Assembly: GCA_963931925.1 (NCBI GenBank)
Contig: OZ007576.1
Coordinates: 17,983,657-18,047,656, forward strand
Source of the DNA: Onchidella celtica
Lineage: Eukaryota > Mollusca > Gastropoda > Systellommatophora > Onchidiidae
Reading direction: 5' to 3'
DNA length: 64,000 bases
Shown here: one piece after another, positions 1 through 64,000 of the stretch
How the letters are laid out: the number at the start of each line of letters is the position of its first letter
Numbering within the stretch: position 1 is the stretch's first letter
Notes under the pieces: model-generated
Seen by the model: the letters and a program-made list of their open reading frames with translations, nothing else
Told to the model about the DNA's origin: nothing
The model's database searches: none
Translations under genes and position numbers: made by a program

Positions 1-48
1 AGGGTATCGTTACTGTGTGGCAGGACGGGGTGATAGACTGTGTAGGGG

Positions 49-50
49 AT

Positions 51-103
<53 letters not shown>

Positions 104-250
104 GAGAAGAGAGAGAGCGAGAGAGAAGGAAAGTGAGAGAAACAGAGAGAAAGAAACAGAGAGAGACAAAGAGAGAGAGAGACAAAGAGAGAAAGAGAGA
201 GAGAGAGGGGGGGGGGGGGTTAGAGATTAAGAGAGAGGGGAGAAAGACAC
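49..250. repeat. GA-rich purine microsatellite ending in a G run
   Basis: This is an almost pure purine tract of (GA)n with AAGA variants, followed by a run of twelve or more G near 216-227. Open frames across it encode only Glu/Arg repeats and are by-products of the microsatellite. It resembles in composition the purine tract that encodes the charged part of gag in element A (26310-26500), but there is no flanking similarity. Confidence 0.95.
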
Positions 251-3200
251 ACAGAGAAGAGCTGAAGTGAATAAATAAATAAACAAATAAGCAAGTAAAT
301 ATACAAATAAATAAAACGTCCCGCCGACGTTACGCTGATTTTCGTGGTTTTGAGTCACGGCTTTCTATCATTGCTCATGGTGACACCTATAGTTTATTTT
401 ACTTTCACAAAGTGACGTAATCAAGATGTTTAACAGTTCTGTTCTGAAATTATAAGCAGGAACATTTTTTCAGGGATGCCAAATGATTTTTGCAAAAAAC
501 AAAAAAAAAACTTGAAAAATGAACGTGTCATTGTGTTTGCATCAAAACAACATTTTTTTAAAAACAGTTTTTAAATAATCACTATGACACTAACATACAA
601 AATACAATTAAATACACAAGAAACCTTACTCTTACCTCTCTTCTTTCCTTTGCAAGGAGACTATCAATTATTTAATTATTTCTGACGGAAAAAAACGAAA
701 AAAAAACCCGGAAAAACCGGACTTTTGGCATCCCTGTTTTTACCATAATTATGTTTGTCTCAGTTTCTGTACATAAGAAATCTCTCTGTCATCAAAACTT
801 TGAAAAGTTTTCCAGTAATTGGGCAAATTGCCGATATGCCATTATGTGGGATGGACGACGAAAGGTATCCGTAACTAGGGAAAAAATTAATGTTAACAAG
901 ATGGAGAAGTGGGACTCTGGGGGACAGGCGGATTATTTTGGAGCGGGGAGCAACATGTCCAAATCATGGAAATTGGTCTGGGGAAAGTTGTGGAATAAAG
1001 GGTTCGTTTTCCCCATAGATTTATTACAGAAATGCAGAAATCCATTGAGCGATACTTGGTTGACACATATTATATTGAGTTATGAAACCACTTAATGGCA
1101 TCATAATTATTTGGTATGCTCGGTCTCGAGGGGATTTGGGGGAAGGGAGGGGTAGTTTATGAATGTGGGACAAAATTGCGAAGATTTTACCTGAGTTGGA
1201 AGAAAGAGGCCGATGAAAAAAATAATAATTAAAAAAAACAAACACTAATTTACGCAGCTGCTCAGGTCTTTGAACAAACCATCGCCATCCAGGTCCTTCT
1301 GCAAATCTTCACAGAATCAGCTTACACCTCCAACATCTTTAACTTTCTCTCAGATCTGATATTCAATATCCCCCAATCCCCCCCCCCCCAAACCAACCCC
1401 GACCCTTGTTTTTCCGATTTCCCTTTTACTTTTAATGCTCACCCGACATTCCACACGCCATTTGAACGTTGGTTCGATATCCCTCCGGCATTTAGAATGC
1501 ACGCGGTGCTGGTTCCCATCACATAATGAGATTCAGCAGTGTAGGCTTTTAACTAACGACCGTTTAGCACTTTCCTCTCGCATAACAACTATAAACTAAA
1601 AAATATAATTTACATGCCTGTTTATTCAGTTAATTGTCAACATTAATGTCCTGTTACAGATCGCGATTACTATTAAAAATATACCTGACGTCTATAGACG
1701 GTAAAAGGACTTTGTACCGTAATGAAATAGCAACTTTGTCACGGTGGGGCCAGTATTTCATAACATCAGGCGTCTATCCTTTTACATTAAATCAACAAAC
1801 ACATCAGGGGAGCAACTTTTGTGACGTCACGTAAAAAACGAAATACTCAAGCTCAACTCACTTCAAATGGTTCATTATTCTCTTCATATCATTATTCCTA
1901 CTAATGATATCAGTATTCACAATGAAATTCCCGATCACAGTTTTCGATTTGACTCGACAGAAATTGCGTCTCTTTCTTGCGACTAAAAAAAAATCGTAAA
2001 TAAATAATGTTAAAATCTGAACTTTGATCAAAACGGATGTGTCCTGTTAAATTGAGACAGTACATTAAAATGTCATAATGTTTGGTCGCGTTGTCTGTGG
2101 CTCCATTATAGTGGGATTATTATTGTTATTGGTGGCTCTATCATGAAACTCAAAATCCTTCAGGGAGTTATAGAATATGTAGCGAAAAAAGAGTTTTCTA
2201 CAGTTGTATGAATACACTTGTGTACGTTTTTATGACAGGACCGGCGATATGTCATACTGACCAGACATTTGAAATGACACAAAATATGTAACCCCCCCCC
2301 CCTCCCCCTTGCTGCCAATGACGGACATTCCCCAACGCATGAGAAGAAAACCTTCACTACAATCATCTCCGACAGGTTTATCGATCAGCTATCGGTAAGC
2401 AATTTCATCATGTAAAGTGCTGACCGCGTCCAAATTTCCCATGGCAATCAGAGTTTGACTTGAGTGTTTCCGCACAACATCAACTGCCAATCATTAATCG
2501 GGAGAGATAAATCATTAAGTATCACCCCCGTCCCCTCTAAACCCATTCCCAAGCTTATATTTAATCAATGATTTATTCACTCTGCCATGCGCACACACGG
2601 TTAATTTTGTTTTCAACGGAATTGAGATCTTTATTTTGGGAGGTGTCGCTGCCGTTGGCATTTGTGCCTCCTGTTTCTTGTTGGTGTTTTCTTGTTTTCT
2701 TGGTGTCTTCTTCGTGGTTTTCCTAGCCCTCAAAGGGGCTCCCTTATGGGCTCCCTAATTTTGTTTTCGATATACCACAGTATTTTTATAGGCGTGGCAC
2801 TCATCCTTTTCCTTGACATTGCGAAACATTCCATTCCCTTACAATCTTCTTCTTCATACATTTTATGTTTCTGTCCAGTCGCCCACACAATCATACCACA
2901 TCATACACCCATAATAATAAATTTAAAAAAGAAAAAGAATCTGCCGGGTCACAGCAAAGGCTTGCAGCAAAGACAAAATGTGGCAAAAAGGAAACGATTT
3001 GTATGTACTACAATCTCACGTAAGAAAGTATACAGAAACGATACAATAAAACGCGAAGGAAAAGGACTACAAATCAAGCTTTCGGTCTCTTGACCTTCTC
3101 AATAAAAGCACCCTCTGAGTCCTTTGCAAAACTGAGCATGTGTATATTTAGTAATCAGTGTGTATCTTGCCCCTTCTAGCCAAGCAAAACCTTGGAAACC

Positions 3201-5678
3201 TCCTCTGGTGTCCCACTTTTCTATTTTCAAATCTCCGGAACCTTTTTACATCTCCCACCTCCTGTTGACAACGGCTCCAGAAGCCATGAAATTTCCCTCG
3301 CAATCGATAAATTACTACTCTCCAAACCACAGGTGTCTGGTGCCACTCTCACAGCGGAAAATGTGATGTCAGGACTTGAAAATGTGATTATCAAGAGTTG
3401 AATTTGAGTCTCAGTTTAACAGCGCCTCGGCGCGATAACCGCCACTTTTTTGTCTTTCGTGGGTTCGTCGATATCTTACACTTTGGGTCATTTTTCATTC
3501 ATTTACACTTATCAAACAGCTGAAAGCGTGTATGTCAAACACACCCTAATGTCTCTAGATTCGAGCTTGTATTTCATCGCAGGGAAAATTTCTCTAATTA
3601 TGTGTGTGGTGATTCTATATCTTTCAAAACGTGGTTTCCCCTCCCATTCAGCAATGCCACGGAAAAGGACCGCGTACACACACCACTCCAGGTCAAATTT
3701 ACCTTTCAGCATCGTTTCTAGAATGAAATGTGCTTTATCTTCCAATCTGGATTAGAATTTTGTATTTTGGTCGGCACTAATCAAATGGAAACTGAACAAA
3801 CAATAAAGCCAAGCGTAACGCCCAATATGTTTCGCATTTGCGGCTTATTTAAAGAATCGTTCTTGGCTAAAGCTGTGCTTTTATGTGTACGGAAACGGAA
3901 ACGTCAAAAAACCCACCAAGGTGCAAAAAGCAAGTGTTTCTTTGTGTACAGAAAACAATCTTTCAATTTCTTCACTTAGTCCTTCTAATGCCATTAGCCA
4001 GGTAAATTTGTTAATTTTCCAAGGTTGTGCAGCCAGCCCTAATGAAATTGGCTTCCTATAAAAAGCATTCTCAGTTGGAGTTTTCAGGTCCAACAAGTGC
4101 AAAATATCGTATTTACGTGTATAAGATTAGAACTTCCAGATCAAAAACTTTTGGCAGGACGTGGGGATTATCCGCTGGCCGTACTAGGGTTAAAAGGTTT
4201 TTTGCCGTTTCCATTTCCGGACACATGAAAAACTCAGCTTTAGGCGGTCTTCTTCCATAAAAAACCGCGTGCATGTCATGGTTTTAATTTCTGCACAACA
4301 ATTCAGGATTCATCCCATCAATGACCTGGCAAGACTAATGGGGCAACGCGGGTCGGTAGACTAAGTAAACAAACCATGACTGACTTCAACGTCAGCAGAA
4401 ATTATGCAAAATGTCCAATTATGAAGCCACTCTGTTCTTTCGTTAATGTATTATTTAATGACCTGGATAGCTTGCGCCCCCCCCCCCCGCTTCCGGCCTC
4501 TCGCGGGCGGTTTAGTAATCACTAGTTTAAATCCAGAAATATTAATCAGCACTTTTAGCAGAACGACAAAATAGCTTTGTAGTTTAAGTTTTCCAGATCT
4601 CAATATCATATTTTTTGTCTTTTTTCCCCCTCCCCTTTGCCTGGCATCATAAATGTATGGCAATCGGCCGAGATCTTGCATGGGAAAGACCCGTCTAGGA
4701 TCTAGATATAGTCTGGGTATTTGAAAACTGAACGGCGAAGAAGAAGAGGTCACACAATTAATACAATAAACATTTCTTGATAGAAATCACATGATCACTT
4801 TGGTGATTGGGTCGTAATTTCACTTCCAAGAGGCAGTCGTTGCAGTCACAATGCATACTACACACTACAAATTTAATATATTGAAAAAACGAATTACATT
4901 GAAAATCGTCAATCAAACCAGACAGACAGTACAGATGAGACGACAAATAGACAGACACACACACACATGCGCGTACGCACGCATACACTGACATTAATCA
5001 ATCTGTTATCAACACGGCTCGGCGTTTTAGCTGGAAGATCCAATAACTGCAGCTGGCTTGGAACTGTCAGTGTGAGCAATGACCCAAAGCTAAGCTCATT
5101 CTTTCTCACTGCCAAAACACAGAAATGTACGATAATGGTCGTATAATTATAATCTCCACGTGAACCACGCGAAATGTGGAAAAGGTTAAACCGGTGGATT
5201 TTCCAAACACTTTACAATGAAATCTATAGGGGTCTTTGATTGGTTTGTTTTTTTTTTTAATTAATAAATTATCAGTTGTTTTTTTTTTGTTATTGGGAGA
5301 GGAGTGACTGTGGATATGGCACACAAGCCAACAGTTAAAACACATAAAACCGATCTCAGATTAGAAGGAAGGGCAGAGTGTTTTCTTTCTCCCTGTCTCT
5401 CAGAGAAAGATACAGAAGATCTTTTTGGCCCTCTGGAATTCGCCTCAAGAAGACACGCTAGCTTGATGTATGCCATATTTCACTAAGATTTCTTTCCACG
5501 TCACTTCATGTATGCCTCTTATTGAGTTTATTGATATATGTTTTTGTATTTTTGTATTTTTTTTTTTGTGTATACTTTCTTTAATCCTTTGTGCCATTAT
5601 AGCCTAGTTACAACTGGAGTAGGCACATCGTCGCCACACTGCAGCGCCGGCCGGTGGATTTATTTTTATTTTTTTGGA
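251..5678. other. No gene seen; probable large intron or intergenic DNA
   Basis: No open frame here resembles a known protein. Since the SLC13-like gene runs on the minus strand and its third exon is not found below 6852, this stretch is most simply part of its second intron, or the gene continues beyond the window edge. Visible content is simple sequence only: C runs near 1380, 2292-2302 and 4477-4488, a short CA/GC alternating tract near 4953-4985, and T-rich runs near 5250-5290 and 5550-5570. Confidence 0.5.
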
Positions 5679-5775
5679 GGGGGGGGGGGGAGATGAGGGG
5701 GAGGGGGGTGGTAGGGATGAATTTTATTTAATTTTGCCCGGGGCAGCGGCCTGTCCGGCCTGCTCTTTTCGATTT

Positions 5776-6005
5776 CCAACTGCCAAGGTATCTTTTAACG
5801 TGCGCAACGTGCGCAACGTGCACACGAACCCTCCGAATTTTTTCGTCCTTATCCGAGAAGACTAGGTACTCGATCCTACCCCCCAATAGGATAAGGGACA
5901 CGGAAATATGAGAAAAATCCCAAACTTCCATCATGCCTGCACTGGCCGGGTTTTGAACCCGGCACCCTTGGCATGAGAGGCGAGCACCTTGCCTCTAGAC
6001 CACCT
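5776..6005 (-). repeat. tRNA-derived SINE, copy 1
   Basis: Read on the minus strand, the head carries an RNA polymerase III A-box-like TGGTCTAGAGGC (plus-strand 5991-6002) and a B-box-like GGGTTCAAAACCC (5948-5960). An unrelated body of about 150 bp follows. The same head and body recur on the plus strand at 21328-21536, including shared blocks such as TTCTCGGATAAGGACG and CCTTGGCAGTTGG. Two diverged copies sharing a non-tRNA body show that this is a SINE and not a tRNA gene. Copy 1 has a local triplication of a 9-bp CGTGCGCAA-like unit near 5800-5822. The SINE family is not named. Confidence 0.85.
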
Positions 6006-6384
6006 TGTTGTTTTCATGTAATGATGCGTAACGTGTGTACCACGTAACTATGTGCTCTTACACACTGCGTGAAAGAGAAATCTCTCACGGGATAATAAAG
6101 CGATTCTTATCTTTATATTTCTTTTTCTTACACTCCTCGGAAACGGGAACCTCTGTCGTGACACAGGTCGGTTCTTCCACGTTCTTCTTATGAGGTAACC
6201 GAAACTGTCCTTAAATTTTCTTCATCGTCTAAAGGCGCAGAAAGCCGGGACATGTTACAGAGACTTGATAATAAGTATGTCATGTTTCATTTGATCCCTG
6301 CGGTTTCGCCTCCAGTAAAGATCAGCCCACTGACATTGGTGCAGTTCAGAACTTACCTTTCCATTTCGCCTCAATTCTGACCCC

Positions 6385-6715
6385 AGTGTAGTGTAATGTA
6401 ATGTAATGTAATTAACGTGTACAGCACTCAAATCCGACCCCAAAAAAAAAAAAAATGTGCTCTAAGGCGTTGGCCTTAAAAATCAGATTAAAATAAGATT
6501 CATTCATCATGCTCACACTCACACTAACAAACAATTGATCTACCCTCATCCTCAAACCTCTGAGACCAAAAAAGGGACACCATCCAGTTTCAATGACAAC
6601 AGTCCTTAACAATTCAGTTTTTAGCCTATTTTTAAACGTGGCGATGTTTTCACTTTTCCTGGTGTCAAAGCTATTTAGGCCCACCAATAGAAAAAGCCTT
6701 TTCACCAAGCGACAA
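6385..6715 (-). mobile_element. Remnant of a LINE 3' end (CR1/Jockey-type tail)
   Basis: On the minus strand an open frame of 98 codons (6412-6708) contains a segment reading ENIATFKNRLKTELLRT. It has the FKxRLKTxLxR pattern typical of the extreme C-terminus of CR1/L2-like reverse transcriptases. Directly after the frame's stop comes a short tandem tail of TTACA units (plus-strand 6387-6412), the kind of microsatellite tail seen on several LINE clades. The catalytic RT domain is absent, so this is a heavily 5'-truncated remnant. The call rests on one motif plus the tail, so clade and exact 5' border are uncertain. Confidence 0.45.
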
Positions 6716-6851
6716 TCTGTCTATCCCCATTGCACAGAAGGAGTCAGGACCCGATAAGATTAGGATTTGTTCCCTCCCATTTCCTTCATTCTTTGTCTGA
6801 CCCCCTTTCTCTCCCTTTTGTACCCTTCCCTGATGCAATGGCATTCTTTAC

Positions 6852-7001
6852 CTGAACATAAGTCTGGCACACGTCCTTAGCAGTCATGATTCCAAAGACC
6901 GGAAACAGGAACACAGGAAGCAATGACGTCACAGCAAGGGGGATTATTTCCGTGACCCAGTAAACGCCGATGATGAAGACACAGTAGCCACATCTCGCAA
7001 C
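6852..7001 (-). CDS. SLC13-family transporter, coding exon 2
   Basis: This 150-bp exon encodes exactly 50 residues in phase 0 at both ends. The acceptor reads TTTGTGTTACAG before 7001 and the donor reads CAG/GTAAAG after 6852. The peptide starts VARCGYCVFIIG and contains YWVTEIIPLAVTSLLPVF, matching the conserved second and third membrane segments of SLC13 (DASS) Na+-coupled dicarboxylate, citrate or sulfate carriers; vertebrate SLC13A2/A3/A5 have an ARCAY...YWCTEVIPLAVTSLMPV stretch at this place. These plasma-membrane symporters move Krebs-cycle intermediates or sulfate with sodium. Which substrate this one takes cannot be told from 86 residues. The next exon, expected to carry the WNLHKR region, was not found, so the gene probably runs off the left edge of the window. 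Confidence 0.85.
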
Positions 7002-7943
7002 CTGTAACACAAACCACCAGGACAGATAATTACAATGAAATCATTCTTCATTATGCTATTGATTTCGCGCTGTTTTCTGGACTTGTGTCTTCAGTATAAA
7101 AATTACGACGTCCTTGCAGCACACAACAAAAGAACGTTTACTTGACGAGACTGTTCACACGTCAGAAAGAACATCTTTGCTTTTCAGAATAAAAATGTCT
7201 CTTCACATGGCTGAAGTAAGACGACACTGAGCTTAAAGAAATTATTTACACTGATCATTCCTGATTTCCTATTATTCACTCTCATTCACCGAATTAATGG
7301 TGAAGACGTTTTGAGCTTGCTAAAAAAAATACGCTGAAAAATCCGTTTACTACAAAAAAAAAGGTCATAATTAAACTATGTCATATACAATGTATTATTA
7401 TATCAGTTAACCAAATGTCGTTCTAAACATAAAGAATGCCATACGTGGATCATTTTGTCCATCGATTGAAATTTAAATGCTTTACAACTTGAGGTTGTTA
7501 TGAAAATCAGGGCCTCTCTTGTTTCTTTCTTTGACATAAAGGAGCATGGAATTTGAAGATGAGTCTGGCAGTGTCCGAGGTAAGTGAAGCAAATGCAAGA
7601 ATGTTTGAAGCAACCAGCAGATCTATTCAAGCCCAGTGGTCGCCAAAGGGCGCTGACAGTATAGCTTTCAAGACAAGTCCGAACAGACTGCAAATTTATC
7701 TTTTCTTTCTTTGTTTTTGTTTTTTTCTAAAATGACAAAACAGTAAGGAATCACCAGCAAACATTGCCACTTCATATAAATAATTATTATCTCCACGTTG
7801 TCATCGGTGGTTTATGTTCTTGTTGTTGGTTGTGGTGCTGATGATAGTCTTGAAATGCAGTGGTTTATACACTACTTTCTTTCTGTTCTAAATAATTGTT
7901 TGTGGCAATGGCGATGTTGCAACTGCAGTAATGTTTTACTTAC
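7002..7943 (-). other. Intron 1 of the SLC13-like gene
   Basis: This 942-bp GT-AG intron separates the two SLC13 coding exons. The donor on the minus strand is TTCG/GTAAGT (just below 7944) and the acceptor is TTACAG (just above 7001). It is a phase 0 intron. No repeat or RNA gene is seen inside it. Confidence 0.8.
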
Positions 7944-8052
7944 CGAATTGGGATACATCACAGGTAGAGGAGACGCCAATAAAGGTATCAACAGGGCCAG
8001 CCATAACGTGTGAGATTGCCAGAATTTCCGCATACAATTTCGGACACCCATA
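7944..8052 (-). CDS. SLC13-family transporter, first coding exon
   Basis: Starting at the ATG at 8051, 36 codons lead to a phase 0 donor after 7944. The peptide begins MGVRNCMRKFWQSHTLW and continues LALLIPLLASPLPVMYPNS, a short basic cytoplasmic N-terminus followed by the first hydrophobic segment ending in the PLP motif typical of SLC13 proteins. Joined in phase to the exon at 6852-7001 it gives the family's usual N-terminal arrangement. A pyrimidine-rich stretch ending TTATACAG lies one base before the ATG, which suggests an upstream non-coding exon spliced here; that exon and the promoter were not located. A full family member is about 560-620 residues, so only the first seventh or so is in the window. 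Confidence 0.8.
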
Positions 8053-9681
8053 CTGTATAATTGAAGAGGAAAACTGATAAATTCAGTCTGATTTCTCTGT
8101 CCTAAATGACACTAAAATTCCTCCAAATGGCTGTTTTTTTTCTCCACACTGCTGGCGGAGGATCAAACCATGTCAGTATAATAATACTGGAAATAAAAGT
8201 CACGTAAATTTGGAAAAGTCCAACTGGAACAATTGAATCGCTGTTCGTATTGGCGGCTGTAATGCTGTTGCAGTTGTCTTGAGCTAATCCCTTGTGATAT
8301 GGATTACTACACCACTGGGCGAGATCTTTGTTGTCGAGATCTCAAATAAAGGGTCGTTGGTGAGTGTGTGCACTAGTGATCTAGAACCTGCATGGCAGAA
8401 AAAAAACAAGAATGTAATTAGTGATATGGTGACACTAAGAGTCTAAAGTTAACTTCAGGCTGTGTGTCCTTACCGCGCACATCCTGCTTCTTGCCGGTCC
8501 AAAAAGGCAAACATTATGAAAACATGTACAGAACAGTTCAACAATCACGGGGAGTTCTTGCTAGGTACAGAGCACCAGATCTCTAATGAGGATCTTCGGC
8601 TCTGATAATCTTATAATCTCTCTCTCTCTCTCTGTCTCCGTGCATTTAGGCCTGAAACATTAACCCTATTTTACATTCGGTTGGGGGATGTTATGATGAA
8701 GTGCGTGGGAGCGTGGTATATTTTGCAGTATAAGCCATTGCTGAACAATGAGGACAACTGAGTTTCTTTTTCTCTTCTCTATTTGGCATTATAGTTAGAG
8801 TAGGCGTCCCTAACAACACATGAAAAGACTTGAGTGTCTGGAGTCTGTCAGACTCGAGTAGAATTGCATCCAGATTTTTTAACGCCGCCGCTAAAAGTGA
8901 CCAAAATTATATTTTAACGCCGCCGCTGAATGTGACCAAAATTATTGTAACAACGAGTTCAGAAAACGCAGGAGTTTTAAAGTTTTGTTTTGTCAACATT
9001 ATTTATTTTATGAGAGCCAGCACATGATAGAAACTTGCAACGTTCGAATTACATTGTTCACCAAAATACACCCATGAAAATAAACTATCAGCGAAAAATT
9101 ATCCTTTTGCATAATCAACTTTGTCTCTGACCCAGACATGGACGTGTTTTTTTAAGCACTGATGTTTTTGCCACTCGGTCTGATGACATTATTTACACAA
9201 TGCTTACATCCATCACCAAGTTGAAAACAACAAAAACAGGGTCATCATCCCTTGCCTTCCAAGTTCACTTAATTCCGTGCATTGCACTGACCTTGTACAG
9301 GATTTGAGGCATATGGCACAGCTAGTTACAATCCTGCCCCCCGCCGTGTTCACATAATAATCTGGTATAAATTCAAAACTGCAGTCCGTCGTACATAGCC
9401 TAAAAAAAAATAACGCATGGCTAGGCGCGCACTTGTGTGACTTGGTTGCATTGCAGTCGTGAGGCATTCTTCTTTAAATCTAGGAGACTACATGCCGGAC
9501 ATTGACATACATGTAATATATAAACAATGAATATGCAACTTAAGACATGGGGGATTCATGACAGCCAGTCGCAGGTAAGCATCTAGACTTAGAAATACTA
9601 ACATTATAGTAATAATATTCCTACCGTATTTTCCCCATAAATCCACACACGAGAAAACGCGCAGGCAGGACGTCACCTCAG
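8053..9681. other. No gene seen upstream of the SLC13 start
   Basis: This should contain the 5' untranslated exon or promoter of the SLC13-like gene, but no CpG-rich or TATA-plus-exon arrangement stands out. There is a short TC microsatellite near 8616-8634. There is also a tandem pair of a unit of about 34 bp (AACGCCGCCGCT...GTGACCAAAATTAT) at about 8878-8945. Confidence 0.5.
8878..8945. repeat. Two-copy direct repeat, about 34 bp unit
   Basis: Two adjacent units each contain AACGCCGCCGCT followed by a four-base variable part and GTGACCAAAATTAT. The GC-rich AACGCCGCCGCT block stands out against AT-rich surroundings. Function unknown. Confidence 0.8.
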
Positions 9682-9832
9682 TTCTTGTTAATTGCATTTC
9701 TATTTTCAGAAAAAGTGGAAATCTTTTAGTAAGAAATGCACACTCTGACACTAAACTTGTTTAAAATGTTTTTGTGACACTTATCAAGCCGTCTCACAGG
9801 TTTCCGATTCATTCTAACTCCTCATCATAATA
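9682..9832 (+). repeat. Dispersed repeat, copy 1 (unexpanded)
   Basis: This segment aligns along its length with 12983-13288. Shared blocks in the same order are TTGTTA, a T/C-rich stretch ending in TTTTCAGAAAAA or close to it, ATCTTTTAGTA, CTGACACT, CACTTATCAAGC and CCGATTCATTC followed by TCATAATA. In this copy the CAAGC...CCGATTC module occurs once; in the other copy it is amplified into a minisatellite. The family is unknown and no protein is encoded. Confidence 0.75.
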
Positions 9833-12800
9833 CTAAAGTCTCGGGTTGTGCATAAAAGTGCACTTGGAACAGACAAGCACTGAGGTCGCCAGAATGCAAA
9901 AAACATCGGGTCTACAGGCAAAGACTCCTCCATCAAGCACTTACGATCTCATCTCCAGAACCCCTCAAACACTAAGGAACACAGAAACGTCCTACTGTCT
10001 AGATAAATCTGTATCTGACACTTGTTACAAACATGCTCGTACTTAATCAGGGAGTCCTATAAGATAAAGTCATGTTTTTTGGCAATTTAAGATAACGAAA
10101 TGAAAGAAAACATGCGCACGCACACCACACATACAAAACCTTTCGCCGTCCAAGATTTCAAAAGTCTAACAACACCATGTTTTTGTTATACATAAATGCC
10201 CTTCAATCTTTGACCCAGATAGCTGTGAAGCTTTTAAAATAATTTATTTCTGTCAATACGAACTCCATCACCTGTGAATTGAGGTGCTGAAAGGCAGAAT
10301 GCCGTGAACCAAAAGCCTGCTCCCCCCCCCCCCCCTCCCAAACCGGAGTTCACCGCAATTTTTGAATGAAGAAACAAAGTCACGTCACAAAATAGGTCAA
10401 GCTTATCCAGATCTTTTACCCTCTGTTTGGGGTGAGAATTAACATGCTTACAAGGCAATAACTTTCTCCTGTGTGTATAAAAAACACAAGTTTTTCGAAA
10501 TTGGGTAAGAAAAAAAAAATCGGTTAAAATCATGTTTTCGTTATTGTAGGCCTACACTGAAATTTTGGAATATTTTTCATTCGTCAACATCGTTGTTTGT
10601 CAACAGATGGCGTGATTGCGATGGTAACTGAGGTTTCTTTTGTTTGATGTTGCCACTCCAGCTCGAATGAGTTTCTAAAATAACTTAAATCTGTACATTA
10701 TAACCTAGATTTATTTAATTCTTTTATATATATATTTTAAGGTTCAGGTTTTCAAACACACTAAGACACCATGTGGGGGGGGGGGGGGGGGGGAGAGAGA
10801 GACAGAAATGCAAGCAACATTTTGCCTCTATTTTCAAGAAAATTAAATTCTGACCTCAAATGAATCGACAAATTTTTTACATATTACATAAATTCGAAGA
10901 TAATCCGTCCTTGCGTTGGCCCGGTGTGCTTGGATTTACAAGTCATGTACACAGACATTTGAAATTCAGTCAGGTTCTGTCAGTGGTAAATCAAACAATG
11001 TGAAGACTAGTAGTGGAGACGGGCTGACGGACGAAAAGACAGACTGACGAACAGACTGGCGGAGAAAAGACAAACTGACGAACAGACAGGTGAGAGGGAA
11101 GACATCCGACTGCCAAATAAAACAGCCAGGAAGCGAGGAAAGACAGCATTCCTTTCCAACATCCTATAATATATTATCTAAACATTTATTTTTTTTTAAT
11201 GGATGACAAAACTGTAAAATCAAAATAATAGGAGTCCTCTTCAACACCAACACGAGCTTTCTATCAATAAACATCAGTTAATCAGCACAACGGATCTGCA
11301 GAATCGGAAGATCAAATAAACTTACCTTAATTTTCACATGAAATTTCACAACACCAGCACCTTTATGCAACATCACCTGTATTAACACACACCAATTAGT
11401 TGGTCCTAGGCAGGTCCTAGGCACCCCATACACCTACCAGCAGGTGACAATAACTCTTGAACGGAGTTATATCCTCCTCAGATCGGCAAATGTATAGCCC
11501 TCTTACATTTCGATACAGTTTTTTTGTTGTTGTTATGTTCACATTTCAGCACGGTTTTATATTATTATAGAGAAAGCTGTTATCTAAAAAGGACAACGAC
11601 ACTTCCAGATCGACCGCAAAAAGACGCCCGATATGTCAATGAGGGTAGTTGTAGATAACATGAAAAAGCTGGCCTACTTTTGACGTGAGAGACCGTACAA
11701 AAAGTACCGCAACAAGGACAAGCTAACTGTTTTTGACACAGGAACTCTCGAACAAACGAAACAAAGCTATTACTGTTACCATTAAGAGGACCAGAGCTCT
11801 CTAGTACGAGTCAAATCATGTAAATACTAGTAGGCCCGAGCGTCCCAGTATTGCCTGGCTTCGGGGTACCAAATTTGTTTGCCTGTTTTTAAGTCTATTC
11901 TTTTATCCAAAGGCCATTAGTTACTGTTACAGTATGTAGGAAAAAGTGCAGGAAAAGTGCACCACCAACTGGAAAGCTCCTGAAAGGCGGGCAAATAGTT
12001 GTCAATATTTCAATATTTACCGCAAGCCCCAAGCCAAATACGGTTTTACTCTTTAAGAAAAAAGGTCAGACAAACAAACCGGCAAACGGACGCATCGACA
12101 GGCAGACCCTGTAGTGTTCACATCCCTGGTGGCCAATCAAAATTAACTCCCCTAGGGACAAAGATGGTTTGTCCATAAAGGTAACAGACACGATACAGAC
12201 AGTTACGATATCACATCTACAAACACACATGTAATTATATCGTAATTTTATATTACTTATTATATATATCATCAGTCCCCGACAATTGGTTGTCTTTTGA
12301 TATCAACTAGATACCAATATTACTTCTGAATTTCTACCACCGAAGCTCAAGTTCAAAACGTAGAAAGAGGGGGGGGGGGCTGGAGGTTTTGGGGGGGGGG
12401 GGGGGAGGGGGGACATTTTAGTCTCAAAATGTGTTTTGTTCGGCTGCATGAAATCGGAGACTCAGCAGGTGAAAATTTCCTAAGCTAATTTACCCAAAAC
12501 TTGACTCTCCCCTCTTGTCATCAATAGACATCTGGGTTCGCTGACAACATGCAAATTTATAAACCTGACTGGTCAGTTTACTCTTTACAAAAACACCAAA
12601 AAAAAAATGGAGACACGGGTGTCAGTAGCGCTTTGAGTAGGCCTAATTTTCACGTACGTATGAATTCGACCTTGGTGGACTGCCGTTTTTGGGTACATGA
12701 TTTAAAAAATTCGGAGAAACGCAATTCTCTGACGTCAACATTAATGAGACCGGTCTTACAAGTCGGATATAGGCTATATCTCTTGATCGGGGAGTACATG

Positions 12801-12982
12801 TTCATTTGTATACAAGCTCAGTCGCCCCGTTTCTGTCATTGTGCATTATCTTCCCTAGTGATATATATATATATTTTTTTTTTCATAAAAGTGCACAAAA
12901 ATGTCCAGCTTTTAAGACAAATTTAAATCACGGTGACCCAGCAGGCCTGTTTTATGCAACTAACATGTCCCGACCCTAGATC
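9833..12982. other. No gene seen; simple-sequence runs
   Basis: No supported gene. Notable runs are C14 near 10322-10335, G19 at 10775-10793, G11 at 12369-12379 and G15 at 12391-12405. At about 11030-11095 a unit of about 32 bp containing GACGAACAGAC is repeated in a purine-rich stretch. Confidence 0.6.
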
Positions 12983-13288
12983 TTTTGTTACTTGTATCTC
13001 CATTTTCTGAAAAACTGGAGATCTTTTAGTATGTGTGGTGAGAAAAAACAACTGACACTTGGTAGAATGAATTGTGGCACTTATCAAGCTGTTTCAGAGT
13101 TCCGATTCAAGCCATTTCAGAATTCCGATTCAAGCTGTTTCAGAGTTACGATTCAAGCGGGGGCGGGAGTTTCGATTCAAGCTATTTCAGAGTTCCGATT
13201 CCAGCTATTTCAGAGTTCCGATTCAAGCTATTTCAGAGTTCCAATTCAAGCTGTTTCAGAGTTCCGATTCATTCCTTATCATAATAGC
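12983..13288 (+). repeat. Dispersed repeat, copy 2, carrying a 23-bp minisatellite
   Basis: This is homologous to 9682-9832 on both sides of the tandem part. Between CACTTATCAAGC and CCGATTCATTCC it holds about eight units of 23 bp at 13090-13273 (unit of the form TTTCAGAGTTCCGATTC + AAGCT). The third and fourth units are the most diverged. Because 23 is not a multiple of three, all three frames read the same peptide and give three overlapping spurious ORFs. Confidence 0.85.
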
Positions 13289-15597
13289 TATTGTTGGCGA
13301 CCGTCGTTACAAAGACGAATAAAAAGACAACGTAGTTATGTTCACTGTGTACAAAATACTCCAGTCCCCTAACGACAGGCGTAATACTGAAGCCGGAAAA
13401 AAGTTTAAGGACGAATTTCTCAGTTGTACAAAAACGTGGAGTCGTGACAAACAAGGACTACGGTCGCGGTGTGTACCTCTCAAAATTCGAATTTACCATC
13501 GCTGGGGGGGGGGGGTCAGGGCGACTTTCTATTCTGTGTTTTGGGCATCCTGATAAAAGAAAAGCCCAAGGACTTTGCCAGATTAGATCACTGACAGTCT
13601 CTTTCTCTCTCTCTCTTATCTTAGCAGCCACAACAAGCTGCTTACCACTCCAAACACTCAAGGTCAAGTAAACTGTAGCTTCTAAACAAAAGACGCATAA
13701 TGTATGGTCGCCAAGACAAAAGTTGGTTTTGACTGTTTGACCTATTTGTTGGGGGGGGGGGGGTGAGGTCTGCAAAAAGCTGGCGAGTGGTGAATTTTTT
13801 TAAACCTCGCTAAAATGTCAGGATATTTCTAGGCTGATTTCAAGCAAAATATTTAAACCAATAAAAATGGCTTGTGCCTTCCATATTGTAAGCAAATCTC
13901 CATTTCCAATCTTGGAAGAGGTTTTTTCTCAGGAATTGAGTCTTTCACCTCAAGCTAAACCCAATTTCGCCAGATGCACTCATGTGTGCCTGAACTTTTC
14001 AGAGTGACAAAATTTGTACATACGTGTTTGATGAACACCTGCGCGCAAACTGTTAAGAGCTAATTGCCATTTCACAGCTAACAAAAAAATAGAATGTTTA
14101 GAATACCCGTTTCGACACTATATTATTATTATTTTATAAGACTTTGTTTTCTTTTAATTTGGACACTATTCATTTGCTGTTGTTTTAACCATAAAAATGT
14201 ACAGCTGAGACGTTTGGTGACCTCGACGGAAATGTTTTCTAGGCAGGGGCCGGGAAGGACAAGGCCTGGCAACCTCATGAAAACCGACCTTTTTTTGGTT
14301 TGTGTGATTCTTCAATTCAGTGTATTTTGAATTGGCCGTCAGGCCTACAATAAACTTGTTTGTTTGATGGTAACAGATGTCATGTCTGGACACATACACA
14401 CACACACACACACACACATTATATATATATAGAGAGAGAGAGAGAGAGCCTACCCGGGGAAGATAATTATATATCTTGCAAATTTGCCTTGTAATAGGCC
14501 CAGCTAAGATCTAGGTCCCATCCATAGGCACTTGGATTCGATGCCAAGACCTGACCAATAATCGTTTTGTGATACCACAATTCCTTGCAGAATACACAAA
14601 TGTGATAAAAATTTAATCTCCGGCCAGCAATGTGTAAAGAGAGGCGTATAACACAATTTCCTGTCAAACTTTTCGAATCTACTGGACGAAAATGAGCCTC
14701 TTATTTTGCGGTTGAAAAAAATGGTGAACAGATATTAAAGGCTGAATTTTGTCCAAATACGAGGTGCCCACGTAACTCACCATCAAAAATTGAAGCAATA
14801 CACCGAGTTTCATAAATTTTGGCCACATAATTGCGGAAGTTTTAGTTGCTTACATGGTCGCCCTTCAGCTCTACTACAGTACACAAGCAACGAGTCTTTT
14901 TAATCTACATTTTTCACACAAAAAATGTGACCTAAAACTTCTTAAAGAATTCAAGGTGTTTCGTGTTTTTTGTTGTTGTCTTTTCTAAACGTGTCTGATG
15001 GTATAAAAAAAACAAAAAACAGCGGCTTTCTGACAATCATATAAATAGTGTGAGTTAAAACAAAAAACAACATTTTTCATTTGTCTCCCTTTTCGTATCT
15101 CATGGAAAAATTCCCATTTTCGCTAGTCTGGCTAATTCTCAAATGGCGTCTTACCAAGTACATTCCAAATCTTCAAACAAGCCTCAAGACTGATCTATTT
15201 AGGACGGAAGTCCCAGTCAACATGACTCGAGCTCTATCAACCGGTATTAGATGCAGATTTTTTTTCTTAATCTTTAAGTTGAATTGCGTCAGCAGTGTGC
15301 CCCCCCCCCTCCTCCACCCCCATTGAAAATGAGAGAAAGGCAGCTGATACACAACCGAATGCTATTAGCAAAGACGATGCAAAATGACATATATCGATAA
15401 TGCAATTTCCTAAGTCTCCCAAGTCTGAGTTTGATTTAACAACTGTTATACTAGTTTATAAAACTTTTTTTCAGATCCATACAAAGCAATTTTTGAGAAC
15501 TTTGCCAATGTTATAAAATTACACATGTACGATAGTATCTAATTCTATTGTTAAGCTCAAACGCTCTGAATACGCAAGAAAGGTAAAGAAAGTGTAC
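13289..15597. other. No gene seen
   Basis: There are G runs at 13504-13515 and 13751-13763, a CA tract followed by TA and GA microsatellites at about 14396-14448, and T- and A-rich stretches. No open frame resembles a known protein. The plus-strand frame near 15081-15230 has a short SLKTDLFR stretch that looks like a LINE C-terminal motif, but nothing else supports it. Confidence 0.55.
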
Positions 15598-15682
15598 CCA
15601 AAAATAGACCGTGAAGGGCGCAAAGTGGCCGTTATCGTGCCGACGCGCCGTAAAAACCCAAACTCAAACTCGATTTGAAGAA
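15598..15682 (-). repeat. Dispersed 80-bp motif, copy 1
   Basis: Read on the minus strand it contains GAGTTTGGGTTTTTACGGCG, then CGTCGGCACGATAACGGCC, then CTTTGCGCCCTTCACGG and a TATTTTTGGG end. The same succession occurs at 19701-19790 (plus) and, more diverged, at 63470-63540 (plus). It is probably a conserved piece of a short interspersed repeat; the family is unknown. Confidence 0.75.
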
Positions 15683-16607
15683 TTCACATCGGTACAATAT
15701 CGGCCATATTGTGCAAGGAAGAAACGAGAAAACAAAATATACATTACAGAAAGATTGGACAGAAAGAGACCTTGAACGGAAGGGGCACCCACCAAACCAT
15801 CCGCACAATTTCGTAAATTTTCTGCCTTAAAATGGTAACAAACGATTATATTCTACAATTCAAAATTGCACAAACCTAAGAAAGCCTCCGGGCGGACATA
15901 AACAATTACTGAATTTGTCTTTTTTACTGCCCACAAAATTCACAAAACATCTGTCTCTTTGATCAGTTTCCGGGCCTTTTGGTGCCTTTCATTTTTGTTT
16001 TGTTTCTTGAAGGCAGGCACACTTGCTGGTTTTTGTTGCTTTTGGGGGGGGGGGGGGGGGGGGGGAGGTTTACAATGCCCTTGAAAAATTATGGTAAGAA
16101 TCGCTCGATGGAACCCCCAAACCTGTGAAAGCGCCTGTTGATGACACTGAATGGAATTGTTCTGAAACCTCAGATGGACTAGATTTAATGTTCTCCGTGC
16201 TCAGATATTATATAGCAGGTTATCCCCCCCCCCCCTTGCTAACCTTGACACATCTCGATGAGTTGTGTGGTAAAATACTTCACTTGGGCCCCACCACACA
16301 GCTGAAAACTATGTTAATTCAACCTAAATGTAAAAAGTCCCAGGCGAGGTGAGATTTTTAGAGAGAGATAGGGCGGTTGGGGGGGGGGGGGGGGTGGGGG
16401 TTCAGAAATGGAAATGTTGGACGGGGAGCGCAAACTGAAAAGCTGAAGATGATGAAAACACGTTAGTTTTCATGAAGAAATTTCTCTTAACCCTGTTGCT
16501 GCCAAGGCATAAATTATGTCTCAATGCGCAAATGCAGGCAATGGTACTACTGCAAGTGCAACCTTGGGATGTTTCGACCTATGTGTGACAACACCACACC
16601 AATGGAA
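15683..16607. other. No gene seen; long G runs
   Basis: Holds the longest homopolymer of the window, G22 at 16044-16065, plus C11 near 16227 and G16 at 16379-16394. No supported coding region. Confidence 0.6.
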
Positions 16608-16974
16608 CCAGTGGCCGTATGCATGAACTTGGTATAAATCCGCCCGTTTTGCACCATGCTGCAGGCTTGGTAGGGCGTACGGCCACCTTGGTGTAAACTC
16701 AAATTTAGTTGGTATGCGTGAACTTAAGTGACATTTTTTCTTTCGCCCATGAAGTCGTGGGTTGGAATAAAATATCAGTTATTTCCTTTCTTTCTAGCGG
16801 ACGCCTCTTTCCGTAACTTGTTACGCAATGCGTAGGAGACGTCCTCGGAGAAAGTGTAAAGTTATGAACCCTTTACACGTGGGTGTATGCCTACGCGCAG
16901 TTCATGCATACCGGGTGGCGTTTTGCATCGACGCGCAGGGCCCACACCACCTTTCATGCATACATAGCCACAGG
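16608..16974. mobile_element. MITE-like inverted repeat element (candidate)
   Basis: The left end reads CCAGTGGCCGTATGCATGAA. The right end, reverse-complemented, reads CCTGTGGCTATGTATGCATGAA, an imperfect terminal inverted repeat of about 20 bp. An additional internal AGTTCATGCATAC at 16899-16911 is the inverse of GTATGCATGAACT at 16617-16629. Length is about 367 bp with no transposase. No clear target duplication was found, so the borders and the call are tentative. Confidence 0.4.
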
Positions 16975-17470
16975 TGCTTTAGACTAGAGTTATACATGCA
17001 ATACACATTGCTGAGGCTCCTGGGACGGGGGCTGAATGTATGTTAGTAAAACGGTCTAAAATAACTTGGATAAATCAGTTAATAATTCTGGAGGCAATAC
17101 GTGAATGAAAAGATGGAAAGATATTTCATGATAATAATGCATGTAACAACAACGATCTAAGCTAATTACCCTGAAAAATAAAGGTTTCTGATTCATGCAA
17201 TAAAATGGCCATCACATGTGCATGCAAAGGATACGAGAAACGAATTGTAGTACGGTAAACTACTAAAGCAAAGTTAAATGAAAATATCGCTGGCTCTCAA
17301 CTTAAAATTCCACACAAATATCTACACTCTTCAATGACTATTCTTACTAAAATATTACTGCCCTAATTCCGGATCTGTGATCTTGAGGGTGGTGCTCCTA
17401 ATCAGAAACTGTCCTGTTGCTTGAGAACACTGGAATCCAAGAAGTATTGCTCTTTTAAAAGCACTACGAG
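16975..17470. other. No gene seen
   Basis: Unremarkable AT-rich DNA with no supported gene or repeat. Confidence 0.6.
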
Positions 17471-17790
17471 TTATGGAAATAGATCGAACTGTCCTGGTTA
17501 GGATACAATCTATACAACTATCCTGACTACACATACAGGATACACAATACAAGGCTCTAGTCACATCGACAGGATACAAAATATTAATGGTAATGAAATA
17601 ACTGTCCTGACTAAATGTAGGCTACCGGCTACTATAAATCAAAGGCTCTGTTCACATCCTTAGGATACAAACTACAACTAAATGTCCTGAATACTCGCAC
17701 AGGATGCAGTACAAGGCTCTGGTCACAGTCACAGGATACACAATATAACGAAATGTCCTGTCTACACACTTTACTACAAATGCAGGTGGT
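17471..17790. repeat. Degenerate tandem repeat region
   Basis: Modules AAGGCTCT(A/G)GTCACA, ACAGGATACA and (A)TGTCCTG(A/T)CTACA recur three to four times in the same order, with spacing of roughly 70-95 bp (for example AAGGCTCT near 17549, 17643 and 17712). Minus-strand frames across it read the same peptide pattern (TRALYC) twice, which is a by-product of the repetition. Confidence 0.7.
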
Positions 17791-19700
17791 GACACTTCAG
17801 GTCTTGGGTTATATAATAGCCTCCCCGCTCTTCTGCACAATTCAGAGACAACCCGGGTCCAATACGTTACGCATGGACAAAAGCCTGCCTGGCCACAACA
17901 TGCGAGTACAAGAACTCTACGTATACCACTCTACACGAGCAAGATGTCGCGCTAGTCTATCGCAAGCCGACGGACTACTCCAGATTTGCTCTGGAATATA
18001 TAATACAGAAAAGGAAATTACAGAGAAACTGTAGGGGGGTGGGGGGAGTTCTACTTAGAAGAAATTCGTGACCCATAAAAACGTGCACAAAGATTCCATC
18101 GTGTTGGTCAGACTCGCACGCTGGGGTATTAGGTGGACAGGTAACTGCCCTACCATCAACAGGCAACCCGAGACAAATTCAAACAATCGAACGGGAAAGC
18201 GGACGAGCATTACACGGCATTTCGTTACACAATTATATTCTTGTACCCGTCATGTTTTTGTTTTTTTTTAGCTGAAAGTGGTAATAACCTCAAGAAATGT
18301 TTGTATTCGATCTTGGAGTGCGCTGGATCGGAAACCTCAACAACTATGTAGGCCCCTATTATTATTTCGCCACCCTTGTGGAAGGCTGGTTTCACTGATT
18401 ATGGCAATACAACTTTGGCCAACGAAATGATAATTGTGGGGGTTAAAATCAGAAGGGATCCAGGTGCCATTTGACTGCTTTTGAGAGAAAAAAGCAAACA
18501 TTTCAGAATAAACCAATTTAATAAAACTTCGAGAAAATCGTTCAAATATTAAAATCCTATTGGTTTATATACTGCAATGAATTTTCCGCTTTTTTTTTTT
18601 TTTATAAATGCAGTCAGTCAAATGGCACTTAAATCCCTTTCCAATTCTGACCCCCTCAATTGGCTTACGCAGTTGTAGGAGTTGAAGTGCAGTGTATGCT
18701 TGGGCCTAGGGTGGTTTTTTTTTTTTTAATGTTTTCCCCCTTCCCACATCTTGGTCTAAAATATAAGGCTCACAACGAACTGCTTTGAGCCAAAATATAT
18801 AGATATATAATTATATATTCAGTAAGAAAGCGCTGTATGTACTGTTTTGGCAGCCGGTGAAATTTTTGCACCTAATTCGTTCTGTTGGAGTGCCACTGAT
18901 TAAGAAACATGCTTTATTACTTACACTATGATTTTCACTTTCAGAGTCATCTTGCTTACGCATAAATCCAAGCACGCATGTCTAATTGTGGCTCTCTTAT
19001 CCCATAAATTAACCGGGCACACGGTATATATATATATGTACACAGCACGAGTCTCTCTGTACACACAAAAATATAAAGGGGGAAAAACAAAAGCGAGAAA
19101 CTAAATGAGCACGTGTGTGTACCCCTCCAACATCTGTTTCCTTTTGTTGGTTTATGAGGTATTGAAACACACGAATTATGCGTCAGATAATATCAATAAT
19201 ACACGCTGAGCCATCGGGATAATGTGCTGGAACTCTCTATGCAGCCAGCTCGCACACGGAGACAATTAGCACACGATGAACTAGATCTGGTTCCAGACAA
19301 GAGATCCCAGAAGTATTAAGGCTTAGAGAGGTTGGGGGGGGGGGAGAGAAGCGTGACCAGCACGTGGATTAAGTCGTGTGATCTGCCTAATGCGAGAAGA
19401 TCGTGATAGGACTGCAATGAAAACAATGGTATTATTACTATTTATTCCTTACTCGTGTCGCGAATGCGTCAATTTGATACGCACGTTGCGTCGCAGGCAT
19501 GTGTGTGCGTCCACGGGTCAGGACTATTACAATACGTTTACTGTTTCCAGACCAATCTGCCGTGGTGGACCTTGGAAAATAAACTACAAGCATTCATGTG
19601 CCTAAAGGCTAACAATGGAGTGTGTGTTTGGGGGGGGGGGGCGGGGGGGGGGCTAGGTGGGCGACTTGAAAAGGAGCTTACAATTTTGAAGGGGGGGGGG
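17791..19700. other. No gene seen
   Basis: AT-rich DNA with T runs near 18590-18603 and 18716-18728, a TATATA tract near 19024-19036 and G runs near 19335-19343 and 19630-19650. No supported gene. Confidence 0.6.
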
Positions 19701-19790
19701 TGTTGAGTTTGGGTTTGGGTTTTACGGCGCGTCGGCATTATAACGGGGACTTTGCGCTCTTCACGGTCTATTTGGGGGAGGCGACTCCCC
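19701..19790 (+). repeat. Dispersed 80-bp motif, copy 2
   Basis: Contains GAGTTTGGGTTTGGGTTTTA, CGGCGCGTCGGCATTATAAC, GACTTTGCGCTCTTCACGG and TCTATTTGGGGG in the order seen in copy 1 at 15598-15682. Confidence 0.75.
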
Positions 19791-20533
19791 GTGGTAGAGG
19801 CAAAATGAGAGAGGGGCACTGGGGAAGAATATTGATAGTGTGTCGAGTCAAAGACCCTTCAGCACGAAAAGAGATTCATAGGATATAAAAATGGATAAAA
19901 TAATTATGGAGATTCTTCTAACACTAATTAAAAAAGTACTGCTAATAAGCAGTTTGGAATGGGGGAGTGGATGGGGTAAAAATTTCCATCTGGCCGGGGG
20001 AGGGGGCTACTACCGATTTTGCAGAAGGCCCAATGTTAGTGGGGGGGGGGGGGGTTTAAAAAATGACCCCATTAGCACTGCCCTGTTAATAAATTTACTC
20101 CAGAGGAATTGGTCGCACGAAAGGTAACTGTCTGAAATTCTTTTGCGGTCTCAACAATAGCAAACAGAACAGTGCATTTTCTGAGAGAAAAACCTGTCCA
20201 AACTGGCAAAATCACAGCCACCAATCACGCAGTGACGTCATTAGGCTTGAGGGCAAAAACTGCCAGAGAGGGAAAAAAAACATCTCATCGAGATCTATAA
20301 AATCAACCAGTATGAAAACCCTGTCGGCTGTTTTTCCTATTGTTCTTTACACCCATTGAGCTTTCAGTTATCAGTAGCGCCGTGGTTTATCGGAAACAAT
20401 TTCCGCACTTTGCACCTTCCCGCTGTCCCGAGCGCCACGGGAGTGCAGTTGTTGTGGTTTTTTATATTATTGTTATTGTGATGCAGTCTCGAGTTTAGCG
20501 ACAACATTCGTTTTCATATGCATATCAAATATG
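19791..20533. other. No gene seen
   Basis: Holds a G14 run at 20041-20054. No supported coding region or RNA gene. Confidence 0.6.
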
Positions 20534-21045
20534 GCCGGGGCTATTCAGACCTCTAGAAGCCCGAATAAACAACCCCCCCCCCTCCCCCCATTACTCTATT
20601 CAGGCCGCTAGATACCCGAATAGACAAAACACCCCACCTTTATTCTATTCAGGCCTCTCTAACTAGAGGCTAGAATAGACATCCCCCTAGGCCGGCTCTA
20701 TGTAGGCCGCTAGAGGTCCGAATAGACAAAACAGCTACCATTACTATTCAGGCCTCTCTACCTAGAGGTCCGAAAAGACAAAACACCTACCGTTACTATT
20801 CAGGCCTCTCTACCTAGAGGTCCGAAAAGACAAAACACCTACCGTTACTATTCAGGCCTCTCTACCTAGAGGTCCGAAAAGACAAAACACCTACCGTTAC
20901 TATTCAGGCCCCTCTACCTAGAGGTCCGAATAGACAAAACACCTACCGTTACTATTCAGGCCTCTCTACCTAGAAGTCCAAAAAAACAAAACACCATTAC
21001 TCTATTCAAGCCTCTACATAGAGACCAAAATAGACACCCCCATTA
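20534..21045. repeat. Satellite-like tandem array, 52-bp unit
   Basis: About ten units of some 52 bp. The central five (about 20748-20990) are nearly identical, while the units on both flanks are progressively diverged and vary in length. Each unit contains TACTATTCAGGCC, an inverted pair CCTCT...AGAGG around CTACCT, then TCCGAAAAGACAAAACACC. More diverged edges around a homogenised centre are typical of arrays that evolve by unequal exchange. There is no spacer diversity, so this is not a CRISPR array. Confidence 0.9.
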
Positions 21046-21327
21046 AATATAACAATTGTGTCCCCTTCTTTTAAAAGGATAATTTCTCTTCGGACTGGTG
21101 TTAACTATTTCAACTGACTGAGAACCGCACTGTATACGATGTATAAAAAATAGCAACACCGATGCCAAGTGCAACACTGCCATACTGGTAAATGTCCAAC
21201 CATAAACAATTTTCTTATTTATTTCTTTCGTCTACCACCCGCGCCAGAGACGTGTGTGGTGAGAAGTAATCTTGGCCTTCGCAGATGACGACTGATTTAC
21301 AACAATATTTTTGTCACTGAGCAGACA
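21046..21327. other. No gene seen
   Basis: Short unremarkable spacer between the 52-bp array and the SINE. Confidence 0.6.
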
Positions 21328-21536
21328 CGGTGGTCTAGAGAGACGAGGTGCTCGCCTCTCATGCCGAAGGTACCGGGTTCGAATCCCGGTCGGTGCCGGC
21401 ATGTTGGAAGTTGGAATTTCTCATATTTTCTTGTTCCTGATTCTATGGTAGGTATGATCGAGCACCCAGTCTTCTCGGATAAGGACGGAAAACTCTGAGG
21501 GCCCGTGTGCACGTTAAAAGTACCTTGGCAGTTGGA
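21328..21536 (+). repeat. tRNA-derived SINE, copy 2
   Basis: The A-box-like TGGTCTAGAGAG lies at 21330-21341 and a perfect B-box GGGTTCGAATCCC at 21375-21387. The same non-tRNA body follows as in the minus-strand copy at 5776-6005, ending CCTTGGCAGTTGG. It is better preserved in the B-box than copy 1. Confidence 0.87.
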
Positions 21537-23510
21537 CAGAGATCTCTCTACCATTTCCTCCCTCTTCCTCCTCCATCCCCAGCCCCCCCCCTCCCACCCT
21601 GGAGCATAATTATCGTCACTGCTCGATTGTGGCATGTCAGACTTGTGCCAAAATACAAACTGACGGGTCTTTGCAATCCTGGGCATGAGGACTATCAGGT
21701 ACAAAAATAAATGCTCCGAAATGTAAATAATCCAGTAGAATCAAATGACAGGAAAAGAATGTAGTATCTCAAAGGTGTCAAAAATGACTCGATGCCATAG
21801 CGACGTAGAGCAACGACGGTATGCTTCATTTGCAGGAAAACTTAAGACATTCCAAATGAATGATACTGCATCTCGGCTGTCAAATACTCTCTATACACGC
21901 CATAAATTAGCGTCACTGTCAAAACATTTTTGCAAGGCATTTATTGTACGAAACTGTGCCAGTGCATACTGCCGTCCAAAGGCCGAGCGACGTAACTGGC
22001 ATCATGGCCTTTTCTACGAGTACTTTATTGCCTTTAATGAGCTTGTCTCACACTTATTCTTTCATGTCAAACCCAGGTAGACGTATCTGCTATCGAAACA
22101 GTTTTCTAGTGTGGCAAACGTATAAATAGAAGCATCTTATATGGTGACCCCCCCGCACACATTTTTTATTTTTTTTGCGTTTTTCTTAAGAGTATAGTAA
22201 TGAGCAGATATTATTATGTCGCTCTGCCTTTGCACGGCAGCATACATGAAAAAACTGAGGAACTTTTGGTACTGACGGCGCTCGCCCATCCGATTCTGAT
22301 TCAATGACCAGCTGGGGGCTGACGTCACGACATTCGCTTCACTGAGAGATCCAACCACCGGTAGTTTGGCTGATGCGCACCAGGTCTAGTTGAAACTCAG
22401 TGCTGTGACGTCAACATCCAACCCAGACCGCCGATCAAAATCCACTAGCACGAGCCTGGACTAAGACAAGAGTTTTCTAGCACATACAGTTTGTGCATTA
22501 ATGGTCGAATACATCGTACTGGAACTGGAATTACGAATTACGTGCAAGAAATTCAAAAATTGAATTCTCTGAAATCTGAAATCTTTGATTATGTAAAACA
22601 AAACTCCCTCATGTTATCTAACTACTGACCTGATCTGGGATTTGGCGTGAAGTTGTGAAATATGGTTGTGGCAACTACTCATTATACGTAAGAAGAATAT
22701 ACAATCGGGCACCATCGGGAAATAATTCGCAAAATACGTAAAATAATTATTCCCCTGCGAGGATTCAGACACGTTTCGAACGGGACGCATGGGGGGGGGG
22801 GGGGGGGGGACAGCAGTGAAAATCTGATCTTGGCTTTAAGAAAAATTGGATTTTATGTGGTTTTTGACATTTCTCAGACAATTTACCCGTTTATCTTTCC
22901 ATGTCTGAAAGTTTTCAATTCAAAAACTAAATTGCCCAAACTCGCAATTTTGTAAAGGATATATATACCAAGGCAGATTCAGCTGTGGTCTGACAAAAAC
23001 GGTCTTTTTTCTAAATTGTTCAACATATTTTATACACATTTCTCAATAAGTTCTTGACAGAGCTCTTTGCAACGTGCTAGGCTCTTATCCTTTGCTTGTT
23101 TTTTGGCAATTTCGTCAAAAAGATTTTTTAAAATATTCACTACCTCCCAGAAATTTTCGCCTGAAATGCATCAAGCGTTAACATAATAGGTTTCGAAAAT
23201 TGTATACAAAAAAATTCTTAAACAAATCCAAAAAACATATCATTTCGTGACCTTTGAACTAAGAAAGTATATATATATGTTTGAAAGTTTATATACCTGT
23301 ATAAATCCTATCTGGCGGATGATATTTATCGGTTACCATGGACGCAGTTGAACAACTTCAGTGTATCAAAATGCCCTTCTAGAAAAGGCGGTACGTAGAT
23401 TTATTCTTCAATGCAGCAAGCACCCTTAAAATTCTCAGTGCGCACTGAAATCTTCCTGCCATGTAGCTGTGGAATTTAAATTATAGTGGAATCTGCTTAA
23501 AGCGAAGTTC
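21537..23510. other. No gene seen; flank of element A
   Basis: No supported coding region. Open frames of up to 111 codons (such as 21745-22080) lack any family resemblance or exon signals. A G19 run lies at 22791-22809. Confidence 0.55.
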
Positions 23511-23515
23511 AGGGG

Positions 23516-24834
23516 TGTCAGGGTTAGGACTAGAAGTGTCGTGCTGGGTCACGGCTTGTTTATTTCATGGTCTCGTTAACTTTAGCCAGTGCAAATGTCC
23601 TTGAACTATTCTCGTGGACAGTTTGTTTTTGTAACGCTTTTTCTTAGAGATGGAAAGAAAGTGGGGCGGGATAGAATAAATGGAGGAGTTAACAGTGACG
23701 GTGCAATTTTCGACCCCGTGGTTTGGATGAACTCTAGCAGGGAAGAGAGGGGGGCGAATAAGGGCGAGATAGTAAATTCGTACATAAAACGTAGAGGGTT
23801 GGAGACTTTAGTGAGGGTTTTGATATGTTAATTTGACCTTGGCTGTTACTAGTGCAAGGCCGTGACCGATTTCCATGTAGAATCTATTAATACTACGAGC
23901 TGAGCTCGAAATGGATGCACCAATCAAATTTGGGCAGTTGGCTGGGGATTCGCAGATGGCCGAGCAGTATTTAAGCGGAGCCATTCCCACGTTTCTTCAC
24001 TCCCATGCAGAAATATCCTTCTGTGAAGGCAGTCGGCGTGATTCAGCCAGAGAGAATCAGAAGATTGTTATAGTCATGTCTATGACCTTGATAGACATTG
24101 GAATGAGACCATACGATTCCCACAAACCATCTACTGCTATTATCTCCAGCTCCCTGATCTCGTATCAGGGACCAAGTGTAAGTGTTTGTCTATTGATTCG
24201 ACGATGAACGTGAAGCTGACCTTAAATTCTCCAGTAGAAGTGCTACCGAAGGATGCAAGACTACAATGTATTTTAACTTGCAACTAGATCTAGCATGAAT
24301 GTCTGGTATACACATTTGTAAATTGAAATTGATGTGTCTGGATGAGGCTGGGGATTGCCAGCCCATCCTAGAGTAGATCTAGATCTAACTTAACTACGTC
24401 AGTTGTATTGACGAGTTTAATCCTTTATAAGCGGTAGGCACAAATAACTGAGTTAACATTGTCGTCTGAGACATTAGAATATTATTTGTAAGATAGTAGG
24501 CAGACTATATCTGGAAGATAGATAAGTAATAATTAAATTGTGAATGAGTCAGAATGATATAATCTTTTAGGAATCTAGAGGAGACTTCTAGTGATATGTT
24601 ATTGAATTTTCATTTGATGCTGCTGATGTTGTCCTTTTTAATATGTAAGAGCTAGACGAAATTTGTTAGGGATTTCAAAGTAAATAAATTTGTGGCCCTG
24701 CTGGTCCTTGATAAAACTTATTCGAATTGTTATTAGTATATGTGGCATGGTATGGAAGAATAATTCCTAAAAACCTCTCGATATTTTAAATGCAGTCGTA
24801 ACACCAATAATTCCATATAACCCAACTCGTAACA
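23516..24834 (+). repeat. Element A 5' LTR
   Basis: Runs from TGTCAGGGTTAGG to CCCAACTCGTAACA and matches 31442-32760 at all but about three positions. A TATTTAAG box at 23968-23975 lines up with a TATTTAAA box in the LTR of element B and is the likely core promoter. An AATAAA at 24683-24688 is a weak candidate polyadenylation signal. A 98-codon frame inside is present in both LTRs only because the LTRs are copies of each other. Confidence 0.95.
23968..23975 (+). promoter_or_regulatory. TATA-like box of element A LTR
   Basis: TATTTAAG in the context AGTATTTAAGCGG. The matching position in the related LTR of element B reads AGTATTTAAACCC, while much of the surrounding LTR has diverged. The same box occurs in the 3' LTR at 31894-31901. 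The transcription start is inferred to lie about 25-30 bp downstream. Confidence 0.55.
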
Positions 24835-24850
24835 CTGGAGAGGGACCCTT
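24835..24850 (+). other. Element A primer-binding region
   Basis: CTGGAGAGGGACCCTT directly follows the 5' LTR. The TGG one base in is what a tRNA 3' CCA end would pair with. Element B has CTGGAGGGGACTTAC at the same place, so the first dozen bases are conserved between the two families. I cannot assign the tRNA. Confidence 0.6.
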
Positions 24851-26221
24851 AAAGAACTTAAATAAGCCATGCCATAGGTAAATTATTTTAAAATCTATTG
24901 TATTTTTATTCCATTATTTAATATTGTACTGTTGTAACATTGTGTTTTCAGGTCCTTTTATTATAGATTTTAGGCAATTTGTATTAATTTAACATTTTGT
25001 TTCAATTTCATATGGTGAACTCAACATCCCATTGACCCGACGACACCGGCGAGGGACACCTTTCACCGTACAGATCTACCTGAGACAGAAACGCATTTTT
25101 TGGGCTTGGAGCTATGGTTTGAGGATACTTACCATCTGAATTCCTCAAAAACAAAGTTAAGTGATCCATCTATTTAACAGTCTTGAGGAGGGCGACGTAC
25201 TTTCCGCTCTGTGTGTTTCCAGGCTATTTTACCATTTACTATATGTTTAGTTTAAGAGCGGGAGGTTGGTTGGGGTCATAGTTTAGCATATCTTCTTTGC
25301 CATTTCGAAGGATATTGGAGTGCCTTGGTGGCTATTGATAACTCGGGGGGATTTGCTTCACTGTGAATAGTTCTATTAGGGATCCATTATTCGTATAGAT
25401 TGTGGCGTTTCTTTTCCTTCCTCACATTTCTTTAGGAAGATGTCTCTCCTGTCTTCTTCTTAAACTTTCTGTAACATAAGTTAGGACTTGTAGGGTCTGT
25501 TATCGTTCGTATTACTTGTCAGTATAGCGTCTTGTTAATTGTATTTCTTTTTGCTTCCTTATAAACTTTAAACTACTATACTAACATTGTTATGTTTACA
25601 ATATATGCCTGAGGTGTTTCACGTGCTAAAACCACGTTGAATTGTAATCTGGTATTGACATATGAGAGAGAGAGAGATATAATAAATTTTTGTTCACGTG
25701 CTAATTTCACGTTGAATATAGAGAGAATAATTTTGCAGTGGTAACAGAAGACACTGCGTGTGCGCGTTTTAAGAAGAGAGAGATATTTCAAATTTGTCGC
25801 GTTGAGAGAGAGATATAATTTTGATTCGTCGCATTGAGAGAGCGATACATTTTTGACAGTGATAACAGAGGACACTGGTTCGTCGCGTTGAGAGAGACAT
25901 AAATTTTTGAGAGTGATCACTCAAGACACTAATTTATCGCATTAAAGGCGATATATATATTTTATTGCAGTGGGAGCAACGGATAGACGGCACTGCCTTA
26001 CTAGAATTCATATTCAGAGAGAGAAAGATAAAGTTTTTGCAGTGGAAGACACACTGCCTGCAATTTACAGAGAGAGATAGAACGTTCTTTTCGCGAAGCA
26101 GTGCTAACGTAAGACACTGAATTAATATTAACAGAGAATAACTGTTATAAATAATATAATTGATACCGCGATATACCTTAACAGTAGGTAAATACTTACT
26201 AATTACAGACTTTAACATATC
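24851..26221 (+). repeat. Element A leader with degenerate internal repeats
   Basis: A leader of about 1.4 kb separates the LTR from gag. From about 25655 to 26105 it is made of degenerate units built from GAGAGAGAGATATAA, a T-rich stretch, GCAGTGGTAACAGAAGACACTG-like text and TCGTCGCGTTGAGAG. Each unit is roughly 45-75 bp and there are about seven of them. The leader of element B (57023-58423) carries related GCAGTGTCC...GTTATCACTG text on its coding strand complement, so the motif may be ancestral. Role unknown; packaging or translation control would be speculation. Confidence 0.7.
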
Positions 26222-29200
26222 ATGGCCGAGTTTCTTAAATACATTGAATCTGCCAAAGTTCTGGGTATACCAGAAGAAGAACGCGCCTCGTGGTGCGAAC
26301 GACAATTACAACAAGACCGAGATCGTGAGGATCGAAAAGAAGCAAGAGAAAGAGAAAGAGAAAAAGAAGAAAGAGAAAGAGAAAAAGAAAGAGAGAGAGA
26401 AAAGGAAAGAGAAAGAGAAAGAGAAAAAGAAGTAGAGAGAGAAAAGGAAAGAGAAAGAGAAAGAGAAAAAGAAAGAGAGAGAGAAAAGGAAAGGCAGCAT
26501 GAACTCGCAATAAAGAAGTTAGAGCAAGAATCGCTTGTGACCCCCACTACTGCCACCAATACTTATGCTACCAAACCAAAGCTGCCGACGTTTAATGAAA
26601 AACTCGACCGGATCGACGCATATTTACATCGGTTCGAGCTACACGCTAAATGCGTCGGATGGCAGCAGGCGATGTACAGTTCATGCCTGTCTAATTTACT
26701 AACAGGTAAGGCTCTGGAGGTATTTCATAGCCTCAAGGTAGAGGATGCCAACGACTACGACAAGCTTAAAACAGCACTGCTTAAGCGATTCCAGCATACC
26801 GAGGATGGCTTTCATCAGAGATTTCGCGCATGTAAACCTGAGCCATCTGAAAATTTCTCAACTTATGTGAATCGGCTGAAACATTACTTAGATCGCTGGA
26901 TCGAGCTCGCGAACGTGACTACCGGAAATTATTCCCAGCTGTATGATTTGGTCTTAAAGGACCAAATCTATACCGCATGTCATTCCGATTTGGTTGCCCA
27001 CCTTAAAGAGAGGGCACCGACATCCTCTGAAGAAATCACATCGTGCGCGGAACGTTATGCGTCCGCCCACCCAAATCGTCCTTTGGCAAAGCCTTCAACT
27101 ATAGCACCGTGTTATGCCAACGTGGGCAAAGGAGCGCCAACCGGACACGATCGTTCAAGGCCGACTCGTCGTCAGGCCCCAAATCCGCGCTCTCAATCAG
27201 AGCCACCTTTTTTTAGACAGAGGGATTTCCCGAATCGAAGTAATGTATCCCCACGTCGAGGATACCAGACTTACTCTTTTTACGAGCCTCGCCCATATTA
27301 TCGTGGCAACTATCCAGGCCAACAATATAACCGGCCTCAGGGACCGCCGCGACGAGTGCATTTTGATAATAATCATGATTATGATAGACCGCACAGTCTT
27401 CCTTATCGTCGAAACGATCCTAATCGTATTATGTGTTTTAGGTGTAATAGGGTAGGTCACATACAAAAATTTTGTAACGTGAAAATGGAATCGGCAAATG
27501 CCTGCTCTGTACAATCTACACCCTATACAGATGTTGGTTATACTAATAAATCTTCATCGCAATCAAAGGCTACTCCAGTCATGTCCGCCCTACATGAACT
27601 GGGTGAATTAACATTTTACCAGGGCCGCGTGAACGCGATTCGCGCTTCTGTTCTACGTGACTCCGGATGCACGACTATCGGCGTTCGACAGGCACTAGTC
27701 CGTCCAACACAATTTTTGGATAAAGACGTAACTTGTATTACTTTTGGCGGATCTGTAGAGCGATTCCGTCTTGCAGAAGTTTATATTGATACACCTTTTC
27801 TCACAGGTATTGTTACCGCATGTGTACTGCCTAATCCAGTGGCTGATATAATCATAGGGAATGTACCTCAAGTAAATAAGTTTCCTATCGGTAACTTGGA
27901 AATTTGGACTGAGGATGAGAGTGTTGCTTGTGCGACAACACGCCTACAATCGAGTCGACGAGCAGACAGTCCATTGAGTAATCCTACTATTGAAGTGAAC
28001 ATAACGTCTAGTGCATTTCCTGATGAGCAACATTCAGATCCCACATTGAAACATTTGTTTGCTAAGGTTGATCCTACCGCGCCGGATACCTCTAAGTTTC
28101 TTATTAAAGATGACTTATTATATCGTAATTTTCGGAGTAAGCGAGAGGCCGTTATGCAGCTTGTAGTACCGAGATCTTTTCGTCGCGACATTATTCGTCT
28201 CGCGCATGACACTTCCTTGGCGGGTCACCAAGGAAAGGCCAGAACTAAGTCTCGAATACTATCGCAATTTTTTTGGCCCAGTATTTACGCAGATGTAAAC
28301 CGGTTCGTATCAACATGTGACGTATGTCAGAGACGTACTCCTAAAGGAAGAGCATCGCGGGCTCCTCTGCAGGAGATGCCTATGGTCTCCAGACCATTTG
28401 AGCGCGTTGCCGTAGATATAGTTGGGCCCCTACACAAGTCAGACAGAGGACATCGTTTTATACTTTCTGTCATTGACTACGCAACCCGTTGGCCAGAGGC
28501 CATTCCGCTAAAAGACATTTCAGCCGATCATGTGGCTGAAGCGCTTATTACCATTTTTTCGCGTCTTGGGTTCCTGGTTGAAATTCTATCGGACAGAGGT
28601 CCACAGTTTACCTCTGAGCTTTTTAAGAAAGTCTTGGAATTGGTCGGGATTAAACAAAGATTGACATCTCCATACCACCCACAGTCTAATGGCTGCTGTG
28701 AACGATGGAATGCTACCATGAAAACTATGCTTGCGCGAGTTTCCGCCGACAAGCCGAGTGATTGGGATCGACAACTCCCCGCTATTCTTTTTGCATACCG
28801 AGAACTACCGAACGCATCGACGGGTTTTTCCCCCTTCGAATTATTGTATGGTCGCAAGCCGCGTGGTCCAATGGCCATACTCCATGATTTATTCGCCGGA
28901 TCAGACACCGACGACAACGATACGCGGTCTGCATATCAATACGTTGTAGACTTGCGGCATCGAATTCTTAACGCATGTCAGCTCGCACAAAAATCTTCAG
29001 CTGCGCATGCTAGTCTTTATAAACTATATCGTGATCAAGGTAGCCGATTGCGAACCTTGGCCGTCGGAGACCAAACTCTTGTTCTCCTTCCGGAGACGAA
29101 AAATAAACTCCTTCTTACATGGAAGGGACCTTTTAAAGTCCTAAAGAGACTTTCTCGAGTGAATTATCTTATCAAGATTCGGGGACAGGACAAAGTCTTC

Positions 29201-30759
29201 CATATAAATATGTTAAAGCAGTACCTGTCCGACGAGGATAATCGACAGAATAATCGCCGAAATGTGGTTGCTCAGGCCAATGCGGCCTTGGTTTCAGTTG
29301 ACGATGATGATCCTATTAAGATAGAGAATTCAATCCCCGCACTTCGATCTTCTGAAAACACTTCGGATGTAAATATAAATCCAGATCTGTCTGAATCACA
29401 AAGACAAGATATAAGAGATTTGCTTAACGAGTTTACTACAGTCTTTACTGATCTACCAGGTAATACTTCTTTGGTACAGCATGTTATAAGATTAAAGACG
29501 GATATACCCGTCTTTGTTAAACCATACCCGCGTCCGCTGCACGCACAGGAGACTATAATAACCGAGGTACGTAACATGTTTCACCTGGGAGTGATAGAGC
29601 GATCGACGAGTCCATATAACTCACCCATCGTCTTAGTGAAAAAAAAAGATGATACGGTGCGTTTTTGTATTGACTATCGTAAACTTAATGAGGTTACGAT
29701 ATATGACGCTGGACCGATTCCCAACCAGGAGAATCTTTTTGCTCAGTTAGCGAGGGCAACGATTTTTTCTAAAATTGACCTTTCCAAAGGCTATTGGCAA
29801 ATTCCGCTTGATGAGAATAGCAAGCAATATACCGCTTTTCAGACTCCGTTGGGTCTTATGCAGTGGCGCTATATGCCTTTCGGGTTAGTTACAGCCCCTG
29901 CCACTTTCGCCCGTATGATGACAATATTGCTCCAGGGTATGAATTCCGTATTGTCGTATTTTGACGACATTTGTATTTATGAAACCAATTGGTCGAGCCA
30001 CCTCGCAGCCCTACGACAAGTTTTTATTGCTCTTCGTCGAGCTGGCCTTACGGCGAAACCCAGTAAGGTGTTTTAGGATATAATGAAATTAATTTTCTGG
30101 GCCATACAATTGCCCACGGCGTTCAGACTCCTGATGACGAGAAGATAACTACCATCTTAAAGCTCCAACCTCCTCGAACTAAGAAAGAAGTTCGTAGTTT
30201 ATTGGGCTTTCTTAACTATTATAGGAAATTCATTCCAAATTTTTCTTCGCTTACAGCTCCGTTGTCGGACCTCACAAGAAAGAATTTTCCTAATAAAGTG
30301 AAATGGACGACCGAATGTGCTGATACACTTCGTACCGTTCAACAACTGTTTTCCACTTCCCCCATTCTCATACTGCCAGATATAAACCAAATATTTATTG
30401 TCCGCACTGATGCGTCGGACAAGGGATTGGGAGCTGTGTTGTTGCAGGAACGAGACGATACCTTGCGGCCTTGTCTATACGCCAGCCGCAAGTTGCTAGA
30501 TAGGGAATGCCGCTATGCAATTATCGAGCGAGAGTGCCTCGCTATCATTTTTGCTGTAAACGCATTTTCGCGATATCTACTCATGTCCGAGTTTATAATT
30601 GAAACGGACCATCGTCCGTTGTTATTCTTGAAGGCTAACAGGGCTAAAAATGCTCGATTAACGAGGTGGAGTCTTGCACTCCAGGAATACCGGTTTGTTA
30701 TCCGGGCTATCCCTGGCGGTGACAATTCCCAAGCTGATATTTTGTCACGTCTAATTTAG
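26222..30759 (+). CDS. Element A gag-pol coding region (fossil)
   Basis: The start at 26222 (MAEFLKYIESAKVLGIP) matches the start of the equivalent region in element B. A charged Glu/Arg/Lys tract covers about 26310-26500, then the gag capsid-like region to about 27080, and a CCHC zinc knuckle CFRCNRVGHIQKFC near 27433-27475. Protease has RDSGCTTIG near 27655-27685. Integrase follows: the H/C zinc-binding part ends CDVCQR near 28318-28335, then VDIVGPL, DRGPQF and the CCERW glutamate near 28413-28705, and a GPF/Y module (WKGPFKVLKRL) near 29124. RT (PYNSPIVLVKKKD, FGLVTAPATF, YFDDICIY) and RNase H (RTDASDKGLGAVL, ETDHRPLLFL) come last. The region is nearly open, with about one break. Confidence 0.92.
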
Positions 30760-31430
30760 TTTCCTATTAAAGAGTGTTGTGTCTTGTATTGGGGTTGGAT
30801 AGTGCTTGTCCCCCTCAATTCTAGACGGTGGATGGATTCACATTTATCTTGTTCATTACTTTGTGAACCAGTTTTACAATCTTTTTTTTGTGAATATCCT
30901 CTTTCCACCAGCGTCATTCCGGACTGTGACCTGAACTTCTGACAAACCTGACGCCCTTGTCAGCGGGTCAATGAGATGGAGACATGGCAAACCAAGCTAC
31001 CAGAGCTACTGCTGCCATTGGATACCACAGTATTTTAATTAACAATATACTGTGTGTGAATGTGTATATAAGCAGCAATTATGTGTGTTGACTAGATAAT
31101 TATGAGCCTATTCCTTCAGTAAGGCTTCATTGTTTGATAATAGTTATACTTTAATTGAACAGTATACAGTGATATACTCATTCTTATTATAGATGTTCCT
31201 GAGAAGTTTGATTGGGTGCAGTAAGAATATTTCGATAGAATAGATTCTATAGAACGTGGCATCAATAATTGTATGCTTTTTGTCCATCCAATATGCACGT
31301 TCTTAGTTAGATTTTTTTTTTTGGTCTCAAGCTTAAGGCTCGTTTTTCTACAGTAGTACTTAAGCCCCTACCACAAGAACTTTGGGATTTCTTGGATCCT
31401 ATCGTGTAAATTTTTATTAAAATTTTCACT
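30760..31430 (+). other. Element A 3' untranslated region
   Basis: Non-coding segment between RNase H and the polypurine tract. Parts align with the corresponding region of element B (for example GCGGGTCAATGAGATG and ATGCACGTTCTTAG in both), which allowed the LINE insertion borders in B to be read. Confidence 0.75.
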
Positions 31431-31441
31431 GGGGTGGGGGA
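31431..31441 (+). other. Element A polypurine tract
   Basis: GGGGTGGGGGA lies immediately before the 3' LTR, preceded by TTTTCACT. The same TTTTCACT plus purine tract occurs in element B on the minus strand (plus-strand about 47535-47552), so this is the plus-strand priming site of both families. Confidence 0.75.
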
Positions 31442-32760
31442 TGTCAGGGTTAGGACTAGAAGTGTCGTGCTGGGTCACGGCTTGTTTATTTCATGGTCTC
31501 GTTAACTTTAGCCAGTGCAAATGTCCTTGAACTATTCTCGTGGACAGTTTGTTTTTGTAACGCTTTTACTTAGAGATGGAAAGAAAGTGGGGCGGGATAG
31601 AATAAATGGAGGAGTTAACAGTGACGGTGCAATTTTCGACCCCGTGGTTTGGATGAACTCTAGCAGGGAAGAGAGGGGGGCGAATAAGGGCGAGATAGTA
31701 AATTCGTACATAAAACGTAGAGGGTTGGAGACTTTAGTGAGGGTTTTGATATGTTAATTTGACCTTGGCTGTTACTAGTGCAAGGCCGTGACCGATTTCC
31801 ATGTAGAATCTATTAATACTACTAGCTGAGCTCGAAATGGATGCACCAATCAAGTTTGGGCAGTTGGCTGGGGATTCGCAGATGGCCGAGCAGTATTTAA
31901 GCGGAGCCATTCCCACGTTTCTTCACTCCCATGCAGAAATATCCTTCTGTGAAGGCAGTCGGCGTGATTCAGCCAGAGAGAATCAGAAGATTGTTATAGT
32001 CATGTCTATGACCTTGATAGACATTGGAATGAGACCATACGATTCCCACAAACCATCTACTGCTATTATCTCCAGCTCCCTGATCTCGTATCAGGGACCA
32101 AGTGTAAGTGTTTGTCTATTGATTCGACGATGAACGTGAAGCTGACCTTAAATTCTCCAGTAGAAGTGCTACCGAAGGATGCAAGACTACAATGTATTTT
32201 AACTTGCAACTAGATCTAGCATGAATGTCTGGTATACACATTTGTAAATTGAAATTGATGTGTCTGGATGAGGCTGGGGATTGCCAGCCCATCCTAGAGT
32301 AGATCTAGATCTAACTTAACTACGTCAGTTGTATTGACGAGTTTAATCCTTTATAAGCGGTAGGCACAAATAACTGAGTTAACATTGTCGTCTGAGACAT
32401 TAGAATATTATTTGTAAGATAGTAGGCAGACTATATCTGGAAGATAGATAAGTAATAATTAAATTGTGAATGAGTCAGAATGATATAATCTTTTAGGAAT
32501 CTAGAGGAGACTTCTAGTGATATGTTATTGAATTTTCATTTGATGCTGCTGATGTTGTCCTTTTTAATATGTAAGAGCTAGACGAAATTTGTTAGGGATT
32601 TCAAAGTAAATAAATTTGTGGCCCTGCTGGTCCTTGATAAAACTTATTCGAATTGTTATTAGTATATGTGGCATGGTATGGAAGAATAATTCCTAAAAAC
32701 CTCTCGATATTTTAAATGCAGTCGTAACACCAATAATTCCATATAACCCAACTCGTAACA
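31442..32760 (+). repeat. Element A 3' LTR
   Basis: Same length (1319 bp) as the 5' LTR and nearly identical to it. It ends CTCGTAACA before the target duplication AGGGG. Confidence 0.95.
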
Positions 32761-32765
32761 AGGGG

Positions 32766-33084
32766 ACCAACAATTATGTTTCTCGTATTAAAAGTATTTC
32801 GCATAAAGTAGTTTAAAATCACATTTTCAGTCCCATAAAAGTAATCAAAACAAGACACCTTGGTAATTTCAACTTTATTACCCCCCCCCCCCCCCGCCCC
32901 CCAATGTTGAATAGGCGTTTATGTATAGAAGTCTAGGAGAATCGTCAAACCAGTGGGGTGGTAATCGACAAGTTTGTTAACTTTACGACAAGGACTGTTA
33001 CTGAATGTAGTGTAGTCGATGTATGGCCATTCCGCAACAGTCCACGTAAGGGGTAAGTCAGACCAAGGGTGGTGTGAGCGCGAC
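32766..33084. other. No gene seen
   Basis: Holds a C15 run at 32881-32895 and otherwise unremarkable sequence. Confidence 0.6.
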
Positions 33085-33243
33085 TACTGGTGACTCGCCG
33101 CCTAATTATGCATCACCCTAAAACACTACCCACTGCCCATATCACATCACACTATAACACTACCCATTGCCCATACCACTGCGGCCTGGGCAGTGAGTAG
33201 TGTTTTAGTGTGATGCATAATAATTGGGGGCGAGCCACCAGTC
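33085..33243. repeat. Long imperfect inverted repeat (hairpin)
   Basis: Arm 33085-33139 (ACTGGTGACTCGCC...ATTATGCATCAC...CACTACCCACTGCCCA) is the imperfect reverse complement of 33187-33243 (TGGGCAGTGAGTAGTG...GTGATGCATAAT...GGCGAGCCACCAGT). The inner 35 bp of each arm differ at only about two positions. The 47-bp loop holds a further partial direct copy of the arm (ACACTACCCATTGCCCATA). It may be a folded MITE or the end of a larger repeat extending to about 33415; no target duplication was seen. Confidence 0.8.
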
Positions 33244-34002
33244 TGGGGCCTACGCCAGTCTTGTCTGGTGCCTCCCCTAAAGGTACCGGGACGGGTGGTA
33301 AGCTGTCCGCCTCTGACTTGTCTTTGATCTTCGCGGCGCACTATGACGTATCCCCGCTCCTCCCCCGCAACCCCATACGAAGGCCCGCAGCGGCCCGCAC
33401 TGTCGACCTGAAATGAAGGTCAGAATTTATTTGCACATGGACGGCAATCAAATTTCGAGATTTTTTTTTTTCGCACTCTCGCTCGGCAGAGTTAATGAAA
33501 GAAAATCTTTCGGTTAAAAGGTATTCATATCGTTTTCTTTGCGTATAAAAGGGGTGCAAATGTACAAGAAATGAAGGATTATGCCGGACCATGGACTTCA
33601 GTTAAAACGGATTTTATTATGCGCTTTCGGTTTAAGAGGGTTACACTGTTTATACAGTCTATTTGCATTCTGCTCCAAGTTTTCAGATTATCATTTAACT
33701 CTCCCTGCAATATGAACAGATTTCGTACTGGTAGTAAAAAGAAAGGAAAAAGCACACATAAATCGCATTATGTTTAAAAGTGATCAGCGTTACAGACCGA
33801 GTCATCAGAACCCTGTACGCAAAGTCGTTTCTCAGATACTTTTCACCTGAGTGGTGCAATTGCAAATGTAGTTGACGATATGCATGAGACATCTGAGCTT
33901 TTCACTGCATGGGGCCTTCCATGATTTAGATTCATGTGCACAGAAGTTAACAGCGGAAAAGCAAGCGGATATTATACAGAAATAGAAACGTGCCATACAG
34001 CA
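33244..34002. other. No gene seen
   Basis: The first 170 bp are GC-rich (a 68-codon frame at 33210-33416) and may belong to the same repeat as the inverted repeat. The rest is AT-rich and without recognisable content. Confidence 0.45.
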
Positions 34003-34165
34003 CGATGTGTGAACAGTTTGTTTTTTTTTAACACTGGAGGCTTTATGTCCAGGTGACAAGCATGTTTATGTTAAAGTACAGAGATAACGCGGATCTGCTA
34101 AAGAAGTTTGGATTCTAATTAAAACTGTCCTTGTCATGTATTTCCTGGTTACATCGACATATTCA
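34003..34165 (+). repeat. Diverged direct repeat, copy 1
   Basis: Blocks GTGAACAGTTT, TTTAACACT, ACTTTATG-like text, GACAAG, GCGGATC, CTAATTAAAACTGT and TTACATCGACAT occur here and again in the same order at 34602-34748. The two copies are some 600 bp apart. Family unknown. Confidence 0.75.
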
Positions 34166-34601
34166 GTTCGCCGCGGTTACAAAAACAAAACAAAACAAAA
34201 CGAAAAACGGATCATGATTTGCCAGAAACTACAGAAACCAACCCAGTATAATATATCGTCAGGTATTTTCCACGTTATGTGCCTTTTTTGCCTTTCCAAG
34301 AAAATGAGCCTTGAATTAAGTAGGTCGGCAAAAGGGCCAAAACACACACGTAATATCACAAACAGCTCGAAAGGTTTTTAACTGCTTAAATGACACTTAG
34401 GCAATATAAAATTTGGAGTGAGAGAAGCACTCTCGTGACAAACCTCGAAATCGGCAAAATGTCGCGCATACAATATGGCAAATGCCCCTCAACACAGTAG
34501 GTCACGTCGCCAAAATGTTGAATCTATTAAGGTTGTACTTACTTGCTACTGATCAGTCGCTGCTTTGTGAATGTAAAATATGTTTTGAAAGACGTATGCA
34601 A
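34166..34601. other. No gene seen
   Basis: Spacer between the two copies of the direct repeat; nothing recognisable. Confidence 0.55.
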
Positions 34602-34748
34602 TATGTGAACAGTTTTTTAACACTAAACTTTATGCACTGGCGACAAGAGTGTTTGTTAAAAGCATAGAAAAAAAGGCGGATCCTCTGAAGAAATGCATGC
34701 TAATTAAAACTGTTGTTGTCACGTACTTCCTTGTTACATCGACATGTA
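34602..34748 (+). repeat. Diverged direct repeat, copy 2
   Basis: Matches 34003-34165 through GTGAACAGTTTTTTAACACT, GCGGATC, CTAATTAAAACTGT and TTACATCGACATGTA with substitutions and small gaps. Confidence 0.75.
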
Positions 34749-37700
34749 TGTAACCCTTTATTCTCTTTTCTATCTCAGTTCAAAGCAATTCAAACTTGAC
34801 CAATATACAATGTTAAAAAATAAACGGCGTAAGAAAAAAATTTGTACTTTGTCATCAGTGTCTGGCCCAGAATGGCCAGTTTGATCATGCCATAAATTGC
34901 ACATCTGTCCTTTTTTTAAAAAAAGACTGGCTGTGACTAACGAAAATATTCAAAGCATGTATACATTTTTTTCAGACACAGTTTATACAGTATGTTCTGA
35001 GCTTTTACAAGCTCTGCAGCACATGAGAGAGACAACCCTGGAAAATATGCGTGTTCAGAGGCCATCGTGTGTGATAAAAATGAGTTTTACCACCATGGCT
35101 AGTAAACGAAAAACACTGTAAACGGACTTTGTTAATTAACCAGATCTTGATCTAGCTGTGATAAAAATGCACACGTCTTACGCTTGTATTGATTAAATGC
35201 ACCTGTTGGGCGATGTTCTACGCAATGTGTGGGTCTGACGACAAACAACGCTTTTTTTTTCCCCAGGGGCAGCGAGGAGTCGCGGGGAAAATGGGGTCGT
35301 GGGAAGTTAGTACTGGGCCGGGAGAACCAACGCTACGAAAGTTGTACTAGTGAAATCCCAAATGGTTTTGGTATATATCCCATGATTTAGTATCGTATGC
35401 ATGGCCTGGGTCCTGTCCGCCAGTCTCTTGCCAAGCTCTGTCGCCAGTCACACATAACAACCATCCATTTTGGTGACCCTCTAACCGTACGAAACCCCCA
35501 TTATGCCCGAGCGCAAGGTTTTCATGCCGACTATACAACGAGTGTGATCATTACGTACGGGCATGAAGGGGGGCGGGGTGTGTGTTTTGATGATGCAATG
35601 GATGGTTAGGCCAAGGACGAGTGGATTCACGAGTGAATAAAGGCTGAAGTAATCGATAAAGCAAACGAATCAATGAATGAATGAATCGAACAAATGAACA
35701 AGTGATCAAAATGAATTCACGTTATGCATTATTACCCACATCTAGCGCTATCACAACACACTTCCTTCGTGCGGAGCTACACACCCACTCATTCCATGCA
35801 ACGGTGATAATACACACAACGGTAATATATATTTTTAAAATAAACTGTACATTGCAACAATGCATATTAGGACAGTAAAAACGTATGCCTCGCACAAGAT
35901 GTTACATTTATGATAAAAGCACTATAGAGCAGATAGGTCTACTGCCCGAAGAAATTTGGTTTACTTGAAAGTATGAAACCGTACCGTTTTCACTGCTGTG
36001 TCAACAACGCATGATGAAAAGAACAGGGCAGGGAGTGTTTGTTCGGGGGTGTGTCCTATAAAGCCAGCATAAGACATTTGTGACCCCACACCCCACACAC
36101 ATCGAGCGCAAAGAGGGGTACAGTACTATGACCCTCTTTGATCGAGCGCCATTTACTTGCACATGCAGGGCTCAACTTTCAAGGATTTTTACTTTTACAC
36201 TGCCTGGTTGTGGCGCCGATGTAAAAACATGGTATGAATGACAGTCTTTGTAAACATGCAAGGGAAAAATAATCAACATGCAATGGAAACATAAATCATA
36301 ATAATTATGTAAACTTGGAACTTGAGGAAAAATAATTATCAGAGTAAACTCATAGACCAGAAATTTGCGCCACCTAATAGAATGGATAAGATTGACAAGT
36401 GTAAGCTGCCTGTTTGAGAGAATGTTAAAAACTACGTTAAAAAATCATTAATCAGATCACAGATCTAAATGTCAGATCACAGAGATCATAAATCAATCAG
36501 AATCTGTACATCTTCATCGTACCATTTGAATAGATATTTATGTGATAAAACTTGCTGTAAAAGTAAAAACTTTCGACGTACCTGTGCTTCCACTACTGTA
36601 AAAACCCTGGCAGAGGACCGGTGTCTGCATTCAACAGTGCTTTTCGGCCTAACAAGTCTTGCGCTTTAGAAAACATGCAAAAACATCACACGAAAAGAGG
36701 CGATAGGACTCCGCAGTAAAAAAGGATCCTACACGCCTCCAAGCTGAAAACGTGTCCAATGAATGAAGTAGTCAAGCACACAGGTCAAGGATCGAACTAG
36801 CGTGTTTTGGTTCTTCCGTCAATAGCACGGCTGTGTGTTTTAAACCCGTCATCCAGCGAGCTATCGACACATTCTAACTAAATTGTGTACATGTTCCCCA
36901 GTCTGAGGAGATACGGTGTAAAGATCAAAAAGTCAACCCTGCAAGACGACAAACGCTAACAGTTCGGTAAAGACCAGAATGTTTAGACCCGCGATGTCAG
37001 CGCGCTATAGAAATTCGTTGCGACTTCATTGGTCCGCGAGAGGAGGTGTGTCTACCCTACTTCCATGGATCCCTTGGTGGCATTGGCGGCAGGGGCGGAT
37101 TCTCAAAACAGTCCTAAGCAGGGTGCGTTAGCAAACAGCAGTAATTCATTGAAGGTAACCAAGATAATACGCATCAAGGAAAAGAATACTTTATTAGTAT
37201 ACTCCAAGCTGCTGTTATCTCTTAATTACATACAATATTATGATTAAATATATCTAGTGCGAGGCAGTCAGTGTTAATCGAAATAAGTTAGTGTAATTTC
37301 AAGTATATCTAACTCCTGAGGATGATGACCTTTTCCTCTATGCCTAATTAGTTCCGAAAACCTTACTGTTCGTAACTATAACTCAACTGCTCTAAGATTA
37401 GCTGCCGTGGCGGTGCGGACTCGGAAATGACAATCTTAGTCCACAGTCATACAGATGGCTTGAATAAAACGTTTTATCACTTGCGTCAAGTTAATGTTCA
37501 AGTGAGCATCTCCAAAACATGCAAAAATTCTCTAGTACTTTAAAAATGGTAAAGCTAAAAGTGCTAAAATGTAAATATAAAATGTCCTTTGTCGATACCT
37601 GTAACTTACGTGCTACGAAAATGGGGCATTTGAGCAGAAGAACCATTTATTTCAAAATACCGGAACACTGGTCATCAGAAAGTTCAGGTGACCACGAGCT

Positions 37701-38168
37701 ACACTGCCATTTTGATTCAAACCGTAGTGTTTGAAACTGTAGGCATTGTGCGTGTACGTCATTTCGCTGTCTTCCAGGCCTTTCCATTGTTCAATTTCCA
37801 TTTCATATGTAATCCCAAGTTATATCGAGCAGAGCTTTTTGTTTTGTCAGACGGTAATCCTTAACACATGCATGCTAGCTGTGTATACCAACTTCTGCCT
37901 ACAACAATAGAATATAGATCTAATTATAATAAGGACAACTTGTCCACACTGCAAGTCAAGAATTCGTCCCCTTAGATCGTCTAGGTTCTAACTCGCGTCA
38001 ACTTTTTGAGAAGTCGATGATTGGATTTCATGTGATCATAGCTATTAGAGTAAAGAAATTCTTTTCCATAACACAAATTACGCACCGAATCTGCTTGACA
38101 TTTTGACACATAATGGAGAAGTAGTGTGTAGTGAGCAACTCAGTTCAGCCAAAATGAGGAGCTAGAAC
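34749..38168. other. No gene seen
   Basis: Roughly 3.4 kb without a supported gene or repeat. Open frames are short and have no family resemblance or matched splice signals. Confidence 0.5.
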
Positions 38169-38365
38169 CTTGTCATACTAAGGGGTCGAAAACCTTTCAT
38201 TCTAAGGGGACAAAAACGTTGTCATTCTAAGGGGACAAAAACGTTGTCATTCTAAGGGGACAAAAACGTTGTCATTCTAAGGGGACAAAAACGTTGTCAT
38301 TCTAAGGGGACAAAAACGTTGTCATTCTAAGGGGACGAAAATCTTGGCATTCTAAGTAGACGAAT
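38169..38365. repeat. Tandem array, 25-bp unit
   Basis: About eight head-to-tail units containing GTCATTCTAAGGGGACAAAA. The central units are identical and the first and last ones have drifted (for example GTCATACTAAGGGGTCG at the left edge and GGCATTCTAAGTAGACG at the right). No spacers, so not a CRISPR array. Confidence 0.92.
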
Positions 38366-41300
38366 TTGTAAAGACAACTAACAGTCTCGTTTTGTTTCCA
38401 ACTGACTTCAACAATAGGTCGGTGTTTGTAACCCGATCAGTTTTCCAGCCACAACGAACTTGAACGCCTGCGTGTGGAGCTTCTCGGGTTATCGATTACT
38501 CGGGTTGCTTCCAAAGGCAGACCCCGTAACACTCGTGGAAGCGTAAGGGTATTTTTATGAATTTAGCATTTTGAAAGGCATCGATTATAATACGGTTTGT
38601 CGAAGGATTAAAAAAAAAAAATGATGTGCCAATCAATATGCTTCGAAAATGTTCATACTGCTCGGCTCATTAAATCACAGACTTCCTATATTATTTGTGA
38701 AAGTATGTAATTTCACGGACTGTTGAAATCTAGTTGAGCCAATTTGTGGCATCGGTAAATTTTCAAAAACGAAACATGTGCAACTGGATTGATCTCACAA
38801 TAGCTATTTGGGAGGGTGCGAATGAATGTTGTTGCACTGATAACAGATTATTTATGTTCATGTGGACCGAAGTAGACTAATCATCACTGACTGCCAACTG
38901 TTAAATCAGATTAATTGAAACATATTACAGCAAACTCAATGTATAAGTGTTGAGCCAGTTTGAAAACAATTTACTCAATTTTTAAACAGTCATTTCAGGA
39001 GAGCAGTTTAATTCCTCGAAGTCGAGAAAAGTTACAAAAATTACAACAACAAAAAGTTGGGAAAACGGTGAGGGTGTGTGTGTGTGGGGGGGGGGTGGTG
39101 TAGAGCGCACTGTAGTACTGTCATTTACAGTATTTAAAATGAAGGGAAAAATTGCCCGACACAGTTTTGTATTTATAGGCCTGCCCGATAAAGAACGAGC
39201 ACCCACCTTTGGATCACCTATAGATCCACCCCTGCTACATTGTTTTTGTGAAGATGTGCACTCGCTACCGGCCAACGCATTACCCAGCCAACCAGAGCGA
39301 CCTTTTAGAAGGATACAGTAAACTACATGTATTTGTCCTCCCGAATGTTCTCCAAGGTGTAAAAACCGGAAACAAATATGTGCAATAATTAGTTTATTTT
39401 GGGTATAATTTTGCAAAACATCAATATTTACTAACCCAGAAACCCGTTTTCTCTGCCCCGATAAACTGAAAATGCCTGTCCACTGCTCCACAACTTGATG
39501 TTAAAACTGGGGAGACTTGTGCGTTTTGGAAGTGAAAAAAAGCTATTGGAAGGTTGCTTTTCAGCAAGTCTTAACGACCACTTATCACGTCCTTACTACA
39601 ATATACTGTAGCTTGATTTTCAGAACCTAAATTAAAATTTCACAAACATAAGAGAAAAGGCCCGAATAAAATTCTGTTTCTGTACAGTTTCTGAAACCAG
39701 AATGTTCTATGGCCAAAATAGTCTAATCGAGAAAAAACCAGTTTGAAATTTGTAACCTTAATGAAAATTCAAATAACTGCAACCATTTCAACATAGTCAC
39801 GTGAATAATTTTATTGGGCTATGAAATGAAGACGCATTGTGTCTTGGATATCTACAGCATTTCAGTACAATGAATAAAATTGGACATAACGTTCTGGTTG
39901 ATAACCCTCCACCTGTTCCCCTGACTGCAAGGTATCTTATTGATTCGTGGCTGAAATAGCGAGTGACAACATTCAATAACATTAACTGAGTTTCCCCAAC
40001 AGCATCTGATGTCTAGCTAAAATACCACAAGATTACCCGGTCTCTTGAACTTGTTTCCTGACAAGAGTGGTTTCTAATCCTACAGTGGACAAGAAACGGG
40101 GGCGATACATGTAAAGACTGTTATAGAGCTGGTCAAAAGGCTTACAAAAAAATAATAAAACGCTTGACAATATGACATTTCATCTAATTTTATCTGAAGT
40201 GCATCCTTCAATTTGAACACATCTGGGGCGTTATGAACTGCGTCCTTCAATCTGAGCACATCTGAGACCTTATGAACTGTGTGCGAACTGACTCAGAAAT
40301 GTAACCTCATTAGTCTGGCTGTTTATGGACCGTGGTATTTTAGAAGCTACTGCTGAACAGAAAACTCGGTATTTTCTGTAGCTTTATTAAGTAGACTACA
40401 GTCCCCCTCACTGCCAGTCAGGCCTGCAGCGTGATCTTCGCCACGCTACACACAGCGCAGGTTCTAATATTATTGCTTCTCAGTTGCATTTTGCACTAAA
40501 CATCGCTCCTCCCACCCCCCCCCCCCCCATTTTCAACCGTTTTTGGTTTAGGCCTCACAAGCATCGGGAACACTGATGCTAGGCATGTGAAGATAAAACA
40601 CCTAAATCCTTCCAAATGATTCAGGGAACTGGGCGAGACTAGGTAAACGGTGGGGAAAAAAAAAGCCCAGTAAACTCATTTTTCATTGTCCAAAGACAAA
40701 AAGCAAGTGGATAGATTCCGTAAAAATCAAATCAAAACTTAAATTAACGCTTGGCTTTTGAGCTTTAGAGAATCTATAATTAACTGGTGAACAAAGTTCT
40801 TGCTCTGTAATTATTGGAAGAATAATTGGACGGTTTTGTGTTCCGCTTTTTACGGATTTTATATTAATTGCCCATTCTAGGAATAGTAAAAAAAAAAAAA
40901 AAAACGATACTCAGCCTCTACCCGTGATAAACTTCGATTACATCCCCCTTCCCCTATCTTTCAACGCTCTCCAAGCACTTCCCGTCGACGTGAAAACCAT
41001 AGGTGAATACTTGGCCAATAAAAACTGCACATACTAAAGTACGCAAATTTATGATGAAACACTAGTTTTCAGTTCCTTAAAATTATTGATCATGCTGACG
41101 ATATTTCCAATTCAAACTTACGAAACCGTTCAAGTATCAAAATGTTAAGGCTCTCTGTCTTCCCATAAATATGCGCACGTAAATGGGCCTTGCATCTGCC
41201 TACCAAATTTCATATGCGTTCGACGAGTAGTTTCGGAACCTTTTCGCCGAACACAAACCGGCCTAGCTCCAAATTAATGGATACAGGAACCTTCCTCGTG

Positions 41301-44300
41301 TTTCAATCATGAGGCTGTGACAATATCCCACGACCCGTTTAACCGATAAAGCGGGGGTGTAACAAATGTAAAAACGTCCGATAACAAAGGATCAAACTAC
41401 ATGTCATTGCTTCGTTAGCTTTCTGGCTCTATCTAGACCGTGTTGATCATGCTTGACATTTGCCATGGCCACTGCCTCCACTTTGACCGTGAGGCGCGTT
41501 TCATGATCCATTCTAGGATAACTAGCACTCAGTCCATACAAAACTGATCTTGGACGATTTTTTTTTGGGTCACAGCATTGGCAGGCTCGAGTCAATTACT
41601 CTGGAGTGTACTTGTCAGCGTGGAGAGCATGGTTTTTATTACCACAATCGGCCTGCCCGGAAATGGAGACTGAAGCAGTGAAGGTGAATAGATTGTCCAA
41701 CAATGGGGAGAAGTTCTATGAATCGAATTCCTATATCAGATCACTAACTGCCTGTTGATACTAGAAATGCGTGTTTACCTGAAAGACGGAGTGTTTGAGG
41801 TCGAGTTTGGGTTTCGAGGTGTTTTTGTTGTTTTTGGTACTTTACTCAAGTTTGGTATCCAGTTTCAGTTTAAATTTCACCAATAGAATTACGTCGGTAC
41901 TTGATTATATTGGTAAAATTCTGAAAAATCGTTTTCTACCAATCTGAAAATTTTGCAAATGTGTACAAGTCTTTAAATCAAGTTGTACATCTTGGCCTCT
42001 TTCAGAGAGTACAAGACGAACTTGGGACTCGCGTCAGAAAATTCATGGATTAGCTGCCAAAGGCATTCTCCGGGTATGTGTGAAATCTATATATTCAGTT
42101 CAATGTGGCACTCATTTTGGGGGGAGAATGGGTGTGAAAACTGGTGAAGTCTGAAGTTTTCATCCTTACGTCAAATGCACAAAAAAAACATTGATCGCAT
42201 GCAAGTTTTCACATCGAATATCCGTGCCCACCGCCAAAGGTCACCGTCAATCCCGTCTGTTTTATTGCTGCAATAAAAGTCGCCAGCATCCGATGTTTCC
42301 ATACTTTATTTGGTTACCATGACAACTGACGTCATGTGGACAAACTATTCATTTCAATATATTTCGCACACCTTTTTCACCTGACTGAATTTCTGGTGCC
42401 AAATATTTAAATTTTCCAAACAATTCTTCGAGAATAAGATATTAAATGGTGTACCTAATGTCTTCTTGCCTTTGTCGCTGTTTCAGCTAGACCTACTTGA
42501 AAAATTCCCTTGTTTGATGTTCCATTTTGGTATTAGCAGGGCACAAGATGTTTAGTGTTGAGTGCTCGTCCGCCCATCAAGGTACGCGAGAAAAACTGAT
42601 GGACAGACGCGGATATGTAGTGTGAACATGCGATAAGTCAAGACCATAACTAAACCCTTTCCTGTCCAGATCCTCAGATCGATGACTGTCGCCAACGATT
42701 GTTAGATAATTTGAAACACTACAACGACACCTCATAAAATAAGCACACAAGCCGGTGCGCACACACAATATGTAGAAAAGACTGAATAATTACCGGTATT
42801 CTTAAGAAAGGCACCATAATATTGGGCGACATCGCATTCGAACTATCCAATGTGTATTTGCATTTTTTAAAATTTAAATGTACGAAATATGACCAAATAT
42901 TTTCCAGGTCCACAAACTTTCTAGCATTGTAGTTGCAAAACGCGCGAGTTATCTGCATTGATTTCAAATATTCCGGCCACTGCGTGATAGAGCTTGAAAT
43001 AGCCCGCAACCCATCACAATAGAGGTTTCTGGTGTATACGGGTTTGGAGTGACAAAAGCAGATTTGAATGGCTGCTGGCTTTACTGGAATCACATAAACA
43101 GGACTGTTCTCTTGGTGGGCAGGGAGAGATGTACATTAGCAACGGGCATGGCCGTTGGGATGACTGAAAAGCACCAATATGTTCTCACAACTAAACGATG
43201 TTATATGCCAAATGCAACTTTCTCCGGATTCTGAATGCCGAACACAGCTCAACAATACAGAGTGCGAATTTGAATACATTCTATTGATGTTTCCATACGG
43301 TACTTCAATTCAGCACACTGCTCATAGAGTGTGCTTTGCATTATCACTTTAATGTTCCAGTTCAGCCCACCCAAACATCGACTGCCGAGCTGTAACCTCA
43401 ACAATACATTGTATGGATGGCTGTGCTATCATTTCAAAAATTCAGACACCCGTATTCTGTGAACATTACGGCTGCCACAGTAGTTTGTGCCAAGAATCCA
43501 GCAGTTATTCCAAAACTCTGAATACAGGTCAGAGCCCCAGCAGTACAGCGTATGGACGTTCGTGAATTCTCGTTCATTTCTGGCACATGCGTCGAGATGC
43601 TTTCTCATCACAGTTTGCTCACTTACTGTCCAACTCTTCCTGGCGTCGACTGCCGAGCCCCCCCCCCCCCCCCAGCAATGCAACGTCAGAACTGGTTGCA
43701 AAAGACCATAGTGTCTATCAGTCTCACAGCCTGTCAGTATGCTTTAATCTTCCAATTCTTATTTCGAACAGGGCCATAATACATTTGTGGATATTCCCTA
43801 CAGTTAAAACCAAGGCCATGCAATAAATAATCATTCGGTACAGACCGTGTACTGATGATATAGCAATTTGTAGCCTATAATTATTTCGAAAGTGAATTTT
43901 GACTTTGGTTTTGTTTTAATGCGAGACCTTAAAATGCTGCTCTCCGGTCTGTCAAGATACACCCTCTTGTAATGCTTAAATCCATCAGTCACTTCTTACA
44001 TCTCCGAGAAACATCCAATATTGTAAACTTAAAACCCTAACAGATAAAAAGATCATTCAGAAAATGTGCTTTCAACGGATTTGTACCTTTAAACTGGCAT
44101 AGAATTAGTCAAGCATTTTTCCTTTTATAACACGTTTCCAAGCTTGGAAGACTAGTGACTTGAACAGGTCTACCGGCTTAATAGCAATATATTTATTTTT
44201 TTTAAATTACATTTTGCCTGCTTGGTGTGTCGCTTGAATAAATGAAAGCCGTAGAGCATTACTTTTTCACGAGTTAATTTAAAGCCGGTCTGTAAAGCCC

Positions 44301-46314
44301 AAATTTTTAGGTCAGATTTAATCAAGCTCAAGGATGCAGTGTCAGCAAAATGCAACTGACATGAAGTCTCAGTAAAAAATATGACCAACATTAACGTGCA
44401 TGTCTGACACACGTATTTTAGATTTACGTTATTTCAGTGCGCATTATTATGTACTAGTAACTGCCCCATTCTTCGAATGGTAAAAAACAAAGCTCACCAC
44501 TCCAGACCGAAAGGAATCAGCACAAAGACATTGATGTCGAGACACTTTGGGTCATCCACATAAAATCGGCGATCAATAGATAGATAGGATAGTATTACAG
44601 TAGTACACAGTGCACAGTAGTGCGCACCGAGCATTTTTCATGGGCTCATGTGTTCGTAAAAAATGATCTAAATATTTACGCACAGTTTTCTTGGTATGAA
44701 TGAATGGCACTCACCTCATCTGTATAACACTATACTCGGTATCACTATCAAAGTTTTCTTGGCGTGGCTGGATCGTGAACTCTAGTTTACATTTCCGGTA
44801 AGAGGCGGAAATGACGAAATTGACGGAAGTACATTATCACGTCGTATTCGCAATCATGAATTGATAACTGATAATTATAACTGATTTTCTGGGAAAAGTA
44901 AAGAGTTTCGGGAAAAAATGAGCTCGACATGTACAGGCTTAATAAATTTTACATACATGTGTCAAGTTTCATTTCTCTAAGTTGCGTAGTAAAAAAGCCT
45001 TTGCGGGAACAAAGTTGGGCCCAAGCTCCATTATTATATGATGCATGCGTTTTTTGTTCTTTTTTTACGTGTGAATATGCGTTTTGGTGTTCCGCGGCCC
45101 GATTAGGTGAACAGAGCTTTCTATGATAAGGCAGACGTTGACAAGTGTTATCTACCGAGGAGCTGGACAGGAAAAGTTTCCAGAACTGGTCTCGTTATGT
45201 CACTAGGATTGAAAAAATTAATGGCGCAGTAACAATTCTGTGCAGCCTCTCAATATGCTCCGATCTTTCACTTCTAACTCTTAACCGCATAGTAATCAGA
45301 TTAATGGACACTCACGAGTTGAGAAAAAAAAAAAAGGCAAAATAAAAACTCGGTACACATCGTTCGCTGATATTATGGTAATGAAGGCGTTTATTTCAAA
45401 CCTGATTTCGAATTATCGTCACTGCTTTTACGTTTAAGGCATAAGGCATTTGACACACTTGGGATATTAAGAAAAAAAATCCTATCATTTGGTAATTTAT
45501 GGCATTGTGATTCATTGGATTATTATATTTTCCTAATGACGCATTTCTTTTTCTATAGCCCTCGTGCTCAGGAATGCAGTGCCACAAGTAGCCTTTTGGC
45601 AACAGTCATAAATTATATGCCATTATCGGAGAGCATTGACGTCATGGAACTCCCCGACTTAAAGACTATGCCTGATGTAGGAAATCGTTCCATGGACATG
45701 TTTTAGTTGTAGGCGAGTAAAGGTTGCTATAACCTTTTTTTTTTTCTTAAAAACTATCAGCAAAGTCCTACAGTAAGTGTCATTGGAAACTTAGATGTTA
45801 CATACAAAGCCATAACAACTCCAGATGCGACTCCATTTCTCCGTTTCATAGTAAAAAGTGACGCTTTTTGAGTTTCTTAACCGCACGTCTGCACGACACA
45901 AAGGCCACTGTGCGCCTTTCACGTTTTTTTTTTTTTCGTTATCTTTGGGGTGTTACTGCACGTGAGGTAAAATGAAGTGAAGTTAAAATCTGAGGTAAAG
46001 GTCCATACTGCAAGGAAACGGATACGTTAAAAATCGGCAAAATGTTACTCGGCAAATTTAACGAATGAGCTTGTGTCCACTTGTAAAACTGCGGAAACGC
46101 GTGGGGAGAAGGTACGTCTTTTCCTTATCAGAACATGCAGAGATTGGTTACATTCCCATTCCTGTTTCCCGTCACGCCCTGTGCCAGATTTTCTATTCGT
46201 GATACCTCGCGTAGGGTAACGTGCTGAGGAGATGCCCAAATCTCTAAGTAAAGTTATGCCCATGTATTAAGCATAAATTAACTCTTTTTGCAGGAAACAA
46301 TTCAGAACGTGAAA
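38366..46314. other. No gene seen; flank of element B
   Basis: Nearly 8 kb without a supported gene. Visible items are a two-copy direct repeat of about 44 bp at 40195-40285 (GTCCTTCAATCTGAGCACAT and GCATCCTTCAATTTGAACAC), C14 at 40515-40528, an A run near 40889-40904 and C16 at 43658-43673. Around 43235-43690 loosely repeated CTGCCGAGC and CAACAATACA-type words recur. A frame at about 45560-45705 follows a TTTCTTTTTCTATAG acceptor-like site but is too weak to call an exon. Confidence 0.5.
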
Positions 46315-46319
46315 CCTTC

Positions 46320-47532
46320 TGTCGCGATGTGGGTTAGATGGGGAGAATTCGACTGACACTCTTTCGAGGTCCGCTCCCACAATCGACGAACACACAAAAA
46401 AAAATACTTGCACTCTAAAAACTAAATAAATCAATTGCTTTGATTTTTAGCAGAACTGTAGGGCAGTTTAATTACAGGAATTAATGTAACAAATATAATT
46501 ATAAATATAAATATCAATTCAAAGGCAACTGAATCTAACTAATGAAACTACAGCTTTCTATAAAGACTAACTTATTCACTCTAACTACTTGCAGGTCATA
46601 TGAGTTATATGCCAAATAGAATCCGCGCACGTGGCGACGGATATAACAGTTTAAATTCTATTAATTCAATGAGACATGTTATGATATGGACATTTCCTCT
46701 AGACACGCCATGGAGAATGCTTGTACAACCATGCGTTGTCTGGCGGTAACTCTGAAACTGTCTTCAAAAGTAAGTAGAGCGGTTCACTTTCATCATTACA
46801 AATTAGTATGAACTCTCACCATTAGGCCCTCACTGGGAGTGAGAGCGCTGGATGTAAACGCTGTGGGTTCATATCAAACCAAGTAGCTTAGGCTCTGGAG
46901 CTTTAACTCATGGCGCTCCTCACAATATATGGACTGCTCAACTGCGTCTCTATGTCTCTCATCTGGCTGAGGACTATCGCCGTCCACCTCGTAAGTGGAT
47001 TGTCTACATGTGGCCTCTATCTAAGCTCTGCACGGGTTTAAATACTAAAGCTATGTCTCGACCTTCCGTCCAGATTCATACATTTGATTGGTGCAGTCGC
47101 TTCAGCTCAGCCTGCAATATTAATTTACGCTTGTCATGGCCTTGCGCCAAAATCAAGGTCAATTTTACGGTCTAGACAAAATTTAAAATGCGAAACATTA
47201 ACTACTAAAATCTTCAAACCCCGTGCTTTCTACTCTTATGCACGAATTTCCGAACGCCAACTAAGCGTCTAAATAAACTACCTTTACTCGCCCCTTATCT
47301 ATGTTAATCAAAATCACGGGGTCGAGAACTGCTCTGTCATTCCTAGCTATACATTTATTCTGTCTCGCCCCTCCTTCTCTCCATCCATCAGAAAAAAGGC
47401 GTTTCAAAACAAACTGTTCACGAGAACAGCTCAAGGACAAATTACGCTGGTTATACTCAACAAGATCGCAAAAATTAACTCACTGACGTCGTGACCTAGC
47501 ACGGCATTTATGATCCTAATGTGATCGTGACA
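46320..47532 (-). repeat. Element B 3' LTR (uninterrupted)
   Basis: This 1213-bp LTR reads, on the minus strand, from TGTCACGATCACATTAGG to CATCGCGACA. It matches 58424-58593 plus 62256-63307 apart from a few substitutions and one 4-bp length difference in an AT-rich run. It is recognisably homologous to the LTR of element A (shared TTCTCGTG-ACAGTTTGTTTT, CGACCCCGTG and TTGACCTTG blocks). A TATTTAAA box lies on the minus strand at 47037-47044. Confidence 0.93.
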
Positions 47533-47692
47533 CATCCCCCACCCCAGTGAAAACTTAGGGTTTGAACTACATAACTGTCTACTAACGTTGCTATGTAATA
47601 GTACTTTTGAAAGGGCTATATAGTAAAAAATATAGCGTTACTGAAAGCCAAAAAAAAAAAATTCTAAGAACGTGCATTATCGATGGACAATA
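47533..47692 (-). other. Element B polypurine tract and end of 3' untranslated region
   Basis: On the minus strand TTTTCACTGGGGTGGGGGA lies two bases before the 3' LTR, the same as in element A. The plus-strand TGGACAATA at 47684-47692 is the left copy of the LINE target duplication. Confidence 0.75.
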
Positions 47693-47747
47693 TATATATG
47701 GCCTTTAGCGTCTTTACAGACGGTCTTAGCAGCTAGAATATTCACTT

Positions 47748-50700
47748 TCACTTTGACTGACAGCTTCTCTCGTGGCTTATTCTACCAATGTTTGACCCGA
47801 GAGTGCGATGGCAGTGATTGCAGGTCAGTCTTTTGGGTTCACTTTGGCGAGTGTTTTCATTCCGCCTCTGTCGTTTTGTCAGGTATGTTTCTTTTGCCTT
47901 GAAGTCTATTGCGAGCGTGCCACTGCGCAATTTTTGTCTCCATCTGCTTCGATCATTTGCAAGGTTCTCCCATTCATTGGGGTCGATGTTGAATGCTTTC
48001 ATCGTGACCTTGCAAGTGTCTTTGAATCGCAGATGTGGCCTACCTCTGGGTCGGTTGCCAGTAGCAAGTTCCCCGTAGAGAATTTGTCTGGGGATGCGAT
48101 CATTTTCCATACGGTGGAGATGTCCAAGCCACCGCAGTCTTTTTTTGCCTAGGAGAGCCTGAGTTGATGGAATGTTGGCTCGGCTCAGAACTTCGATATT
48201 TGAGATCCTGTCTTGCCACTTGATCTTGAGAATTTTGCGTAGGCAGCGCAGGTGGAAGGAGTTGAGGGATCTTTCATGTTTGGAGTAGGTGGTCCATGTC
48301 TCTGAGCCATACAGCAGGGTGCTTAGGACGCAAGTTTGGTACACGAGTACCTTTGTTTTGATGGTCAGCTTGCTATTGTTCCACACCCTTTTTTAAAGTT
48401 TGCCAAAAGCTGTGGCCGCCTTTCCTATTCTGGCATTTATTTCAGTTGTTATGTCTGTGCTACCACTGATGGTTGAGCCTAGGTAGCAGAATTTTCCCAC
48501 TTGCTCCAGAGGAGAGCCATTCAGCATGATTGGGTTGGGGTTTCTCAAGCCTTGTGTCAAAACTACAGTTTTTGAGACACTGATCCTTAGCATGAATTTG
48601 TCACAGGCTTTGGCAAGGCTATTGATGAGAGCCTGGAGCATGGTTTCATCGTGGGCCACGATTGCAGCATCATCTGCGAAGAGGAGCTCTTGTAACATAA
48701 TATGCTCTGTACGAGATTTTGCTTTTAGTCTGGCAACATTAAAAATGGAGCCGTCCACTCTGGTGTTAATAAGTACTCCACCTGAACATTGACCAAAGGC
48801 ATTCTTGAGTAGGGCTGCAAAATATATACCAAATAAGGTAGGAGCAAGAACACATCCCTGCTTCACACCGCTGTTTACAGCAAATGAATTGGATGTGCAG
48901 CCCTCAAAGTTGACACATGCCCTCATGTCAGTGTGGAAGGATGCAATAAGTTTTAGCAATGTTGGTGGACAGCCTATGGATTTAAGGACTCCATACAGGC
49001 CAGATCGGCTTACGGTGTCGAAAGCCTTTGTTAGGTCCACAAAGCATGTTATAAGCGGCCTGTTTTGTTCTTTACATTTTTCTTGGATTTGCCGAAGTGC
49101 AAATATCATGTCAATAGTTGATCGTTTGCTTCGAAAGCCACATTGTGTTTCTGGTAAGACTTTTTCCGCCAGTTGTTGAAGGCGGCAGAGGATGACGCGA
49201 GCAAAAGCCTTTCCAGTAATGCTGAGGAGGGATATGCCTCGATAGTTGTTGCAGTCGCCTTTGTCTCCTTTGTTCTTGTAAAGTGTGACAATTTTGGCGT
49301 CTCTCATATCATGTGGTATCACGCCTTCTTTCCCACACTGCAGTAACAGATTATACAGGTGTGGTAATAGTGGGCCTTTTAGGTCTTTTAATACCTCTGC
49401 AGGAATGTTGTCACTTCCTGTGGCTTTTCCAGCAGACAGGTGGTCGATTGCATTGGAAAGCTCGACTAAGGAAGGTTCAGCGTCAAGTTCGGCCATTATT
49501 GGCAGTTTTTGGAGGTGTTCCTCAAAATCTGGTGGAATATTTTTCTCAGTTGAATACAACAGAGAGTAATGCTCTACCCACCTATTCAGTTGTTCATTTT
49601 TATCTGTGATGGGTTCACCATTTACAGACTTAAGTGGGGCGCTTTTGGTGATGATTGGCCCAAGAGCTACTTTCATCTGACTAAAGGCGGTTTTCATATC
49701 TCCCTTTTCATTTGCCTCTTGTATGCTGTTACACAAGTCTGTCCAGTATTTGTTGGCGCAACGTCTTACCTCCAGCTGAAGTTTAGCTTTTGCATTTTTC
49801 AAACAAGTTTTTGTACTCTGATTGCAATTTTTGTTATACTCATTGAAAGCAGATTTCTTTTGCTCAATGAGAGGTAGGAGAATTTCGCTGTTCTGGGCTA
49901 CCCAGTCGTTGTTTGAAACTTTATGCTGTCCAAAAGACTTGATGGCACAGTCATGAATTTTTGAACTGAGAGTGTTCCATGTTTCATCTACCGAGTCACA
50001 TTGGGTGACATTATCCATGCTTTCAGCAAATAACTTTTCAAATGACTTTCTATTTGATTCATCTCTGATTGCTGTTACATTGATCTTAGGGATTGAAGGG
50101 GCTTTTGATCTGTATATTTTCTTGGCCGAAATTTTGATTTTGCTGACTACCAGTGCATGGTCGGTGTCACAGTCAGCACTGTGGAGGGAACGAGTTATTT
50201 TTATACAGCCCAAACTCTTCCTCCTTGAGAGAATAAGATCTAATTGATGCCAATGGCCAGACCTGGGATGGCGCCATGATGTTCTTTCGCATCTCTTAAG
50301 GTCAAAGTACGTGTTTGTAACACATAATGAGTTTACGGAGCATAGCTCCAGAAGGCGCTGCCCGTTTTCGTTGATGTTGCCAATGCCGAAGTGCCCAATG
50401 CACTTTGGCCATGCGGAGTGATCTGCTCCCACTCGAGCGTTAAAGTCACCCAGAATTAGCAGGCCTTCGGTGAGAGGGATGTTGTGGAGAGTCCTCTGCA
50501 ATGCCTCGTAGAAAATGTCTTTGGTTTCGTCAGAGGAGGTAAGTGTTGGGGCATAGACACAGATAATGTTGGTAAAACCAGACCGGGTGTTCAGTCTGAG
50601 TGTCATGATGCGTTCTGACACTCCAATTGGAGTTGCGATCGAATTGATAAGGGAGTTTTTTACGGCGAAGCCCACGCCGTGGATTCTCGGCTGTTCGCTG

Positions 50701-50966
50701 CTAAGGCCCTGCCAGAAGAAGGTGTAGTTTTCTTCTTTGACTGACCCGGAGTCGGGAAGTCGAGTTTCTTGAAGGGCAGCGATGTCGATGTTTAGTAGCT
50801 GAAGTTCTCGATCAATAATTTGGGATTTCCTGATGGAGTCAATATTAGTGAGATCTTGCTGTTGCAAGCCTGGGCGCATTGTTCTGACGTTCCAGGTACC
50901 AAGTTTTAGTATTTTTCTGTTTTTGCCAGGTGCACACTTTACGTCAGCTTTTTGACTTTTGGTCTA
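47748..50966 (-). pseudogene. LINE endonuclease-reverse transcriptase ORF with one in-frame stop
   Basis: The frame is open from just after a stop at about 50967; the first ATG is at 50879. The endonuclease starts KLGTWNVRTM, upstream of that ATG, so translation probably begins earlier. Endonuclease motifs follow: IDIAALQETRLP, LLILGDFNARVG, SWRHPRSGHWHQLDLILSR and CDTDHALV. The RT has CNNYRGISLLS, CGFRSKRSTIDMIFALRQI, FVDLTKAFDTV, GVKQGCVLAPTLF and LLFADDAA. A TAA at 48393-48395 interrupts the frame; the same frame continues to 47748 with RWLGHLHRM and a C-terminal CCHC-type finger (CNHCHRTLGSNIGRISHERSC is 21 long; key residues C, C, H, C). One nonsense codon in about 1070 means a recently active lineage. 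The protein would nick target DNA and copy LINE RNA there. Confidence 0.87.
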
Positions 50967-51651
50967 GCTCCAACCACCTTATGAAGCAGGCTGACGTGGC
51001 GGAACAACACCCAACTGCCTGGGGGCTGCCCAGGTTACGGCGGGCGGTAGTTGATCAATGCAGCTGAAAAGCCGCTCCCACCGACAGAGGGGACCCCTGG
51101 CTCTCATCCGTACGCCAAATGGATTGAGCTTATCACCGGTAACTGCCACCTCCCGTGTTGTGCCCATCCGTAACGGATGGCTGGAGTGTCCTCTCCAAAT
51201 CGGAAATGGGTGGGCTTATAGAGGAGAGACAGACGCTTGCCAAGCCCGAGCAAACGCCTCCTCGTTTTGCTGCCTTGCCTGGGCTATTTTTAAGAGATGG
51301 TGCTTTGCCCAGAGGCACCACCCCTCTCTCTGCCATTCTAGTTAAACCCAAGGGAGAGACCAGGTCAATACATTTGGAACTAGTCCGGCTGCAGGAGATG
51401 CTGGAAGCCAGTTTGATGCAGTTCTCCCTGACAACCACCTTCGGGTCTCCACTCCTGATTTTCTGTCTGGGTTTACTCCCATAGCCTTTGCTATCATAGC
51501 AACACACAAGGCAGTGTGGTATTTGTATTCAGGGTTACCTTCCCCTAGTCTTCCTCTCTCCCGAGATGACCCACAAGACAGCGGGGGTGACAGTAGCAGG
51601 CTGTATTGTGTACTGTCGTACAATAGCAGAAAACTCTGGCCTGACAAAACT
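50967..51651 (-). other. LINE 5' region
   Basis: This is the segment upstream of the endonuclease frame inside the LINE. A 124-codon minus-strand frame at 51133-51507 (beginning MCCYDSKGYG) has no recognisable domain and may be untranslated leader or a remnant of a first ORF. GC content is higher than in the surrounding element. Confidence 0.55.
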
Positions 51652-51660
51652 TGGACAATA

Positions 51661-52105
51661 GCATATGTATATTTATATGCGACGTTCTGTGATAATATAC
51701 AATTATTGTAGCACTTAAGAATTAAAGTGATAAACTTCTCTCACACAGACATACTGTAAAGACTGAAATATTGAGCAACTAGCTCATCGCTTCATTGAGC
51801 GTAATTAATACATTCATAGAACATGAACGAACAATAGTTAATTAAAGTAATGGTATCCTGGCAGCAGTAGGTCTGGTCGCTCGGTTTGCCATTTTCTCAT
51901 CTCATTGACCCGCAGACAAAGGCGTCAAGGTTGTCTGAAACTCAGGTCATGGTCAGGATGGACGCTAGTGGAAAAAGGAATCACATGGAAATTTTTGAGA
52001 AAGAATGTCCATAATTGGTAGGACAATATAATGTGAAACCATCCACGGTCTCCGAAAAAGGTGAAAAATGCTCAACCTCAATGTTCAACAGACTATTTTA
52101 GAACA
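51661..52105 (-). other. Element B 3' untranslated region, part before the LINE
   Basis: Aligns on the minus strand with the 3' untranslated region of element A (for example the TGCGGGTCAATGAGATG block, GACCTGAG/AACTT and CTACTGCTGCCA), which identifies it as part of B and not of the LINE. Confidence 0.75.
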
Positions 52106-55100
52106 CTAAATCAAACGGGACAATACATCAGCTTGTAAATTATCCTCCCCAGGTATAGCCCGAATAGTAAATTTGTATTCCTGGAGCGCAAGGCTCCATC
52201 TGGTTAGTCGAGCATTCTTGGCTCTGTTCGACTTAAGAAACAGTAATGGTCGATGATCCGTTTCAATTATAAATTCGGACATTAATAAGTATCGAGAAAA
52301 TGCATCTACCGCGTAAACAATTGCGAGGCACTCTCGTTCGACAATCGCATAGCGCGTCTCTCGATCAAGTAATTTCCGGCTTGCATATAAGCACGGTCGC
52401 AAGAAACCGTCACGCTGTTGGAGTAACACGGCGCCTATTCCTTTATCTGACGCATCCGTTCGGACGACGAATGTCTGGCGTATATCGGGTAAAACAAGCA
52501 GGGGGAAAGTAGAAAATAAATTCTGGATAGTCTGAAGGGCATCAGCGCACTGAGGCGTCCAGACGACTCTATTTGGAAGATTCTTCCTCGTTAGATCTGA
52601 TAACGGGGCTGAGAGAGAGGAAAAGTTTGGTATAAATTTCCTGTAATAATTCAAAAGTCCCAACAAGCTACGGACTTGCTTTTTAGTTTTAGGGGGTTGC
52701 AGTTTCCAAATACTGGATATCTTGCGATCGTCTGGAGTCTGAACCCCGCGGGTTAGTGTATGACCCAAAAAGTTTATATGGTGATATCCCAGGAACACTT
52801 TACTGGGTCGCGCGGTAAGGCCAGCTCGGCGAAGAGCGGCAAAAACTTCACGAAGGGCCATTAAGTGGCCAGCCCAATCAGCCTGAAAAATACATATATC
52901 ATCGAAATATGATAGAACGCAGCGCAGTTCATTTAGTAAGATGTTCATCATGCGCGCGAACGTGGCTGGTGCAGTAACCAGTCCAAAAGGCATATATTTC
53001 CATTGCATTAAACCCAAAGGGGTTTGAAAAGCTGTATATTGTTTACTTCCTTCTTCGAGAGGAATCTGCCAATATCCTTTGGATAAGTCTATTTTAGAGA
53101 AGATACTTGCATTGGATAACCGCGCGAATAAGTCCTCCTGATTGGGAATGGGTTCCGCATCATAGATGGTTATAGCATTGAGCTTTCCATAGTCAATACA
53201 AAAACGTACGGTATCGTCTTTCTTCTTGACCAAGACAATCGGCGAGCAATACGGACTTGTTGATCGCTCTATCACACCTAGCCGTAGCATGGCACGTACT
53301 TCTGTAATTATCGTTTCGTGAGCGTGCAGCGGGCGCGGGTACGGTTTAACAAACACCGGTACGTCTGTCTGAAGTCGTATTACATGTTGGACTAAAGACG
53401 TACAACCCGGCAAATCAGTGAACACCGTGGCAAATTCTTGGAGCAGGTGTGTAAGATCCTGTTTCTGCGACGGCGTAAGCTCATCATTAATATTAACATC
53501 GTTTATACTCTCGGTGGCCTGTAATATGGGCAACGATTTGTCGATACTCAAAGGGTCCTCGTCGTCGACAGTAACTAAAGCCGCGTTGGCCCTTGGGACG
53601 ACATGAACGGAGTTGTTACGACGATCATCGCTAGGCAGGTACTTTTTCAGCATATTAATATGAAATATTTTCCTCTGCCCGCGAATATCTATCAAATAAT
53701 TCACTCTGGAGAGTCTCTTAAGGACTCTGTATGGTCCCTTCCAAGTTAGAAGGAGTTTGTTTTGCGATTGCGGCAAAAGAACAAGTGTCAGATCTCCGAC
53801 TGACAAGGCGCGCATTTGGATGCCCTGATCGCGATAAAATTTTGAAGAACTCGCTCTAGCGCATGCAAATTGCAGAGCGGTTTTGCATGCATTAATAATT
53901 CGTTGTCGGAGATCGACAACATATTGATACGCGCATCGCGTATCATAATCGTCGGTTTCAGAGCCGGCGAACAATTGACTAAGTATGGCCATCGGGCCAC
54001 GTGGTTTACGTCCGTATAATAACTCAAATGGGGAGAAACCCGTGGACGCGTTCGGGAGTTCCCTATAGGCGAAGAGAATAGCGGGGAGCTGACGGTCCCA
54101 GTCTCCAGGTTTGTCGGCGGATACGCGTGCTAGCATAGACTTCATGCTCGCATTCCACCGCTCGCAACAACCATTTGACTGCGGATGATAGGGGGACGTT
54201 AATTTCTGTTTAATTCCCGCTAATTCTAGTACCTTTTTGTATGCAAGGCGTTATTTACAAGGCATACCTTGAAACTAACTCTAGCGTTATTTTCAAGGCA
54301 TACCTTAACAGCTCCTGATTGGTCAATGAAACATGCCTTGAAAATAACGCTGGCGTTAGTTCCAAGGCATACCTTGAGTCCAATAAACAATACATAGCTA
54401 CCCCGGCGGCTTTCCCTGATATGTCAATCTGACTACTACCCAGACGAACATCGGCCTACGGCCTCGATGATACAAACTGACTAGACCCTCACGTCGTTAC
54501 ATATCAGCCTGACAATGCACAGTCTAAGGCTCCACGTTTAGAAATACTGAAACAGCTTCTGATTGGTCAATGAAACATGCCTTGAAAATAACGCTGGCGT
54601 TATTTCCAAGGCATGCCTTGAAAATAACCACTTCGTTTTTGTATAGATCAGAGGTGAATTGTGGTCCTCTGTCTGAAAGAATCTCGGTCGGAAATCCGAC
54701 TCGCGAGAAAATAGTAACAAGTGCCTCAGCGACATGGTCAGCCGTAATGTCTCTTAAAGGAATAGCCTCAGGCCAGCGCGTCGCGTAGTCGATTACCGAA
54801 AGGATGAATCGATGGCCTCTGTCTGATTTACTAAGAGGACCTACTATGTCAACTGCGACACGCTCGAATGGTGTTGAGACTGGAGGCATCTCCTGAAGGG
54901 GTGCGCGTGATGCTTTACCTTTAGGTGTACGTTTTTGACATACATCGCAGCGCGCCACAAAACGGTTCACGTCCGAGTATACACCAGGCCAGAAAAAATG
55001 AGCCAATATCCGTGATTTGGTTCTGGCTGAACCTTGATGGCCTGAAAATGATGTATCATGCGCGAGACGCAGAATGTCGCGGCGGAACGACTTAGGCACC

Positions 55101-57022
55101 ACGAGCTGTTCAATGGTCTCACGTTTACTTCGGAAATTTCTGTATAATAATTCATTTTTAATGATAAACGGAGAGGCATTTCCGTTCTGAGGCTGAACTT
55201 TCGCAAACAGCGGTTTTAGTGATGGATCGCTTTGTTGTTCCTTATAGAAAACTGTGGGCGTGACATTAAAATCAAACGCAGGGGTTTGTAAATTACCATC
55301 CGGTGGACGTTTTGACTGTTGTCGTGTGGTGACACACGCAACGTTTTCGTTCCAAACTTTTAACTGGCCGTCAGGTGTATCATTGACCTGTGGTAAATTA
55401 CCAATAATTAGATCGGCAACCGGATTTGGTAATACGCATGCCGTTACGACACCTGTAATGAATGGCGTGTCGATGTATATCTCCGCGAGACGGAATCGCT
55501 CGACGGAGCCCCCGAAAGTAATGCAAGTTGCCTGTTGTTCAATCAGCTGGGTCGGTCTGACCAGTGATTCCCCAACACCGATAGTGGTGCAACCTGAATC
55601 GCGTAAGACAGACGCGGGTATGGCGTTAACATGACCCTCATATAAGGTCAATGACCCGTGTTGATGGAGGGCCGACATAACCGGAACGGTGCCCGTCATG
55701 GGCGACGTGAGTTCAACGCTACGGCTACTCTGTGCAGCCGGAACAATGACGGTGCAAGCATTTGCAGCTTCAAACTTAACCCTACAATATTTTGACGTAT
55801 GGCCTGGTTTATTGCACCGATAACACCTAGTGCTGTCATATATATTACGTCTGGGTTGCATTGGAGGTACATTATATGGATTATTATAATATGCCCAAGG
55901 AGGTGGACATGGTGGGCGCTGATAATGGTAGCCCTCGTTAACGTCACGACGGGGTGGACCTGAATAGCGAATAAAATGTCCCCGAGTGGGAGGTCCAGCA
56001 CGGCTTGGAAAACCGCGAGCTTTATTGGGCGGCGGTTCGGAATATGCACGCGGAGGCGGCGTCTGGCGATGAACTGGTCGGGAATTTCTTGTACCCATTG
56101 GCGCAGTTCCACCGACTCCGGCATAAAACGGTTCGCTAGTTTTGGCTTTAGCCAGCGAACGATTAGGGTGTGCGGACGCGTACTGTTCTACTAAGGACGT
56201 GATTTCCGCTAACGTCTTAGGTGGCCACTCCTTAATGTGGGAGACTAGTTCTGAATGGCACGCGTTAAATATTTGGTCCTTCAGAACGAGCTCATAAAGC
56301 CCTTTAAAATTACCGTCAGCGACACCGGCCAGCTGAATCCAGCGGTCTAAGTAGTGCTTTAGGCGGACGACGTACGTTGAAAAATTTTCGGACGCGTCTG
56401 GCTTACAACTCCGGAATCTTTGGTGAAAACCGTCCTCTGTGTGTTGAAAACGCTTTAAAAGAGCCTTTTTAAGGATGTCGTAATTTTTAGAATCCTCGAT
56501 GTTGAGGCCATGGAATACCTCAAGTGCACGTCCCGTTAATAAATTTGCAAGGCACGAAGTCCATTCAGTTCTTTCCCATCCGGCGGCTACCGCGTGGAGC
56601 TCAAAACGATGAATATAAGAATCGATCTGGTCGACCTTATCATTATAGGTTGGAAGCTTTGGTTTTGCTTTAACATTATTCGTTGGAACACTTGGATCCG
56701 CGGTCGGTTGGTTTCCTTGCAGCTCTAATTTCTTTAGGGCAATTTCGTGCTCTCGATGAGCCGCTTTGTCGGCTCTTTCTTCTTTTTCTCTTTGTCGTTC
56801 TCTTTCTTCTTTTTCTTTTTCTCGTTCGCGTTCCGCGGCCTTCTCGGCTCTTTCTTCTTTTTCTTGTTCTCGTTTGCGTTCCGCGGCCTTCTCGGCTCTT
56901 TCTGCGGCACGCTCTTCTCTAGCTAGGTCTTCTTTTAGTCTACTCTCGCACCAAGAAGCCAGCTGGTCCTCGGGTATGCCTAACAGCTTCGCTGAATTTA
57001 TATAGGAAGTGTAATCGGCCAT
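52106..57022 (-). CDS. Element B gag-pol coding region (fossil, split by a MITE)
   Basis: Starts at 57022 with MADYTSYINSAKLLGIPEDQ, clearly related to element A. A charged tract rich in Glu, Arg, Lys and Ala covers about 56735-56965. The CCHC knuckle CYRCNKPGHTSKYC is near 55786-55830 and the protease motif RDSGCTTIG near 55575-55605. Integrase comes next, with CDVCQKRTPKG, VDIVGPL and DRGPQF between about 54650 and 54960, and its C-terminal part with the WKGPYRVLKRL module near 53730. RT (PYCSPIVLVKKKD, FGLVTAPATF, YFDDICIF) and RNase H (RTDASDKGIGAVL, ETDHRPLLFL) reach the stop at 52106. Integrase therefore precedes RT, as in element A. A 393-bp MITE sits in the integrase region; otherwise the region looks nearly open. 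Confidence 0.9.
54243..54635. mobile_element. 393-bp MITE in the integrase region of element B
   Basis: Flanked by a perfect 9-bp duplication TTTTTGTAT (54234-54242 and 54636-54644). Ends form an imperfect terminal inverted repeat of about 29 bp: the left starts GCAAGGCGTTATTTACAAGG and the right, reverse-complemented, starts CGAAGTGGTTATTTTCAAGG. The palindrome-like word CAAGGCATRCCTTG recurs several times. A block of about 45 bp (TGATTGGTCAATGAAACATG onward, ending GCTGGCGTTA) occurs twice, near each end (54313-54358 and 54557-54602). No transposase. A 9-bp duplication would fit Mutator-like or Merlin elements, but the termini do not settle it. Confidence 0.85.
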
Positions 57023-58408
57023 TATGATTAGTTACACTCACAATAGGTCTCTACAGGAGATCTATTAATGTTAATGGACAGGTATCCGGATAAATTCACG
57101 CAATAACCCGTCTGACAGTGTACTATGTTATCACTGTAGTATTTACGTTAATCCGATACGCGATAAAAAATATTTACTTATTTAACTCCGCGATTATTAA
57201 TCCCTGAGGCAATTTGCACTCGTCGGGTCAACGTCACTAGTAGACGACAAAATACAAACAATGTTCCTTCTTCAATGAAATCGCAGTGTCCTTACTGTTA
57301 TCACTGCCGATGTAATATATAATTACATGTGAATCAACGAATATTAGATCGTTGATTAATATTTTTAGCTATTTTTCTATAGCTCTTGTATAATTGCAAT
57401 TGCAAGGTAATTTTATTACCTGAAGTTCTCTTTAAAGAACAATAACTTCAGTAATTATATACTGGATATTCAAGGCAGGTGCACAACTGCACTTGAATGG
57501 GGAATCAATATTCCCAATATATAAGTATATACTCTGGCGTATCAGCTTTATACGTCACAATAACCAGATAAACTCAATCAATGCGTCAATGTAGACACAT
57601 GACTCACACAGGCATTATATTAAACAAAGGAATGTACCAACACCATAATGATAAAGGTCTAATGAAAAAAAATACACCAAACACGACGCTAGACAAACAA
57701 GAAAAGACGAACGATAACAGACCCTACAAGTTCTGAATATAATTACAGATAGGTGAGAAGAGAACAAGAGAGACGTCTTCCCAAAGAGACGAGGAAGATG
57801 TGAAAGCCACAATCTAAACAAATATACAGGTCCCTAACAAAGACTATTCTCACGAATGCGAATCCTCACTGTTTTAATCACCACTGGTTGTTGCGAGACC
57901 GCAGACGTTGTCGTCGAAACGGCAAAATCGGCGACCAAGCCACCACTTTGGCACAGAGGACACGCACACGTAAGAACCCTCGCCGACCTCCCGCAGTTTT
58001 AACAAAGAAGAAAAGTATAAAAAGCCTGTAAAACACGAGGAGGAACACTCAACTCCCCAGACGCAGACAAAATTTTAGGATGGAATCACTTAACTTTCAA
58101 GGAACTGGGTGGTAATTCCTTTAGCCCTTGCGTACACCACAGTCAGTCTTTTTTGTCTTTCACCGTTCCAAGTTCTGTTCTGTAGTCTGCCTGGCCTCGG
58201 TCATCGGGTCAATGGGAGAGCAGCGACATATGTGGAAGTAAAAATAACAAAGCAGTATACAAAACTAAATAATAAATAATTTTAAACTAGCTCAACGTGC
58301 GACACCCCGTGAGCGACGGATCATGAAAAGAACAAAAATGTAATGCAAACAAAGAGAAAAGGTGATTATAATCTAACGAATTTAAGAAATTAAGGATTAA
58401 GAAATTTG
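57023..58408 (-). other. Element B leader
   Basis: Non-coding leader of about 1.4 kb between the 5' LTR and gag, the same length as in element A. It contains AT-rich palindromic stretches (for example around 57318-57372, with ATTAGATCGTTGATTAAT) and CACTGT/GTTATCACTG words resembling the degenerate units in the leader of A. Confidence 0.65.
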
Positions 58409-58423
58409 GTAAGTCCCCTCCAG
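58409..58423 (-). other. Element B primer-binding region
   Basis: On the minus strand CTGGAGGGGACTTAC follows the 5' LTR directly, matching CTGGAGAGGGAC at the same place in element A. The tRNA is not assigned. Confidence 0.6.
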
Positions 58424-58593
58424 TGTCGCGATGTGGGTTAGATGGGGAGAATTCGACTGACACTCTTTCGAGGTCCGCTCCCACAATCGACGAACACACA
58501 AAAAAAAATACTTGCACTCTAAAAACTAAATAAATCAATTGCTTTGATTTTTAGCAGAACTGTAGGGCAGTTTAATTACAGGAATTAATGTAA

Positions 58594-58796
58594 TGTTGAT
58601 ATAAGATATTGACTGACAGGTCTTAATAACACAACAAAGACGTTTCAACTCAAGAGCAAATTTATTGTGTGCCGCATGTCCTTGATTACAATAACAAGGG
58701 GCGTCACTCCAGAACATAGAAACAAAAGAGTAATTACGTAATTCGTACTTCATTAGTTTTGGGGTTTTATGAATTAAATATTAAGATATATCAACA
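58594..58796 (-). repeat. Element C 3' LTR
   Basis: 203-bp LTR with inverted ends TGTTGATATA...TATATCAACA; matches 62036-62255 except for a 17-bp stretch absent here and about one substitution. Confidence 0.92.
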
Positions 58797-59325
58797 TCCC
58801 CCCTTGTTTCCATAAACAAGTTGACTGTATTCAATAATGGTAATTAAAACTATACTTAAGTAGCACTAAATTTAATCAAAACACTCTAGAGGTTATTTGA
58901 CCTCATCCAGAGGAGGGTATTATCATGACCTTTTGTCTTCTGGTCCTTACAAAAAAATTGTCATTTCTGTAACTTGCTTTTTCACTTGATAATGATGCAG
59001 ACATGATTACACTTGACATGGTTTAATTTTGTTATAAAAGAAAAACATGATCAGACTAATATATATGTGAATATGTTTTGTTTGTTTGTTTGTTTCTGTT
59101 TTCAGAACAGTGTCATTCTTTGACAGTAAAATTAGAACAAAAACACATTAGTCATGGTTCAAAACGTTTTTGTGATTTGATAGTTCTATTACAGCACATT
59201 TCGTACGCTTGACCAGGCGTGCTGGTGTTTATGAGTTTTGTGTGGGGTGTTTGATTATACTACTTCAAATAAAATACATGTACTGAAATTATGGTATGCA
59301 ATAAATGGGTATTTTAAACAAGTGT
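58797..59325 (-). other. Element C 3' untranslated region and polypurine tract
   Basis: The minus-strand polypurine tract ACAAGGGGGGA abuts the LTR at 58797-58807. The rest is AT-rich and non-coding, with a TTTG repeat near 59078-59095. Confidence 0.7.
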
Positions 59326-61855
59326 TCATTTGGATATAACAAAGTCTTTCATCCACAATGGTTGCTTGACATCACGTTTGGGTCTCTCACTCACAGTTGG
59401 CAGGGTGCAGGGCAGGTCCTCGAGTCTGTGAGAGTCATTCACTAACTGGCTGGGATTGTTAACAAGAGGGGACTTGGGGCTAGTGTTTGTCTCCGTCGTC
59501 GGGGTATTTGGATACATCGGCTCAGCTTCGTCGTCAGCTTCTCTTTTAAAAGGACTTGACTTTGGTCTGAGGTGTACACGGTTGCGTTGGTAGGATCCTC
59601 CGTTTTCGCCCTCTACTGTGTATTGGCGCTTTCCATTCGTACGGATAATCCTGCCCTTGTTCCAACCAGGTTGGTTGGGGTTTCTATAGTAGACAGGCTG
59701 TGACCTCTGTAGTGGTGGTAGGTCTCTGGCATTTTTGTTGTAAGATTTGGTCACAGCATCATTTCTCTCATTGGGTTTTTGAATAGTGTTCATAAACGTT
59801 GTGGGCTTGCAAGGGACCAATGTGCGCGGTCGTCTTGCAAACATCATTTCAGCTGGAGATTTCTCATACTGTCGCGGAGTATTGCGGAGTTCCAAAAGCG
59901 CTTCGTACTGATCCTGTTTCTGTTGGTTGGCTTTCTTCATCATGTGTTTGATATTCTTCACTGCCGATTCTGCTCGCCCGTTGGACTTGGGATGTCCGGG
60001 ACTTGAGGTCACGTGTTGAAATCCCCATTTTTCAGCAAAATTTGAAAACTCCCGGGAGACAAGCTGAGGTCCACAGTCTGATACTAGAATTTTTGGGACG
60101 CCAAAACGGGCAAAATGTCTTGAGGGGGGATGTTGATATATCTTTATATTTAATTCATATTATTATTGCTAACATAAAACCCCAAAACTAATGAAGTACG
60201 AATTACGTAATTACTCTTTTGTTTCTATGTTCTGGAGTGACGCCCCTTGTTATTGTAATCAAGGACATGCGGCACACAATAAATTTGCTTGATTCTTCGT
60301 CCAGTTTGATATGCCAGTAGGCCTCTTTTATGTCCAGCTTTGAGAAAACTTTTGCAGTTTGAAATTCGGGGAGTATGTCATCGAGAGTGGGAAGCTTGAA
60401 ATGTTCTCTTTGTAGAGCTTTATTTAGGGGTTGCGGGTCAATACAGATTCTGATGTTGCCGTTAGGCTTCTTCACCACGACCATCTGACTAACCCAAGGG
60501 GTAGGCTCTTCAACCTTCTGTAAGATGCCACGTTGCAACAGGTCATTGATTTCTCCCTTAACCTGGTCTTTTATTGCATGAGGTACTTTTCTGCACGGCA
60601 GGATTGTTGGTTTGGTTGTGGGGTCTACTGTCAAATGTGCTTCACCCAGATCCCCAATTGTTTCTAACTCTAGCTTGGCTATAAATCTGTCTTCATTTAT
60701 GGTAATCAACCCAAGCTCTCTGGATGTTTTGAGGCTGAGAAGACACGCAAAATCATTTTCAACTACGGTGAAAGGCACATTCCCCTTTTCCTTGGTTTTG
60801 GGGTTTTCAACTTCTATTGTAGCCTCACCAGCTGGTTTCACTTTCGTCTTGTTCCACATGGTCAGTGTCTGTGACGTTTTCTTTGTCTGTTCACGCTTCA
60901 CATACTTTTTGCACAGGATATTGACATCTGCTCCAGTGTCTACCTGAAAGCGGACATCGTTGCCATTGATTTTTAATACTGCCGTCATTTTCTCCTTCTT
61001 GGTACTTATTGCATTCAGCCATTCATCTCCACTTGCAGATACTTCTTCTGCCTCATCCCTAGAGGTGAATTTTATTTCCTTCTTTTTGCATTTTGATGCG
61101 AAGTGATTACGCCCGTGGCAGTTTGTGCATGATTTCCCCCATGCCGGGCACTTTTCTTTAACTTGTTCGTGGCTTCTGCCACAAAAGTGGCAATCATTGA
61201 TGAACCTTCTCTGTTGCCTAGGTTTGTCTCGGTTGCCGCCGTATTCATTCCTTCCTGTTGCATTTCTGTCAGGTTTGTCAGCTCGGACTTTGTCGACTCT
61301 GGTGGTGTTCATCTCTTGCAAGTGCTTGTTTGTCTGTTCATACGATTGTCCAATCGTGATTGCTTTCGCTAATGTAAGTTCTTGCTCTCTAAGCAGTTTC
61401 TCTTGAAGTTTCTTTTCCGCTGAGAATACTATTTTGTCTCGAATCATGCGATCCTTTTCGACAAAGTTGCACTTGCTTGCTTGGGTGCGCAATTCTGTAA
61501 TGAACGTATCAAATGGTTCGAAGACAGGGATGTTCCAAAATCTAAAGGTTTCTAGAACCTCATTGCAGAGAGGATTGCAGTAATTATGTAGTTGTTGCAA
61601 CACCTTCTCTGGGTCCTGTTTATCAGTGTCGTTGTCGAACTTGAACTGGTCCTATAGCTCCAGCACTTGGGGTCCTGCACAGTGTAACAGGATGGCGGTT
61701 TGAGTCTTTTTGGGCTTAGCTGAGCCTCCTGATGCATCCAGGTAGACTTCTACCTGTCGCTTCCATTTTCGAAAATTATCTGAGATGTTTCCAGATGTTA
61801 TATTCAACTCTGGAGGTAGGCGAAATTGGCTGTCTGACATTTTCCAGGAAGACAA
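59326..61855 (-). pseudogene. Element C gag-pol fossil coding regions
   Basis: In minus-strand order, the gag start (MSDSQFRLPPELN) lies near 61840. Two zinc knuckles (CHFCGRSHEQVKEKC and CTNCHGRNHFASKC) lie near 61090-61190. A protease with FQVDTGADVNIL is near 60920-60955 and the start of RT (TPWVSQMVVVKKPNGNIRI, FSKLDIKEAYWHI) near 60300-60500. The later part of integrase (HPKSNGRAESAVKNIKHMM, RNTPRQYEKSPAEMMF) follows near 59330-60000, with a basic C-terminal segment. The motifs are closest in style to the Mag/SURL group of Ty3/gypsy. The order here is the usual one, with integrase last. The copy is broken. Confidence 0.82.
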
Positions 61856-62035
61856 CTCTGTTACCCTCTCGAGAATTCGGATTCAAGCGGTTATTTCCCT
61901 TGTTTTGGAAAAAAAAAAATTGCGAGGGCTGGTCTTAGCGTGTGTTCGGCGACTTTCAGGCGTCAAACATTCATTGGTCTGGCTGGGACGATGGTATTCA
62001 AGCACTCATTGGGTTCTATTACCTCGCTGCCACCA

Positions 62036-62255
62036 TGTTGATATAAGATATTGACTGACAGGTCTTAATAACACAACAAAGACGTTTCAACTCAAGAGCA
62101 AATTTATTGTGTGCCGCATGTCCTTGATTACAATAACAAGGTGCGTCACTCCAGAACATAGAAACAAAAGAGTAATTACGTAATTCGTACTTCATTAGTT
62201 TTGGGGTTTTATGTTAGCAATAATAATATGAATTAAATATTAAGATATATCAACA
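62036..62255 (-). repeat. Element C 5' LTR
   Basis: 220-bp LTR ending TATATCAACA next to the TGTAA duplication. On the minus strand it is followed by TGGTGGCAGCGAGG (plus-strand 62022-62035), the primer-binding site. Confidence 0.92.
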
Positions 62256-63312
62256 TGTAACAAATATAATTATAAATAATTATAAATATCAATTCAAAGG
62301 CAACTGAATCTAACTAATGAAACTACAGCTTTCTATAAAGACTAACTTATTCACTCTAACTACTTGCAGGTCATATGAGTTATATGCCAAATAGAATCCG
62401 CGCACGTGGCGACGGATATAACAGTTTAAATTCTATTAATTCAATGAGACATGTTATGATATGGACATTTCCTCTAGACACGCCATGGAGAATGCTTGTA
62501 CAACCATGCGTTGTCTGGCGGTAACTCTGAAACTGTCTTCAAAAGTAAGTAGAACGGTTCACTTTCATCATTACAAATTAGTATGAACTCTCACCATTAG
62601 GCCCTCACTGGGAGTGAGAGCGCTGGATGTAAACGCTGTGGGTTCATATCAAACCAAGTAGCTTAGGCTCTGGAGCTTTAAATCATGGCGCTCCTCACAA
62701 TATATGGGCTGCTCAAATGCGTCTCTATGTCTCTCATCTGGCTGAGGACTATCGCCGTCCACCTCGTAAGTGGATTGTCTACATGTGGCCTCTATCTAAG
62801 CTCTGCACGGGTTTAAATACTAAAGCTATGTCTCGACCTTCCGTCCAGATTCATACATTTGATTGGTGCAGTCGCTTCAGCTCAGCCTGCAATATTAATT
62901 TACGCTTGTCATGGCCTTGCGCCAAAATCAAGGTCAATTTTACGGTCTAGACAAAATTTAAAATGCGAAACATTAACTACTAAAATCTTCAAACCCCGTG
63001 CTTTCTACTCTTATGCACGAATTTCCGAACGCCAACTAAGCGTCTAAATAAACTACCTTTACTCGCCCCTTATCTATGTTAATCAAAATCACGGGGTCGA
63101 GAACTGCTCTGTCATTCCTAGCTATACATTTATTCTGTCTCGCCCCTCCTTCTCTCCATCCATCAGAAAAAAGGCGTTTCAAAACAAACTGTTCACGAGA
63201 ACAGCTCAAGGACAAATTACGCTGGTTATACTCAACAAGATCGCAAAAATTAACTCACTGACGTCGTGACCTAGCACGGCATTTATGATCCTAATGTGAT
63301 CGTGACACCTTC

Positions 63313-64000
63313 CAAACTTGCAATAGAATTAAGGCCCAATTCCCGTGACACGAGAGAGTAGCCCATTATTTAAATAAATCAAAGATTAAATCGAGGAAAT
63401 TTATTTCCAAACAGAATTTTCTCAAACACAGAGGAAGTTAGACCATCCCTTGTGGGTATAAGTTCAGTAAAATTGTGAATTTGGATTTTAAAGCGCGTCG
63501 GCAAGATATGGCCATTCTGCGCCCTTCGTTTTTTGGTGTTATTTTTTTGTTTCTTGTTGATGCAGTACCTCCCCGAAGCGTGCTTTTCATAGTTTGAACG
63601 ATTAAAATTTCAAATAAACATCTATCGGGGAAAGGCTGGCATAAAATATTTTTATCTCCATAATTTTGAATAGATCTAATTACTGTTGCAGAGATTGAGC
63701 AACTAACTGAATAGTGATGAGATGCGCTACCACTATATGATTAGAGCGGTAGTGGTTACAAGATTCCCCGTTCCACGAACTTGTTCCTACCTAGAATCAA
63801 AATTAATTTCTAACCCAACAGTCTACTGAAAAAATCTACCTCAGTACCTGCTTGCTCTCCAATCCCATTGACTTGTCTGTTTCACGTACCCGCACCGTAT
63901 GGACTGAGCACTCCAATATATAAAAATTGGAATCTGATAGTATGCACAGTCCTAGTGTCTGATGCGGGCAGATGATCCCTCTCGCCCAGCTGTGTTTCAG
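63313..64000. other. No gene seen; right edge of window
   Basis: AT-rich DNA beyond element B without a supported gene. It contains the third, most diverged copy of the dispersed 80-bp motif at 63470-63540. Confidence 0.55.
63470..63540 (+). repeat. Dispersed 80-bp motif, copy 3 (diverged)
   Basis: Reads GAATTTGGATTTTAAAGCGC, GTCGGCAAGATATGGCCATT and CTGCGCCCTTCGTTTTTTGG, in the same order as the copies at 15598-15682 and 19701-19790 but with more changes. Confidence 0.6.

What the first reader, a model, noticed from the sequence alone, without database searches (positions are those of the whole stretch)
26222..30759. Gypsy-type element with integrase before reverse transcriptase (element A)
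The zinc-binding and catalytic integrase motifs (CDVCQR, VDIVGPL, DRGPQF, CCERW) and the GPF module lie upstream of the RT motif YFDDICIY and RNase H. The RT and integrase sequences are Ty3/gypsy-like, yet this order is that of Ty1/copia. From the literature this combination defines the Gmr1-like group, first described from deuterostomes. If the organism is a mollusc or another protostome, this is a well-preserved, recently moved member outside the original host range.
Basis: partly seen in the sequence, partly recalled or inferred. Interest (0 to 1): 0.72.

Follow-up and report, generated by a model that had tools for sequence, protein, structure and literature searches.

The report
Reordered gypsy retrotransposon in a mollusc
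A young copy of a gypsy-type jumping gene whose integrase is encoded ahead of its reverse transcriptase sits in what appears to be a gastropod genome; it belongs to a known unusual kind, here with over a thousand related copies and two unusual offshoots.

Summary
At 23,511-32,765 lies one LTR retrotransposon: 1,319-bp LTRs differing at 3 sites, 5-bp target duplication. One frame (26,222-30,076) encodes gag, protease, integrase and most of RT in that order; a second frame carries the RT end and RNase H, so this copy is frameshifted. Mitochondrial gene order points to a gastropod (recalled). Of 63 loci tested, 60 have integrase before RT, 3 integrase only, 0 the usual order; RT-first gypsies exist in the same genome. 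Integrase-first families form one RT clade (95/95); the integrase tree is unresolved. Gag carries a SCAN-like capsid domain, which the literature ties to Gmr1-like elements. I read it as Gmr1-like, but no real Gmr1 sequence could be placed in the tree. Gmr1-like elements were already published from crustaceans (2013) and an annelid (2021), so the host-range argument is not new; a 2018 mollusc survey table lists no Gmr1 clade. Also seen: 1,164 integrase sites; a subfamily with an in-frame TGA between gag and pol in a readthrough-type context; and a related family of at least 78 integrase matches, RT-less in 3 of 3 copies checked.

The parts
23511..23515 (.). target-site duplication AGGGG, left
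   Evidence: identical 5 bp at 32761-32765
23516..24834 (+). 5' LTR, 1319 bp, TG...CA
   Evidence: 3 differences to the 3' LTR
24836..24848 (+). putative primer-binding site, one base after the LTR; tRNA not identified
   Evidence: position and TGG start; inference
26222..30076 (+). ORF1: gag - protease - integrase - RT (most)
   Evidence: open frame 26216-30076; Pfam
26807..27070 (+). SCAN-like part of the gag capsid
   Evidence: PF02023 2.2e-6, 27.8 bits against cut-off 27 when gag is scanned alone; 1e-5, 25.7 bits, below cut-off, in the whole ORF
27434..27475 (+). CCHC zinc knuckle
   Evidence: motif by eye; Pfam zf-CCHC 0.24 only
27659..27670 (+). protease DSG motif
   Evidence: motif by eye; no Pfam protease hit in this copy
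28166..28342 (+). integrase zinc-binding domain (H2C2)
   Evidence: PF17921 9.9e-21
28388..28681 (+). integrase catalytic core (acidic residues in VDIVGPL, DRGPQF and, just after, CCERW)
   Evidence: PF00665 1.5e-12; positions
29126..29218 (+). integrase C-terminal GPF module
   Evidence: PF22938 1.4e-6
29636..30070 (+). reverse transcriptase core, YFDDICIY at 29957
   Evidence: PF00078 1.2e-26; best solved relative Ty3 RT 8.8e-37
30067..30759 (+). ORF2: RT end and RNase H, in another frame than ORF1
   Evidence: open frame; PF17917 8.4e-34
31430..31441 (+). polypurine-like tract before the 3' LTR
   Evidence: sequence
31442..32760 (+). 3' LTR, 1319 bp
32761..32765 (.). target-site duplication AGGGG, right
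51834..57031 (-). element B: second integrase-first family member, 73-74% identical DNA over two matched pol stretches, frame interrupted
   Evidence: collinear match; ORFs 54524-57031 and 52106-54250; Pfam

Best explanation
Element A is a recently inserted, now frameshifted copy of an LTR retrotransposon from a Ty3/gypsy lineage whose polyprotein runs gag-protease-integrase-RT-RNase H, most likely the Gmr1-like lineage. Shown: paired LTRs with TG...CA ends, 5-bp target duplication, single-frame order from gag to RT, 1,164 related integrase sites, several divergent families with the same order in the same genome. Inferred: it is copied by the usual LTR route (transcription from the LTR, a gag-pol polyprotein cut by the protease, a capsid built from a two-lobed CA of which the second lobe is SCAN-like, tRNA-primed reverse transcription, integration by a GPF-bearing integrase). 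The order does not imply another mechanism, only another order of cleavage products. This copy would need proteins from sister copies.
For: Order in one frame. LTRs and target duplication. 60 of 63 loci integrase before RT, 3 integrase only, 0 reversed. Integrase 36-mer with up to 3 mismatches: 1,164 sites, reversed control 0. Further families with this order: B (window), D (L042/L066), S (L084, one 985-aa frame), and L083 from another organism. RT tree: integrase-first rows one side of a branch, 93/93 (5 of 13 rows) and 95/95 (6 of 13 rows). Best solved RT relative is Ty3, 8.8e-37, ahead of a chain that I recall as a caulimovirus RT, 7.6e-25. SCAN in gag: A 2.2e-6, D 1.1e-7, E 1.2e-12 above cut-off; B 8.5e-6 and L083 2.1e-4 below cut-off; none in the Mag-like polyprotein of the window. 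Literature: SCAN shows striking homology to the capsid of Gmr1-like gag (PMC4592553, passage) and was found only in Gmr elements among frog LTR elements (PMC4131045, passages). Fish Gmr families have one gag-pol frame of 1506-1634 aa (PMC11117352, table passage); here 21 of the 112 listed integrase matches have a frame of 1480-1530 aa. Codon differences to the window copy: 157 silent, 39 changing over 10 copies chosen by the H2C2 model.
Confidence: 0.85

Rival explanations
1. The integrase-first order arose independently in this mollusc lineage, so the elements look like Gmr1 but are not its descendants.
For: No Gmr1 reference in the trees; integrase tree unresolved.
Against: Several families with integrases about half identical share the order in this genome and in L083, so the change is old; gag carries the SCAN-like domain that the literature reports for Gmr elements.
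Confidence: 0.1
2. The order is an artefact of two neighbouring or nested ordinary elements, or of misassembly.
For: Nested elements do occur in this window, and tandem arrays with constant spacing occur in the genome.
Against: Integrase and RT share one 1286-aa frame between one LTR pair with a target duplication, and 60 of 63 loci on many contigs show the same order.
Confidence: 0.01
3. The locus is a domesticated host gene rather than a mobile element copy.
For: Silent changes exceed amino-acid changes among copies.
Against: Paired near-identical LTRs, target duplication, frameshift in RT and over a thousand integrase sites.
Confidence: 0.02

Closest known systems
Gmr1-like Ty3/gypsy retrotransposons (Gmr1 of Gadus morhua; Goodwin and Poulter 2002, title seen in a reference list only)
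   Same: Protease-integrase-RT-RNase H order with gypsy-type enzymes; single gag-pol frame near 1,500 aa in a fifth of listed copies; SCAN-like gag capsid
   Different: Host is a mollusc; LTRs of 1,319 bp against 337-518 bp in the fish Gmr families of PMC11117352; sequence relation to Gmr1 itself not tested
Crustacean Gmr1-related elements GyRex4, Gychoro2, GyMaja1, GyLiva4 (PMC3587641) and annelid LGF3 (PMC8220671)
   Same: Protostome hosts; reported there as Gmr1-related or within the Gmr1 family by trees (passages)
   Different: Sequences not held here, so not compared
Mag-lineage gypsy elements (lineage name by eye and recall)
   Same: Ty3/gypsy; such elements lie in the same window and genome (window 59,326-61,651, L069, L075)
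   Different: Usual RT-RNase H-integrase order; no SCAN hit in the window's one
Ty1/copia
   Same: Integrase before RT
   Different: RT matches Ty3 best, integrase matches spumavirus and Ty3 best; the one chain that I recall as Ty1 integrase (7z0h_W) is far weaker, 1.9e-6

Membership tests
LTR retrotransposon | paired LTRs with target-site duplication | tested here: met
   1319-bp LTRs, 3 differences, AGGGG both sides
Ty3/gypsy superfamily | RT and integrase of Ty3/gypsy type | tested here: met
   RT best solved match Ty3 8.8e-37; integrase with H2C2, rve and GPF module, PFV 3.8e-29 and Ty3 6.2e-29 close together
Gmr1-like clade | integrase upstream of RT | tested here: met
   one frame; 60 of 63 loci, 3 integrase only, 0 reversed
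Gmr1-like clade | RT and integrase group with Gmr1 references in trees | not tested
   no Gmr1 sequence held; two viral-contig scans found no relative, genome contigs only L083
Gmr1-like clade | SCAN-like gag capsid | tested here: met
   PF02023 over cut-off in gag of A, D, E; under cut-off in B, L083 and A's whole ORF; feature taken from PMC4131045 and PMC4592553 passages
Gmr1-like clade | integrase-first elements are one lineage by RT | tested here: met
   93/93, 95/95, against gypsies of this genome (order verified for 3), Ty3 and a presumed caulimovirus only
Gmr1-like clade | integrase-first elements are one lineage by integrase | tested here: inconclusive
   p-AU 0.526, 0.263
Ty1/copia | copia-type RT and integrase | tested here: not met
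   Ty3/gypsy-type solved-structure matches rank first; no copia reference was placed in a tree

The most novel reading that the evidence does not exclude
In this mollusc the integrase-first lineage has diversified in expression and autonomy: one subfamily of A makes pol by reading through a UGA between gag and protease in a CARYYA-type context, and a sister family (E) has lost RT and most of RNase H, keeps gag-protease-integrase, and still spread to at least 78 copies by borrowing reverse transcriptase from relatives. The SCAN-type capsid would then be older than vertebrates.
Probability: 0.4. Interest if true: 0.65.

Novelty: new member of a known kind. Interest (0 to 1): 0.45.

Why it matters
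It adds a high-copy mollusc host (and probably a mussel host, L083) for the integrase-first gypsy lineage, where a mollusc survey's clade table lists no Gmr1 clade (PMC6238403 Table 1, passage). SCAN-like gag capsids in a mollusc give a protostome comparison for the origin of the vertebrate SCAN domain. Families in one genome with fused gag-pol, a gag-stop-pol arrangement, and no RT in the copies checked offer a natural comparison of how the order of pol domains bears on expression and loss of autonomy.

Tried and rejected
Tandem or nested ordinary elements as the cause of the order: rejected (one frame, one LTR pair). Finding Gmr1 references: viral contigs scanned with an integrase and an RT alignment, no relative; genome contigs gave one locus, L083, in a bacterial symbiont bin; Goodwin and Poulter 2002 and Emerson and Thomas 2011 are not held. 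RT-first controls: a motif pattern gave 30 hits against 8 for its reversed control; 13 of the 30 were fetched; 3 of 13 hold readable RT then integrase (L068, L069, L075), 3 RT without readable integrase (L074, L077, L079), 7 no gypsy RT frame (L070-L073, L076, L078, L080). L077 was used and dropped (partial RT). PF00078 hits gave no loci and were not used. Retroelement capsids (PNMA2, MLV, Arc, copia), not SCAN, head the fold searches; SCAN chains were not in the rows shown, which excludes nothing. Single-sequence search of E's gag against solved structures met a SCAN protein (Zinc finger protein 24) at E 0.27 only. Primer tRNA and host species: not identified. An LTR 36-mer gave 34 sites only, so the LTR type of A is a small subset; solo LTRs were not counted.

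Full report
What is there. The finding lies inside one LTR retrotransposon at 23,511-32,765. The LTRs are 23,516-24,834 and 31,442-32,760, 1,319 bp each with three differences, start TG and end CA, and are flanked by AGGGG on both sides. ORF1 (ATG at 26,222, end 30,076; 1,286 aa from the preceding stop) holds gag, a zinc knuckle, a protease DSG motif, the integrase zinc-binding, catalytic and GPF parts, and then RT with YFDDICIY. ORF2 (30,067-30,759) holds the RT end and RNase H in another frame. Copies with one long frame exist elsewhere in the genome: among the 112 integrase matches, 21 have a frame of 1,480-1,530 aa.

Age. Three differences in 1,319 bp is 0.23%. With an assumed rate of 2-8 per billion years per site (recalled, not measured for this host), this is roughly 0.1-0.6 million years.

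Host. The genome is 1.14 Gb in 43 contigs. Its 13,988-bp mitochondrial contig runs cox2, then atp6 and nad3 on the other strand, nad4, cox3 on the other strand, nad2, cox1, nad6, nad5, nad1, cob (ORFs; Pfam for 10 frames: nad4 and nad2 both only as Proton_antipo_M, nad6 below its cut-off; nad5 named from its place, not scanned). I recall this as the order of euthyneuran gastropods; that assignment comes from no call. The species is unknown.

Copies and order. The integrase piece matched 112 scored places at 98-100% identity, of 15,449 first-look candidates. A 36-base integrase word with up to three mismatches occurs 1,164 times, its reversed control 0 times; if all these sites belonged to full-length copies they would make about 9 Mb, under 1% of the genome. 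Of 63 loci tested for order, 60 have integrase before RT on the same strand, 3 show integrase only (L050, L052, L058), none the reverse. The 63 are all loci that cut out except L001 (no match), plus L083 and L084; L003 is the window copy, and L012/L013 and L061-L063 are tandem copies. Besides A and B, the same order is seen in family D (integrase about 50% identical to A; L042 with L066), family S (L084, integrase, GPF, RT and RNase H in one 985-aa frame) and L083. Gypsies with RT before integrase exist alongside: L068, L069, L075, and a deleted Mag-like element in the window itself.

Trees. With A, a sister copy, B, D and L083 against six other gypsies of this genome, Ty3 and 8r0s (a caulimovirus RT by recall; 13 rows), the integrase-first rows are one side of a branch at 93/93. 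With S added and the partial L077 dropped, 95/95. Of the six other gypsies, the RT-first order was verified for three (L068, L069, L075); L074, L077 and L079 show RT only. The integrase trees do not resolve the question: p-AU 0.526 with ten rows, 50% of bootstrap trees with one clade; p-AU 0.263 with nine rows, 8%; long branches lead to the other rows. So the RT supports one lineage and the integrase neither supports nor rejects it.

Against known elements. Gmr1's order is described in PMC2582038 (passage), PMC6238403 (passage) and PMC8220671 (passage). Gmr1-related elements were reported from crustaceans as the first in protostomes (PMC3587641, passages) and from an annelid (PMC8220671); PMC8556966 counts Gmr1 among five clades present in several phyla and did not find it in its own annelid set (passages). 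The mollusc survey PMC6238403 lists Gypsy clades in molluscs in Table 1 without Gmr1 (passage). Of the 33 papers in the held library with both words Gmr1 and Gypsy, all listed by title, PMC6238403 is the only one whose title names molluscs, and its one mention is background; related searches (with 25 of 228 rows seen, 73, 74 with 12 of 91 rows seen) showed no report of Gmr1-like elements in molluscs in the rows seen. The library is open-licence only, Repbase was not searched, and MolGy clades may include integrase-first elements.

A relative from another organism. L083 is a 5,441-bp contig filed under a Candidatus Thiodubiliella genome bin, with one 1,476-aa frame gag-protease-integrase-RT-RNase H. 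Ca. Thiodubiliella endoseptemdiera is a mussel symbiont (PMC10469979, passages), so this is probably host DNA in the bin; the sample behind this bin was not checked.

Two offshoots. First, a shared in-frame TGA stands between gag and protease. In one search it ends the frame upstream of integrase in 14 of 30 loci (L003-L032). In one search a search word that already contains the TGA and the next CAA finds it in 18 of 60 loci; the gag frame upstream is open over the stretch held in 14 of 18 (4 have 7-13 stops), the pol frame downstream is open to the end of the stretch in 11 of 18, and the six bases after the stop are CAATCA in 16 and CAATCC in 2. CAATCA fits CARYYA, which stimulates readthrough and can act on UGA (PMC3542737, passage). 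35 of the 112 matches have a frame of exactly 1,066 aa; all 9 of these that were fetched carry the stop. Six of eight fused copies looked at (L003, L004, L007, L016, L024, L028) have a sense codon there followed by the same six bases (in L009 and L017 the anchor was not found at that place). So the context may be older than the stop, all cases may go back to one change, and readthrough is inferred only. Gag and pol separated by a leaky stop is called very rare in a fungal survey (PMC3441728, passages). Second, family E (integrase about 41% identical to A) has at least 78 integrase matches at 90-100%; in 3 of 3 copies checked (L050 with L067, L081, L082) RT and most of RNase H are absent and only a 28-30-aa RNase H tail follows integrase. 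Whether most of the 78 lack RT was not checked, though three neighbouring pairs are spaced 4.7-5.0 kb against 7.9 kb between the LTRs of A.

Selection. Against the window copy, codon differences in integrase were 399 silent and 59 changing over 29 copies, but those were ranked by protein similarity; over 10 of the 14 A-type copies, outside the H2C2 domain by which they were chosen, 157 and 39 (left out: L037, L052 and the tandem copies L062, L063). Both suggest constraint during spread.

Judgement. The most likely reading is a Gmr1-like element in a gastropod, young, high-copy and here frameshifted. That is a new member of a known kind; the interest lies in the mollusc host, the SCAN-like capsid in a protostome and the two offshoots.

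Noticed in passing
L005 and 17 other A-family loci, 191 codons before the integrase piece (window equivalent near 27,557): Shared in-frame TGA between gag and protease, followed by CAATCA (CARYYA type) in 16 of 18 loci found with a word that includes the CAA; possible readthrough subfamily.
   Followed up: partly
L050, L067, L081, L082: Family E keeps gag-protease-integrase but lacks RT and most of RNase H in 3 of 3 copies checked; at least 78 integrase matches.
   Followed up: partly
L061-L063 and G000:C13:23550441-23599265: Tandem arrays of A-type elements with constant spacing (seven at 8,108 bp; others at 7.7-7.9 kb on C1, C2, C7), as expected if copies share LTRs.
   Followed up: no
window 46,484-63,308, minus strand: Element B lies between a repeat pair of about 1,050 bp (99.2% identical) together with a LINE-type ORF (48,393-50,963) and a deleted Mag-like gypsy (59,326-61,651); the exact nesting was not resolved.
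   Followed up: partly
L083 1-5441: Retrotransposon contig filed in a bacterial symbiont genome bin (JAQRGB010000044.1), a likely binning contaminant from the animal host.
   Followed up: partly
L084 and G000:C15:2583305: Family S: SCAN match 3.3e-10 in a 1,524-aa frame; many other SCAN matches lie in frames of 1,517-1,531 aa.
   Followed up: partly
window 26,334-26,493 and 50-207: The repeat coding for the charged start of gag resembles a low-complexity repeat at the window's left end.
   Followed up: no
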